Positions 1-43,843 of a stretch of 43,843 nucleotides of DNA are shown one piece after another. This DNA comes from a virus, in the IMG/VR virus record IMGVR_UViG_3300031977_002259, positions 1 through 43,843 of that record; one strand, 5' to 3'. The position numbers were made by a program, and so were the translations under genes. Numbering within the stretch: the stretch's first letter is position 1; every line of letters starts with the position of its first letter. Below the pieces are notes generated by a model that saw nothing but the letters and a program-made list of their open reading frames with translations, searched no databases and had not been told where the DNA came from.

Positions 1-1
1 A

Positions 2-3000
2 AACAGGTTTAATAACCTTAATAACATTGCTATGGAGGCGCTAGGTGTTAACATATACACCTTTGCTCAGCGTATTCCAGGTATCGAACAGGCTACCGAT
101 GAGTTAGGATACAAGAGCGGATTCACAGAAGAATCTCTTGAGAAGATAGAGGTTGCTCTGGCTGCAGAGCTTGGAGTAATTACCCTTGAGCCTCAAACAG
201 TTGCCCTGCCAGTACCAAGGGTTCCGAAAAACATATCGGGCGACATAGTGGAAGGTACAGCGGCTTCCGTTAAACTTCCCACTCTTCAGTACTCTACGGC
301 TGAAGAGCAGGCACTACTTAAAGAGCTTGAGGTAGAGAGCCTGTCTGATATAACACCTGAAATGCTTAGGGGTTTGTATGGGACTACACAGAATCCAGCT
401 CTAATTGCTACAGTTGCGGGAGGGCAAGAAATAGAGGTTTTGGTTGACTTTTGGTCTGGTCCAAAATCAAATGTTACAATAGGATATATAAATAAAAATG
501 GAAATTACGCTACAGTTTCAAGAGAAATAACAAGTGGGTCAGAGGCTCTAATGAATAGAGAGCCTGACCGATATGATCCAGATCCAGACGTCCTGGTTCG
601 AAGCTTCGGGGCCAACACAAGCAGAAGCGTGACTGGGAAGTATGCAGCGGCGATTGATAAAGCAAAGGAAAACGGGCGGCTGCTTTTGGTAGTGCCAGCA
701 AGTCTTGCTGAGGAAAACATATACTCAGATCAACAAGGTTACGAGGTTATGTTAGAAGATGTTGTTTTGAGAGCCCTTACAACATGGGGGGATACAAATC
801 TAAAACGCAAAGGCGTATCAACTATGTCTGTAAGTAGACCTGAAGGTCCAGATGGATATATAGGTAGAGACGAATCAGGAGGAGAGAACGTATCGGTAGT
901 TGATGTTACTGTCGCTAACTTAATAGGTCAGGCCATAGATAAAGCCATAGCTGGAACACCTAGTGGGGGGAATTTTGTTCAGCATTTTAAACGAGAGTCA
1001 GTATCTCTAGCTTTAGATAAAGAGAACCTTCAATATCCATTTAACCAAATAACAGGAGGCCCTGCACCTAAGACAGGTCTGTTAGGAGGACAAATTAGAG
1101 GCGATATTGAGGTTTCTAAGGTTGTGCTAAAAAGAGAAGCTGACGGTAATTATGATCCTAAAATCGTAACCGAAGCGTTGAGGCTTATAATATCTCTTGG
1201 TAATCATTATGCTGACGAAACCATGGCTAACCTTGGATTTGCCGCAAGAAAAGAGATAGCAACTCAAATTGTAAAAAGCTTAGACAAGGTAGATAATCCT
1301 TTTTTTGATAAAAAATCTAAGTCTTCTAAAGCAAGAAAATACCTGTTCCAAGAAAGTAATGTTAATTCACTAGAATACTGGAATAGCGTGTTTCTGTCAG
1401 ATAATTACACTAGAGGTGGCGCTCATGTTGTATTTATGGTACAACCAGAAGGATACGCAGGAGTTTCCCCTAAGTACAAGAACAAAAAGGGGGTAAAGGA
1501 GACGTATAGGTATCACGCTCAGGCAGAGGAGAACTCTGTATTGGCTATCAAGACCGATCCTAATAAAACAAAGAAGCTGGTAGAAGAGATAATAGATATT
1601 CAAAACAAAGGGAAAAAAGGATACAAGCAGGTAAAGAGCTCTCAAAAAGTAGACCTGGAGGGTACAGCCAACTCAAGGAGACTGGGTCGCATAAGCTATA
1701 CAAATGGACCGTCTTGGCAAGCGTCAAACCCAACTGGATTTGGTAAGGCTCTTGATGCGGTTGCTTTGAAGTTACAGGATAAGTATCACGAGGTGATGCT
1801 ATTGCAAAAGGACATTGAGGAGTTCAGGGGTCGTAGGATGGCTGAGGGTAACGACTTCAACCTTGCTGTTGACCTTATGTATGGAAAGACAAGAAACGAC
1901 CTCGATGCTCTTGACGCTAAGCTTGACGACATCAAGACCAGCATGAAAGCGGAAGACATTAAGTCTGACGATCTATCTAACTTCTTGTATGCTATGCACG
2001 CAAGAGAACGCAACGCTAAGATTGCATTCGATAGGCCAGACATGGAGAGCGGATCTGGTATGACCAACGAAGAGGCAGAAGAGATCATTGATAAGCTCGG
2101 CACTAACGCTATGCGTAGATTGGCTTCTGAGGTTAGGTCTATAGTTCAAGACACCAGGGATACCATGAGAAAGTATGGACTGGAAACCAACGAGACTATA
2201 GATGTATACGAACAGATGTATGACCACTACGTCCCTCTTTCTGGATTGGCTACTGACGAGCAAGACGATACCACAAACTCATACCCGACTGGAGGTATAG
2301 GTATGGCGGTGTATGGACCGACTACAAGGAAGGCTAAAGGAAGAAAGTCTAAAACGGATGTAAACATTATAGCTCAGGTGGTGATGCAAAACGCTAGGGT
2401 AAAGCAGCTGGCGAGAAAGAACGAGGCTCTACTCAGCCTGCACTCTATGTTCTCTGGAAACCCTAATGAAAAAGTGTTCAGTCTATGGGGTCCGAAGAAC
2501 AGGATGCAAACCGTAGAGAAAAACGGAAAGGCTCGTAACATGAGCGACAGTGAGATGCGTGCGCGTAGGGATATGGTTCCTGTACGCATCAATGGTGAGC
2601 AGCACTTTATACAGTTTAAGAATGAGCACTACGCAAACACTATAAATGGCCTAAGTGTAGATCCAACCAACATCATCACCAACGCTATGCGAAAGCCTGC
2701 TCAGTGGCTTCGTAACGTGTTTACTGTATACGATCCTAACTTCTTTGTAACAAACTTCTCTAGAGACATACAGTCAGCCATTTATAACGCCTTGGCTGAG
2801 GCGGAACGTGCTGATGGGACTGTATCTGGCGTTAGAGTTGATGAGCTCACCAAGAAGCTCCTGTCCAACACGGCTACATCCCTCAGGGGGTTGCTTAACG
2901 AGAACGCTTTTGGAAAAGAGATGTCTCCAGAACTGAAGCAGTACTTCGAGGAATGGAAAGAGTCTGGTGGTCAGACTGGATGGGGTTATAACAAAGACAT

Positions 3001-4462
3001 AGACGCCATCATAAAAGAGCTTTCAGATGATGCCAAGAAAGGCTTGCCTAGTAAAGTATGGAAGACGGCTAAAGACGTAGCATCGTATGTTGAAGGGGTA
3101 AACGAAGCTTTTGAGAATAGTGTTAGACTTTCGGCTTATATGTCTGCTAGGCAGCTTGGTGTTACAAGAGATCGAGCAGCTCAGCTGTCCAAGAATATCA
3201 CAGTAAACTTCAATAGAAGTGGTGAGTGGGGAAGTACGCTCAACTCCATCTACCTGTTCTTCAATGCAGCGATGCAGGGTAACGCTAGGATACTCAGGTC
3301 TATGGTATATCTGAAGGATACTAAGAAGCCTAACGGTGAGCTGGAGTCTTGGCACAAGAGAACCACTCTACCACAGAAAGTAGCTTTTGGTATGGCTACG
3401 TTCAGTGGAATGGTAACAATGATGAATCTAGCCTTTAGCGATGAGGACGAAGATGGTGAGTTGTTCTACAATAAGATCTCAGACTACGAGAAAGAAAGAA
3501 ACCTGATTATCATGACTGGAGGGAAGGGATATCTCAAGATTCCTCTCCCATACGGGTACAACCTCTTCAACAACCTTGGAGTAATGCTGGCTGAGACGGT
3601 ATCGGGACACAGGGATGCTGACGATGCAATGATGTTCCTCGCCACCTCTGCTATTAGTTCCTTCTCCCCTATCAGTTTCGGTCAATCAGACAACGCTGTA
3701 GACTATGCTACTAAAGCGGTTATGCCTACTGTTCTAAAGCCTATGGTAGAGATTGGGATGAACGAGACGTACTTCGGAGACAAGGTGTACATGGAGCAAC
3801 TTCCATTCGGGACCCCAAGGCCTGAGTCTCAGATGTCATTTAGGTCTCCTGAGGATATACAAGAATTCTTTATTTGGCTGAACGAAGCTACAGGGGGGTC
3901 TAAGTACAAGTCTGGTAAAGTGGATGTGAACTTCGATCCATACTGGTATGTGTTTGAGTACTTGTCTGGGGGTTCTGGAAGGTTTATTAATCAAGCTGGC
4001 AAAACAGTGTACGATGTTGGTCAGGCAGCATATGCAGCGGGGGAGGCAGCGTATGAATCAGAAAACATCCCTAGCTTCATGAGGAACCTTGAGGAGAAGC
4101 CTATGCCGCAGTTCAATCTGTCCAGGATGCCTCTAGCTAGAAAGATATACGGGGAAGCATCTAGATACTACGACTATGACTTGTTCGAAGAGAACGCAGA
4201 GGAAATCAGGCAACTAAAAAGGGAGTTAAAAGAGCAACCTAACGTAGACCCAAGAAGGTACACGGGTGTAAACGTATTGTACAGCAGGCTAAAAGATGTT
4301 GAGAAGAAGCTTATGAAGCTCAGAGATAGAAGATCTCAAGCTCGTGAAATAGATGATTACATAAAAAGGTCCGAGATTATAACACAAATCATGGAAGACG
4401 AGAGGCTTTACATGGTGAATTTTAATATGGAATATGAGAAAAGAAGAGGGAAAGAAGATTAA
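2..4462 (+). CDS. Large polyvalent virion-type protein with LPD38-like domain, 5' end missing
   Basis: The reading frame is open to the left edge: ten sense codons precede the first ATG at 32, so the true start is probably outside the window. At least 1,476 residues are encoded. Around residue 900, counted from the ATG at 32, there is an asparagine/aspartate-rich block with DPNFFVTNFSRD. This matches the core signature of the LPD38 domain (large polyvalent protein associated domain 38) seen in very large phage proteins thought to be packaged and ejected with DNA. The flanking helical part (about 880-1160) fits the same domain. The last 150 residues are charged and probably coiled coil. The N-terminal third has no domain I recognise. 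It overlaps the holin-like gene by 29 bp. Role as an internal virion or ejection protein is inferred from family and position; no enzymatic residues could be assigned. Confidence 0.8.
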   Translation, partial: NRFNNLNNIAMEALGVNIYTFAQRIPGIEQATDELGYKSGFTEESLEKIEVALAAELGVITLEPQTVALPVPRVPKNISGDIVEGTAASVKLPTLQYSTAEEQALLKELEVESLSDITPEMLRGLYGTTQNPALIATVAGGQEIEVLVDFWSGPKSNVTIGYINKNGNYATVSREITSGSEALMNREPDRYDPDPDVLVRSFGANTSRSVTGKYAAAIDKAKENGRLLLVVPASLAEENIYSDQQGYEVMLEDVVLRALTTWGDTNLKRKGVSTMSVSRPEGPDGYIGRDESGGENVSVVDVTVANLIGQAIDKAIAGTPSGGNFVQHFKRESVSLALDKENLQYPFNQITGGPAPKTGLLGGQIRGDIEVSKVVLKREADGNYDPKIVTEALRLIISLGNHYADETMANLGFAARKEIATQIVKSLDKVDNPFFDKKSKSSKARKYLFQESNVNSLEYWNSVFLSDNYTRGGAHVVFMVQPEGYAGVSPKYKNKKGVKETYRYHAQAEENSVLAIKTDPNKTKKLVEEIIDIQNKGKKGYKQVKSSQKVDLEGTANSRRLGRISYTNGPSWQASNPTGFGKALDAVALKLQDKYHEVMLLQKDIEEFRGRRMAEGNDFNLAVDLMYGKTRNDLDALDAKLDDIKTSMKAEDIKSDDLSNFLYAMHARERNAKIAFDRPDMESGSGMTNEEAEEIIDKLGTNAMRRLASEVRSIVQDTRDTMRKYGLETNETIDVYEQMYDHYVPLSGLATDEQDDTTNSYPTGGIGMAVYGPTTRKAKGRKSKTDVNIIAQVVMQNARVKQLARKNEALLSLHSMFSGNPNEKVFSLWGPKNRMQTVEKNGKARNMSDSEMRARRDMVPVRINGEQHFIQFKNEHYANTINGLSVDPTNIITNAMRKPAQWLRNVFTVYDPNFFVTNFSRDIQSAIYNALAEAERADGTVSGVRVDELTKKLLSNTATSLRGLLNENAFGKEMSPELKQYFEEWKESGGQTGWGYNKDIDAIIKELSDDAKKGLPSKVWKTAKDVASYVEGVNEAFENSVRLSAYMSARQLGVTRDRAAQLSKNITVNFNRSGEWGSTLNSIYLFFNAAMQGNARILRSMVYLKDTKKPNGELESWHKRTTLPQKVAFGMATFSGMVTMMNLAFSDEDEDGELFYNKISDYEKERNLIIMTGGKGYLKIPLPYGYNLFNNLGVMLAETVSGHRDADDAMMFLATSAISSFSPISFGQSDNAVDYATKAVMPTVLKPMVEIGMNETYFGDKVYMEQLPFGTPRPESQMSFRSPEDIQEFFIWLNEATGGSKYKSGKVDVNFDPYWYVFEYLSGGSGRFINQAGKTVYDVGQAAYAAGEAAYESENIPSFMRNLEEKPMPQFNLSRMPLARKIYGEASRYYDYDLFEENAEEIRQLKRELKEQPNVDPRRYTGVNVLYSRLKDVEKKLMKLRDRRSQAREIDDYIKRSEIITQIMEDERLYMVNFNMEYEKRRGKED

Positions 4463-4886
4463 AGACACCAAGGTAGGTAAGTGGATCACTAACAACCTTC
4501 CCGATATAGCGGACAAGGTTGGTGACTTTCTTCCAGACAGAGGTCTTCTTGGGGTGGTCAAAAAAGTTGTAGACAACGACCCAAATCTAACCTCTGAGCA
4601 GATATCTGAATTCAACAGGATACTTGTAGAATACGAGATCAACAATCAAGAGCAGATAACAAGGAGGTGGGAGGCTGATGCTTCTGGAGACGTAAAGATT
4701 GCCAAGTATATAAGACCATCTGTGTTGATCGTACTAACTGCATTCTATATGATTATTACAGTCTGGGATGGGCTTGACGACACTTTTACCCCCTCAGAAA
4801 ATTATGTAGATTTGCTAGAAGTTCTAATGCTCACAGTATTTGGAGCCTACTTCGCTGGTAGAACCATCGAAAAGATAAGAAGATAA
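4434..4886 (+). CDS. Holin-like protein of the 3TM phage type
   Basis: 150 residues. The N-terminal half is soluble and charged, ending with a QITRRWEADASGD segment. Two hydrophobic segments follow, at about 98-114 (IRPSVLIVLTAFYMII) and 127-142 (VDLLEVLMLTVFGAYFAG), then a short basic tail. The order amphipathic region, RW..DASGD, IRP, two membrane segments is typical of phage 3TM-type holins, which form membrane lesions at the end of infection. The start lies inside the end of the preceding gene, implying coupled expression. A function as a non-lytic membrane protein cannot be excluded; two other small membrane proteins in this window also compete for the holin role. Confidence 0.7.
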   Translation: MRKEEGKKIKDTKVGKWITNNLPDIADKVGDFLPDRGLLGVVKKVVDNDPNLTSEQISEFNRILVEYEINNQEQITRRWEADASGDVKIAKYIRPSVLIVLTAFYMIITVWDGLDDTFTPSENYVDLLEVLMLTVFGAYFAGRTIEKIRR

Positions 4887-4908
4887 AATAACAATATATA
4901 CCATAACC
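4885..4908 (+). promoter_or_regulatory. Repeated upstream element, copy 1
   Basis: A 24-bp AT-rich element (begins AAAATAACAATATA, ends ACCATAACC) overlapping the stop codon of the holin-like gene and ending 15 bp before the ATG at 4924. The same 24 bp recur with one mismatch at 5168-5191 in front of the next gene. Position before two consecutive starts suggests a promoter or translation leader specific to this arm; it lacks a TAnnTTTG box. Confidence 0.45.
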
Positions 4909-4923
4909 TAAAAAACAAAAGCC

Positions 4924-5121
4924 ATGCCTATATCAGATGTACATTATCTCTCTACATTGACCAAACAAGAAGCGATTGACGCGCTTCCTGGAGAAAACGT
5001 AGTATCAGAAGTTCTCGAAACAATAGTTCTTTTCATGGAAGAACAAGACCTTTTAGACAAAGGATACACACAAGAAGAAATAGACACTGCAAAAGCTGTG
5101 TTTTTTCCTCATATTGAATGA
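4924..5121 (+). CDS. Small acidic hypothetical protein
   Basis: 65 residues (MPISDVHYLSTLTKQEAIDA...), acidic and mostly helical by appearance, with no signal peptide or membrane segment. No family recognised. It lies between the holin-like gene and a large polyvalent protein, in the same orientation, with its own copy of the 24-bp repeated element upstream. The ATG is the only reasonable start. Coding status is supported by clean spacing and the upstream element, not by homology. Confidence 0.65.
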   Translation: MPISDVHYLSTLTKQEAIDALPGENVVSEVLETIVLFMEEQDLLDKGYTQEEIDTAKAVFFPHIE

Positions 5122-5167
5122 GTATATAACTTAGCACCCCAGGCTTAATGCGCCTAGGACAAATATG

Positions 5168-5191
5168 AAAATAACAATATAGACCATAACC
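5168..5191 (+). promoter_or_regulatory. Repeated upstream element, copy 2
   Basis: Second copy of the 24-bp element seen at 4885-4908, with a single T-to-G difference, placed 24 bp before the ATG at 5216. The stretch before it (about 5132-5160) can form a weak bulged hairpin (CCAGGC with GCCTAGG), so a terminator followed by a promoter is one reading. Confidence 0.45.
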
Positions 5192-5215
5192 AAATATACT
5201 TAACAATTCCTTAAC

Positions 5216-8161
5216 ATGAGAACTATAGGGGATCCGACAAAAGAAGAGGTAAAAAAAAGAATGTTGGCCTCAGGTAAATGGGTAGAGGGGGAGAATGGAG
5301 AGTTGATTAGAGTGCCACAGCAAGACGTTTACGGATTCCCTACCACCGCCCGCGCTCAGGAGCTTTCACAACGTACAGAGCCGTTAAACGAACAGGAGCT
5401 TAGTGAATTCATCCGTTACGGTTTCAGCCCAACCAATCCTGTAAACACCGCTTTCAGTATGGTTGCTGGTGCTCACCCTGTAGGAGCATCAGCAGACATA
5501 TTAGGTAATCTTATAGGTAGAGGATTGAGCTATGGTAGCAACCTTATAGGTAGAGCGGCTCTTAGACAAAGCCCCATACTCCCTACAGATTGGGATGGAA
5601 TCATAAACAGAGCAAATCAAAAACTCAAAGAAGGGTTAGGCATAAAAACAGGTGATGACGCCATAGAGCTTGTCCCTATGCCTGTAGATGTAGATGGGAC
5701 TAGCTTCCCTTCTTTCGATGTGGAAGTTAGAGTAAACGGTAAGACGACAGGACATATGTCCTTTGATCCAATAGATACCCGAAGCGCGGAAAAAATAGCA
5801 GACGAAAGAAGGCTATTAATGGGGGATGTAGATCCTGAGTATGGGTTGATAAGAAACGAGGACTTTCCTTTTGAATTCGAGCCGCAATTACAAGGGAGAG
5901 GTCTTTCAGGAGAAATGACCTCTGCCATTAATGAGTCTTTGAAAGATGAAGGGTTTAGACTGTACTCTAGTTTTGATCACACACCTGAAGGTGCGAGGAG
6001 ATACATTAACATGGCTGAGAAGGGTTATGTAGAACCTATAGACGTGAGGAGCGAATTGAGAGGCAGATACAGATTCAACAAGAACGGAGGTAAGATTAGG
6101 GTTCAGAAAAAAGCGTCCAATGGAATGAGGGTTTTGCGGTCTTGGCCGCCTGACGAGGGGGATCCGTTGCCGTACACGGCGGTATCAGAGTCTACATCAC
6201 CTTATATAACACAGCCTATTCTACCGCAGGAGGCTCAATCTTTAGCTGAAAATCAAGATTATAAAGACGCGCTGGAGGAGCATCCTTTACTACGGATGAT
6301 TGTAGATGATGATCTACGACAGAGAGTTGAAGATCAACAATCAAACTTTTATCTAAGAGAGGCACCACCGTACCTCAATACTAGCCCATATCCGACCATA
6401 TCAGCAGTAGCTGCTAGTCCTGAACTTAGAGAGGAACAAGGAAGAGCAAATCCAGCGTTTACTCTAATGGAATTCTTAACTCCTGTTGGTGACCTGACTT
6501 CGATACTTGGTGGTGTTGGAGATTTGATTCGTGGTGACTATGCGTCTGGGGCCGTTGGAATAGGGTCTGGGCTTTTGTCAGCGATTATTCCAGGCTCTAT
6601 ACCTACTGGAAAGGCGAGCACTAGACTATATGAAAACGCTGGAAAAAATGGTGTTTCTGTAAAATCTATTAGACAAGCCGCATCTGGAAAGGATGTGTCT
6701 GCATCAGAAGCATCCCTACTTAACACGCTTGCCGATAGAGCAGAAAACGCTGGACTGACTCATGTAGATCCTGGTAACATGCAGATGGGTGGGATGCAGA
6801 GACTTCCTAGGTTTAGAGGTGGGAATACTAACCCAGAGTGGGATGAGTTCTTCGGGACGGACAGGCTTATGGGGTTGGACTGGAATAACCTCCAAAATAT
6901 GGACGCCGTTATTAGGGAAGCAAGGCGTGACGTCACCGACGACTCTGAAGTGATACTCCTGAAAGGAGACGATGTTATTTACGGGAATCCAAGCAAAAAA
7001 CACTTTTCTGCAAGTTCAGGGCCATCGAATGTCGGTGTTCATGCCCATGTAAGGGCTATACCTGACCCGTGGGAGACATTGAAAGCGAAGAGAGGGGAGC
7101 CAAGCAGAAACGTCAGGAGTATGCTTGAGATCCAGAGCGATGCATTTCAATCAGGTAAATCGGGGAGGTGGGAACACACTTATCATGAATACGGAGACGA
7201 GCCTATATTCGGAAGTAAAGAGGTTCATAGGATGGTAGCTGAGGATCCAGGTCGGCTTGAAGAGATCTTTGAAAACGTAGAGCACGTAGGACAGCAGGTT
7301 ATCGGGTACCTTAATGACAAGGGGTTCGGAAAGGGGAAATCTCTTCAAGACGTCCTTGGTCTGGAGAAGGTGGTAGAAGGGACTGGTAGCAAGCTGCACA
7401 GAGATGTAGGGTTGCTACAGGAATTCGGTGGCACCGCTGTTGCCGCTCCAGAAGGCGAGGTGGCAGGGTTTAGTAAGCTTCTGGAAGATCTTATTGAAGG
7501 TGGTGACATAACGAGACAAGAAGCGGATGACTTTCTTGTCGCTTACAGCAGGTTTGGCGGTGAGGGGCACTACGACTTCAACTTCTCTGAAAATATAACG
7601 GAAGCGGAGGCCAAAGGCAGGAGAATAGACATGGCGGACGACCTTGATATGGAAGTAGAGAGGCCAAACATAACCAGAGAGCATCCATGGACAAGAGTGA
7701 CTAGTGAGCTGTTAGACATAGGTGTTAATCAGATGAGGCGTGAAGTCAAAGACCCAGACTTCTTGAAGCATGTAGACAAAATAAAGAACATGCCTGACCC
7801 GTCTAAAAACCCTATGTCTAAAACCTGGGAGCGGGAGGCGCTTGCGGCATTCTTCGAGGATGGGGCCAAAAAAGGAGCTGAGGCATACCGATTCCCCACC
7901 ACAGAAACGGTTCGAACTATACAGGGCTGGGATCCAAATAGAAATTTTGACATGATCCTTAATCGATACCAACGCCTCCCTGATCAGATGGAGAAGATGG
8001 GAGTTGACGTAAGTCAGATTACGAACGTCACGGACGGATTCGGTAATACTTGGCTTGAGATTCCCGTTTCCGCCGTCCCTGCATCTGTCAAAGTGTACAA
8101 GATCGGGGGACGCATAAGGGTCAATAAGGCTAAGAAGAAAGGTATGAGAGTGAAGAAATGA
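5216..8161 (+). CDS. Polyvalent protein with GNAT-like and EIQSD-type modules and GGKIRV tags
   Basis: 981 residues. Residues about 160-275 resemble a GNAT acetyltransferase fold: a beta meander followed by QLQGRGLSGEM (about 224-234), which looks like the acetyl-CoA binding loop, then a helix and SSFDHTPEGARRYINMAEKG. Residues about 600-650 contain KHF...NVGVHAHVR...MLEIQSDAFQ, a signature known from large phage and prophage polyvalent proteins. Two copies of a basic glycine motif occur: NGGKIRVQKKASNGMRV (about 289-305) just after the GNAT-like module, and GGRIRVNKAKKKGMRVKK at the extreme C terminus. The protein starts MRTIGDP, like the MRTT/MRS starts of three polyvalent genes further right. 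Probably a virion or ejected effector protein; the substrate of the GNAT-like part is unknown. A perfect terminator follows directly. Confidence 0.75.
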   Translation: MRTIGDPTKEEVKKRMLASGKWVEGENGELIRVPQQDVYGFPTTARAQELSQRTEPLNEQELSEFIRYGFSPTNPVNTAFSMVAGAHPVGASADILGNLIGRGLSYGSNLIGRAALRQSPILPTDWDGIINRANQKLKEGLGIKTGDDAIELVPMPVDVDGTSFPSFDVEVRVNGKTTGHMSFDPIDTRSAEKIADERRLLMGDVDPEYGLIRNEDFPFEFEPQLQGRGLSGEMTSAINESLKDEGFRLYSSFDHTPEGARRYINMAEKGYVEPIDVRSELRGRYRFNKNGGKIRVQKKASNGMRVLRSWPPDEGDPLPYTAVSESTSPYITQPILPQEAQSLAENQDYKDALEEHPLLRMIVDDDLRQRVEDQQSNFYLREAPPYLNTSPYPTISAVAASPELREEQGRANPAFTLMEFLTPVGDLTSILGGVGDLIRGDYASGAVGIGSGLLSAIIPGSIPTGKASTRLYENAGKNGVSVKSIRQAASGKDVSASEASLLNTLADRAENAGLTHVDPGNMQMGGMQRLPRFRGGNTNPEWDEFFGTDRLMGLDWNNLQNMDAVIREARRDVTDDSEVILLKGDDVIYGNPSKKHFSASSGPSNVGVHAHVRAIPDPWETLKAKRGEPSRNVRSMLEIQSDAFQSGKSGRWEHTYHEYGDEPIFGSKEVHRMVAEDPGRLEEIFENVEHVGQQVIGYLNDKGFGKGKSLQDVLGLEKVVEGTGSKLHRDVGLLQEFGGTAVAAPEGEVAGFSKLLEDLIEGGDITRQEADDFLVAYSRFGGEGHYDFNFSENITEAEAKGRRIDMADDLDMEVERPNITREHPWTRVTSELLDIGVNQMRREVKDPDFLKHVDKIKNMPDPSKNPMSKTWEREALAAFFEDGAKKGAEAYRFPTTETVRTIQGWDPNRNFDMILNRYQRLPDQMEKMGVDVSQITNVTDGFGNTWLEIPVSAVPASVKVYKIGGRIRVNKAKKKGMRVKK

Positions 8162-8185
8162 AGAGAGGCCCCGAAGGGCCTCTCT
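8162..8185. terminator. Perfect 10-bp hairpin terminator between convergent arms
   Basis: A 10-bp perfect inverted repeat (AGAGAGGCCC and its complement) with tetraloop CGAA begins one base after the stop codon at 8161. There is no long U tract on either side, but it sits exactly between the left plus-strand arm and the convergent minus-strand arm ending at 8271. It can therefore terminate transcription from both sides. The remaining 8186-8270 holds no credible gene. Confidence 0.8.
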
Positions 8186-8270
8186 AAGGTTAGCGAAATT
8201 ACACTGCACTAGGTCGATGTAACAGTGCCAAGATAATACATTTGCATTACCCAGCATTTGTCTATTCTCT

Positions 8271-10175
8271 TCATCGGACAGGGCATGCTCCTGTGTCACA
8301 ATCAGAAATCTCCACGTCATCCAACTCAACGCTAGAAAGGCTGGATATGGGGGTCACTTTTGACCTCTCCTCGTGGTAGCGAGATTCGCTGATTTCTTCC
8401 AAGGGAGCCTGATCAAAGCCATGCCCGCTGTGAAGAAGAAAAGAAACCGACTTGGTGTTAAAGTAGTGCTTTGCCAACCAGTCTTTTATTTCGTCTAACT
8501 CCTCTTTCCTATAGTATATTGTAACCGATACGGAGTTGTCGCTCCATTCCGCTTGCAATCTTTTAATGACCTCCAGCTGGTCAACAGCTGTCATGTCGTC
8601 TGCAAATTTAGTCCCTTCGGGGAAACTACAGGGGAAAGAAACCACTACTGTGGAATGGTCTTCCGTCCCGTCAAAGTTCCGTACATATTCTACGTGATAC
8701 CCGTTACCCCTAGCAACTCGTGCAAGCTCGCTATCTGCAGCCATTCTGATTCTTCTAATGTAATATTGGGAGTATCCAGGGTGTGCGCCTGGTGTAACGC
8801 CAGCAAGTAGAGACAGCGTTCCACTGGGTTTAACTGTAGTAAGCTTAATGGAATGAGGAAAGCCATGGTTCTTTGAGTATTCTTTGTCGTAATTCCTTAA
8901 CCAAACATACGCATCAGACAACCATCCTCTTTGCTCTTCTTCGGCCTGAAGGTATCCAGTAACCCCAATACCCATTCTCATATTCTTATGGACTATATCT
9001 TCAGTCTCCTTGAGTGAGCAAGGGATAGCAAGGCTGTGCTTATTGATTCTATAAAGATACGAAAGTACCTTCTTTAGCTCATCGTATGATACGATATTTG
9101 GCAAATAAACCTCAGCGAGACAGCAAGTCTCAAAGTTAGCTAGGCTCTGTTCGGCACATGGGTTGTACCCCATTACATCAGGATCGTCATATTCGGTTTC
9201 TTCTGTCCTCCCCATGCGTCTAGAGGATTCTAGGTTAATCAATCCGTAAGGCTCTCCATTGCCCTTATATCCTTCCCAAAATTCATCTGGAAGAACAGAT
9301 ATATCATCACAGACAACCGAGTTGTTGCTCATGGCCCTCCAGTTCGGAATACCCCCCAGATCCCAACGCTTGGCACGCAAGTACTCGATGTCATCAGGAT
9401 CCCCTATGGCAATCTGAGCAGACCTACGGACGTTACCAGCCACCACTATTTTACCTATTATGTTCATGATGTCTAGGCAATCAATAGGGCGAAGGCGTTG
9501 CCCTGCTCTGTTGTTGAGGATGCTATTTATCTCCATCATACCCCATACCAGATCCTCTGGTCCGCTTGCGGTACCTCCGAAGCCTTTGATAACAGAACCC
9601 TTTGATCTGATGAGGTGAGTGGCGAACGTAAAGTCTTCATCGGATCCGTCTTGCCAAAAGTGGGCTTCAAGCACACGCTCAAGAAGACTGACCCATCCTT
9701 CGCGGGAGTCAGGAACGATAAAGTCAGCATCATTAGCATCCTTCCTCTCGATTTTCACCTGTTGGTAGCCGACCTTCGGGAGTTGATACACATTCTCCCT
9801 TTGGATGTTGAATCCGACACCGCTACCGAGCATTAGCATTTCGAATGCCCAAGTAAATGGTCTAATTGGGTCGTCAATTACCACAAACGAGCAGTTCTGC
9901 AGGGAAGGCATCCCTAGTCTGTCTACTGTTTCGGTTCCAAGTTGCCACAAGAACCTTCCAGCCACTGTGCCTTTAAGGTCCATCATGATGCCCCTTAGTT
10001 CATCCTGCTGCACCTCGTCAAAATTGCAACCGAGCTGGTCGTTACAAGCTTTGACTACGCGATCGACTGTCTCGTGCCACTCCTCTGTTTGTCCGTTTTT
10101 GGTAGGTCTTGCATACGTTCTCTTGAACGTGGGGTATCCTACCTCACCCCATGGGATAAGTTTTTCTTCTTTCAT
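8271..10175 (-). CDS. nrdJ: Adenosylcobalamin-dependent class II ribonucleoside-triphosphate reductase
   Basis: 634 residues. Converts ribonucleoside triphosphates to deoxyribonucleotides with a B12-derived radical, feeding phage DNA synthesis. Diagnostic residues are visible: LQNCSF (Cys95) and ETCCLAE (Cys352) as the redox pair, NPCAEQ (338-343) with Cys340 as thiyl radical and Glu342, and a C-terminal pair CDTGAC in the last nine residues. The spacing of that pair matches the regenerating cysteines of the monomeric Lactobacillus-type enzyme. TVKPSGTLSLLAGVTPGAHPG is also characteristic. The protein is about 100 residues shorter than the 739-residue Lactobacillus leichmannii enzyme. It ends the minus-strand arm; the ATG at 10175 is preceded by a 31-bp gap. 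Monomeric class II enzymes are frequent in aquatic phages. Activity would depend on host or environmental cobalamin. Confidence 0.95.
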   Translation of the reverse strand: MKEEKLIPWGEVGYPTFKRTYARPTKNGQTEEWHETVDRVVKACNDQLGCNFDEVQQDELRGIMMDLKGTVAGRFLWQLGTETVDRLGMPSLQNCSFVVIDDPIRPFTWAFEMLMLGSGVGFNIQRENVYQLPKVGYQQVKIERKDANDADFIVPDSREGWVSLLERVLEAHFWQDGSDEDFTFATHLIRSKGSVIKGFGGTASGPEDLVWGMMEINSILNNRAGQRLRPIDCLDIMNIIGKIVVAGNVRRSAQIAIGDPDDIEYLRAKRWDLGGIPNWRAMSNNSVVCDDISVLPDEFWEGYKGNGEPYGLINLESSRRMGRTEETEYDDPDVMGYNPCAEQSLANFETCCLAEVYLPNIVSYDELKKVLSYLYRINKHSLAIPCSLKETEDIVHKNMRMGIGVTGYLQAEEEQRGWLSDAYVWLRNYDKEYSKNHGFPHSIKLTTVKPSGTLSLLAGVTPGAHPGYSQYYIRRIRMAADSELARVARGNGYHVEYVRNFDGTEDHSTVVVSFPCSFPEGTKFADDMTAVDQLEVIKRLQAEWSDNSVSVTIYYRKEELDEIKDWLAKHYFNTKSVSFLLHSGHGFDQAPLEEISESRYHEERSKVTPISSLSSVELDDVEISDCDTGACPVR

Positions 10176-10206
10176 AATTTTTAGTTGGAAAAGGTGTGCA
10201 AGGTAC

Positions 10207-10704
10207 TCAATAATCCAGAAAGTATTTCCATACTCTGTAAGATTCTAGAGACCTTATGTCCCGAAGGACAACCTTAGTTATGATGTCGAGCCTGTCCTTT
10301 CTTTGGTACAGTTTCCTGTAAGCATTGCGCTTGTCAGACACTACTTCAAGATCGACATTTTTATCAACCCACTCTTTCAGTTCAAGTCGGTCAACGATTG
10401 AGAAACCGTGCTCTTCAGGCATATCAAAAGCGATGATTGTTGCACCGCCGAGTAGCCATCCGTTGTTCCCCCGTACATTTTTTAGCTCTACCCAAATCTC
10501 ATCAGGTAGGTTATTGCCTTTTACATCTACACCCCACTTGCCCTTATCGTTGAAGGCCAACCAGTAGTCGATATGGTCGTGAATGTCCTCCGCGTAAGAG
10601 GACTTCTTCACCTCCAGGCCTAGATTCTCTGCGGCTCTAATGAACCTTACTTCTGCTACTCTCCCCGTTGAATTAGAGTACCTCCTCCTGCTTTGGGAGG
10701 TCAC
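10207..10704 (-). CDS. Putative PD-(D/E)XK nuclease
   Basis: 165 residues. Contains an acidic motif series DIHDHIDYW (about 40-48), KWGVDVKGNN (about 57-66) and IWVELKNVRGNNGWL, compatible with the D...(D/E)xK arrangement of the PD-(D/E)XK nuclease superfamily, with VDVKG or VELKN supplying the lysine. The start is a GTG that overlaps the stop of the upstream gene by 4 bp (GTGA), the usual coupling in this arm. Neighbours are RNR and another nuclease, so a role in DNA processing or host DNA degradation is likely. The exact family is not certain; a restriction-endonuclease-like fold prediction would settle it. Confidence 0.7.
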   Translation of the reverse strand: MTSQSRRRYSNSTGRVAEVRFIRAAENLGLEVKKSSYAEDIHDHIDYWLAFNDKGKWGVDVKGNNLPDEIWVELKNVRGNNGWLLGGATIIAFDMPEEHGFSIVDRLELKEWVDKNVDLEVVSDKRNAYRKLYQRKDRLDIITKVVLRDIRSLESYRVWKYFLDY

Positions 10705-10913
10705 TCTTTGTGGTATTCCTTAACCGCCTCAGTACACAAGTCCATCTCATGTTTTACGAGCGTAATGCACCTGTTTACCCTCTCGTTTACATTCTCTTTG
10801 TCTGTGATAGGATTTCCGCTATTGTCGTGTAAAGACTCGTACAAATCAGCCATGACTCTCATTGACCTGTCTGTGGCGATAGCGTAATATTCACTCAATT
10901 TAGATTGATCCAT
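10701..10913 (-). CDS. Small hypothetical protein
   Basis: 70 residues from the ATG at 10913 (MDQSKLSEYYAIATDR...). A TTG two codons upstream is possible but not needed. Helical, mixed charge, with VNRCITLVKHEMDLCTEAVKEY at the C terminus; no family recognised. It overlaps the upstream nuclease gene by 14 bp and the downstream one by 4 bp, so it is embedded in a co-translated nucleotide and DNA metabolism cluster. Confidence 0.65.
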   Translation of the reverse strand: MDQSKLSEYYAIATDRSMRVMADLYESLHDNSGNPITDKENVNERVNRCITLVKHEMDLCTEAVKEYHKE

Positions 10914-11358
10914 CTTCAATGCTTTTTTTAATTTCCTGAATAGCTTGATCTACTTGCTGTCTATTCTTTGCCAAAAATACAGCATATGGTAGTTCGTTGT
11001 CAGTTATGTGGCGTAAAAAAAGTTTCCATCTCATGGGGAAGTCATGGTGACTTGGCAGATAACCTTTAGTTTCAATTATAAAATTTGAGTCGGTTCCTAC
11101 AAAGTCAGGTGTGTACTTGATAGGAAGCTGTCTGGTACCTGTTCTGTCACTCATGAGCTTCCCCTTCGATGTCATTTTAAAATACTTGTTGTCAAACTTA
11201 AAACCGTCTAGCAGTTCAAACGTCAGTTCCTCATAGTCAAAAGATAGCCCGTATTCACTCAGTTGGTCAGCACAGTACTTCTCAAGAGAAGATTTGTACC
11301 TGCCCAGGGGTTGTTTTTTGCGTGAACGCGAGTGAGACGTTTTTCTTTTTCCTTTCAC
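10900..11358 (-). CDS. Endonuclease I-like Holliday junction resolvase
   Basis: 152 residues, GTG start. After a basic N terminus (KGKRKTSHSRSRKKQP) comes SSLEKYCADQLSEYGLSFDYEE, then PIKYTPDFVG (about 87-96) and FIIETKGYL (about 101-109) followed by RWKLF. This order, a Glu in the first helix, YTPDF and an ETKG strand, is the catalytic signature of T7 endonuclease I-like resolvases of the PD-(D/E)XK superfamily. These cleave branched DNA during replication and before packaging. It ends the run of genes downstream of the primase-helicase, separated by only 9 bp. Confidence 0.8.
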   Translation of the reverse strand: MKGKRKTSHSRSRKKQPLGRYKSSLEKYCADQLSEYGLSFDYEELTFELLDGFKFDNKYFKMTSKGKLMSDRTGTRQLPIKYTPDFVGTDSNFIIETKGYLPSHHDFPMRWKLFLRHITDNELPYAVFLAKNRQQVDQAIQEIKKSIEDGSI

Positions 11359-11367
11359 AAGGCGAAG

Positions 11368-13188
11368 TTACACCGCGTTATTGAGAAAATGTGTATTTGC
11401 TTTCAGATTTATTTGAGATTGCTGTCCTAATTGGCTTGAAACGGGCTTGTACAAAGGCTTTTGAGTTGTCCACTCTTTGAACCCAGTATGGCTCAAATCA
11501 AAAATAAATTTGATTGGTTCATCTAAAGGAGTGGGCTCCCCACCTGTCTCTACCTCTCTAATCTTCCTCACGTGAAGCTCCGTCAACTTCCTCAGATGCA
11601 TGTCAGGGGCCTGAACCTTTCGGTGTATGGTAAGGAAGCAGTCCGCCCGATTGACGAACTTGCCTCCCCCCTCCGTATCTTCTGCATACGGGGCTACAGG
11701 CAGACCATCGTCACCCTTGCGCCGCTGTGCTTCGGTCACGGCATGCATGTTCAACCACACAGCCACGTTGTGAGACTTAGAGAACGTAAGGAATTCTGAT
11801 GCCGCCTCGTAGTGGTAGTCGTGAGCCCCAAGTCCGCTGTTACCGAGCTCAAGCTTGAGACTGTTGTACGGGTCGATGAAGATGCCGTCTAGATCCTGTT
11901 GCTTCATTGTCTTCTCCATGAAGAGCACAATGTCGCTGTAGCTATACACATCGTGGTTGTTGATGATAGTGAAGTGCTGTTGAACCCACTTGTATGCCGC
12001 CTTGCGTTCGGCGTACCCCATGTCCCCTACTTTCCTGCCCTTGGCAAATTGCATAAGGGTCATCTTCACCGATGCAGTTCGATTCTCAGAACTGTATATC
12101 AGCCACTTCCAATCGTGCCTAACTGCGGAGTTGGCGATGAGGTATAGCATCATCGTGGTCTTACCTACGTTGGAGTGACCATTGACGATTACAAACTCCT
12201 TCTTGTACCTGAAGTGCTTGTCAATCAACTCATTGCCAGTATCCAAACCGACTTCGATCTTCCCATTGGCGTAGTCATCTATCCACCTAAAGTCCTCATC
12301 GTCAGATGAAATGAAGGACATATCCCCGTCATTGAGCAATAGCTCACGCTTCGCGTCTTTCTCATTTGCAACGAGCTCCTTGATGGGCATATTCTTACCT
12401 GACTCAATCCCATCGCGGATGGTGTTGATAGCATTCTGCTCGGAGTCGATATCACGCTTGTTTATCTCTCGCATAAGCACCCGCACCACCTCATCTTCCT
12501 CCATCCTACCAGCGGATATGAATCCGCCGCATAGCCTAGCCGCTGAGTGTAATGCTTTGTGCTTCTCCCCATCGTCAGCCATACGTATCATACGTGCGGC
12601 AAGATTGAGCTTCATGTAGTCGGTTACAACACCTTCCCTCTCAATCGTTTGTCCAAGCTCAGCTTTTTCGGATGTAAACATCCCAAACTTATCGCTGTCC
12701 TTGATGATTATGTCAGGGTCGTATGACTCAAAGCAAGCCCTAGACTCATTAATGCCTGACGGGTCTACCTCAAGTGCATACTTGCGTTCAAAGTACCTTG
12801 ATATGGCTCGGAAGTGGTCCCTGTGTCTTTCTGGGTTCGTTATACGTACCAACGCTTTGACCCCGTCACCTGAAGGACTAGTCCAGCAAGCACACACGTA
12901 GTCGTCAGTACCCAAAGCCTGCTTGGTCTCCTCAACGTTAACGTGATCAAAATCGAGCACAATGATGCCTGAATGCTCGAAGAGCGCGTCATCCTTCCTA
13001 GACGAAAACTCCCCGCTGAAACAAACAACGGGGAGCTTCTTTTTTGCCTCTTTATCACCTTCTCTAATCTGTGAAATCAGTTCCTTTGACTTTCCCTCCT
13101 TTATTCTTCGGAGTGATTGGCTCAGAGTAATATGATTGGGACCGTTGATGTCCTTTATATCCCTGAATATCGTTATTTTGTTTGTCAT
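11368..13188 (-). CDS. Primase-helicase: BT4734/VirE_N-like N terminus fused to DnaB/RecA-type ATPase
   Basis: 606 residues. The N-terminal 170 residues match the BT4734/VirE_N family: VCFSGEFSSRKD, HSGIIVLDFDHV (72-83), SPSGDGVKALVRI and ESRACFESYDPD. This is a primase-associated domain common in Bacteroidota and their phages. The C-terminal half is a RecA-type ATPase with Walker A GHSNVGKTT (337-345), Walker B LDGIFIDP (433-440) and a later NMHAVTEAQRRKG segment. Together they fit the replicative helicase with primase function. The start MTNKITIFRDI aligns with the usual beginning of the family. The upstream gene overlaps by 125 bp, unusually long for this compact genome. Confidence 0.88.
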   Translation of the reverse strand: MTNKITIFRDIKDINGPNHITLSQSLRRIKEGKSKELISQIREGDKEAKKKLPVVCFSGEFSSRKDDALFEHSGIIVLDFDHVNVEETKQALGTDDYVCACWTSPSGDGVKALVRITNPERHRDHFRAISRYFERKYALEVDPSGINESRACFESYDPDIIIKDSDKFGMFTSEKAELGQTIEREGVVTDYMKLNLAARMIRMADDGEKHKALHSAARLCGGFISAGRMEEDEVVRVLMREINKRDIDSEQNAINTIRDGIESGKNMPIKELVANEKDAKRELLLNDGDMSFISSDDEDFRWIDDYANGKIEVGLDTGNELIDKHFRYKKEFVIVNGHSNVGKTTMMLYLIANSAVRHDWKWLIYSSENRTASVKMTLMQFAKGRKVGDMGYAERKAAYKWVQQHFTIINNHDVYSYSDIVLFMEKTMKQQDLDGIFIDPYNSLKLELGNSGLGAHDYHYEAASEFLTFSKSHNVAVWLNMHAVTEAQRRKGDDGLPVAPYAEDTEGGGKFVNRADCFLTIHRKVQAPDMHLRKLTELHVRKIREVETGGEPTPLDEPIKFIFDLSHTGFKEWTTQKPLYKPVSSQLGQQSQINLKANTHFLNNAV

Positions 13189-13438
13189 CTCTTGAAATCA
13201 TAAGCAGGATTAAGTATCCTGTAAGGTCTATTAATGTGTCTTCTGTGCTATCGTTTAGCCCAACGTTTTGTATACGTTTAAGCTTGTCGTCAATTCTCTG
13301 CCGCAACCCATACTCAGCGTTAACTGATGAGAATATGTTCAGCGGCTGTAGTGCAGCGTCTCCATAAGCTTCGTTCTTCAGAAGAAGCAAATCTTTGACT
13401 TCGTTGCACTTAGATACTATCTTGTTTCTTGTGCTCAT
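13064..13438 (-). CDS. DUF1599/Nmad1-like protein
   Basis: 124 residues. Residues 10-85 carry LLKNEAYGDAALQPLNIFS, LRQRIDDKLKRI and DTLIDLTGYLILLM. This is the pattern of the DUF1599 family (nucleotide modification associated domain 1), small helical proteins of phages and bacteria linked by context to DNA base modification. The last 40 residues (polar, with NKGGKVKGTDFTD) have no counterpart in the core domain and are encoded in the 125 bp that overlap the helicase gene in another frame. No modification enzyme is evident next to it, so the partner is unknown. Confidence 0.75.
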   Translation of the reverse strand: MSTRNKIVSKCNEVKDLLLLKNEAYGDAALQPLNIFSSVNAEYGLRQRIDDKLKRIQNVGLNDSTEDTLIDLTGYLILLMISRDDKQNNDIQGYKGHQRSQSYYSEPITPKNKGGKVKGTDFTD

Positions 13439-13697
13439 CTATAGTGAGTTGAGAGTTCGATATGAACTTTTTGCTTACGATATCCCTGATAATCACCTGC
13501 CTGTCTGACTTAGAGGTCTTGCCATAAAGCTCTGACCTCAGTCGCGACATAGTCTTATTGTCATATCGCATAATGTCAGAAGGCGAGGTGAATACAGAGA
13601 TAATCCACTTGACGCGCTCGTGCGCCTCCTTTCTTTTTTTGAAGGCAACACGAGCGGTCATCAAGTATATAGGAGCCCTATCAGAAGGGGAGGTCAT
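13410..13697 (-). CDS. Hypothetical protein
   Basis: 95 residues from the ATG at 13697 (MTSPSDRAPIYLMTARVAFKKRKEAHERV...), basic, helical, ending TIDEHKKQDSI. No family recognised. It overlaps the SSB-like gene upstream by 17 bp and the DUF1599 gene downstream by 29 bp, so it is translated within the replication cluster and may be an accessory replication or DNA-binding protein (inference). Confidence 0.65.
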   Translation of the reverse strand: MTSPSDRAPIYLMTARVAFKKRKEAHERVKWIISVFTSPSDIMRYDNKTMSRLRSELYGKTSKSDRQVIIRDIVSKKFISNSQLTIDEHKKQDSI

Positions 13698-13974
13698 CTT
13701 CTACGACCTGTTCTGATTTGGCGTTACGGCGCTCCTTAGCACCCTCGCTATTCGGATCGAATACACGAGCGCAAGCTTTGCCACTCTTACTCATGAAGAG
13801 CGTGAGGTATACATTACCACCACCCTTTTCTGTTTTGATGGTGGTGTATTTATCCAGCATATCCTGGAGTTCGTGGTCTTTGAGCTTTACGCTCCATGCG
13901 ACGATATCGCCGTTGTCATTACGCTTGGGCTCTTCGGTCCAGCCCACGAGGACGGAATCATAGTTCTTATCCAT
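13681..13974 (-). CDS. Putative single-stranded DNA-binding protein with SSB-like acidic tip
   Basis: 97 residues. The chain is rich in beta-type segments (SVLVGWTEEPKR, IVAWSVKLKDHEL, GGGNVYLTLFMSK, KACARVFDP) consistent with a short OB-like barrel. It ends VVEDDLPF, an acidic tip with terminal Pro-Phe like that of bacterial SSB (DDDIPF), which recruits replication and repair proteins. Position directly between the exonuclease and the primase-helicase fits. It lacks recognisable full OB-fold homology, so a small phage SSB is inferred from tail and context. Confidence 0.6.
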   Translation of the reverse strand: MDKNYDSVLVGWTEEPKRNDNGDIVAWSVKLKDHELQDMLDKYTTIKTEKGGGNVYLTLFMSKSGKACARVFDPNSEGAKERRNAKSEQVVEDDLPF

Positions 13975-14045
13975 AGTGAAAAAAATTAATAATGAAATAA
14001 AGGGTTACGAAAATAAAAAAAATAGTCTTGATGGTTTTGTATGCT

Positions 14046-14858
14046 TTATACGCTAAACTCTGCATAATCTTTGTCGTAGTCATAGTCAGGTCCAAGTTCT
14101 AGAAATGTAGCTATACGTCCTATAGCTTCGTTAAACTTCATTTCCCCTGAGAACAGGGTCTCTTCTGTGCATCGAACAATTCCTGGATAGAACGGGTATG
14201 CTTTCTCCTGCACGAGCCAGTAGAAGTCTTCAGCCCCTGACACCTTCATGTAAATGTAAGCCTGTATGTCGTAACAGAAGGATCCAACGTCATATCTAAA
14301 CTTTTGCATGGACCGCGTGCTCTTGGAGTCTACAACTATCTTGTCTCCCAAGCAGTCGTAGAACCCGCGCACTCTGATTCCGTCAATGTCGTCGTTAAAC
14401 TCCACCTGAAACTGACCACCATTCAGGTACGAATCGTACAATCCTGATGCGTAGAGTCGGTCAATCATCTCCTGCGCCTTGGTCCAGTCGTCAACTAACA
14501 CAATCTCTTGCCCGTTGTCCTCTACCTTAGCCTTGTACTCAGAAAAAAGACGCTTCCACTCGTTCGTAGCCTTCGGGTTCTTACCTGACCTAGCTTTCTC
14601 TGACATTTGGTCAAGGATAGCGTTGTCGTTAAGTATAACGTAGTGAGACTTTGCTCGATCAGGCTCGAACAACATCATGTCGTATAGAGAACCAAACGTA
14701 AGGGCGTCACTCGTCTTCTTGACCTCCCCCTTCATATACATGTCGAACAATCGCATGTCGCCAAGGGCATTCTTGATGGAAGAGTAAGAGAGGTACTTTT
14801 TATTGTACCTCTTCTCAATCATATCCATAAATGCTTCTGTAGTCAATTCTTCAGTCAT
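14046..14858 (-). CDS. RecE-like PD-(D/E)XK exonuclease (DUF3799/PF12684 type)
   Basis: 270 residues from the ATG at 14858 (MTEELTTEAFMDMIEKRY); a TTG six codons upstream is less likely. Sequence features: LSYSSIKNALGDMRLFDMYMKGE and TFGSLYDMMLFEP near the N terminus, then GIRVRGFYDCLGDKIVVDSKST with the D...DxK catalytic residues, and DVGSFCYDIQAYIYM with the conserved Gln. This is the pattern of phage PD-(D/E)XK exonucleases related to RecE and lambda exonuclease, which resect DNA for single-strand annealing. The adjacent annealing-protein candidate and SSB-like protein support a recombination module. Confidence 0.82.
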   Translation of the reverse strand: MTEELTTEAFMDMIEKRYNKKYLSYSSIKNALGDMRLFDMYMKGEVKKTSDALTFGSLYDMMLFEPDRAKSHYVILNDNAILDQMSEKARSGKNPKATNEWKRLFSEYKAKVEDNGQEIVLVDDWTKAQEMIDRLYASGLYDSYLNGGQFQVEFNDDIDGIRVRGFYDCLGDKIVVDSKSTRSMQKFRYDVGSFCYDIQAYIYMKVSGAEDFYWLVQEKAYPFYPGIVRCTEETLFSGEMKFNEAIGRIATFLELGPDYDYDKDYAEFSV

Positions 14859-14979
14859 TATTTTCTTCTGATTCAATTTTCTCTAAGGTTCGTGTGAAGA
14901 CCATCATCATGATGGCCTCCTCACTATACCCTCGTCTTCTAAGCTTGTCTTCGAAGCTGTCTTCTATTGGAATTTTCAT
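14851..14979 (-). CDS. Very small acidic protein between recombination genes
   Basis: 42 residues: begins MKIPIEDSFEDKLRRRGY, contains three consecutive Met (24-26), ends KIESEENND. The ATG overlaps the stop of the upstream annealing-type gene by 4 bp (ATGA), and its stop overlaps the exonuclease start by 8 bp, so all three are coupled. It fills an otherwise empty 117-bp gap between the two recombination genes. No family recognised; a small regulator or adaptor of the exonuclease-annealase pair is one possibility. Confidence 0.6.
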   Translation of the reverse strand: MKIPIEDSFEDKLRRRGYSEEAIMMMVFTRTLEKIESEENND

Positions 14980-15539
14980 CGTACAAATTTCTTCAGTCCA
15001 TTCTTCTGGCCCTCGCTTAACTCGGATCCGTACTTGGATATCACAAGTTCGTATGCCTTCGATCGGTCGGAAGAGTTCTTCAAATACTTCACGGCCTTGT
15101 CCATGATGTTGCTCTCTTCCTTCGGTTCGTTTCCCGAAGTCTTGGCCTTAGCCCTAGTCTTCTTGGGGGCGGGCTGTTCTTCCTGTTGTGCAATCGCATC
15201 CTGGACTTCATTCGCTGAAGCGATAGATGTATCAATACCGATACCAAGCATAGCCAAAGCACGCCCTACGGCTGACGTTTCGCAGTTCTCGATGTGACTC
15301 GTCTTGTTTATGTTTGAGCTACCCTTAACCTCGTGGGCATGACCAGTGGCTACGATATTGCCACTCGCATCTAGGATGCTGGTACACATAACGATTTCTT
15401 CTTCGTTCATGTGCTCGATGCGTGTGCTGATGCTCCAGCCTTTGTACTGCTCCTCCTGACGGAAGAACTTTATTCGCTCGTTGACTTCAACGTACTGCTT
15501 GCCACGGATGTTCGTGGTCTTGAACTTGTAATTACTCAT
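14976..15539 (-). CDS. Putative single-strand annealing / ssDNA-binding recombination protein
   Basis: 187 residues. The first 115 residues contain KQYVEVNERIKFFRQ, WSISTRIEHMNEE, ATGHAHEVKGSSNINKTSH and ENCETSAVGRALAMLGIG followed by ASANEVQDAI. The ETSAxGRALAxLGIG pattern is widespread in phage proteins encoded beside RecE- or lambda-type exonucleases. A linker rich in Lys, Ala and Pro (about 120-145) and a helical C terminus follow. Function as the annealing partner of the exonuclease downstream is inferred from motif and position; I cannot place it firmly in Rad52, RecT or ERF. Near-match promoter box TAAATTTA lies about 26 bp before the ATG. Confidence 0.65.
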   Translation of the reverse strand: MSNYKFKTTNIRGKQYVEVNERIKFFRQEEQYKGWSISTRIEHMNEEEIVMCTSILDASGNIVATGHAHEVKGSSNINKTSHIENCETSAVGRALAMLGIGIDTSIASANEVQDAIAQQEEQPAPKKTRAKAKTSGNEPKEESNIMDKAVKYLKNSSDRSKAYELVISKYGSELSEGQKNGLKKFVR

Positions 15540-15567
15540 GTATTGAGATTTAATTGAGTTTGTAAAT

Positions 15568-16041
15568 TTACTGAACTAGTTTGGAGTTTTCAAGGTGACT
15601 GACAGCTTTTAACAGTTTTTCTCTTCGTGCAGACAGGTGTTCCATCTGACGTTCGATGAACCTGAGCTTCAGTCCGTTAGACTTGAGATAACCCTCGGTA
15701 TTGTATCTAGTACCAAGGTATTGTAGGTTGTCATATAGGTCTCGGAAGTCTTTAGACTTACGCATCTGAATGTTTCCGTTGTCCCTCCAGTGATTTGGGG
15801 TCGTGCGATCACGCTCAAACCACTCACCTATGGCCCCCATTTTGCTTTTATTGAGTCTGTGATACTTATCGAGCACCCATAAGGTGAAGAGGTAATGACC
15901 TGTTTGGTCAACAAACCTCTGCTTGTTGTCTCCTGTATCTCTCATGTTGTGAGGCTTCCCATAGTAGTCGGTTAGGAGAAGGTTGATTTCGTTCTCCAAT
16001 TCTTGGAAGTCGCTTCGTGTTCTGTCGTCAATGTAACCCAT
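15568..16041 (-). CDS. Possible DnaA-domain-IV-like DNA-binding protein
   Basis: 157 residues. Residues about 50-110 read YLFTLWVLDKYHRLNKSKMG, then AIGEWFERDRTTPNHWRDN, then DFRDLYDNL. The arrangement, a helix, a short turn, an IGxxFxRDxTT helix and a later helix, resembles the DnaA C-terminal duplex-DNA-binding domain where GRDHTT contacts the DnaA box. The resemblance is by eye and weak. It overlaps the upstream gene by 14 bp. If confirmed, it could be an origin-recognition or transcription factor; otherwise hypothetical. Confidence 0.6.
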   Translation of the reverse strand: MGYIDDRTRSDFQELENEINLLLTDYYGKPHNMRDTGDNKQRFVDQTGHYLFTLWVLDKYHRLNKSKMGAIGEWFERDRTTPNHWRDNGNIQMRKSKDFRDLYDNLQYLGTRYNTEGYLKSNGLKLRFIERQMEHLSARREKLLKAVSHLENSKLVQ

Positions 16042-16432
16042 AGTATTTTATTTTAATAACTTGTTGAATTTCGAAATATGCTCTCATAGCTTTTACAGCA
16101 CTTATCATGGATTCACGCATACCCTCCATGGTTTTTATGTAATCCACCCTATCTTGGTCTTCTTCGCCTTCACCTATGTAACCTTCTATAAACAACTCAT
16201 CTATGAAGCTTTCACCTACAGCATAAGACTTTAGCTTATTCATTGAAGTTTCTGATGACTCGTCCATTATTTCAATGAATGTGTTTATGACCATAGTGGG
16301 GGGCCACTCTATCCATTCCTCTAGCCCATGTTCTTGCAAGTCACTGGCCGCCATGTGGCAGGCCATAGCTTCGTTCGCGGGAAGGTTGCAGGCGTGATCT
16401 ATAATGTAAATTATCGCGTCTTCTTTATGCAT
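16028..16432 (-). CDS. Hypothetical acidic helical protein
   Basis: 134 residues from the ATG at 16432 (MHKEDAIIYIIDHACNLPANEAMACHMAAS...). A longer open frame to 16732 exists but its extra part is antisense-like and overlaps the real upstream gene. The start is 8 bp inside the end of the upstream gene, which supports it. Helical, acidic centre (FIEGYIGEGEEDQDRVDY), no family recognised. Confidence 0.65.
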   Translation of the reverse strand: MHKEDAIIYIIDHACNLPANEAMACHMAASDLQEHGLEEWIEWPPTMVINTFIEIMDESSETSMNKLKSYAVGESFIDELFIEGYIGEGEEDQDRVDYIKTMEGMRESMISAVKAMRAYFEIQQVIKIKYYGLH

Positions 16433-16820
16433 CCTTAAAGATACCCCTTCCGAGAGTAACGAGTTTGTCGATTTCGCAGTTGTCAACATTGGTCTCGTCT
16501 TGCGTGTGCCAATGAGGGTTGATGCGAGGGTTGTATCGGTATTGCTTACCGACCCTTGTTGCTGGTCCTGGCATTGGCCAAACCGACTTACACCATACCC
16601 ATGCGCATACCGTCTTGTTTTCACCTTGGAAGATTTTCTGTGAAATCGAGGGTTTATTGCCAAGCTTGCAATCAAGCATAAGCAACCTTGTATCATCAGG
16701 GCTGTAATAACGTGGTGAACCATCAGGGTCATTTATGTCTCTAACTTGCCATTTCATGTAGTTATCGCCTTTAGCGAGATGAAAGCGGACCTTGTAATTG
16801 TATTTAGAATTGTTGTTCAT
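16425..16820 (-). CDS. Hypothetical protein with K(Y/V)RFHLAKG motif
   Basis: 131 residues from the ATG at 16820 (MNNNSKYNYKVRFHLAKGDN). Beta-rich: YMKWQVRD, RLLMLDCKLGNKPS, KTVCAWVWCKSV. The last 35 residues include several His, Asn and Cys (NPRINPHWHTQ, VDNCEID). The second strand and Trp-rich YMKWQV...CAWVWC pattern suggest a compact beta fold, but no family is recognised. The A-rich start (ATG AAC AAC AAT) recurs in other early genes here. Confidence 0.65.
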   Translation of the reverse strand: MNNNSKYNYKVRFHLAKGDNYMKWQVRDINDPDGSPRYYSPDDTRLLMLDCKLGNKPSISQKIFQGENKTVCAWVWCKSVWPMPGPATRVGKQYRYNPRINPHWHTQDETNVDNCEIDKLVTLGRGIFKDA

Positions 16821-16971
16821 CTTGTTGTTGAAGCTTGAGTTTTGCGTTGTAGTTTCTGAGAGACCCATCGAGCATGATACCCCACATTCTGACATTTGGC
16901 TGCTCTTCAGCCCTTCGTGACAGGAATTCTATGTAATTCCATAGTTCTCTCATGTAGTTATCTGTTATCAT
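16804..16971 (-). CDS. Small hypothetical protein
   Basis: 55 residues from the ATG at 16971 (MITDNYMRELWNYIEFLSRR), ending in a Gln-rich tail. An in-frame ATG at 17016 would add 15 residues but overlaps the upstream coiled-coil gene further. The chosen start overlaps the upstream gene by 14 bp and the stop overlaps the next gene by 17 bp, the spacing pattern of this arm. No family recognised. Confidence 0.55.
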   Translation of the reverse strand: MITDNYMRELWNYIEFLSRRAEEQPNVRMWGIMLDGSLRNYNAKLKLQQQDEQQF

Positions 16972-17347
16972 GTGCGGCGTGGATTGATGATAGTGATGAA
17001 CGGCGCAGAACGTCATTTTCCCTGCGTAGCTCTGTAATTTCTCTCTGGAGTTCGGTAATCTCATGGAGGCGTCTAGAAGCCGCCATGTCCACAGCCTCGA
17101 AGTTGTCTTTCCACTCGTCAATAGCGACAAGGGATTTGATATACTTGTCGTGCATGGAGTTTTGTGCGCTGGAGATTGCCGCCATCTCGTCACCCACGGT
17201 TTCGAGGAAGACGGCAATGTATTCGAGGTCAGGTTTGGCGCTCATCCACCGACCCGTTTCGATGCTTTCGATGGCATGGGTAGCGCGTTTCTGTGCGCCT
17301 TCGATTGTGGTCTCCATCACGTTGTTGTTCAGTTCTTCTTTAATCAT
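16958..17347 (-). CDS. Hypothetical protein with C-terminal coiled coil
   Basis: 129 residues from the ATG at 17347 (MIKEELNNNVMETT). Residues about 90-118 (RLHEITELQREITELRRE) form a clear heptad coiled coil. The middle part is helical. No family recognised. The start codon shares a 4-bp ATGA overlap with the stop of the small membrane protein upstream. Upstream open frame to 17530 is an extension without its own start support. Confidence 0.65.
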   Translation of the reverse strand: MIKEELNNNVMETTIEGAQKRATHAIESIETGRWMSAKPDLEYIAVFLETVGDEMAAISSAQNSMHDKYIKSLVAIDEWKDNFEAVDMAASRRLHEITELQREITELRRENDVLRRSSLSSIHAAHDNR

Positions 17348-17460
17348 TGTGTAAGGTTGTTTGCTATTTGTGCTATTCCTGCGGCTATGCACCATGCAAC
17401 GAGTACTAAGCAAGTGTAAATCAAAAGAGTATAGAAGGTGTGTTTTGTGTTTTCGCTCAT
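17344..17460 (-). CDS. Small single-pass membrane protein
   Basis: 38 residues: MSENTKHTFYTLLIY, then a hydrophobic stretch TCLVLVAWCIAAGIAQIA (about 16-33), then a polar end. One transmembrane helix with the N terminus probably cytoplasmic. It is joined on both sides by 4-bp ATGA overlaps to the flanking genes (17347 and 17457), which strongly supports that it is translated even though it is so short. Function unknown; small early phage membrane proteins often modulate host envelope or exclusion functions (inference). Confidence 0.65.
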   Translation of the reverse strand: MSENTKHTFYTLLIYTCLVLVAWCIAAGIAQIANNLTQ

Positions 17461-17741
17461 TGTATGAATCTGTTTTCTTCGATAATTTCGTGTACAAAAA
17501 TTGGTACGCTTTCTCTCCATGCCGTGTCACCGCTGTTTATCATATCCCAAATAACCTCGGTGTCAGCGTGTGTAGGGGAGAACAGGGAAGCGAGGTGGCG
17601 GAGACGTTTGATGTCCCCGCACGGATCGTCTTCGTCCAGCCACTTGTCTTTCTTGTTACGTGCCAACTGACGCTTAGCGTAGTCTCGCAATCGCAGTGCA
17701 ACGTGGCGGTCAAGGTGTTTATTGCGTGTGTAAAAGCTCAT
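17457..17741 (-). CDS. Hypothetical protein
   Basis: 94 residues from the ATG at 17741 (MSFYTRNKHLDRHVALRLRDY). Basic N-terminal helix, then KKDKWLDEDDPCGDIKRL and an acidic end. No family recognised. The longer frame to 17864 reads antisense to the next gene and is not used. The start is preceded by an A/C-rich leader ending CAAACAGAC, one of the repeated leaders of this arm. Confidence 0.65.
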   Translation of the reverse strand: MSFYTRNKHLDRHVALRLRDYAKRQLARNKKDKWLDEDDPCGDIKRLRHLASLFSPTHADTEVIWDMINSGDTAWRESVPIFVHEIIEENRFIQ

Positions 17742-17752
17742 GTCTGTTTGAA

Positions 17753-18451
17753 TTAGAGTGTAGTGATTCGATTGTCGTCTGTGTATACCATCTGCTTCAT
17801 GGCTTGGGTGGGGAAGTAGTGAGTGCAGGTGTCGTCGATGTCCACCATGGAATCCTGTGGCCACTCAATGTTACGCACCACCTCAGCGAGGCTGTCGTAA
17901 GCGTGGCAGAGGTTGTTGTATGCGTACTTGAGGTCCACGGCCCGCTCCTTGTCGTTGTACCACCTCCACTTGATGCGCTCCACCTCACGGGAGATACTCT
18001 CCTCTGCCATGCGGATGGCGGTGGACTTGTGTGTGATGGTGGTCACCATGTCGTCCATCTGGTCATATACAACCACGCCGTCACCGAGCATCACCCCGTC
18101 ATACACTTGGATGAAGAGGGTGTGGAACCCCCAATCGTCGATGTCTTCGGGGTCGATGCTGTCGCTGAACTCAGGGGTGAGCTTGACCCACCCACCATGC
18201 GGACACTCCTCGATGTCGTAGCGAACGAGGTCAACCTCTGTGCGTAGGGAGTAGTTTTCGATACGCTCTTGGTAATACTCCAAGCGGTCGTGTGCCCACT
18301 GGTCGATGTATTCCTCGACCATAGCCTTGGCAAGTTCAGGGGCTACCACATCCTCGATGCGGCGGCAGGTGGTGTCTGAGTAACCTTCGTTCATACCTCC
18401 GATGGAGTCGATGACGAAGTAGTGGGGGGCGGTGCGTAGTGCAGTGTTCAT
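17753..18451 (-). CDS. Hypothetical acidic protein
   Basis: 232 residues (MNTALRTAPHYFVIDSIGG...). Acidic, with a THKSTAIRMAEESISREVER segment resembling HDESTAMRLAQRRNEKAIYD in the gene at 22203-22694, so the two may share a domain. Remaining parts (HGGWVKLTPEFSDSIDPEDIDDWG, YNNLCHAYDSLAEVV) are not recognised. The ATG at 18451 follows the previous stop by 5 bp. Early position suggests a host-interaction or regulatory protein, without direct evidence. Confidence 0.7.
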   Translation of the reverse strand: MNTALRTAPHYFVIDSIGGMNEGYSDTTCRRIEDVVAPELAKAMVEEYIDQWAHDRLEYYQERIENYSLRTEVDLVRYDIEECPHGGWVKLTPEFSDSIDPEDIDDWGFHTLFIQVYDGVMLGDGVVVYDQMDDMVTTITHKSTAIRMAEESISREVERIKWRWYNDKERAVDLKYAYNNLCHAYDSLAEVVRNIEWPQDSMVDIDDTCTHYFPTQAMKQMVYTDDNRITTL

Positions 18452-18456
18452 GAGTA

Positions 18457-18681
18457 TTATTTGTTGGGGTTGAGTCGGTTGTCTTCGTCGTAGTTCAGGT
18501 CTTCGATACGCTCGGCGGCCTCTTCGATGTTGTCGAGGAGAGTGCCGATGCTTACGTCCTCTGTGACCTGTGCGTCGAGGATTTCAGGGAGCATCTGATT
18601 GATGAGGATTCGGACATCCTCAAGGATGGCACGAGCGGCTTCGAGTTCGCTCATGTCTTGGATTGTGTGTGCCTGTCTCAT
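18457..18681 (-). CDS. Hypothetical acidic helical protein
   Basis: 74 residues from the ATG at 18681 (MRQAHTIQDMSELEAARAIL), with a 4-bp ATGA overlap with the stop of the gene upstream. Almost wholly helical and acidic: EDVRILINQMLPEIL, TLLDNIEEAAERIEDLN. An internal ATG (MSELEAA) is an alternative start. No family recognised. Confidence 0.65.
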   Translation of the reverse strand: MRQAHTIQDMSELEAARAILEDVRILINQMLPEILDAQVTEDVSIGTLLDNIEEAAERIEDLNYDEDNRLNPNK

Positions 18682-18866
18682 ACTACGGGGAGTTTTGCCA
18701 ACGCCTCGGTCAGCAGTTCGTGAATCTTGCGGAACGCTTGGATGTCTTCCATGCATCCCGTAGTCATGTTCGTATCAGGGACTCGGATGGTGGTAAATCC
18801 GTAGCCTCGTTCGACCTCCACCTCGAAGGGGATGTCATCTACCACGATGGTGTCTGTGTATTTCAT
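18678..18866 (-). CDS. Small hypothetical protein, first gene after an early promoter
   Basis: 62 residues from the ATG at 18866 (MKYTDTIVVDDIPFEVEVER). Beta-type N terminus with DIPFEVEVERGYG and a helical C terminus. The ATG is preceded by the leader ...TTCAACGCT shared with the genes starting at 21118 and 22912, and by a complete TTTG-N20-TATCTTTG promoter. No family recognised. Confidence 0.7.
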   Translation of the reverse strand: MKYTDTIVVDDIPFEVEVERGYGFTTIRVPDTNMTTGCMEDIQAFRKIHELLTEALAKLPVV

Positions 18867-18890
18867 AGCGTTGAAGTTTGAATTCGTCGG

Positions 18891-18922
18891 CAAAGATACG
18901 CCGTTGGTTTGGATTTTGCAAA
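18891..18922 (-). promoter_or_regulatory. Early promoter, TTTG-N20-TATCTTTG
   Basis: On the minus strand a TTTG (-33, 18922-18919) is followed 20 bp later by TATCTTTG (-7, 18898-18891), an exact match to the Bacteroidota consensus. Transcription starts about 24 bp before the ATG at 18866, in a leader ending CAACGCTATG. Confidence 0.8.
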
Positions 18923-18923
18923 T

Positions 18924-19139
18924 TTAATTTTCTTCCCTTTGGGAAAGGTAGTTCTTGATGGAGTGGTTACCGATGAGTCCGAAGAGCGGCCGCTGCCTGT
19001 CTTCGAGAGCTACGTCATTGCGGTACACGTCAATCGAGCACTCTCCTGCATCCATCATGTCATGGATGTCATCCATCAGTTGTTCGTCTGTCCGATGGTA
19101 GATGTCCCCGTTAGGGTGGTGTATAAGGTATACTTTCAT
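18924..19139 (-). CDS. Small hypothetical protein
   Basis: 71 residues from the ATG at 19139 (MKVYLIHHPNGDIYHRTDEQ), joined by a 4-bp ATGA overlap to the gene upstream. Contains VALEDRQRPLFGLIGNH near the C terminus. No family recognised. Its stop lies directly against the -33 box of the promoter at 18891-18922, so it ends one transcription unit. Confidence 0.65.
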   Translation of the reverse strand: MKVYLIHHPNGDIYHRTDEQLMDDIHDMMDAGECSIDVYRNDVALEDRQRPLFGLIGNHSIKNYLSQREEN

Positions 19140-19384
19140 TGGTTCAGGTATCGTTGCTTGAGTTCTTTCATCGGGTTGAGATAGATTTCTTGCATCAACT
19201 GCGTATCGTTGAACATGTCTCCATCGCGCAGTTTGTCTGCGAGCGCATCCAGCCACTCGGCTTCGTATTGCGAAGCCTTCTTCTCGAAGCGTTCGTCTAG
19301 GATAATCATTGCAATCTCTTGCAGGCTCTTGCGCTCGATCTCGCGGACTACGCCGTCAATGCGCTCTTGTTTAAATGTGCTCAT
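19136..19384 (-). CDS. Hypothetical helical protein
   Basis: 82 residues from the ATG at 19384 (MSTFKQERIDGVVREIERKS). Wholly helical, mixed charge, with FEKKASQYEAEWLDALADKL. No family recognised. The start codon follows the A/C-rich leader TAAACACACAAAC, in which TAA is the stop of the upstream gene at 19395. Confidence 0.65.
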   Translation of the reverse strand: MSTFKQERIDGVVREIERKSLQEIAMIILDERFEKKASQYEAEWLDALADKLRDGDMFNDTQLMQEIYLNPMKELKQRYLNQ

Positions 19385-19394
19385 GTTTGTGTGT

Positions 19395-19568
19395 TTACTT
19401 GTTATAATCATTCCAGTTGTGCCTGCTGTACAGGTAGTCTATGTACTCGTCGTCCTCGTCTCTCAACTCTGCGAAGAGTTGTTCTTCTGCAATTCTCAGC
19501 AGGTCTTCATGTTTCATGCGCTCAAGTTCCATGTGAATCAAGCGGTCGATTTTTTCTTCTCGTGTCAT
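19395..19568 (-). CDS. Small acidic hypothetical protein
   Basis: 57 residues: MTREEKIDRLIHMELERMKH, then DLLRIAEEQLFAELRDEDD and a C-terminal YSRHNWNDYNK. Helical and acidic; no family recognised. It is the first gene after the tRNA cluster, and its A/C-rich leader (ACACAAACACACAC before ATG) directly follows the 3' end of the tRNA-like element. Support comes from the leader and from filling the gap between the tRNAs and the next gene. Confidence 0.6.
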   Translation of the reverse strand: MTREEKIDRLIHMELERMKHEDLLRIAEEQLFAELRDEDDEYIDYLYSRHNWNDYNK

Positions 19569-19581
19569 GTGTGTGTTTGTG

Positions 19582-19712
19582 TAGCGATAAGGGGAGTCGA
19601 ACCCCTACCAATCCTCACATCGGTTGCCATAAGCCCGTGGTCACGGGTGGAAGCTTTGTCTATTGGATTGGCGCACACCATCCTCGCATCCTCATGCAAG
19701 AGTGCTATCGCT
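19582..19712 (-). ncRNA. tRNA-like element with acceptor stem, T arm and class-II-type variable arm
   Basis: On the minus strand the ends are perfectly complementary (AGCGATA with TATCGCT, extended to 8 bp by T-A), and the 3' part carries an ideal T arm (AGGGG-TTCGACT-CCCCT, 19606-19590). A hairpin ACCGAT/ATTGGT directly before it looks like a class II (Leu/Ser) variable arm. However the whole is 131 nt, about 43 nt longer than a class II tRNA, and no normal anticodon arm can be placed. Internal hairpins CTTGCAT/ATGCGAG and CCCGTG/CACGGG replace it. It may be an interrupted or degenerate tRNA, or a tRNA mimic. Confidence 0.5.
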
Positions 19713-19722
19713 ATGTATTCTG

Positions 19723-19795
19723 TACCCACGGCAGGATTCGAACCTGCGACCGACTGCTTAGAAGGCAGTTGCTCTATCCCCTGAGCTACGTGGGC
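19723..19795 (-). tRNA. tRNA-Arg (TCT)
   Basis: 73 nt on the minus strand. Acceptor stem GCCCACG with CGTGGGT (G1-T72 wobble), D arm GCTC...GAGC, anticodon arm ACTGC-CTTCTAA-GCAGT with anticodon TCT (19762-19760), T arm GCAGG-TTCGAAT-CCTGC, discriminator A; CCA is not encoded. It reads AGA and AGG, which are frequent in the plus-strand virion genes. Confidence 0.93.
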
Positions 19796-19799
19796 TATG

Positions 19800-19872
19800 T
19801 GCGCCTGGTAGGACTTGAACCTACGACCTGCCGATTATGAGTCGGATGCTCTAACCACTGAGCTACAGGCGC
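19800..19872 (-). tRNA. tRNA-Ile2 (CAT, lysidine type)
   Basis: 73 nt on the minus strand. Acceptor GCGCCTG with CAGGCGC, D arm GCTC...GAGC, anticodon loop CTCATAA with CAT at 19839-19837, T arm GTAGG-TTCAAGT-CCTAC. The core around the anticodon (CGACTCATAATCG) and the D arm are those of bacterial tRNA-Ile2, where C34 becomes lysidine and reads AUA. Elongator Met is therefore unlikely. Decoding would depend on host TilS. Confidence 0.88.
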
Positions 19873-19880
19873 ATGGCGGG

Positions 19881-20010
19881 GGCACCCCTCCCCCTTGCAT
19901 AATTGTGAACAATCCAAATTCACTCGGTTATGCCATCCGACGCAGGGGCCAATCACCTCCCCCGCTTGCATACTTTCACAGGACCCCTCCTGATACGGGT
20001 ATGCCAGCCG
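19881..20010 (-). ncRNA. Tandem pair of covarying RNA hairpins
   Basis: The 147 bp between the tRNAs and the gene ending at 20020 contain no credible gene but two similar units. In plus coordinates, unit A has GCATAA (19897-19902) pairing with TTATGC (19928-19933) and an inner GTGAA/TTCAC stem (19905-19909/19919-19923). Unit B has GCATAC (19968-19973) pairing with GTATGC (19999-20004) and an inner CAGGA/TCCTG stem (19979-19983/19988-19992). The outer pair changes from A-T to C-G and the inner stem changes throughout, while both stay paired: compensatory change. Both units are preceded by C-rich CCTCCCCC. Likely a structured RNA in the early transcript. Confidence 0.6.
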
Positions 20011-20019
20011 CCCACAATG

Positions 20020-20622
20020 TTATACCTCTATGTTCGTTGACACCCACTCATCGAGGGCGTCCTTATCGTTACGTTCTGTGAACTTCAGCATCTGCAAGGC
20101 GTTCTCTGTGTCCTCACGCTTGCGTCCAGCCTCAACTTCAGCACGCCCCGCAGGGTCGTCGGGAAGTGGGTATGGCTCACGACCCTCATCGGTCAATCTG
20201 ATGCGCTCATCCAATGAGTTAGGTGTGAAAGCGTTGATGTGTGATGGACACTGAACGCTGTCGTTTTCTGCGATGTCAAGCATCTTGCTCTTCATCCATT
20301 CACATCTGACAAGGTTCATGTAGATACACCCTCTACCATGATTAAACGTCATCATAATCCCGTAAGTGTCGGGGTCTTCGTTGTTCCTTGTAGCAAGGGC
20401 TTGTGCCTCTCGAAGGAAGTCAGACCAGTAGTGATAAGCACCCACGGGATCCGTAGGTGATACGATGATGGGGTCTTCATCGTTGGCGTAGTAGTAGTAA
20501 CCACTGCTCATAGTGTTGAGGAGGCAGTCGCAGGTGACGATAGACCCACCGAATGTGATGGCTTTTCCGAAGGACTCAGCGAAGGAGCGAGTCGTAGCGT
20601 TGTTGTTGAGTTTGTTGTTCAT
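20020..20622 (-). CDS. Hypothetical protein
   Basis: 200 residues (MNNKLNNNATTRSFAESFGK...). Features seen: AESFGKAITFGGSIVTCDCL near the N terminus, a Tyr-rich stretch SSGYYYYANDEDP, and an Arg/Glu-rich C terminus. The N-terminal FGKAITFGGSIV is loosely similar to FGRTLADGGDTI in the gene at 22203. No family recognised. The Asn-rich start resembles other early genes here; the leader is ACAC-type (GATACAC before ATG). Confidence 0.65.
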   Translation of the reverse strand: MNNKLNNNATTRSFAESFGKAITFGGSIVTCDCLLNTMSSGYYYYANDEDPIIVSPTDPVGAYHYWSDFLREAQALATRNNEDPDTYGIMMTFNHGRGCIYMNLVRCEWMKSKMLDIAENDSVQCPSHINAFTPNSLDERIRLTDEGREPYPLPDDPAGRAEVEAGRKREDTENALQMLKFTERNDKDALDEWVSTNIEV

Positions 20623-20627
20623 GTGTA

Positions 20628-20900
20628 TCAGAGATTTTGCGTGATGGTGTCATAGTTGAGGTGCGGGTTCCATATCTTCATGTCCTCCACAATTTCTTGT
20701 GCTTTCATGCGGGCATAGGCCTGCTTTTGTGTCTCCGTCCCTGCCGTCTGCGGGGAAGGGAGCGGGATGAACCGATTGAATGGTCCTTCGTCGTCCTCCA
20801 TGGCGATTACGTAGTTCACCTCGTTGTTAAGGATGGCACGGGTGATGGAGTTGGTGTAGCCCTCGACCGCATCGAGGTATGTAATGAGCTTTCTATTCAT
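20628..20900 (-). CDS. Hypothetical protein
   Basis: 90 residues (MNRKLITYLDAVEGYTNSITR...), with AMEDDEGPFNRFIPLPSP in the middle and a helical end. No family recognised. The ATG at 20900 is preceded by the leader TAATACACACAGCC, one of the best copies of the repeated A/C-rich leader; its TAA is the stop codon of the upstream gene. Confidence 0.65.
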   Translation of the reverse strand: MNRKLITYLDAVEGYTNSITRAILNNEVNYVIAMEDDEGPFNRFIPLPSPQTAGTETQKQAYARMKAQEIVEDMKIWNPHLNYDTITQNL

Positions 20901-20911
20901 GGCTGTGTGTA

Positions 20912-21118
20912 TTAGTATGTGAGTGAGTGGATGAGTTCGGTGTCGCTCATGACCCCTGCCTCCTTGAGGAATCCGATGCAGTGGTTCACGGGGATACCAC
21001 GCTTGCTCATGGTGTGGATGAACTTGTTTGCCTCGTTCATGCGGTCAATCTCGTCGAGACCTTGGAACTTCTTGCGGCAGTTAGCGAGAGCCTGCTCGTG
21101 TCGGGTGTTTGTATTCAT
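20912..21118 (-). CDS. Small hypothetical protein, first gene after an early promoter
   Basis: 68 residues from the ATG at 21118 (MNTNTRHEQALANCRKKFQG). Helical; RGIPVNHCIGFLKEAGVMSD suggests a small helix-turn-helix-like bundle, but no family is recognised. The leader ends CAACGCTATG, as in two other promoter-proximal genes, and a consensus promoter lies 24 bp upstream. Confidence 0.65.
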   Translation of the reverse strand: MNTNTRHEQALANCRKKFQGLDEIDRMNEANKFIHTMSKRGIPVNHCIGFLKEAGVMSDTELIHSLTY

Positions 21119-21141
21119 AGCGTTGAGTTTCAAATCGACTG

Positions 21142-21173
21142 CAAATTTACAATCGGTAATTGGATTCTGCAAA
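21142..21173 (-). promoter_or_regulatory. Early promoter, TTTG-N20-TAAATTTG
   Basis: Minus-strand TTTG (21173-21170), exactly 20 bp, then TAAATTTG (21149-21142): full Bacteroidota-type -33/-7 promoter. It starts immediately after the stop of the gene at 21175 and serves the genes from 21118 leftwards. Confidence 0.8.
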
Positions 21174-21174
21174 T

Positions 21175-21429
21175 TTATTTTGTTACCCCTTTAGGGGTAT
21201 TCTGTCGGGAAGCTTCCTCGTTGGCGGCGCTTACCCAAATGTTCAAGCTACCCTTGATTAGGCAGTCCTCTGCATGCCGCAGGTCTTCAAGGGCGTAGGC
21301 AAGGTTGCGGTGGACCCGCGCTTCGAGCGGGTCACACATGGGGTCGAACCACTTGCTGAGGCAGGATTCAATCATGTCTTCGATGATGAGACAATGAAGA
21401 GCCTTGTAGTCTCTTTCTGTGTACTTCAT
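21175..21429 (-). CDS. Hypothetical protein
   Basis: 84 residues (MKYTERDYKALHCLIIEDMIES...). Helical, with RVHRNLAYALEDLRHAEDCLIKG. No family recognised. The ATG at 21429 is preceded by TAACACACAGACCA, a copy of the A/C-rich leader whose TAA is the stop of the upstream gene at 21441. Confidence 0.65.
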   Translation of the reverse strand: MKYTERDYKALHCLIIEDMIESCLSKWFDPMCDPLEARVHRNLAYALEDLRHAEDCLIKGSLNIWVSAANEEASRQNTPKGVTK

Positions 21430-21440
21430 TGGTCTGTGTG

Positions 21441-21596
21441 TTATCGGATGTTGACGTGTATTTCTGCGACATCTCCGTCCATGTCGCGGACGATTGAGAC
21501 GTCAAAACCTCCACACCATCCCCGTCCGTCCACAACGTACATCGGGATGTGGTCTGGAGATGCGGCGATGGCCTTAATGAGTTCTGCTTTTGTCAT
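21441..21596 (-). CDS. Small hypothetical protein
   Basis: 51 residues: MTKAELIKAIAASPDHIPMY, then VVDGRGWCGGFDVSIVRDMD and a beta-type end DVAEIHVNIR. The ATG shares a 4-bp overlap with the upstream stop and the stop TAA begins the leader of the next gene. The helix plus beta pattern resembles many phage proteins of unknown function that bind small ligands or proteins; no family assigned. Confidence 0.6.
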   Translation of the reverse strand: MTKAELIKAIAASPDHIPMYVVDGRGWCGGFDVSIVRDMDGDVAEIHVNIR

Positions 21597-21742
21597 GTCT
21601 GTGTGTATTCGATTGGGATGAAGTAGGCTTGGGATTCTCCGATGGACTCAGCGTCAGCAAGGATAGCGTGGTCGTCGAACCATGGCTCATCCATGTATGC
21701 CTGTGACTCAGGCCACAGGACCAGCTTGTATGTGTCGTTCAT
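21593..21742 (-). CDS. Small acidic hypothetical protein
   Basis: 49 residues from the ATG at 21742 (MNDTYKLVLWPESQAYMDEPW), acidic, ending IPIEYTQT. No family recognised. Its last codons (GAATACACACAGACATGA) are at the same time the A/C-rich leader of the downstream gene, so the protein end appears to be shaped by that leader. Confidence 0.6.
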   Translation of the reverse strand: MNDTYKLVLWPESQAYMDEPWFDDHAILADAESIGESQAYFIPIEYTQT

Positions 21743-21749
21743 GTCTGTG

Positions 21750-22025
21750 TCAGTTGAAGGTGTATCCGCATTCGTTGCAGAATTCGTAGACATCGCTGTA
21801 CTCGACGTCTTTCTTGCCGCAGTTAGGGCATTTGTCTACCTTGTACACGCAGGCAAGATCGACCATCTCTGTGTGTCCACGATTGGGGCTGTCGTCCGTG
21901 GGGAGGAACTCATCGAGGGCCTTCATTACCACATCGACAGATTCGTGGAGGTTCGTGTCTGCCTTGTATCCGAGGCGGCGGAGGATGCGGACCGCAAGGT
22001 CACGCTTGAAATCTTCGTAGTTCAT
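21750..22025 (-). CDS. Hypothetical protein with C-terminal zinc ribbon
   Basis: 91 residues. The N-terminal 60 residues are helical (MNYEDFKRDLAVRILRRLGY). The C terminus carries CPNCGKKDVEYSDVYEFCNECGY, a CxxC...CxxC zinc ribbon (about 66-87) that would bind nucleic acid or protein. Such small ribbons are common in phage-encoded transcription or nuclease accessory proteins. The ATG at 22025 overlaps nothing and follows the previous stop by 1 bp. Confidence 0.7.
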   Translation of the reverse strand: MNYEDFKRDLAVRILRRLGYKADTNLHESVDVVMKALDEFLPTDDSPNRGHTEMVDLACVYKVDKCPNCGKKDVEYSDVYEFCNECGYTFN

Positions 22026-22026
22026 G

Positions 22027-22206
22027 TCAAATAGGGTTTATGCGGTTCCATGCCTCTGCCATGGCATCGACCTCATCTTCGTGAAGCCTCAGGCCTCCGA
22101 GGTCAGTGCTGATGTACACTTCGACTCCCGTCACTCTGCATAGTTCAGCGTAGGTGTCGGTGTTTTGTCCGTTGATGTAGGCAACCGCCTTTTGGTACTT
22201 GTTCAT
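22027..22206 (-). CDS. Small hypothetical protein
   Basis: 59 residues: MNKYQKAVAYINGQNTDTYA, then ELCRVTGVEVYISTDLGGLR and HEDEVDAMAEAWNRINPI. Helix-strand-helix appearance. Its ATG overlaps the stop of the gene upstream by 4 bp and it fills the 180-bp interval to the zinc-ribbon gene with no slack. No family recognised. Confidence 0.6.
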   Translation of the reverse strand: MNKYQKAVAYINGQNTDTYAELCRVTGVEVYISTDLGGLRLHEDEVDAMAEAWNRINPI

Positions 22207-22694
22207 GCTTGCGTGTATTCAGGGTTGATGATTTCTTTGCCGTTGGTGATGTCGTAGATGGCTTTCTCGTTGCGCCTTTGTGCAAGGCGCATGGCGGTGG
22301 ATTCGTCATGCACGATTTGGGAGACGTCGAACACGATGTCCTCCCCGTCAACCCATGTGCCTACGCACGTCTTCATGAAGGTGGAGATACGGAAGGCCTC
22401 GTGCCACGTCTGCTCGAAAGCCTTGCGGAAAGCTTTGAACAGGTTCTGCGGGTGGCGCGGGGTCAGGTCCTCGTGGACCATGGAGATACGAACCTCAGGA
22501 GCCAAGCCACCAACCGCATACCCCCACACGGGGCGGAATGGGTCAGTTGGCAGTTTGTTGTAGTTCAACGTGCCTGACTTGTAGGTGAGTCCTTTCGCGC
22601 CAGGTTGCGTAAGGATGGTGTCGCCGCCATCGGCAAGGGTCCTGCCGAAGCATTCAGCGGCAAGCATGAAGTGTGGGTACTCGATTGTGTTCAT
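22203..22694 (-). CDS. Hypothetical protein
   Basis: 163 residues from the ATG at 22694 (MNTIEYPHFMLAAECFGRTL). Contains GGDTILTQPGAKGLTYKSG, a middle helical part AFRKAFEQTWHEAFRI and HDESTAMRLAQRRNEKAIYD. The last segment resembles one in the gene at 17753-18451. Its end (NPEYTQA) is encoded by GAATACACGCAAGCATGA, again coinciding with the leader of the next gene. No family recognised. Confidence 0.65.
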   Translation of the reverse strand: MNTIEYPHFMLAAECFGRTLADGGDTILTQPGAKGLTYKSGTLNYNKLPTDPFRPVWGYAVGGLAPEVRISMVHEDLTPRHPQNLFKAFRKAFEQTWHEAFRISTFMKTCVGTWVDGEDIVFDVSQIVHDESTAMRLAQRRNEKAIYDITNGKEIINPEYTQA

Positions 22695-22705
22695 GGGTGT
22701 GGGGA

Positions 22706-22912
22706 TTAACGGGTTTTCAATTCTTCTTGGATGCGGGCGATACCCGCTTTGTAGTCGGCGATACTCTCTGCCCATGCAGCCACCTGTTCGGAGTCAGGTT
22801 CCTCAGCAATAGCCTTCTTTGCAGAGGCGAGGCATTCCTGTATGAAACTCAGGGTGAACTTGAGGTCGGAGGTCGAGCGCTCCGTGAAATCGTGGCGAGT
22901 GTTGTACTGCAT
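22706..22912 (-). CDS. Small helical protein, first gene after an early promoter
   Basis: 68 residues (MQYNTRHDFTERSTSDLKFT...), helical with AAWAESIADYKAGIARIQEEL, possibly a short coiled coil. No family recognised. The leader ends TTCAACGCTATG, and a TATCTTTG box lies 32 bp upstream of the start. Confidence 0.65.
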   Translation of the reverse strand: MQYNTRHDFTERSTSDLKFTLSFIQECLASAKKAIAEEPDSEQVAAWAESIADYKAGIARIQEELKTR

Positions 22913-22944
22913 AGCGTTGAAGGTTGTTGGCTGAATTGCCGATG

Positions 22945-22977
22945 CAAAGATACAACGACGATTCCCATATTTCCAAA
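22945..22977 (-). promoter_or_regulatory. Early promoter, TTTG-N21-TATCTTTG
   Basis: Minus-strand TTTG (22977-22974), 21 bp, TATCTTTG (22952-22945). Drives the gene starting at 22912 and those downstream; located just after the stop of the gene at 23001. Confidence 0.78.
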
Positions 22978-23000
22978 TCTTTTTTCTAACTTGCTGTCTC

Positions 23001-23177
23001 TCAGTCAGTTAGCTTGATGACCTCGATGTCATCGTAGTGCGGATACCAAAAGGATGCGCACCTGTTTGCGTGTTGCTCGTTGTAGCACAAGCCCAATTCG
23101 ACCGTGCGTCCACGCCATCCGCTATGCCCAGGGGCTACGCCTATGACGCGATGTGTTGGTTTTGCTTCAAGTCTCAT
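23001..23177 (-). CDS. Small hypothetical protein
   Basis: 58 residues: MRLEAKPTHRVIGVAPGHSG, then WRGRTVELGLCYNEQHANRC and a beta-type end YPHYDDIEVIKLTD. Compact beta-rich appearance. It fills the gap between the gene ending at 23180 and the promoter at 22945, with only 2 bp to the upstream stop. No family recognised. Confidence 0.6.
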   Translation of the reverse strand: MRLEAKPTHRVIGVAPGHSGWRGRTVELGLCYNEQHANRCASFWYPHYDDIEVIKLTD

Positions 23178-23179
23178 GC

Positions 23180-23476
23180 TCAGGCGATTGCGATGGTGAT
23201 TGCTTCAGGGTCCTTCCACGTAGGGGTGACCACGCGGAACTCAGGTACACGGGACATCCACATACGGATGAGCGGTGCATAGTTGTAGCCATTGTCTACG
23301 CACCACACGCGCAGATCTTCGTCCGTGAATACGTATCCGCGCTCCCGAACAAAGGTGCAGAACTTCGTGAGCGTGTGCCCGTCAAAGCGAAACTGATTCA
23401 AGAGTTCAGGGGTGAAGCCACAGAAGGTGGTGCAAGCCTGATACCAACGATTGCGGAGGTCATAGGTCTGTGTCAT
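23180..23476 (-). CDS. Hypothetical protein
   Basis: 98 residues from the ATG at 23476 (MTQTYDLRNRWYQACTTFCG). Contains NQFRFDGHTLTKFCTFVRER and a C-terminal MSRVPEFRVVTPTWKDPE. No family recognised. The frame extends to 23581 but the added residues would cross the T-arm-like element, so the ATG at 23476 is preferred. Confidence 0.65.
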   Translation of the reverse strand: MTQTYDLRNRWYQACTTFCGFTPELLNQFRFDGHTLTKFCTFVRERGYVFTDEDLRVWCVDNGYNYAPLIRMWMSRVPEFRVVTPTWKDPEAITIAIA

Positions 23477-23515
23477 AATTGCGTATGAATTGAAGGTTAA
23501 ACGATTGAAAAACAG

Positions 23516-23559
23516 AGACACAGAGGGGAGTCGAACCCCTCCGAGCACCATGTGTGTCT
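23516..23559 (-). ncRNA. T-arm/acceptor-like minihelix
   Basis: Minus-strand AGACACA (23559-23553) pairs with TGTGTCT (23522-23516), enclosing a 12-nt spacer and a perfect T arm AGGGG-TTCGACT-CCCCT (23540-23524). That 17-nt T arm is identical to the one in the tRNA-like element at 19582-19712. There is no room for D or anticodon arms. It lies between two early genes. Possibly a tRNA remnant or an RNA-processing signal; function unknown. Confidence 0.45.
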
Positions 23560-23564
23560 GTACG

Positions 23565-23584
23565 GGATTGCTTAAAGGCAATCC
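23565..23584 (-). terminator. Hairpin spanning a stop codon
   Basis: GGATTGC-CTTTAA-GCAATCC, a perfect 7-bp stem with a 6-nt loop. The loop contains the TAA stop of the gene at 23572-24081. It may attenuate or terminate early transcription, or protect the 3' end; it lacks a U tract. Confidence 0.35.
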
Positions 23585-24081
23585 TCGTATGAGATGTGCA
23601 TATCCGTGGACTCCAAGGCCTCCATCTTCAAGGCCTCAATCTCAGCGTGGCTCAACACCTTGGCCTTACGCTTGGATGCAGGCTTGGATGCAGGCTCCGT
23701 AGCGTGCAACCGCTTGAGAGCCGCAACCACGGCATCGTTGACAAGCTTCTCCATGTGCTCATCATCACGCTTGTATGCAGCGGCATCAGCCTTGTCCAAC
23801 TCCTGCTGAGCTTTGCTCCGTGCGGGACGTGCCTTGCGTTGGAGCTTCTGACCCGTCTTGGTGTTGCCACCCTTCGTGCCTGCGGCCTTCGGCTTCTTGG
23901 GTGCAGGCTCAGGCACCTCGGTGAGCGCCTCGATTGCGGCGATGACAGCCTTCAACTGCTTGACAGCCTCAGCCTTACGGCTCTTCGTGGGTGTGTACTT
24001 GGCGCGGTTGACAGCGGACTTGGTGTCCTTGAGCAGAGCGGTGATGGCCTCGGGGGAGGCGGGGGTGTTCTTGTGTGCCAT
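23572..24081 (-). CDS. Lysine/alanine-rich basic protein, first early gene
   Basis: 169 residues (MAHKNTPASPEAITALLKDTKS...). A helical N terminus, a Pro/Lys/Ala-rich middle (EPAPKKPKAAGTKGGNTKTG, KARPARSKAQQE) and KPASKRKAKV. The composition is histone H1-like, suggesting a nucleic-acid-binding or nucleoid-interacting protein, but there is no defined domain. It is the promoter-proximal gene of the whole minus arm, so it is probably expressed first and strongly. Leader ends ACAACGCCACATG. Confidence 0.65.
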   Translation of the reverse strand: MAHKNTPASPEAITALLKDTKSAVNRAKYTPTKSRKAEAVKQLKAVIAAIEALTEVPEPAPKKPKAAGTKGGNTKTGQKLQRKARPARSKAQQELDKADAAAYKRDDEHMEKLVNDAVVAALKRLHATEPASKPASKRKAKVLSHAEIEALKMEALESTDMHISYEDCL

Positions 24082-24125
24082 GTGGCGTTGTGTGTTTATC
24101 CCTCAGCGGAATTGCTTTGGGACCA

Positions 24126-24158
24126 CAAAGATACGTTCACCGATTCGAGAAAACCAAA
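24126..24158 (-). promoter_or_regulatory. First early promoter, TTTG-N21-TATCTTTG
   Basis: Minus-strand TTTG (24158-24155), 21 bp, TATCTTTG (24133-24126). It heads the minus-strand arm and leaves a leader of about 40 nt before the ATG at 24081. Confidence 0.8.
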
Positions 24159-24699
24159 TTTTTCTGCCGAGAATCTTCCTGCGACTACCGCACGCATAAT
24201 GCGCAGGGTAGTCCTGCGCCGAAGATTGGCGCATAGCCCGCATCATGCGTCCACGCACACAGGGGAGCGCGAGGCGAGAACCCGATTGTGTTGCTAATTG
24301 TGTAAATAAATTAATACTAAAATAACTTTTAGTATTAAAATAGATTGCCGTTTGTGTTAGCATTTTGAGCCGAAATACAAACACAAAAATGCCTCGCGTG
24401 TGGCAGGCCTAACGCCTTGGTATGTGTGGGTAATGTGGGTACATGGCAGGGGTGATATGTGTGAGCGCGTAGGTATGGGGTGGTGGTTGTCCCTGATTTC
24501 CAAGGAGTTACATCCCTCGATTCCTGAGAACCTAAGCGACAAAAGCCGAGCTAACTCACTGGTATTCAGCGGAGTAAAAGTCCAAATGTTTTCGGCAAAC
24601 GGCGCAGGCGTTAGGGGGGCGGGGTTTGCAGATGCGTTTCGGGTGGGCGGACGCGGCGGCGCAAAACATATATAATCCCCAGGGTATATATTTCTAGCA
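24159..24699. other. Divergent non-coding region rich in inverted repeats (candidate origin or control region)
   Basis: No credible gene is seen in these 541 bp. They separate the start of the minus arm from the start of the plus arm. Dyads include GACTACC/GGTAGTC (24183-24213) enclosing CGCATAATGCG, an overlapping GCGCAGG/CCTGCGC (24201-24219), a second CGCATCATGCG (24239-24249), a perfect 12-bp AT stem (24311-24338) and TTTGTGTT/AACACAAA (24351-24387). A G-rich stretch (about 24600-24660) follows. Divergent transcription and clustered dyads fit an origin or master switch (inference). Confidence 0.5.
24311..24338. repeat. Perfect 12-bp inverted repeat, AT-rich
   Basis: TTAATACTAAAA and its exact complement separated by TAAC. 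It lies in the divergent region, where a terminator is not expected, so an operator, origin element or cruciform is more likely. Confidence 0.75.
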
Positions 24700-24707
24700 T
24701 ATATTTG
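24700..24707 (+). promoter_or_regulatory. Promoter -7 box TATATTTG
   Basis: Exact TAnnTTTG box 15 bp before the ATG at 24723; a related TATATTTC lies 13 bp upstream. No TTTG is found at the expected -33 distance. It is the first promoter of the rightward arm. Confidence 0.65.
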
Positions 24708-24722
24708 CAAAAAACAAACATC

Positions 24723-24953
24723 ATGAAACCAAAAAAGCGAGTAAACAGGCGCAGAGCCAAGACTGTCGATGAAAGAGGCAACAAGATCAAGGTCAAGGTT
24801 GACAGGCAGGGCAATTTCAAGAAGGCTAAGACTTTGAGTGACGAGTCTGTAGACAGAGTTATAGACAAAGTGGGTAGACTTCACCAGGACGTCCAGGCTC
24901 GTCAGAAGGATATAGCGAAAAAGAAGCTCAAGCGTCTTAAAAAGACCAAGTGA
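24723..24953 (+). CDS. Small highly basic protein
   Basis: 76 residues from the ATG at 24723 (MKPKKRVNRRRAKTVDERGN). More than a third Lys/Arg, with a helical centre (DESVDRVIDKVGRLHQDVQA) and a basic tail KKLKRLKKTK. Probably binds DNA or RNA, or is a virion DNA-condensing protein; no family recognised. It has its own promoter and is followed by a second, stronger promoter, so it may be expressed separately from the late genes. Confidence 0.7.
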   Translation: MKPKKRVNRRRAKTVDERGNKIKVKVDRQGNFKKAKTLSDESVDRVIDKVGRLHQDVQARQKDIAKKKLKRLKKTK

Positions 24954-24983
24954 AAAACTGTTAGAAGTTAATTTCTACAGGGC

Positions 24984-25014
24984 TTGACTATGTCAAAAAA
25001 AACCACTACCTTTG
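24984..25014 (+). promoter_or_regulatory. Strong promoter, TTG-N20-TACCTTTG
   Basis: TTG at 24984-24986 and TACCTTTG at 25007-25014, with 20 bp between: the same architecture as the early minus-strand promoters. It directs a structured leader and the polyvalent gene cluster from 25110. Confidence 0.7.
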
Positions 25015-25019
25015 CTGAG

Positions 25020-25084
25020 CCGAATCAGGCAAACAGGTTGTGTAAGCGTCCCGCGATAGGGGTGTATAAGTACAGAAGATTCGG
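25020..25084 (+). ncRNA. Structured 5' leader closed by a 7-bp stem
   Basis: CCGAATC (25020-25026) pairs perfectly with GATTCGG (25078-25084). Inside, GTCCC and GGGGT can form a second stem around GCGATA. It begins about 6 nt after the -7 box, that is at the predicted transcript start, and ends 25 nt before the ATG at 25110. It matches no riboswitch I know; it may protect the 5' end or regulate translation. Confidence 0.5.
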
Positions 25085-25109
25085 TATTTAACCACAATAA
25101 GGGAAGCTT

Positions 25110-26552
25110 ATGCGCACAACCAAAGGGCCTGGAGACCCACCTAAGTTTGGAATATCTAAAAACCTTCTACAGATTCTAGGGTCTTATGGAAAGACAAGGC
25201 AAGAAGCTGAACAAGACCCATACTATGAGGACCGTCTTGATGTCACCAAAGAGGATGTTTACAGATTTATCTTAGACAACCTTGTTGACAGCATGACTGA
25301 GGGGGGTGTATCTGGGATGAAAAACCAAATGGGGAAGGTTAGGTTACTGGGGCCAGATGAGCCTAGGTATTCAAACTTGGAAGGTAGGGCTTACTTTGAT
25401 CCTAACACCAATACTGTCAATCTAAAGTCTCTTTCTGAAGACTCTTCATTTACGAGAGGTAGTACAGAGGGTGAAGAGTACACTCACTCTATACAAAACG
25501 CAGACCAGTTCGGTAAATACAATGAACAAGGGAAAGATTACAGGCCTGGTCAGGAAATGGATAGACCGCTCATTAAAGAGCTTGCAGACATAATTTCTAA
25601 TCCTAGTGGAGGTTATCCAAGGGGGGTATTTGAATGGAACACTATTCCTTCAGGGTATTTTAAGGGCATGAAGCAACTCAATGTTGCTGATAGAGACATA
25701 TTCAGCACAGCAGATCCCCATTACTATGATGGGGCATACTCTCAAAAGGAGTTTGAGGGTATGATGGTTCCAGGCTTAATTCTTGCTAAGAAGATGGGCC
25801 TTATAGGGGATGAAAAAGTTGATAGGTATGATATACCAGACATAATAGATAGATATAACTCACTAGTAGCAAAAAGGCCAGATGAGGACGCAGTCGATGG
25901 CATGAATTGGTTTCAAGCTGTCCCTCGACACGCGAGAAATTTAATAGCCGTCATGCAGACCTTATACGATAGGTCTTCTGAAGAGCCTGAGGCTTTAGAT
26001 GCCTTAGTGAATTTCCTAAATCAGGATATCCATATGAATGATGAACTGTATCCTGATCTTGTAAAAAAACAGAACGGAGGTAGAGTGATTAAGTACAACA
26101 ACGGCGGAAAAGGACCACAATTCGTGCAAGAAGGGGCGGTCTCTAAACCGCCTATAGACGAACGCATCTACGAAGCGATGATGCGGTATCTAGACAGCGC
26201 CCCACTAGAAGGTTGGCATAAAGCTGAAGACATGGTGGATCCAGAGACAAGCCCTAGGTTTGACGCGCTGAGGCATATGCTGGCTACCTCAGAGACGGTG
26301 CAAGAGTTGAAGGAAGATAGGGGGTACCCCGCCCCACTAGCTATGCTGGCAGCCAATCTATTTGGATTGGGGCATGAGATAAAGAACTTTCATGGGGTTA
26401 GGTCTGCTGCTGAGGACTTGTTCAACAACTTTATAGGGAGCATACCAGCAACCGTATCAGACGATCCAGAGAAGATCGATCAGATGATAAAAATGCTTTC
26501 TTATTTTACACCTGACGGAAAGGACAAAACAGATGAGAACTACACGAAATAG
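25110..26552 (+). CDS. Two-module polyvalent protein: metallopeptidase-like plus DUF6973-like
   Basis: 480 residues. Residues 1-315 contain GSTEGEEYTHSIQN (EExxH at about 122-126) and EFEGMMVPGLILAKKMG. The region is homologous to the C-terminal half of the 990-aa protein at 27535-30507 and looks like a zincin fold in which the first His of HExxH is Glu. A glycine-basic linker follows (NGGRVIKYNNGGKGP, about 322-336). Residues 345-480 show DALRHML, FGLGHEI and SAAEDLFNNFIG, the D..RH, HE, D..NN..G pattern of DUF6973-like proteins. Starts MRTTKGP. Likely a virion or ejected protein; catalytic activity is uncertain because of the altered HExxH. Confidence 0.7.
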   Translation: MRTTKGPGDPPKFGISKNLLQILGSYGKTRQEAEQDPYYEDRLDVTKEDVYRFILDNLVDSMTEGGVSGMKNQMGKVRLLGPDEPRYSNLEGRAYFDPNTNTVNLKSLSEDSSFTRGSTEGEEYTHSIQNADQFGKYNEQGKDYRPGQEMDRPLIKELADIISNPSGGYPRGVFEWNTIPSGYFKGMKQLNVADRDIFSTADPHYYDGAYSQKEFEGMMVPGLILAKKMGLIGDEKVDRYDIPDIIDRYNSLVAKRPDEDAVDGMNWFQAVPRHARNLIAVMQTLYDRSSEEPEALDALVNFLNQDIHMNDELYPDLVKKQNGGRVIKYNNGGKGPQFVQEGAVSKPPIDERIYEAMMRYLDSAPLEGWHKAEDMVDPETSPRFDALRHMLATSETVQELKEDRGYPAPLAMLAANLFGLGHEIKNFHGVRSAAEDLFNNFIGSIPATVSDDPEKIDQMIKMLSYFTPDGKDKTDENYTK

Positions 26553-27534
26553 TTGGCCACCAGGTCGCGGATCAGCCACTAGACAGGATAGCCTGAACGC
26601 ATACAACGCTGCTGTGGAGCTTTTACGGGCCCTTGAGCAACAAGGATACGATCTCTATGACGTGAGACCATATGATGATATTAACCGTATACTGGATAAG
26701 CATCATAGACGGGCTAGGGGGGAGTATAACGAAGATGAAATAAGACAATATGAGACGTTTATAGAAGACATGAAAGAAGGCTATGAGGATTTTTACCCTG
26801 CTGAGGTTCCTAGGTTTTTACATGGACAGTTTCCTGAGGACTACTGGTGGCCTAAAGGGGAATATCCGACTATTGATGAATACTATTCTATATACGACAA
26901 CACAACTGAAGGAAATGTCACAAGGGCAAGAGAAATGACTACGGGAGTTATGAATCCAAATCTACCTACTGGTTATTACGATATCAACATTGATCCTCAA
27001 GGAATAGCAAAAGCGTCTGCGCAGTCGGATTACGTAGAACTTCCATATTACGACCCTATAGCTGTAAAACCATACGACCTTCTTACCGAAGAAGAGAAGA
27101 AAGAGCGTAGAGAGAAATATGGGCCAGAAAAGAAATATGAACCAGAAAAGAAATCAAATAGAACTTCAACCCCGCGCCGCCCCAGGGTTGTTATTCCTGA
27201 ACGTTTAGAGCCTAGAGGTTTAACATATGAAACTCCTGAAAGAGACATTATTAGAGATGTTCTAAAACCGTCAGAATATGGTAGGGAGCCACAGCTAATC
27301 TATAAGAGTAGCAATAGAACCAGGACGGGACAAGAGCCGAACTACTACAGGGTCTGGGACGATAAGGAAAAGCAGTGGAAAATGCGTCCTGTAGAGCCAG
27401 AAGAGTTAGATTTTTATCTTAGAGAAAACAAAAGAGTAGAGCCTAGAGTAACCCCACCGATATCTTTCAACAAAGGAGGTAAGGTAGTCAAGTATAAAAC
27501 TTCACGCAATAAAATGCGTGCAATAAAAAGATAA
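26533..27534 (+). CDS. Virion-type protein with C-terminal KGGKVVKYK tag
   Basis: 333 residues (MRTTRNSWPPGRG...), overlapping the previous gene by 20 bp. The N-terminal 130 residues are helical with many Tyr and Asp; a charged EEEKKERREKYGPEKKYEPE stretch (about 196-215) and a basic RTSTPRRPRVVIPERL segment follow. The C terminus is VTPPISFNKGGKVVKYK and then a basic end NKMRAIKR. The VTPPISF(N/S)KGG(K/R)V ending recurs at the end of the next protein. No catalytic domain recognised. Function as a structural or ejected protein is inferred from the shared tag and operon. Confidence 0.7.
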   Translation: MRTTRNSWPPGRGSATRQDSLNAYNAAVELLRALEQQGYDLYDVRPYDDINRILDKHHRRARGEYNEDEIRQYETFIEDMKEGYEDFYPAEVPRFLHGQFPEDYWWPKGEYPTIDEYYSIYDNTTEGNVTRAREMTTGVMNPNLPTGYYDINIDPQGIAKASAQSDYVELPYYDPIAVKPYDLLTEEEKKERREKYGPEKKYEPEKKSNRTSTPRRPRVVIPERLEPRGLTYETPERDIIRDVLKPSEYGREPQLIYKSSNRTRTGQEPNYYRVWDDKEKQWKMRPVEPEELDFYLRENKRVEPRVTPPISFNKGGKVVKYKTSRNKMRAIKR

Positions 27535-30507
27535 ATGAGAAGTGTAAGTGATAAAAAACCTCCAGGAGACATAGAAAGACTCTTGTTTCCAGTATACCCC
27601 AGTCCAGAGGAGATGAATAATATAGGGGATTCCCCCTACCCATATCAACCAGCCACACCTCAGTTAGGTATGGACGATATATTGAAATATTTGGTGTCTG
27701 AACGAGGAGGAGATCCCGAACTATGGAGAGACCTAGCATACTATATCGGATTTCATGAGTCTGGTCCACACCAAAGGATGAGCCCTACTGCTAGACAGAT
27801 TTCTGATGGCGGTGTTGAGGGTCCAGCCAGAGGGACTTATCAGTTTGAAAAAGATTCTTTTGATACAGCAAAACAGAGGTATAGAAACCTGTTTTCTGCA
27901 ATGAGAGATATGGGGTACAAAGGTGATATGGATCAAGATATACTGGAGGCTAATAATGCTGACGAACTACCTCTAGATAAACAGACGGCGCTCTTGTACG
28001 CAAACCTTATACAAGGACCAGCAAAACTGGCTGATTATGTTTCTGGGGATATGAGTGCTACAGACCTATGGCTCCAAGGGCACAAGCTTAAAGAAGCGGA
28101 AGGCAATAGAGAACGGTTTGAGGAGAGTATGAGAGCGGCAGACGAGCAGAGAGAGACTTACTACCCTTTTGTTGGTAACAACCTTAGATCAGTAGATACC
28201 GAATCCAAACCCATACTACCTGCTGAAAACAATATTGGAGGTCGTGTTGCTGGAAACAAGAGCGGTGGAGGAGCTGAGAGTGATGATGACACTTCTATTA
28301 CAGACGGGAGGGGGAGAGTTATAAAGTACAAAAACGGGGGTAGACCAGGTGGTTTCTTGTCCTCTAATGCTAGAGACGGATGGCCGAAAGCCCACAAGTC
28401 GTACTATCCTTTCTCAGGTAGGGATGTAACGGTCGAAGATGGTGTTACTACCGTAGAGAATCGTCAAGGCTATGACTCTGGTATGAAAGAGATGCTAGAA
28501 CTGATAAGAATGGGGTCAGGGGGAAGCAGAAGACAAATAAGTTTGCCTACTGGAAGAGAGTATAAGGATACCGACCTTATGAGAACCACCACTAGATATG
28601 CTGGCGATGACTTTATTGATCAAAAATCCGCTAGATATAAGCTACATAAGGACGATAAAGCGAAAACCTTTGATCAGTATAAAGGAGTAAAAACACCTAA
28701 AGGGTCTAAATCCGTAGAGATACAAGGGGAAGATCTGAATTGGCTTCAAAGACAGTTCCCTAGATTGTTCTTGGAGAGGTACAAAACCAAAAGCAAGTAC
28801 AACGACGAAGGGGAGTTGGTGAAAAAAGTTAAGGTTTCCAGGGCTGGAGGTAGAGAAGTAAAGAAATACCCTACTAGTGCAGAGCTGGATGCTATTATAG
28901 AACAAGATATAAAAGCTGCTCAGGCTCAAGACAACACAAACGCTTCAGGGGGCAGGGTGGTCAAGTATAAACACGGGGGTCGTCACGATGATCCACCAAA
29001 CTACAGTCTCGGAAAGCAAGTCTTGGATTACCTCGCGGGGTATGGTCAGGCCAGACCACAAGAAAACAACAGATTCGACGCCACCCTGCAGGACATGGCG
29101 GACTTCTTCATGTCTCGCCAGGGGCAAGAGTTAGGCACAGAACCTAAACGAAGATACGTATCGGGTGAGGGCTTTGTTCCCGCCCCTTCTGAGCGGGAGG
29201 ATTTTGAAAGCATGCTGGGTCGCACGATGATCACAAATGACAAGGGTGAGGCCAGGAAATACACCCGCATGATGCAGGAGTATTTAGACGAACGAGCGGA
29301 AGACGCTGAGCAAAGGTCGTTCGTGGTCCCTGGCGCTGTAGATAAAGAGACGGGGGAGAGGGTAACTAGAAGTGAGTACCTGAGGCGTCAGGAAGAAGGT
29401 AATGCATTTGATACTACGCTCTCAGCGCCGATTGTGTACAACTACTTGAGTGAGAACCCTTCAGCTAGAGGTGTGGCTGCGGAGGAGTTTTATCATGCTG
29501 TCCAAACAGCCAACAATGCAGCAAAGGGAAGTATCCTTGACGACATCACTAACAAGGGCACCTCGGAGGCGATAAATGAGCTCATGGAAATGAATTACTA
29601 TAATTCCAAGTATCCCCATGGTCTGTTGCACGACGGTACAACATTTGACACCCTCAACCTATACCAGGCCAATGAGCCCCGCGATAACAGCGATAAAGGT
29701 TTTTATGATGGGGTACACCGCAAAAGCAGTGGTGAAGATGCGAGATGGGGTATGAATCTGTACTACCTGGGTGAAGATCAGGGTGAGGGTGACGCGGCCA
29801 TAAATTCTGGTATTTACTTCGCTCGTGAGATGGGGATCCTGCCAGAGGGTGAGATCACGGCCCAAGACCTACCAGAGATTCTGGAGAGGTTCAAGGGATA
29901 CACAGCCACACAGCCTGGAAGAACGGAGTTCGACTTAGAAAAACTCAAGGAGTGGAAGCCTGATGGAAGAAAGATTGTTAAGATCGGAAAGGATGGGAAG
30001 GTCATTCTAACCAAGTATGGTCAGAAGTGGATGCAGGATGACGAGAATAAGTTGCGGTTCAGGGAAAGAACCATGACCAAGGGTGAGGGTAAAGAGGCCA
30101 GGCTGGACAATCGTTACATGAGGATGCTGGAAGATATTATTACTGATGCCGCTAACCAACAGGGTATTTTCGATCCAACCAACATGAACCCCTCCATTGC
30201 TCGTGAAGGATATGAACGAAGCCTTAATTCTGGATACACGAAAGACTACAAGCGACGAAGTCCCGACCACCCAGCCAATAGATTCAGTAGTGGAAAGATG
30301 CCGATTGATTTGTTATTGGACATCCTTAATACTGGCGGGGGGCGTAGTAAATCATACAGAGAGCGGTCAGCCGAGATGGACTTGTTGAGAGGCAAGAGTG
30401 AAAGAGCAAGGAAAGAATATGACATAATTATGGAACAAATCTACGGTCGGCCTATAGTGACCCCACCTATATCTTTTAGTAAAGGAGGCAGGGTCAGTAA
30501 TAATTAA
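27535..30507 (+). CDS. Three-module polyvalent protein with lysozyme-like N terminus
   Basis: 990 residues, ATG overlapping nothing (TAAATG junction). Residues about 45-205 resemble a lytic transglycosylase: YYIGFHESG with Glu75 as likely acid, then GPARGTYQF (96-104). This would cut peptidoglycan at entry. Tag-like linkers occur at about 235 (GGRVAGNKSGGG), 257 (GRVIKYKNGGRPGG) and 470 (GGRVVKYKHGGRHDD). Residues 485-980 are homologous to residues 1-315 of the protein at 25110: LDYLAGYGQARPQ, AAEEFYHAVQTANN (EExxH near 650) and INSGIYFAREMG. The end is VTPPISFSKGGRVSNN. Probably a virion-associated lysin and ejected protein. Confidence 0.75.
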   Translation: MRSVSDKKPPGDIERLLFPVYPSPEEMNNIGDSPYPYQPATPQLGMDDILKYLVSERGGDPELWRDLAYYIGFHESGPHQRMSPTARQISDGGVEGPARGTYQFEKDSFDTAKQRYRNLFSAMRDMGYKGDMDQDILEANNADELPLDKQTALLYANLIQGPAKLADYVSGDMSATDLWLQGHKLKEAEGNRERFEESMRAADEQRETYYPFVGNNLRSVDTESKPILPAENNIGGRVAGNKSGGGAESDDDTSITDGRGRVIKYKNGGRPGGFLSSNARDGWPKAHKSYYPFSGRDVTVEDGVTTVENRQGYDSGMKEMLELIRMGSGGSRRQISLPTGREYKDTDLMRTTTRYAGDDFIDQKSARYKLHKDDKAKTFDQYKGVKTPKGSKSVEIQGEDLNWLQRQFPRLFLERYKTKSKYNDEGELVKKVKVSRAGGREVKKYPTSAELDAIIEQDIKAAQAQDNTNASGGRVVKYKHGGRHDDPPNYSLGKQVLDYLAGYGQARPQENNRFDATLQDMADFFMSRQGQELGTEPKRRYVSGEGFVPAPSEREDFESMLGRTMITNDKGEARKYTRMMQEYLDERAEDAEQRSFVVPGAVDKETGERVTRSEYLRRQEEGNAFDTTLSAPIVYNYLSENPSARGVAAEEFYHAVQTANNAAKGSILDDITNKGTSEAINELMEMNYYNSKYPHGLLHDGTTFDTLNLYQANEPRDNSDKGFYDGVHRKSSGEDARWGMNLYYLGEDQGEGDAAINSGIYFAREMGILPEGEITAQDLPEILERFKGYTATQPGRTEFDLEKLKEWKPDGRKIVKIGKDGKVILTKYGQKWMQDDENKLRFRERTMTKGEGKEARLDNRYMRMLEDIITDAANQQGIFDPTNMNPSIAREGYERSLNSGYTKDYKRRSPDHPANRFSSGKMPIDLLLDILNTGGGRSKSYRERSAEMDLLRGKSERARKEYDIIMEQIYGRPIVTPPISFSKGGRVSNN

Positions 30508-30515
30508 TATATTTG
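30508..30515 (+). promoter_or_regulatory. Promoter -7 box abutting a start codon
   Basis: TATATTTG followed by only CACT before the ATG at 30520. With the usual 4-7 bp from box to transcript start, the mRNA would be leaderless or nearly so. No clear -33 box. Confidence 0.6.
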
Positions 30516-30519
30516 CACT

Positions 30520-30945
30520 ATGGCAACACTAACAGTAACAATAAAAGAAGAGGTCGTACTGAACGGCAACGAGCACGGGTCTGAGAATATCATTGACATA
30601 GGTAATGTCGATAGTATGTTTGAGAGGCTTATAGACTGCACTGTAACAGAGGTGCCTCTGTTGTCTTTTGGGAGTACAGTAACTGGAGATACATTTGTTG
30701 ACGATACTGTGAAGTACCTTCGAATTACAAATCTTGACGATACTAACTATGTTACACTTAGAGTACTTGGTGCAAGCAAAGAGTATTTCGTCGTTTTAGA
30801 ACCTAAGAACTCATATGTGCTATTCAATGATGACATGGACGCCAACGCCACTGGATCTCAAACTGCATCTATCTCTTTCATTGATGAAATCAAAGCGGCA
30901 GCAAACACCGCTACATGTCAACTATCAATATTCGCAGCAGCATGA
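30520..30945 (+). CDS. Putative virion structural protein
   Basis: 141 residues (MATLTVTIKEEVVLNGNEHG...). Beta-rich, with VKYLRITNLDDTNYVTLRVL and KEYFVVLEPKNSYVLFND. This small beta-sandwich-like pattern recurs in minor virion proteins of aquatic phages, often encoded near tail genes. No enzymatic motif. It ends with an ATGA overlap to the 41-aa gene. Confidence 0.65.
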   Translation: MATLTVTIKEEVVLNGNEHGSENIIDIGNVDSMFERLIDCTVTEVPLLSFGSTVTGDTFVDDTVKYLRITNLDDTNYVTLRVLGASKEYFVVLEPKNSYVLFNDDMDANATGSQTASISFIDEIKAAANTATCQLSIFAAA

Positions 30946-31067
30946 AGATAAAAAAACCCAAATACAATAAGGGCGGTAAGTTCCCTGACCTGACTGGTGA
31001 CGGAAAGGTCACTAAAGCAGATATACTGAAAGGTCGTGGGGTTGGTATGAAAAAGAAGAAAAAGTAA
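30942..31067 (+). CDS. Tiny protein with KGGK and EF-hand-like DLTGDGKVTKADIL motif
   Basis: 41 residues: MKIKKPKYNKGGKFPDLTGD, then GKVTKADILKGRGVGMKKKKK. The DLTGDGKVTKADIL segment has the spacing of a dockerin/EF-hand calcium loop. Very similar tiny proteins occur in many aquatic phages, always uncharacterised. It is coupled to the upstream gene by an ATGA overlap. It carries the same KGGK motif as the large polyvalent proteins. Confidence 0.72.
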   Translation: MKIKKPKYNKGGKFPDLTGDGKVTKADILKGRGVGMKKKKK

Positions 31068-31125
31068 CACCAACACTTGCAAATGGGAAGTAAAGGATAC
31101 TTTAATCCTAGAAAAAAAAGATTTT

Positions 31126-31590
31126 ATGAAACTATCAAAAAATTTATCTCTCAGAGAAGCAACAAAAAGCACTACGGCTCTTCGCCACGGGATAGACAAC
31201 ACCCCCGACGAATACGTAATATCAAACCTGGAGACGATAGCTGAACGCATATTCCAGCCTATGCGAGATCACTTTGGGGTACCTATTGCAGTTAGCTCTG
31301 GGTATAGATGTAAAGAATTGAACACTAAGATTGGGGGGAGCCCCACTTCGCAGCATATGGTTGGGGAGGCTTTAGATCTTGATGCCCATGTATATGGAAA
31401 GATCACCAACGCCGACATATTTAAGTACATATATACTCATCTGGACTATGATCAACTCATTTGGGAGTTTGGGGATGACAAAGAGCCAGCATGGATACAT
31501 GTGTCTTACAAAAAGCACGGAGAAAACAGAAACAGAACATTGAAAGCCGTCAAAGAAGACGGTAAAACCACTTATATATATATGAAATGA
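31126..31590 (+). CDS. M15 family peptidase, probable endolysin
   Basis: 154 residues. Zinc ligands and catalytic residues of the M15A (D-Ala-D-Ala carboxypeptidase-like) fold are visible: VSSGYRCKELN (57-67), SQHMVGEALDLD (75-86) with His77 and Asp84, and WIHVSY (123-128) with His125. It would cleave peptide cross-links of host peptidoglycan at lysis. No signal peptide, so it needs a holin; candidate holins are at 4434, 33526 and 41221. The start codon is in an A-rich context; the stop overlaps the next gene by 4 bp. Confidence 0.9.
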   Translation: MKLSKNLSLREATKSTTALRHGIDNTPDEYVISNLETIAERIFQPMRDHFGVPIAVSSGYRCKELNTKIGGSPTSQHMVGEALDLDAHVYGKITNADIFKYIYTHLDYDQLIWEFGDDKEPAWIHVSYKKHGENRNRTLKAVKEDGKTTYIYMK

Positions 31591-33500
31591 GACTATCATC
31601 GTCATCAGCCCAAACAGCTGCATCAGCAAAAATAGAAATCAAACCACCTGCTCTAAACGGAGTTTTAGGGACGGGTGGAACAGACACCACATATGGTACG
31701 AATGGTGAAATACCTGGTGGGACTCCAGAAAGCGGATTGTCCGACTACATATTCACTTTGGAAAGCAGTGGTGGTGGTGCTTACAGTGACCCTAATGTAT
31801 ATACAGATAAATCTAACGTGTGGGTTACTAACCATACAAACGTAGCCTCTGGGAGCACACCTACGTTTAGCTGGACTCCAGATGTTGCAGATATAGATGA
31901 TTTCTATTCAGCAAATGAGATGCTGATTAATGGTAATGATATATACATAATTTATAGATGGGGAAGCTATAATAAAAACAACCTTGGAAATGATGCCTGG
32001 AATCAATATCTAAAAAACACTATTGATCCAGACACTGGTGAGCCTTTCGGTGAGTGGCCCCTTAGAGATGGAAACCCTGGTCCGAGTATAACAGATTTAT
32101 ATGACCCCGTAACTGGCCTTGCTCATATATACGGAACTGGGTACCTAACTTCTTCTCATATATTGGTTAAGTTTACTAATTGCGTAGTTGACGAGGTCGC
32201 TCAAGATATAACCTACGATTCTTTTGAGAAAAAAATACTCTATGGGGTGCAGCATCTTCACGGAAATGCTAGGACCAGTGATAAGTGGATTTTGTCTGAG
32301 AGAACGGAAACGTGGGGTAAGCCTGCTTCTTCTTATGGTGTTGACCAGATGATTGTTGTGGTTGATCTAAACAAGCCTATTTCAGAAACCAAGATATTTA
32401 ACTATAGCAATCTATTTAAAGACGCGGTAGGGACTAGAATTATAGGGACCACTATCCCTATGTTTGACCATGTGACAAGAAGAGCGTTCCTGCTCTCCAG
32501 TACTCCAACCGATGTCAAAAGATCTTTAATTACTCGTAATGAGCACGGAGTCTTAAACCCTATAATTGATAGCTCAGATCAAATTACAGCCACGGGTTCA
32601 TACGTTTACATTATGGGATACGACGCTAATTTTCCTAATTGGGCGAATCAAATTACCCCAAGTGGGTATTTTAATACTATAGACAGTCTAATTTGGTATA
32701 ATAACGCTAAAAATGGTCAACCTTTTAAAAACGTAACGATTCCAGAAGAGTACATTGATTTTTATACAAGCGAGTATAACGGTTGGAGTCGGGCCCTTTT
32801 GAGGGTAAACTTAGATAGCGGACAGGTAGAAACTGTTCATCACACTCTTCATAAGAAAGGATCGGGGCTCGTACATCCGTTTTCCTATGATAAGTACATA
32901 TTTACAATCACAATGGATCTTGGTGGTATTATGATTCATAGGTATGATTTAGAATCTGGAAGTCTTACAGTTAAGTTTCTTTGTGTTTATGAGAGTGGTC
33001 ATTATAAGAATGATCAGTTTGTTACATTTAATGAGTCTGTTGACCTTGTTTCTATGTTGAATAATATTTCTGTTTCAAACATAAGTGTTTCTGCAGATAA
33101 CGTGTATTCAACCCTATCACCAATATTTGGTATCATATCCGACACAAGAAGCGCAACAGACGACTTCCCTGATGGAAATAGAGCTAACATCTCCTCTCTC
33201 AAACCCCATTCCGCTGGTACAGACGGAGAGTTTATTTACGTACATTTTACTTCTATACCTCAAGTAATGAAGTTTAATTATAGCGATCTGTCATTTCACT
33301 CTTACACTGATACGGGTGCTACTGGGTCCCCAACAGACGATTATGTACAAATAGGAGATTATATTTTTGTTGGTAACGAAACGACAACACCATACAGTCT
33401 CAATTATTACCACAAAGACAACATAACCTCTGACAATGGTCAAATAACAACCATGACCCACGGTCCTTTTGGAGTCTTTCACTCAGACTTCAAGTTTTAA
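31587..33500 (+). CDS. Beta-rich tail or host-recognition protein
   Basis: 637 residues, linked to the endolysin by ATGA. After a Ser/Ala/Gly-rich N terminus (to about 50) the chain is almost all beta, with many Tyr, Asn and Asp and repeated strand patterns such as NDIYIIYRWGS, GTRIIGTTIPMFDHV, DGEFIYVHF and VQIGDYIFVGN. This suggests a beta-propeller or helix domain. Near-absence of charge clusters and the position next to lysis and virion genes fit a receptor-binding or tail appendage protein. No sequence family recognised. Confidence 0.65.
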   Translation: MRLSSSSAQTAASAKIEIKPPALNGVLGTGGTDTTYGTNGEIPGGTPESGLSDYIFTLESSGGGAYSDPNVYTDKSNVWVTNHTNVASGSTPTFSWTPDVADIDDFYSANEMLINGNDIYIIYRWGSYNKNNLGNDAWNQYLKNTIDPDTGEPFGEWPLRDGNPGPSITDLYDPVTGLAHIYGTGYLTSSHILVKFTNCVVDEVAQDITYDSFEKKILYGVQHLHGNARTSDKWILSERTETWGKPASSYGVDQMIVVVDLNKPISETKIFNYSNLFKDAVGTRIIGTTIPMFDHVTRRAFLLSSTPTDVKRSLITRNEHGVLNPIIDSSDQITATGSYVYIMGYDANFPNWANQITPSGYFNTIDSLIWYNNAKNGQPFKNVTIPEEYIDFYTSEYNGWSRALLRVNLDSGQVETVHHTLHKKGSGLVHPFSYDKYIFTITMDLGGIMIHRYDLESGSLTVKFLCVYESGHYKNDQFVTFNESVDLVSMLNNISVSNISVSADNVYSTLSPIFGIISDTRSATDDFPDGNRANISSLKPHSAGTDGEFIYVHFTSIPQVMKFNYSDLSFHSYTDTGATGSPTDDYVQIGDYIFVGNETTTPYSLNYYHKDNITSDNGQITTMTHGPFGVFHSDFKF

Positions 33501-33504
33501 AGTA

Positions 33505-33512
33505 TATATTTG
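33505..33512 (+). promoter_or_regulatory. Promoter -7 box TATATTTG
   Basis: Exact TAnnTTTG box just after the stop of the beta-rich protein, 13 bp before the ATG at 33526, followed by an A-rich leader. Confidence 0.65.
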
Positions 33513-33525
33513 CAAAAAATAAATC

Positions 33526-33789
33526 ATGATTGATTCAACTATTATTGACACTGTCGTAGCCGTAGCAGACACTGTTGCAACTATTGACCCTGTATTGACT
33601 GATGAAGTTGCAGAGGGTGGATATACTGTAGCTTCCTTTATAGCAGAGTTCTGGTCTGAACTCGTTCTCGGCGTCCTGGCTTTTGTTAAGATTATTGTGA
33701 ATCTCACCCCCACCGAAAACGACAATAAGGTATTCGGTTGGCTTGATTCACTGATAAACTTGATTATTGCCGATCGGAAGAAGAGCTAA
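33526..33789 (+). CDS. Small membrane protein, possible holin
   Basis: 87 residues (MIDSTIIDTVVAVADTVATI...). One clear hydrophobic segment, FIAEFWSELVLGVLAFVKII (about 38-57), then NLTPTENDNKVFGWLDSLIN and a basic end DRKKS. Similar short proteins with a membrane segment followed by a TPTExDxxxFGW sequence are found in many aquatic phages and are usually labelled holin or membrane protein. Its end overlaps the end of the convergent gene by 26 bp. Confidence 0.65.
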   Translation: MIDSTIIDTVVAVADTVATIDPVLTDEVAEGGYTVASFIAEFWSELVLGVLAFVKIIVNLTPTENDNKVFGWLDSLINLIIADRKKS

Positions 33790-34189
33790 GAGATCGGTAA
33801 AATCTCTGTACCATAAGTCTAGCCTTTTGGGTTAGGGCATACCTTACCCTGTAATTGAACTTTGTTTCTTCCCTAAAAAGGTGGTCTTCGTATGTCTGCG
33901 AAGGAGTAAGTTTATCGAAGTATTTGTGTATATACCCTTCTTTTACCAAAGGATATACAATCCTATCGGCTAGATGGTCTTTATTCATCCCGTACTCTTT
34001 AGAAGCGTAATCCAGGGTAAAGAACTCCAGGTCGTAAGCCCATAGCATAAAATACATCTCCTTTTGAAAGAGATCGTATTTAGATTGAAAGTCTAAAAGT
34101 GTGGACCTTATGTCTTTAAGGTGGTTTTGAGATATGTCCTTTTGACGTAATTTTGATACGTCACGAAACATTTTTGACTTATTTTTCAT
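33764..34189 (-). CDS. Winged-helix-like putative regulator, lone minus-strand gene in the late arm
   Basis: 141 residues. DLFQKEMYFMLWAYDLEFFT, LDYASKEYGMNKDHLADRIV, PLVKEGYIHKYFDKL and YRVRYALTQKARLMVQRFYR give the helix, recognition-helix-like turn and wing order of MarR/PadR-type winged-helix proteins. The resemblance is structural by eye. It is the only minus-strand gene in the late arm, and its ATG lies 3 bp from the ATG of the divergent gene at 34193. A transcription factor controlling the late arm is a reasonable guess. Confidence 0.65.
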   Translation of the reverse strand: MKNKSKMFRDVSKLRQKDISQNHLKDIRSTLLDFQSKYDLFQKEMYFMLWAYDLEFFTLDYASKEYGMNKDHLADRIVYPLVKEGYIHKYFDKLTPSQTYEDHLFREETKFNYRVRYALTQKARLMVQRFYRSLSSSSDRQ

Positions 34190-34192
34190 GCA

Positions 34193-34468
34193 ATGACGAA
34201 ATCTGAATTTTTAATTGAACTCTCTGAAATAGCTTCTCAAATAGACGACCTTTTCGAAAGGTACGGCAAAAGAGAGGAGATTATATCTATCATGCTCACA
34301 GGGACCGTTGAAGAGTCCGAAGATGGTGAAAAACACATACGCGCTGTGTATGGGTATAACATATACAGCGAAGAAGAGCTTGATGAAATACTTTCTTTCA
34401 TAAAGGACACTTACAGTAATCCAGGTTTGGATGCGGAGCTAGGGGATTTTGATGTATTTCTAAACTAA
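34193..34468 (+). CDS. Small acidic hypothetical protein
   Basis: 91 residues (MTKSEFLIELSEIASQIDDL...), acidic, with REEIISIMLTGTVEESEDGE and SEEELDEILSFIKDTY. No family recognised. It is translationally coupled to the next gene (TAATG, 1-bp overlap). First of a three-gene string leading to the GroES-like gene. Confidence 0.65.
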   Translation: MTKSEFLIELSEIASQIDDLFERYGKREEIISIMLTGTVEESEDGEKHIRAVYGYNIYSEEELDEILSFIKDTYSNPGLDAELGDFDVFLN

Positions 34469-34704
34469 TGGACGGTCTTATAAGAAAAATCATCATAGGG
34501 CAAAACCCTAAAGACGCCATGGCGTACTACGTGGGTATGAAGGCTGGTAGGGGTGAAGTGAGTGCCATAGTATTTGACGAGCCTGCGCTTTATCACCATT
34601 CAGTAAAGAGATACAACGTATACATACAAACTGATGATGGTCAGATGATGTGGAAATGCGTAGAAGATATGCCAGTTATAGTTGAATTTGATCTTAATTT
34701 CTAA
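34468..34704 (+). CDS. Small hypothetical protein
   Basis: 78 residues (MDGLIRKIIIGQNPKDAMAY...), beta-rich second half RYNVYIQTDDGQMMWKCVED. No family recognised. Joined on both sides by TAATG overlaps. The consistent coupling suggests equal production with the co-chaperonin. Confidence 0.65.
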   Translation: MDGLIRKIIIGQNPKDAMAYYVGMKAGRGEVSAIVFDEPALYHHSVKRYNVYIQTDDGQMMWKCVEDMPVIVEFDLNF

Positions 34705-35285
34705 TGAAAACATTTGATTTGTTTGTTGTTGAGCTGGAAAAAACCATCAACGACACAATAAAAACCGATTCGGGGCTCGAACTGTATATAGACACTAAGT
34801 TCAATGAGTTTGAGCACAGAGTTACTGAAGGCCCAGTGGTTGCTGTTCCTTTCAAGTACAACACTGGTGTAAATCCAGGGGATACTCTTTACTTTCATCA
34901 CCTTGTAGTCATGAATGACGGACAAGGCCTTACAGGTTTTGAAAACCACTACCTGGTTAGGTACAACCCAGAGCACACTGTAAACAACCAGGCTATAGCG
35001 TATAAGAACAGTGAGGGCGATATAAACCTTATAGGAGGGTGGACGCTACTAAAGCCAGTTGAGGACAAAGAAGACGTAGGTGAGGCCTTTATAGAGCTTG
35101 TTTCTTTAGAAGAGTCAGACAAACTGAAAGGCGAACTAGCTTTTGAAAGTGAATACACCGATGAGCTTGGTATATCTAAGGGGGATATAGTTGGTTTTAA
35201 GAAGAATATGGACTACAGAATCACAATAGACGGTCAGGAGTACTATAGGGTTCGATCAGAAGACTTGCTTTATGCCGAGATCTAA
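34704..35285 (+). CDS. GroES-like co-chaperonin
   Basis: 193 residues. The chain shows VVAVPFKYNTGVNPGDTLYF, VRYNPEHTVNNQAIAYKNSE, INLIGGWTLLKPVE and at the end GDIVGFKKNMDYRITIDGQE and YYRVRSEDLLYAEI. The GD.V.F......I.IDG.EYY.VR..D.L..I ending is the Cpn10 barrel signature. Like T4 Gp31 and other phage co-chaperonins it is divergent and longer (about 193 versus 97 residues). It would cap the host GroEL to fold virion proteins; no GroEL gene is present here. It ends with a 14-bp overlap with the next gene. Confidence 0.78.
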   Translation: MKTFDLFVVELEKTINDTIKTDSGLELYIDTKFNEFEHRVTEGPVVAVPFKYNTGVNPGDTLYFHHLVVMNDGQGLTGFENHYLVRYNPEHTVNNQAIAYKNSEGDINLIGGWTLLKPVEDKEDVGEAFIELVSLEESDKLKGELAFESEYTDELGISKGDIVGFKKNMDYRITIDGQEYYRVRSEDLLYAEI

Positions 35286-35562
35286 GTTTACAACCCTGGA
35301 GGCTGCCGTTAGGCTCATGGAGAGCATGGAGACGGCTATAGACAACATGATAGAAGAAATAAAAAAGCCAGTAGATACTGAGCTCAGTGGTGCTGGTCGG
35401 AAAGCTGAGCTTTCATCTATCAAACAAACTGCACTTGATTGTAAGGAGCTTCTCATAGAAAGACAGAGGCTTGAACAAATGACAAAAGATCTAAAAAATG
35501 ACGGAGAAATCAAACAAGAAAAAGACTACTCTGGAGGATTTGCAGAAAGGTTTTCAAAATAA
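35272..35562 (+). CDS. Hypothetical helical protein
   Basis: 96 residues (MPRSKFTTLEAAVRLMESME...), wholly helical, with a likely coiled coil around LDCKELLIERQRLEQMTKDL. Small, charged and helical proteins shortly upstream of terminase are sometimes small terminase subunits, but no DNA-binding motif is visible, so this is left open. The stop codon sits in AAAATAACAAT, matching the first 11 bp of the 24-bp element at 4885. Confidence 0.65.
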   Translation: MPRSKFTTLEAAVRLMESMETAIDNMIEEIKKPVDTELSGAGRKAELSSIKQTALDCKELLIERQRLEQMTKDLKNDGEIKQEKDYSGGFAERFSK

Positions 35563-35582
35563 CAATCATATTTATTTTAACG

Positions 35583-35915
35583 ATGAGTGGAATGGTGAAT
35601 ACGAAGACAGCTACACTGGACGAACTAGCGATAGCGGTTATAGCGTGGGCTGACGAAAGAGACCTTACTCATTCAGATAACGCCTTTAGGCAGATACTGA
35701 AGGTGATGGAGGAGGTCGGCGAGCTGTCTGGTGCCCTAGCAAAGCATCGAGAAGACGACGTCAAAGACGCTATAGGTGACGTACTCGTAACAATTATTAT
35801 CTTAGCAGTTCAACTCGGTTATAGTAGCACGGAATGTCTTGCGTTGGCTTACAACGAGATAGCAGAGAGAAAGGGTAAGACCGTAGATGGAGTATTTATA
35901 AAAGATGAGAGTTAA
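35583..35915 (+). CDS. MazG-like NTP pyrophosphohydrolase
   Basis: 110 residues. MEEVGELSGALAKH (about 42-55) and DAIGDVLVTIIILA (about 61-74) give the EExxE...ExxD-type magnesium-binding helices of the MazG superfamily, here EEVGE and DxxGD. Phage MazG-like enzymes hydrolyse nucleotides and may alter host (p)ppGpp or deoxynucleotide pools. It ends inside the next gene with an 11-bp overlap. Confidence 0.85.
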   Translation: MSGMVNTKTATLDELAIAVIAWADERDLTHSDNAFRQILKVMEEVGELSGALAKHREDDVKDAIGDVLVTIIILAVQLGYSSTECLALAYNEIAERKGKTVDGVFIKDES

Positions 35916-36144
35916 GAGAAACTACAGAAAAGAATACGATAAGTTCCAGTCTTCTGAGGAGCAAAAGAAGAGGCGTGCTAAAAGAAACAAAGATCGCAGA
36001 GAGGCAGAAAAGAAGGGTAAGGTAAAGAAGGGGGACGGGAAGGACATACATCACGCCGCTAACGGCGCTAAAATCATAATGCCTGCATCAAAAAACAGAG
36101 GAATAGCCGAGAAGAGTCGAATACAAGGATCAAAGAGAAAGTAA
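35905..36144 (+). CDS. Small HNH-like basic protein
   Basis: 79 residues, very basic N terminus (MRVKRNYRKEYDKFQSSEEQ). KGDGKDIHHAANGAKIIMPA followed by SKNRGIAEKSR resembles the core of small phage HNH nucleases, where D-H-x-N is followed by SxxNR. Here HHAANG precedes ASKNRG. HNH proteins beside terminase take part in DNA packaging in other phages. It may be a minimal or degenerate HNH protein; catalytic competence is unsure. Confidence 0.7.
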   Translation: MRVKRNYRKEYDKFQSSEEQKKRRAKRNKDRREAEKKGKVKKGDGKDIHHAANGAKIIMPASKNRGIAEKSRIQGSKRK

Positions 36145-36149
36145 ACTCT

Positions 36150-36226
36150 CGGCGAGTATCTCCTCAAGCTTATACCTTGTAGAAAGAGTAATCGGTTACA
36201 TGCGGGTTCAATCCCCGCCTCGCCGA
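36150..36226 (+). ncRNA. tRNA-like element upstream of terminase
   Basis: Plus strand. CGGCGAG (36150-36156) pairs perfectly with CTCGCCG (36219-36225), followed by A as discriminator. The T arm is ideal: GCGGG-TTCAATC-CCCGC (36202-36218). A hairpin CAAG-CTTATAC-CTTG (36165-36179) has a 7-nt loop with T at the second position, as an anticodon loop would (TAT), and GTAA-TCGG-TTAC (36188-36199) looks like a variable arm. A D arm is missing. Length 77 nt. Either a D-armless or degenerate tRNA or a tRNA mimic. Confidence 0.5.
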
Positions 36227-36239
36227 CAAATTAAATAAA

Positions 36240-36371
36240 ATGGCAAAAGTAGATTCCACATACGAAAAGAGAAACAAAGTTTCTAGACCTGGCATTCATG
36301 CCAAAACGAAAACCTCATCCAACAAAAGATCTAAGAATTACAAAAAGATCTATAAGGGTCAAGGGAGGTGA
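36240..36371 (+). CDS. Tiny basic phage protein ending in YKGQGR
   Basis: 43 residues: MAKVDSTYEKRNKVSRPGIH, then AKTKTSSNKRSKNYKKIYKG and QGR. Very basic. Short proteins with the RPGxHAKTKxSxNKxSKNY...GQGR pattern are frequent next to terminase genes of aquatic phages and remain uncharacterised. Its final codons contain a strong Shine-Dalgarno-like GGGAGGTGAT that directly precedes the terminase ATG at 36373, so it may act as a translated leader for terminase. Confidence 0.7.
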   Translation: MAKVDSTYEKRNKVSRPGIHAKTKTSSNKRSKNYKKIYKGQGR

Positions 36372-36372
36372 T

Positions 36373-38472
36373 ATGGATGAAAATGTTATCAAGATTGACC
36401 CTAACGGCACAGAGGGCGAAGTTATCGAACTCGGTGGAATACATATTTGCCTACCAAAGAAACCCCCCAAAAAAGAAATCCTCTTCCACGACAAGCCGAA
36501 GGCTATGCAACTGTGGGAAAGGTCACATATGCCAGAGGAGCTGCGTAGGGTTCGCTCTATGGATGAGTGGGCAGAGATGCCAAGGGAGTTCCGTGAACGT
36601 TTCAGTCCATATATCGAGAATGAGTTTAGGCGTAGACGTGACGGCGTTTGGTTTTATAACAACGGTGTCCCTACGTACATTACAGGCAGGCACTATATGG
36701 CCTTACAATGGACGAAGTTTGATGTAGGATATCCAAACTATCTGAGCTTTCAGAGGGATATATTTTTGCATATGGCAGCATGCGAAGCTGATTCTAATTG
36801 CATAGGTCAGATATACACAAAGTGTAGAAGATCTGGATACACTAATATATGCGCTTCAGTACTGGTTGATGAGGCGACACAAGTGAAAGAAAAGCTGCTG
36901 GGTATACAGAGTAAAACTGGTAAAGATGCCCAGGAAAACATATTTATGAAGAAGGTAGTCAATATGTTTAGGAACTACCCTTTTTTCTTCAAGCCTATAC
37001 AGGATGGAACTACAAACCCCAGGATGGAGCTTGCTTTTAGAGAACCTTCTAAAAAGATCACTAAAAAGAATAAGACAGCACAGGTTGGCGATGCACTAAA
37101 CACGGTAATAAATTGGAAAAACACTACTAATAACGCATACGACGGTGAGAAGCTTCACTTGTTGTATCTAGACGAAGCAGGAAAATGGGAAAAACCTACA
37201 GACATAAGGGACGCCTGGAGGATTCAGAGGACATGTTTGATCGTGGGCCGAAAAATAATAGGAAAGGCTCTAGTCGGAAGCACCGTAAATCCAATGGACA
37301 AAGGTGGAAAGGAATACAAGGACCTTTGGGAGGATTCGGATCCGATGGAGAGGAATTCGAATGGGAGGACTAGATCTGGACTTTACAGGCTTTTTATACC
37401 AGCTCAAAACTCTCTAGAAGGGTTTTTTGATAAATACGGGAATCCAATAATAAACAACCCAGATAAGCCTGTAGAAGGTATTGATGGGGATGATATAGTT
37501 ATTGGTGCTAAGACATACCTAAAGAACGAGAGGGAGTCATTTAAACAACAGCCATCTGAGCTTAATGAGGTCATAAGGCAGTTCCCTTTTACTACGGATG
37601 AAGCTTTTAGGGATAGTATTGAAGGTAGCTTGTTTAATATCGGTCAGATATATGAGCAAATAGATTTCAATGACAATCTCTTCCCAAACCCTGTAGTACA
37701 GGGGAATTTTGTCTGGCGAGACGGTCAAAAAGATACAGAAGTTATATTCAAACCAGATAAAACTGGTAGATTTTATGTGTCATGGCTACCACCTAAAAAC
37801 CTTAGGAATAACAAAAAAGAATCCTATGGGAAGTTGATACCACCAAATGATTTGATTGGATGTGGGGGCGTAGACAGCTATGATATTGATGCTACTGTTG
37901 ACGGGAGGGGATCTAAAGGTGCTTTGCATATGTACAATAAGTTTCATATGGAGCACCCTTCTAATATGTTTGTTTTAGAGTACGCTTCTCGTCCTCCTTT
38001 AGCTAAGATATTCTACGAGGATGTACTTATGGCTGCGTTTTTTTATGGGTATCCTTTGTTGATAGAGAACAACAAATACGGTATAGCTAGGTACTTTGAG
38101 GAAAGGGGATATGATGGGTACCTGTTGGACAGACCAGATCATTTGAAAGTTCCTGGATCGACATCTAACGTAAGAACCAAGGGCGTACCCTCTAACTCAG
38201 CAGATGTAATACACTCTCACGCCCAGTCTATAGAGGCATACATACACAATCACGTAGGTATAAACAGAGAGACTGGTGATAATGGTAAGATGTATTTCAA
38301 TAGAACTTTAGAGGACTGGATTGGATTTAAAATTACAGACCGCACAAAGTACGACTTGACTATATCATCTGGACTCGCTTTACTTGCTGCTCAAAAAGCA
38401 AAACCAAAAGAAGCCACTAACTTCTCAGAAAAGAAGTTCTTTAGAAGATATAAACCTATAAACAGAGTTTAA
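36373..38472 (+). CDS. terL: Terminase large subunit
   Basis: 699 residues from the ATG at 36373 (MDENVIKIDPNGTEGEVIEL), chosen because it follows a rare perfect ribosome-binding site; an upstream ATG at 36298 is in frame but overlaps the tiny gene. The ATPase motif I is deviant (YTKCRRSGYTN, about 148-158). Walker B is LLYLDEAG (about 263-270). The C-terminal nuclease has GGVDSYDID (about 498-506) with the first catalytic Asp and later NADVIHSHAQS-type residues (here NSADVIHSH). It cuts and pumps DNA into the procapsid through the portal encoded next. Confidence 0.9.
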   Translation: MDENVIKIDPNGTEGEVIELGGIHICLPKKPPKKEILFHDKPKAMQLWERSHMPEELRRVRSMDEWAEMPREFRERFSPYIENEFRRRRDGVWFYNNGVPTYITGRHYMALQWTKFDVGYPNYLSFQRDIFLHMAACEADSNCIGQIYTKCRRSGYTNICASVLVDEATQVKEKLLGIQSKTGKDAQENIFMKKVVNMFRNYPFFFKPIQDGTTNPRMELAFREPSKKITKKNKTAQVGDALNTVINWKNTTNNAYDGEKLHLLYLDEAGKWEKPTDIRDAWRIQRTCLIVGRKIIGKALVGSTVNPMDKGGKEYKDLWEDSDPMERNSNGRTRSGLYRLFIPAQNSLEGFFDKYGNPIINNPDKPVEGIDGDDIVIGAKTYLKNERESFKQQPSELNEVIRQFPFTTDEAFRDSIEGSLFNIGQIYEQIDFNDNLFPNPVVQGNFVWRDGQKDTEVIFKPDKTGRFYVSWLPPKNLRNNKKESYGKLIPPNDLIGCGGVDSYDIDATVDGRGSKGALHMYNKFHMEHPSNMFVLEYASRPPLAKIFYEDVLMAAFFYGYPLLIENNKYGIARYFEERGYDGYLLDRPDHLKVPGSTSNVRTKGVPSNSADVIHSHAQSIEAYIHNHVGINRETGDNGKMYFNRTLEDWIGFKITDRTKYDLTISSGLALLAAQKAKPKEATNFSEKKFFRRYKPINRV

Positions 38473-38480
38473 TATATTTG
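38473..38480 (+). promoter_or_regulatory. Promoter -7 box TATATTTG before portal
   Basis: Exact TAnnTTTG box immediately after the terminase stop codon, 18 bp before the portal ATG at 38499. Confidence 0.65.
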
Positions 38481-38498
38481 CATTTCATAGGAAATAGT

Positions 38499-40910
38499 AT
38501 GGCAAATAAAAATTCTTCTAGTTTTCCCGATCCTTTGCTCCCCAGGGAGAAAAAAGAAATGAAGGAATATGGACTGAAGTACGCTAAGGCTATACAGTCT
38601 CAATGGGGGAATGGAAGCGACTATAATTCGCTTTTCAGAAAGAGAAGAAAGATATTCGACAGAAACAGAGACTATGCCAACGGAACTCAAGACACAACGG
38701 TATATAAGCAGATTCTTACATCTCTTGATCCTAACAATGGTGACGGGAGTCTTGTTAATCTTGATTTTACCCCTGTACCTATTCTATCGAAGTTTGCTAG
38801 GATTGTTGTCAATAAGATCCTATCTAGGGATCCATACCCAAACCTCGAAGCGGTGGATCCGCTTTCTTCTTCGGAAAAGAACAAACAGAAAAGAAGAGTA
38901 AACCTTCAAGTACAAGCAAAAGAGCAGCTAAAAAAACTAAAGGAGCAACACGGTATGGTGCTGGATATGGATCCAGACCAGATGCCAGAAAGCCTAGAAG
39001 AAGCAGAGATTCTGTTTGACACCAACATAAAAACGGATGCAGAAGTAGCCGCTCAGATAGGGACAAACATGACTCTTGAGTGGTGCAACTTCAACGACTC
39101 TACTTACAGAAGGTGCGTAAATGATATGGTTGCTCTGGGTATGGCTGTAACTAGAAGGACCAACGACCCTACTTATGGTATAAGTGTTGAGTATGTAGAT
39201 CCTTGCAACTTCGTTCATAGCTATACCGAGGACCCTTCTTTTGAAGACATGATCTACGCGGGGCACGTTAAAAGAGTAACCATATCTGAACTCAAGAGAC
39301 TTGCTGGCGATGAGCTTACAGAAGATGATTATAAAAAGATACAGAAACTTGCTACCAGGCATAACACCAGCGGGGGCCCATACGACTCAACGTATGACAA
39401 GATTACCGAAAAGTACAACATGGGGTACGATGAGTACATGGTTGAGATACTTGACTTTGAGTTTATGTCAACGGACACCAACTTTTTTGAAGAGAAAGAA
39501 AACCGATTCGGAAACACAAACTTCTATGACAAAGGGAGCTCCTACAAAGAGAAGACAAACAGTGTGTTTTCAAGAACCCCGCACAAGCTAGAAGTCATGA
39601 ATGTATATAGCGGAACCTATATAATGGGATCCGACTATATGTTTGGATATGGGCTGAAGTCCAATATGCCAAGAAACATGCATGATATAAGTAAGACAAA
39701 TATGTCTTTTTCTGTTGTGTCTACTAACATGAGGAACATGATTCCTAAGTCTATGGTCGATAGCTGTGTTGGTTTTGCTGACATGCTTCAGCTTACTCAC
39801 CTTAAGATCCAGCAATCTATTGCAAAAGCAAAGCCTGATGGGTTGATTATAGACATCGAAGGTCTTGAAAACGTACAACTTGGAAAGGGTGGTGAACTCC
39901 AACCACTTGATCTTCATGATATATACGAGCAGACTGGTGTATTCTATTACAGAAGTAAAAACCCTGAAGGAGGATTTCAAAACCCACCAGTAAGAGAGAT
40001 AGGAAATAGCATAAGAAATATCAATGAGCTAATCGGTTTGTATAACCATTATCTCAGAATGATTAGAGACGCAACTGGAATCAACGAAGTAATGGACGCT
40101 TCATCACCTAAGAGTGAGGCTTTGGTTGGTGTTAGAGAGCAAGCTATCGCTGCTGCTAACAACGCTATATACGATATAACAAACGCCTCCTCTATGTTGT
40201 ACAAGAAAGTATGCTCGGATATTGTAAAGTGCCTTCAAATACTTCCTCAGGACTCTGTTGTAAGTAGGCTTTACGAGAACGCTATAGGTAAAAAGAATGT
40301 AGAGGTTCTTAATTCTTTTAGCCGTTTGCCTATGTACAATTTCGGGGTTACAGTTCAAAAAGAAATGGAGGATGCAGAAAAAGCATATTTGGAGCAAAAC
40401 ATACAGATATCACTTTCTCAAAAAGAACTAGACATAGAAGATGCTATGGCGATAAGGTCTATGAAAGACATCAATCAGGCGGAGAGATTATTGGTTCTTA
40501 GAAGAAAGAAAAGAATAGCTACGAATCAGCAGATTGCACAACAGAATATCCAAGCTCAGTCTCAGGCTCAGATACAGGCTTCTCAAGCTCAAGCTCAAAT
40601 GAAAGCCCAAGAGATGCAACTAGAGTCTCAACTTTCTGCTCAAGAGCTTCAGCTTAAAAATCAACTTGAGATTCAGCTTGAGTCGGTTAAGCATGAGTTT
40701 AGAAAAGAGATCGAAACCATCAAAGCTCAAGCAACGCTTGGATTCAAAGAGGACGACAAGAACTTCAGAGAAAAGCTAGAAGTTTTGAAAGAAGAAGGTA
40801 AAGATAGGAGAATAGGTATGCAGGCTGAGAATCAAGAGAAGATGATTGAGAAGAGGAATGAACCAGAGATACAGGAAGATTCTATTGATAATTTTAATGA
40901 ATTTGATTGA
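38499..40910 (+). CDS. Portal protein
   Basis: 803 residues from the ATG at 38499 (MANKNSSSFPDPLLPREKKE); the upstream TTG at 38478 lies inside the promoter box and is rejected. Features of portal proteins: RKIFDRNRDYANG near the N terminus, VPILSKFARIVVNKIL (about 92-107), a long alpha/beta wing region, MIRDATGINEVMDASSPKSE (about 520-539) and QAIAAANNAIYDITNAS. The last 150 residues are a Gln/Ala-rich coiled coil (QAQSQAQIQASQAQAQMKAQ) ending acidic. The portal forms the dodecameric ring for packaging and tail attachment. Direct adjacency to terminase supports the call. Confidence 0.85.
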   Translation: MANKNSSSFPDPLLPREKKEMKEYGLKYAKAIQSQWGNGSDYNSLFRKRRKIFDRNRDYANGTQDTTVYKQILTSLDPNNGDGSLVNLDFTPVPILSKFARIVVNKILSRDPYPNLEAVDPLSSSEKNKQKRRVNLQVQAKEQLKKLKEQHGMVLDMDPDQMPESLEEAEILFDTNIKTDAEVAAQIGTNMTLEWCNFNDSTYRRCVNDMVALGMAVTRRTNDPTYGISVEYVDPCNFVHSYTEDPSFEDMIYAGHVKRVTISELKRLAGDELTEDDYKKIQKLATRHNTSGGPYDSTYDKITEKYNMGYDEYMVEILDFEFMSTDTNFFEEKENRFGNTNFYDKGSSYKEKTNSVFSRTPHKLEVMNVYSGTYIMGSDYMFGYGLKSNMPRNMHDISKTNMSFSVVSTNMRNMIPKSMVDSCVGFADMLQLTHLKIQQSIAKAKPDGLIIDIEGLENVQLGKGGELQPLDLHDIYEQTGVFYYRSKNPEGGFQNPPVREIGNSIRNINELIGLYNHYLRMIRDATGINEVMDASSPKSEALVGVREQAIAAANNAIYDITNASSMLYKKVCSDIVKCLQILPQDSVVSRLYENAIGKKNVEVLNSFSRLPMYNFGVTVQKEMEDAEKAYLEQNIQISLSQKELDIEDAMAIRSMKDINQAERLLVLRRKKRIATNQQIAQQNIQAQSQAQIQASQAQAQMKAQEMQLESQLSAQELQLKNQLEIQLESVKHEFRKEIETIKAQATLGFKEDDKNFREKLEVLKEEGKDRRIGMQAENQEKMIEKRNEPEIQEDSIDNFNEFD

Positions 40911-40911
40911 T

Positions 40912-40919
40912 TATATTTG
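40912..40919 (+). promoter_or_regulatory. Promoter -7 box abutting a start codon
   Basis: TATATTTG, then CACTT and the ATG at 40925. As at 30508, the transcript would start at or beside the start codon. Confidence 0.6.
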
Positions 40920-40924
40920 CACTT

Positions 40925-41233
40925 ATGAAGTGTAAAAAATCTTACAAGTCTGGTGGTAAAACTCCTGCATGGACACGTAAAGAAGGGAAGGACCCTTCTG
41001 GTGGTCTAAATAAAAAGGGTGTCGCTTCATATCGCCGTGCTAATCCTGGAAGTAAACTGAAAACAGCAGTAACTACAAAACCATCTAAACTTAAGAAGGG
41101 GAGTAAAGCTGCCAACAGAAGAAAGAGTTTTTGTGCTAGGATGACTGGCATGAAAAAAAGGCTTACTTCCGCTAAGACGGCTCGTGATCCAAATTCACGA
41201 ATAAACAAGTCACTTAGAAAATGGAACTGCTGA
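40925..41233 (+). CDS. DUF6321-like basic protein
   Basis: 102 residues from the ATG at 40925 (MKCKKSYKSGGKTPAWTRKE). PSGGLNKKGVASYRRANPGS is followed by RRKSFCARMTGMKKRLTSAK and ARDPNSRINKSLRKWNC. This ordered set (GGLNxKGxxSY, RKSFCARMxGM, ARDPNSRINKSLRKWNC) defines a widespread uncharacterised phage family, which I recall as DUF6321. It is strongly basic with conserved Cys, and often near terminase or portal genes, so a DNA-binding virion or packaging role is plausible. It also starts with a SGGK motif. Confidence 0.78.
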   Translation: MKCKKSYKSGGKTPAWTRKEGKDPSGGLNKKGVASYRRANPGSKLKTAVTTKPSKLKKGSKAANRRKSFCARMTGMKKRLTSAKTARDPNSRINKSLRKWNC

Positions 41234-41442
41234 TGCCTGAAAACCTTACTCACTTTGAATTTCTTGTTGTTGCTGGGGGGCTAATTGGATTTTGGTTGAA
41301 ACACCAATCTGATTTTACTACTATGAAAGCTAGAGTAAAAGCTCTTGAGGGTGATAACGGGGAGCTGAAAAAAAACATAGAAACCCTCTTGAAAGAGATA
41401 CAAGAGATAAAACTTCTTCTTGCTAAAAACCAAATGCAATGA
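41221..41442 (+). CDS. Small membrane protein with coiled coil
   Basis: 73 residues, overlapping the previous gene by 13 bp. Hydrophobic segment FEFLVVAGGLIGFWL (about 12-26), then a heptad coiled coil (MKARVKALEGDNGELKKNIE, then TLLKEIQEIKLLLAKNQ). The layout, one membrane helix followed by a coiled coil, resembles XhlA-type holin-associated proteins or i-spanin-like proteins. It may work in lysis with the endolysin at 31126. Confidence 0.65.
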   Translation: MELLMPENLTHFEFLVVAGGLIGFWLKHQSDFTTMKARVKALEGDNGELKKNIETLLKEIQEIKLLLAKNQMQ

Positions 41443-41624
41443 AGTCTGTTAAGCGTAACAAAGGCGGAAGCTTAGATATTACGCAGAAGTCGGTTTCTGT
41501 CCCTCCTCCTAGTGGGTATCACTGGATGGAGGATCGCGGGAGATATTTTCTTATGAAGGGCGATTACAAGCCACACCCAAAAGCAGTAGAGGAGGCCAAG
41601 TTTAAGCTCGTAAACCATAGTTGA
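41439..41624 (+). CDS. Small protein with N-terminal NKGGS motif
   Basis: 61 residues: MKSVKRNKGGSLDITQKSVS, then VPPPSGYHWMEDRGRYFLMK and GDYKPHPKAVEEAKFKLVNHS. The centre (PPPSGYHWMEDRGRYFLMKG) is typical of a tiny uncharacterised phage family. Another KGG-tagged protein of this genome. Linked to both neighbours by ATGA overlaps. Confidence 0.7.
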   Translation: MKSVKRNKGGSLDITQKSVSVPPPSGYHWMEDRGRYFLMKGDYKPHPKAVEEAKFKLVNHS

Positions 41625-41700
41625 TGATTGGTTTAGGACTTTCTGTATATAAAAGCCAAGGGATCTCTATCGGCGGAGGTGGATCGTCGTACACTCCGCC
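41621..41700 (+). repeat. Fibre N-terminal module repeat, copy 1
   Basis: The first 80 bp of the fibre gene recur at 43767-43843. The opening 30 bp differ by one base and the last 23 bp (GGAGGTGGATCG... to ACTCC) are identical, with a variable middle. See the partial gene at 43767. Confidence 0.85.
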
Positions 41701-43336
41701 ACTTGATAGCGTTACGGCTGCTGTTGCATATAGCGTCCGCAAGCTCAACTCTACATATACGGGGGACTGTATGCTTGTTCGCCGCGTCAGCGATGGTGCT
41801 ACGCAGGATATTGGTTTTGATTCAGATGGTCTAATTGACGTTGCAGCTTTGACTGCATTCTCTGGGGGTGTTGAGCTCACGGTTAAAGTTTGGTACGACC
41901 AAGCGGGTGGGGGCTTCGACCTTGAGCAGTCCAACGATGCATATTTGCCTACCATTTATGACGGCACTTCCGTTACTACAAGCACTAGCGGCAAGCCTTG
42001 CGTTCGCATTGTTCGAGTCTCGAACAACGGTCCAGGAGAGTGGTTGCAAACCGACCCCGTTAGTCTTTCTACAGCGGGTGATATGGACGTATTCCTTGTT
42101 TTTCATGGTCCTTTTGCGAGTGGTGGCGACCGTTATTTTTGGAATAGTCAAGCGGGTCCGACCACGAGCGGCGCTCGGTGGGGTATTGCGTACAACACTA
42201 ATACTTATGTTCAACAGCCAGGACTAGCCGTACCTAAACAATTACTTTCCACGCCTATCCCCGACAACCTTCAGTTTATCTTGAACGCTCAGTACAACCC
42301 AAGCGGGAATATCAACACTTTGGAAGGTAACGGGGTTGAGTTTGGTACTTACACTTCAAGTACCACTTACCGCACAGACCCATACAATGTTACTTTGGGT
42401 GCACGGACGGGCGGACTTGAGGGATACAATAGTTTCGACATCTCCGAGATTATTCACCTCCCTACATATAACGCTTCTGAAAACGCAAGTCTTGGGCTCA
42501 ACATCAACTCTTATTATGAGTTCACGAACTGGACACCGACCTCTGGATTCTTGGCTGACTATACTGGTGCGGCTGCTGCGTACTCTGTCAGGCAGCTAAG
42601 TAACAACGCTATCAAGTGTATGCGTGTGCGTAGGGCTGTTCCTCCTTATGACGAGCAAGACATCGGATTTACTGCGGGCGGAGACTTGGACGAGGCGTCT
42701 ATCGTAGCCTTCGGGGGTTCAGATGAACTTCGGGTCTCGGCTTGGTATGACCAAAGTGGACAGTCAAACCACGCTACTCAGATTAATCCAAACTCTCAGC
42801 CTAAGATATACAACGGTACGGCTGTGATTACTGACAACGGGAAGCCTGCTCTCGACATTCGTACCCCTAATACAACCACCCCCGTAAGGCTTGATTTGTC
42901 TGTTCCTACGTTAGCACAACCCTTGACATTTGCTATTACGCAAAACATGGGAACAAATAGCCCATATCGAGCGACTATTTCAACACCAGCTAATACGTTA
43001 GCCCTGCTTAGCTATGGTGGGAATCAAATTATGTTGTCTCCAACTCAGGTTCAGGGAACTGTTGATTTAACTCAGCAAAGAGAAATAACTGCTATTTATG
43101 ACAGTCCAAGTTCAAGCCTATTTGTTGATGGCAATACAATCCTTAGTAATGTAAACACAGGGACTAACGGCCTATCAAGTAACAGCTTGGTGATAGGTGG
43201 AACTCAGGCAACCCAATATTGGCTGGGAGGAGGTACTATACAAGAATACATCCTGTGGAATTCAAACCAAGACAGCGCAGGCAACCGCACAGCCATCGAG
43301 ACCAACATCAACAGTTACTTCCAGATTTATCCTTAA
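41621..43336 (+). CDS. Tail fibre with two arabinofuranosidase-B-like domains
   Basis: 571 residues. A 30-residue N terminus (MIGLGLSVYKSQGISIGGGG, then SSYTPP) is followed by two homologous domains, about 32-305 and 314-571. Each has AYSVRxL, a CMxVRR segment, QDIGF, a GG.EL.V..WYDQ.G core and a jelly-roll-like concanavalin part. This pattern resembles the catalytic domain of alpha-L-arabinofuranosidase B, which in phage fibres binds or cuts host polysaccharide. The N terminus is repeated at 43767, the next fibre gene. Host recognition is inferred. Confidence 0.75.
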   Translation: MMIGLGLSVYKSQGISIGGGGSSYTPPLDSVTAAVAYSVRKLNSTYTGDCMLVRRVSDGATQDIGFDSDGLIDVAALTAFSGGVELTVKVWYDQAGGGFDLEQSNDAYLPTIYDGTSVTTSTSGKPCVRIVRVSNNGPGEWLQTDPVSLSTAGDMDVFLVFHGPFASGGDRYFWNSQAGPTTSGARWGIAYNTNTYVQQPGLAVPKQLLSTPIPDNLQFILNAQYNPSGNINTLEGNGVEFGTYTSSTTYRTDPYNVTLGARTGGLEGYNSFDISEIIHLPTYNASENASLGLNINSYYEFTNWTPTSGFLADYTGAAAAYSVRQLSNNAIKCMRVRRAVPPYDEQDIGFTAGGDLDEASIVAFGGSDELRVSAWYDQSGQSNHATQINPNSQPKIYNGTAVITDNGKPALDIRTPNTTTPVRLDLSVPTLAQPLTFAITQNMGTNSPYRATISTPANTLALLSYGGNQIMLSPTQVQGTVDLTQQREITAIYDSPSSSLFVDGNTILSNVNTGTNGLSSNSLVIGGTQATQYWLGGGTIQEYILWNSNQDSAGNRTAIETNINSYFQIYP

Positions 43337-43350
43337 AAATATATTATATT

Positions 43351-43770
43351 ATGGCAAAAGTTTACCTACCCGTTGACGCTATACCTGATGGTATGACTAG
43401 TGAAGAGCATGCAGTAGCTATCAATAAAGAGTGCTGGAATCTGTATCGCCCCGCGAGCATTCAAGACCCTAACGATATTACATCTCAGTTGTTCCCAATG
43501 TCAACTAGAGAGAGCGATGGGGTCGTGGCTATAGTTGCGGAGTCTGACGAACAAGTGTACATAAGCCCTGAAGTAGACCTTACGGTATTGCTGAGCATTC
43601 TACCAAATGTTACAGACGAAGAAAAAACTATGCTTACCGCATACATAGAAGCAAACAAAGGTGGTTATGTCCCGTTTTACACGCTTGTACCACCTTCTTC
43701 TGAACAGCTCACCGAAGAAGAAGCTATTGCAGCAGGATGGCCTGATCCAAATTCCGATATAGAACCATGA
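43351..43770 (+). CDS. Fibre-associated protein (chaperone or adaptor candidate)
   Basis: 139 residues from the ATG at 43351 (MAKVYLPVDAIPDGMTSEEH). Acidic, with DVDLTV-type beta segments (EVDLTVLLSILPNVTDEEKT) and a Pro-rich end VPPSSEQLTEEEAIAAGWPD. No family recognised. Position between two fibre genes, with ATGA overlap to the second, suggests a fibre assembly chaperone or accessory tail protein. AT-rich AAATATATTATATT lies directly before the start. Confidence 0.6.
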   Translation: MAKVYLPVDAIPDGMTSEEHAVAINKECWNLYRPASIQDPNDITSQLFPMSTRESDGVVAIVAESDEQVYISPEVDLTVLLSILPNVTDEEKTMLTAYIEANKGGYVPFYTLVPPSSEQLTEEEAIAAGWPDPNSDIEP

Positions 43771-43843
43771 TTGGTTTAGGGCTTTCTGTATATAAAAGTA
43801 AAATTAGCTCTACTGGAGGTGGAGGTGGATCGTCGTACACTCC
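43767..43843 (+). CDS. Second tail-fibre gene, 3' end missing
   Basis: Begins with an ATGA overlap at 43767. The visible 25 residues (MIGLGLSVYKSKISSTGGGG, then GSSYT) nearly repeat the N terminus of the fibre at 41621. It runs off the right edge. It is probably another fibre with the same virion-attachment module and a different distal part. Confidence 0.75.
   Translation, partial: MIGLGLSVYKSKISSTGGGGGSSYT

Follow-up and report, generated by a model that had tools for sequence, protein, structure and literature searches.

Two related units of inverted repeats stand in tandem directly before the tRNA genes of a marine phage (43.8-kb viral record; the whole 43,843-nt stretch analysed is termed the window), raising the question of whether they are RNA structures maintained by selection and what role they might have there. 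The units, their shared flanks and all four of the stems described in a sequence-only reading of this DNA are present, as is the spacer, which runs exactly from 19873 to 20019 (147 bp) between tRNA(CAU) and the gene ending at 20020, and which both units fill. On the minus strand the order is the upstream gene, unit 2, unit 1, tRNA(CAU), tRNA-Arg(UCU) and a 130-nt tRNA-like RNA (Table 1); as the neighbouring genes and tRNAs all lie on this strand, the relevant RNA is that of the minus strand. The tRNA with anticodon CAU is labelled tRNA-Met by ARAGORN, and is taken here, from its resemblance to E. coli tRNA-Ile2, to be Ile2. Promoter-like sites of Bacteroidota type (TTG-N17-23-TANNTTTG) precede early genes at 24157, 22976, 21172 and 18921 of the minus strand, and point to a probable host among the Bacteroidota; a transcript begun at 22976 or 21172 would cross the units into the tRNAs, a direction that would place the spacer within an early transcript. 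A further promoter-like site, TTG-N-TANNTTTG, lies before an early gene on the plus strand (24984).

Table 1. Features of the spacer and of the genes and RNAs on either side of it, in minus-strand order.
Feature	Position	Strand	Evidence or remark
Upstream gene, 200 aa, function unassigned	20020-20622	-	Homologues in 10 other phage contigs mark the slot
TGGGCGGC, conserved with L003	20007-20014	-	Sequence
Unit 2: TGGCATACCCG-(inner hairpin CAGGA/TCCTG)-AAGTATGC	19968-20006	-	Arms 100% identical in L003
Unit 2 outer stem P2: GCATAC / GTATGC	20004-19999 / 19973-19968	-	
Unit 2 inner stem: CAGGA / TCCTG	19992-19988 / 19983-19979	-	
Unit 2 P3 hairpin: GGGG (19963-19960) / CCCC (19948-19945)	19945-19965	-	Partner helix in L003
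Unit 1: TGGCATAACCG-(inner hairpin GTGAA/TTCAC)-AATTATGC	19897-19935	-	Sequence
Unit 1 outer stem P2: GCATAA / TTATGC	19933-19928 / 19902-19897	-	
Unit 1 inner stem: GTGAA / TTCAC	19923-19919 / 19909-19905	-	
Unit 1 P3 hairpin: GGGGG / CCCCC	19878-19894	-	End 5 nt before tRNA(CAU)
tRNA, anticodon CAU, probable tRNA-Ile2	19799-19872	-	ARAGORN, Rfam
tRNA-Arg (UCU)	19722-19795	-	ARAGORN, Rfam
tRNA-like RNA, 130 nt: 7-bp acceptor, D-like arm, long structured middle arm, T-arm	19583-19712	-	

Each unit follows the plan TGGCATAMCCG, ~23 nt, TATGCAAG and then a G-rich/C-rich hairpin, P3, the 3' arm of which is the C-rich run previously described as a flank; the distance between units is 71 nt, the outer stem (P2) has the consensus GCATAM/KTATGC, and the ~23-nt middles have unrelated sequences. 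The repeated inverted motif exceeds chance, TGGCATA-N20-45-TATGCA having two matches in the window, both in the spacer, against 0.03 expected, with two matches in none of 100 shuffles. The significance of folding against shuffles is modest, with z values of -2.6 and -2.5 for the units alone, -0.6 and +0.1 for unit plus P3, and -0.9 for the whole 147-nt spacer, the energy of which is not exceptional; shuffling the two middles produces a 5-bp inner stem in 2.6% and 7.3% of cases. The units differ by one compensatory pair in P2, and P3 adds one more. A closing helix P1 (GGCGG in TGGGCGGC with CCGCC at 19879-19875) was dropped in the window, where 27% of shuffles match it (4% in the homologue L003, below), and an intrinsic terminator was rejected, P3 being followed by GCCAT and then the tRNA, without a U run.

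The only independent phage with the unit is that of contig 3300031974_002723 (L003), found via the upstream gene, the protein of which is 56% identical; a 65.4-kb contig (L002) is the window phage itself (99.97% identity over 20.6 kb) and so counts as no independent evidence. L003 has a single unit directly before tRNA-Arg(CCU), reading GTGGGCGGCTGGCATACCCG CTTTGTGTCTGTAATCTAA GTATGCAAG and then GGGAGAG...CTCTCCC. P3 occurs in all three units (two in the window, one in L003) with changed letters, GGGAGAG/CTCTCCC in L003; the blocks TTGTGGGCGGCTGGCATACCCG and AAGTATGCAAG (~22 and 11 nt) are unchanged, against ~66-84% identity in coding DNA aligned between the two phages; and the P2 arms are identical to those of the window, with zero changes. 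The inner stem is absent from L003, where the longest Watson-Crick stem in the 19-nt middle is 2 bp and the centroid consists of the outer stem only. Across the three-unit alignment, 2 of 11 pairs are changed on both sides, a count equalled by 66 of 500 shuffles; with these figures, and with L003 lacking the inner stem, the 'hallmark of a selected RNA structure' claimed for the units from compensatory changes in both stems was overstated. The change in the outer stem (one pair) stands and P3 supplies another, while that in the inner stem finds no counterpart in L003; a lack of covariation in homologues, which the sequence-only reading had itself named as counting against it, is in part what the inner stem displays, and the L003 outer-stem arms are unchanged. 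That interpretation is accordingly partly supported, and a selected RNA fold in the units is weakly supported by the sequences compared.

The unit was found in two phage lineages only, those of the window and L003, in four pattern scans of viral contigs (exact patterns, four strictnesses), one genome scan and a covariance-model search, in which the three-unit model, run over 54 related phage contigs, added none to these (best new E 0.34). The other viral-contig matches inspected looked like chance, and most of them lay within coding regions, one being the HNH endonuclease gene of L005; the genome-contig scan gave nine matches, none like a unit with a P3 hairpin; and no further copies occur elsewhere in the window or in the L003 contig. 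blastn of the spacer against phage records returned only matches of ~30 nt or less, none significant; the Rfam 15 matches in the window are the two tRNAs only, with nothing over the units even at E up to 5; and a literature search found no paper describing the tandem unit element.

The same slot was surveyed in relatives with a profile of the upstream gene, which gave 11 contigs: two with units, two with an element containing ATCCGATA, three with a tRNA-like structure and structured stretch, and four with a short spacer. L087 and L097 carry the different conserved element (ATCCGATA...AACTGC); L103 and L148 hold a tRNA-like minihelix followed by a ~170-nt structured stretch, the start of the same arrangement being visible in L286; and within the short-spacer group L131 and L290 have tRNA(CAU), then the ATCCGATA element, then tRNA-Arg, whilst L091 and L291 have short spacers only, with a short hairpin in L091 and nothing in the slot of L291. 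These slot RNAs are unrelated to the window units. Structured stretches in the relatives often leave only 0-5 nt between their end and the next tRNA or tRNA-like structure, and a GC hairpin ending ≤5 nt from one was counted at 9 of 23 early sites versus 2 of 26 terminase-side sites (Fisher p 0.015), a comparison that is supporting rather than decisive since the split was made after the data had been seen and the sites are related by descent. The ATCCGATA-hairpin-AACTGC arrangement stands immediately before a tRNA or tRNA-like structure at L087:1096, L097:3624 and 7928, and L103:2378, with more sites at L131:5840, L148:20, L160:4536 and L290:4651-4784; the element shows compensatory changes (CTGCAG to GTGCAC, for example), may form a CCCC/GGGG pseudoknot, and had no Rfam match in the loci scanned.

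Given the position and strand of the units and the other structured elements in the relatives' slot, an RNA element at tRNA leaders appears the most likely reading. Its function can be proposed only tentatively: the tandem units may, with a likelihood short of even, be a duplicated, lineage-specific structured RNA module of 3'-end/leader type in the early transcript of this tailed phage, capping an end cut by RNase P. Release of a tRNA 5' end requires RNase P, so that a cut at the 5' end of tRNA(CAU) would leave the upstream mRNA ending ~5 nt past the GC-rich hairpin P3, and the hairpins could shield this processed 3' end from exonucleases and/or stop the leader misfolding with the tRNA. Anatomy, strand, position, the single-unit orthologue in L003 and the alternative structured elements of the slot elsewhere form the observed part of this proposal; transcription, RNase P processing and end protection at the spacer are what we infer from it. 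A hairpin abutting an RNase P substrate, by which a 3'-end stabiliser might be recognised, is found in both the window and L003, P3 ending 5 nt before the tRNA in each. Against capping stand the restriction to two lineages, the one compensatory pair in P2, and the slots of L291 (empty) and L091 (only a short hairpin); in L131 and L290 the slot element, sitting between two tRNAs, cannot cap an mRNA.

Elements placed between two tRNAs or tRNA-like structures would be released in the relatives, which favours a rather unlikely alternative in which RNase P defines the 3' end of a free small RNA made from the spacer and acting in trans as a decoy for a protein or host RNA, with duplication raising the dose; one relative also has a hammerhead motif just upstream of its structured element, although the window and L003 have no 5' processing signal between the gene's mRNA and the units. 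The units may instead be a functionless duplication, neutral or decaying, with complementarity inherited from one ancestral hairpin, an unlikely reading that would suit the tolerance of phage tRNA regions for insertions, the rarity of the units and their absence from most relatives, the lack of an inner stem in L003 and the full-spacer z near zero, but which sits poorly with two blocks conserved at ~22 and 11 nt between phages of so much lower coding identity. That the P2 arms are constant between phages and the middle is not, as for a protein-bound palindrome, and that a single compensatory pair can arise by chance, would both fit a DNA-level inverted repeat bound by a phage regulator or by a protein of recombination or replication; the second hairpin P3 with its changed letters, the placement directly before tRNAs in both phages, and the lack of additional copies in either contig argue against such a site, which is unlikely.

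A self-cleaving ribozyme of an undescribed class, in place of the hammerheads of relatives, is very improbable: canonical hammerhead cores precede early genes and one tRNA in those phages, and none occurs in the window by the same scan, but the units match no Rfam ribozyme even at E 5, contain no known catalytic core, and have conserved nucleotides that are mostly helical. A hammerhead proper was rejected for the units, the CUGANGA and GAAA core with three stems being absent from the window in the core scan. Least credible is a coding role, in which an open frame continues in frame past the stop codon of the upstream gene; frame 0 is open in the spacers of both phages, yet it enters the tRNA, no initiation signal was found, and block identity is complete at all codon positions and nil between blocks, giving no sign of protein-level selection in the spacer.

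Several known systems resemble the proposed RNA element in part. In the MALAT1/MEN-beta 3' stabiliser with mascRNA (Rfam RF01684), a structured stretch lies directly upstream of a tRNA-like RNA and RNase P makes the 3' end; the likeness is that of a structured stretch just before a tRNA or tRNA-like RNA, whereas the phage units have no triple-helix sequence, a true tRNA comes next in the window, and processing is here an inferred step, the comparison being one of analogy and not homology. The tRNA-like structures of the relatives matched RF01684 weakly (E 0.056 and 0.076, short of the gathering score). In the tRNA cluster of phage T4, stable RNAs C and D are non-tRNA structured RNAs, and so likewise structured RNAs within a phage tRNA locus, but a search of the phage collection gave no significant sequence match to the present spacer. 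Hammerhead ribozymes found alongside phage genes, and believed to split long phage transcripts into shorter mRNAs (PMC3088659), are also small RNA elements between phage genes, and differ from the units in their hammerhead core and in the Rfam ribozyme match that the units lack. The mini-ykkC motif shares the small repeated hairpins, a tandem architecture read by its authors as suggestive of protein binding (PMC2864571), but the units differ in sequence and are not at the 5' end of a regulated gene.

As a structured element the units are rare, and more interest attaches to the locus than to them. It is the 130-nt RNA at 19583-19712(-), not the hairpin units, that bears the hallmark of selection on pairing, and this is the strongest RNA result. 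It emerged when the sequence outside ARAGORN calls was scanned for an acceptor stem with a T-arm, has neither an ARAGORN call nor an Rfam tRNA match, and was rejected as a canonical tRNA on its middle arm of ~64 nt, as against a 17-nt arm with a 7-nt anticodon loop. Members of the family occur in the window, L092:3790-3918, L116:5672-5799, and L339, L340 and L341 (about 1501-1629). In a MAFFT alignment of the first three, made independently of any model, 32 of 32 pairs are standard and 14 are changed on both sides, none of 500 shuffles being as high, and the covariation collapses once the partner is slid; a model from these three retrieved the other three phages, at E 6e-31, 2e-30 and 2e-27. 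All six match the model at E 1e-27 to 1e-39; in an alignment fitted to it, 97.4% of cells pair and both partners change in 15 of 32 pairs, again with 0/500 shuffles as high. Covarying arms are the acceptor, D-like, middle and T arms; an extra middle-arm helix (columns 56-60 with 92-96) is full in five of the six members and has 3/5 pairs in the window copy, and the middle arm contains a near-invariant core, CUUCYACCC-UUACC-GGG-UUAUGGCAA. This tRNA-like RNA is proposed as a new family, for which an RNase P processing signal and a tRNA mimic are the candidate roles. Another conserved structured stretch is its 3' neighbour in several phages, followed in L336 and L339 by a T-rich run.

The early regions of these phages of Bacteroidota type abound in unannotated structured RNAs adjoining tRNAs, and standard tools miss the 130-nt RNA. 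It is conceivable, if somewhat doubtful, that these phages run a distributed processing of early-transcript RNA, in which tRNAs, anticodon-less tRNA-like structures and hammerheads cut, and interchangeable modules cap or tag the ends or become functional RNAs; with similar reserve, the tandem units would be one kind of module in such a scheme and the 130-nt RNA another. Were tRNA-processing enzymes to cut early transcripts, the phage would have a simple means of fixing mRNA ends with no nuclease of its own.

Other structured RNAs were observed in the window and its relatives. A 76-nt tRNA-like structure, its anticodon loop (CUUAUAC) resembling that of Ile(UAU) but lacking a normal D-arm beside it, lies just upstream of the large terminase gene (window 36150-36225, plus strand), and is conserved in many relatives, including L006, L016-L018, L034-L038 and L055-L060. 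Canonical hammerhead cores, mostly just before early-gene start codons, occur at L116:3203 and 4050, L140:2934 and 3169, L142:2659, L149:2898, 2951 and 3492, L150:1079 and 1452, L153:3770 and 4090, L158:2198 and 3268, and in L104, L106, L110 and L128; that at L116:4050 precedes a tRNA, and matched Rfam Hammerhead_1 at E 7e-4, below the gathering score. Mini tRNA-like structures (acceptor plus T-arm, with little or no anticodon arm) lie between early genes at L131:2878-2927, L290:2436-2485 and L291:714-782, with more at L103:2432-2521 and 6945 onward, L148:4320-4382 and 4547 onward, and L160:4412-4451; the tRNA-His call at L148:74 is probably an ARAGORN miscall of such a structure. A repeat, GTGTATA..CACCTTCTGAGTTTACGAAGAAGGTG..TATACAC, apparently another hairpin module, is found beside hammerhead or tRNA-like RNAs, in L116 at ~4000 and 3' of the tRNA-like RNA in L338 and L341.

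Follow-up and report, generated by a model that had tools for sequence, protein, structure and literature searches.

Cargo proteins in described phage systems

Except in T4 and a handful of other phages, little is known of how proteins are selected for carriage inside the head. In T4, the capsid targeting sequence (CTS) is an N-terminal stretch of about 10 residues that is removed by the gp21 protease. The T4 internal proteins are diverse and share only this targeting sequence (PMC3012670). Polyvalent proteins are large and modular, are thought to be packaged and injected as well as processed by zincin-like metallopeptidases, and include peptidase-like and peptidoglycan-attacking modules (PMC5512222); the words 'linker' and 'glycine' are absent from the main text of that study. 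The crassvirus PhicrAss001 encodes gp45, or cargo protein 1 (C1), which has been found in virions by mass spectrometry and cryo-EM, with residues 425-552 seen bound to the portal and residues 214-245 to the tail barrel (PMC10172136; PDB 7qog).

The stretch analysed here (the window, 43,843 nucleotides) is a 43.8-kb fragment of an uncultured, marine, Bacteroidota podovirus-like phage. Its twin, IMG/VR contig 3300031974_003050 (65,437 bp), contains the window at 99.9% identity and supplies the structural module that the window is missing. The terminase (36298-38469) and portal (38499-40907) of the window match phrog_6681 and phrog_6547, respectively, and the nearest named phages are the Manatee Spring uncultured podovirus (48% for the terminase), Maribacter phage Panino, the elemoviruses and Cellulophaga phages. 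The truncated gene at 2-4462 is the 3' part of a gene for a 2732-residue protein with an LPD38 domain, whose position resembles that of the RNA-polymerase-associated cargo proteins of crassviruses.

Several proteins of the window carry a short glycine/lysine-rich tag. Among known systems the T4 internal proteins come closest in kind, but the T4 CTS is unrelated in sequence and N-terminal on all carriers, whereas the present tags lie at N termini, C termini and joints; the tag thus does not belong to that family. In architecture the nearest parallel is offered by the polyvalent proteins: the proteins encoded from positions 27535 and 25110 likewise join several distinct domains in one polypeptide and their giant neighbour has LPD38, although no polyvalent-associated domain (LPD, zincin, ART) is matched in Pfam by the 5216, 25110 or 27535 proteins (named, as below, after gene position). 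Crassvirus C1 (gp45, PF25725) resembles the tag carriers in its C-terminal KGGKV-basic tail and its many internal xxGG repeats. The papers searched, which are part of the literature only, contain no description of the motif or of DUF6321, a domain found in one of the tagged proteins.

The tag and its positions in the window

A first-pass annotation had reported a basic glycine motif recurring in the large proteins of the window, and all of its sites proved to be in frame. The consensus is refined here to GG[KR][VI]xKYxxGG[KR], with an N-terminal form, M[RK]xxKKYxxGG, and a C-terminal form, KGG[KR][VIL]xx followed by a basic tail. Window proteins contain three exact copies of the GG[KR]VxKY string and a relative contains one, against 0.0 in shuffled proteins. 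All features described below are on the + strand unless indicated.

The 25110 protein is composed of two modules. It starts with the leader MRTTKGPGDPPKF (25110..25148), which alignments identify as a degenerate N-tag, within module A (25110..26069); the full tag NGGRVIKYNNGGKG (26073..26114) separates module A from a C-terminal module with no family match (26142..26549). The next protein (333 aa, 26533..27531) ends in the tag FNKGGKVVKYKTSRNKMRAIKR (27466..27531), which is conserved in locus L231, where the 368-aa homologue is tagged at both ends, with MRTTKGPGDPPKFGGRVIKYKDGGR at its start and the C-tag at its end, the full tag coming after MRTTKGPGDPPKF.

The 27535 protein has at least three modules. 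Module 1 (residues 41-208, 27655..28158), of lysozyme-like sequence (HESG...GPARGTYQFE), is followed by a tag region, IGGRVAGNKSGGG...DGRGRVIKYKNGGRPGG (28234..28353; pLDDT mostly <35; conserved in L231), and then by module B (28381..28845), delimited by the L231 alignment. Behind module B lie the tag variant AGGREVKKY (28843..28869), which is SGGREVKKY in L231 and had been missing from the first-pass list, and the full tag SGGRVVKYKHGGR (28945..28983), which stands ahead of module A' (28987..30459; EEFYHAVQ). A C-terminal tag, IVTPPISFSKGGRVSNN (30454..30504), is absent from the L231 protein, which is cut off before this point. Module A' (residues 485-975 of the 27535 protein) is a paralogue of module A (residues 1-320 of the 25110 protein), with about 27% identity over the module, so that the description of the tagged proteins as otherwise unrelated does not apply to this pair. 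The EExxH...Q motif of module A (EEYTHSIQ) looks like a degenerate zincin. No Pfam or PHROG family is matched above threshold by the 5216, 25110 or 26533 protein, and the sole PHROG match of the 27535 protein is a weak one to a PHROG without an assigned role; the earlier label 'virion-type' is therefore provisional.

In the 5216 protein, the C-terminal tag VYKIGGRIRVNKAKKKGMRVKK (IGGRIRVNKAKKKGMRVKK; 8093..8158) has an internal copy, FNKNGGKIRVQKKASNGMRVLR (NGGKIRVQKKASNGMRVLR; 6074..6139). Shorter forms occur in small proteins, namely a 50-aa protein (30915..31064) with KYNKGGK, a 102-aa basic protein directly after the portal gene (40925..41230) with KSGG, and a 61-aa protein (41439..41621) with an N-terminal KRNKGGSL, whose homologues in relatives start MNTVKYNKGGKL or MKAVKYNKGGKL. 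A 124-aa protein ending KNKGGKVKGTDFTD is encoded on the - strand (13064..13438) in a nucleotide-metabolism cluster; it had been labelled a DUF1599 protein, but phrog_1485 was matched and no DUF1599 model was matched in Pfam. Although tagged, this protein looks metabolic, and would be an exception to a tag confined to cargo. The KGG of the terminase (37300) was considered and rejected as a tag, being part of the terminase's own sequence and conserved in all relatives.

Conservation of the peptide

The tag is conserved at the protein level. When tag copies of the window are compared in pairs, different codons encode 9 of the 17 identical residues, and the internal copy and C-tail of the 5216 protein share 35/66 DNA identity. 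The string VTPPISF[NS]KGG, previously noted at two protein ends, is real; the two underlying DNA stretches agree at 37/51 positions and differ at many synonymous ones, which points to an old duplication and not to a fresh copy. The third tag of the 27535 protein changes from SGGRVVKYKHGGR in the window to SGGRIVKYNNGGK in L231, the consensus being kept while other positions differ.

Recurrence across viral contigs

A set of 2.9 million viral contigs was scanned for DNA encoding KGGKVxKY, with the reversed peptide, equal in composition, as control. The peptide was found at no fewer than 120 viral-contig loci (at least 120), against 50 in all for the reversed peptide. The scan pattern specified no residue after Y, and yet a second GG followed at exactly +9 in 79 of 100 in-frame matches among those listed, compared with 0/37 in the control (p about 1e-18) and 3/65 among matches in bacterial genomes, which are mostly ordinary proteins and were used as background. 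The same spacing is present in the window in NGGRVIKYNNGG, SGGRVVKYKHGG and RGRVIKYKNGG. The carriers among the matches listed are mostly small or repeat-bearing proteins, and none of the eight that were tried had a PHROG match; their ORFs adjoin, again among the matches listed, genes for SU10-type adaptors (9 members), capsid, terminase, portal and lysozyme. Three viral-contig proteins of 350-480 residues (L110, L134 and L135) contain many KGG, TGG and GGG repeats, and L110 and L135 have no PHROG match.

Closer to the window, at least one tagged ORF was found in 23 of the 35 relatives with >12 kb of sequence, mostly upstream of the terminase. The N-terminal [KR][YF]xxGG form is carried by 39 of the 1287 ORFs from relatives and by 1 of 646 from unrelated viral contigs (Fisher test). 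The full motif is absent from the core capsid and tail proteins of the twin, and the full tag from the named relatives Panino, elemovirus, phi38:1 and phi13:2. Searches by tblastn with the 25110 and 27535 proteins gave no match in annotated phages, and those with tag peptides found little, probably owing to low-complexity filtering. Loose KGG or GG[KR] counts over whole genomes, only modestly above shuffles, are a poor test of the tag, since they are barely raised and the terminase KGG is that protein's own conserved sequence.

Termini, joints and module homologues

Across 893 non-redundant ORFs from the group, the density of GG[KR] over the first and last 30 residues is double that of the interior, an excess due in part to more K and R at the ends, whereas GG[DE], GG[STA] and GG[VIL] are rarer at the ends than inside. 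Homologues of module 1 were found at 18 loci, both as stand-alone proteins and in a crassvirus-like cargo protein. The L414 protein (259 residues) has module 1 by itself, with the N-tag MRLKYQNGGRPGG and the C-tag QNGGRIGKKIKVLKK / QNGGRIGKKIKVLKKEG near its end; in the L416 protein, RENGGRVVKYQHGGKHD joins module 1 to a second module and another tag lies close to the C terminus; and L034 carries a tag near the N terminus of its homologue. The leader GPGDPPK[YF], at the N terminus of the 25110 protein, is found directly behind a tag (GGKGPGDPPKY) inside the 27535 homologue of L231. These arrangements suggest a reading in which a formerly terminal tag stayed behind at the joint when genes fused.

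The first-pass annotation had suggested fold prediction as a check that the motifs are always inter-domain; joints and termini are borne out by homology, the fold models being confident for module 1 alone. In the AlphaFold model of the 27535 protein, module 1 is a helical fold with pLDDT 74-92 over most of residues 41-208 and 56-60 at residues 81-100, and the tag region is of low confidence (mostly <35); the 25110 model, obtained from a single sequence, was too poor to use (mean pLDDT 34). A fold search returned no significant match (best chitinase C, E = 2.1), so that 'lysozyme-like' describes the look of the sequence, and a module 1 profile search against solved structures gave nothing convincing.

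The tag in crassvirus cargo proteins

The C terminus of PhicrAss001 gp45 is AKGGKVRTKKKKGLTYG. GG[KR] is present in the last 20 residues of 7/13 C1 orthologues compared with 1/48 other complete ORFs (p 3e-5, a value that overstates the case, the orthologues being related), and a looser pattern, picked after viewing the sequences, in 9/13 compared with 1/48. A C-terminal GG[KR] tail, found also in three window/twin proteins, is a shared trait and not a formal criterion. C2 (gp46) and gp47 of PhicrAss001 are without the tag, as are the C termini of gp46-like proteins, which argues that it is not required for packaging in general. In C1 (gp45 of L431, and L437-L448), xxGG repeats are frequent: GG occurs 1.4-2.7 times per 100 residues, and mostly <0.9 times in the gene that follows. 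The two phi38:1 proteins that end in GG[KR] plus basic residues are both annotated as structural.

In a crassvirus-like 76.5-kb contig (G021), a 1691-aa protein contains module 1, the tag GGRIKLQRGGRP at residue 300 and GGRFRYQQGGQ at 664, with a crAss_CARG1 domain (PF25725; 7e-9, residues 690-794) directly behind the second tag. A tag, a lysozyme-like module and a CARG1 domain are thus joined in one polypeptide, and by gene order the gene is flanked by muzzle-like and C2-like genes, as expected for cargo protein 1. crAss_CARG1 was matched in this contig only, with no match in the window or the twin. In the twin, the protein at the C1 position (L234:14907-15965, 352 aa) has FKKNGGYIPKANKG just ahead of a stretch that weakly resembles the portal-bound domain, although the comparison (hhalign probability 21%, P 0.001) is only suggestive. 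The resemblance of the crassvirus C-tail to the tag could also be convergence.

Interpretation of the tag

The suspicion that the motif is a common mark is supported: it is far above chance, common to unrelated phages, placed at module boundaries and termini, and its residues are kept while codons vary. In other phages it is found close to virion-assembly genes, and it forms the end of C1/gp45, whose status as virion cargo is proven. The reading favoured here, with a likelihood that we put at about even, is that the tag is attached to accessory late proteins, at their ends and joints, and that the virion carries these proteins as internal cargo to be ejected. The tagged proteins of the window, lysozyme-like and peptidase-like modules among them, would also be virion cargo. 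The tag might help to load or position the cargo by binding packaged DNA or the lumen of the portal and tail, and the basic glycine hinges might allow the modules to be unfolded and threaded through the tail in turn; the fused proteins would then derive from cargo genes that were once separate, the tag persisting where they joined. The first-pass annotation had offered three functions, and circumstantial evidence is strongest for capsid loading or ejection, because gp45 and many of its orthologues end in the tag (PMC10172136).

The main rival, which we consider rather unlikely though worth taking seriously, is a non-specific basic, glycine-rich, unstructured linker or DNA/RNA-binding patch with no recognition partner and no say in virion entry. 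The tag does have a strong basic character, in the model it occupies a low-confidence stretch beside a confident domain, the small tagged proteins beside portal genes are very basic, and the different capsids and portals of the carrier phages suit a universal ligand such as DNA. On the other hand, the fixed V/I, K and Y and the exact 9-residue GG spacing exceed the needs of a flexible linker, and L231 keeps the consensus of the third 27535 tag while other positions vary. Because the carrier phages differ in their portals and terminases, any dedicated capsid receptor would need to be common to them as well, and the spread may point instead to a common ligand, e.g. packaged DNA; DNA binding could therefore be part of the same mechanism as a cargo tag. 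Composition or chance has very little probability for the full motif, which was refuted as a chance product by the 0.0 exact motifs in shuffles and by the +9 GG test, despite the richness of these proteins in G, K and R near their ends and the modest excess of loose KGG/GG[KR] counts over shuffles; single KGG triplets, such as that of the terminase, can arise by chance or be specific to a fold.

Proteases commonly cut at Gly-Gly, and a phage or host protease could act there and free the modules before or after ejection. Such a processing site suits tags between modules and the peptidase-like modules of several tagged proteins (HEMSHAQ in L416, EExxH in the window), and has been proposed likewise for polyvalent proteins with zincin domains (PMC5512222). 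It was the protease site among the first-pass functions that came to be disfavoured, because tags are found at the very ends of proteins, N-terminal as well as C-terminal, and the search of the twin's structural module for a PHROG protease found none, although one may be present; many tags lie near a terminus, in proteins of 50-100 aa or in several copies within one small protein, where cutting would do little, and the conserved K-Y and second GG go beyond a simple GG site. Processing is accordingly held to be improbable. Lower still is the probability given to a gene-boundary cassette, in which repeats recombine genes for module shuffling and the peptide has no function of its own. The tag does mark the joints of fused genes and does accompany mobile mini-modules (an EF-hand-like loop, DUF6321 and a KQAVAIAL tail), but copies in the same genome differ at many synonymous sites (9/17 residues; 37/51 and 35/66 DNA identity), so that the DNA is too divergent to guide recombination while the peptide is kept.

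Beyond the cargo tag favoured for the window, a single tag exchanged horizontally between unrelated aquatic phages and crassviruses would constitute a general virion-cargo signal for interchangeable effector and wall-degrading modules; this wider proposal is tentative and on balance doubtful. If true, phages would load and eject such modules via one signal, and a recognisable tag would allow cargo proteins to be read from sequence, including those of uncultured phages and of crassviruses, the commonest human gut viruses. PhicrAss001 permits a direct test, its cargo protein being tagged and its virion structure solved.

Small modules associated with the tag

In the 102-aa protein at 40925, KSGG is followed by DUF6321 (PF19846, 1.4e-20; 74.2 bits against a cut-off of 28.5), a small basic domain found C-terminally or stand-alone in 531 phage records, mostly of cyanophages and pelagiphages. 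The domain spans 72 positions and is here preceded by KGGK or KSGGK, the KGG tag being a separate short motif ahead of it; elsewhere, DUF6321 forms the C-terminal part of large phage proteins (PHROG 3477, 727). The 50-aa protein at 30915 has, after its tag, one EF-hand/dockerin-like loop, FPDLTGDGKVTKADILKGRG; against dockerin type I (Pfam) the protein scores 16.7 bits, with a cut-off of 22.9, and it has one loop only. This loop lies behind a KGG tag in 7 of 8 unique cases, and the mini-module, noted in the window, L019, L073, L170, L227, L231 and L415, is mobile, occurring alone or in N-terminal, internal or C-terminal positions. A further mini-module of this sort is the C-terminal tail KIRVLKKEGxPQKQAVAIALxM, found directly after a GG tag in different proteins (L058:1-1947, L414:1048-1827 and L416:417-2186).
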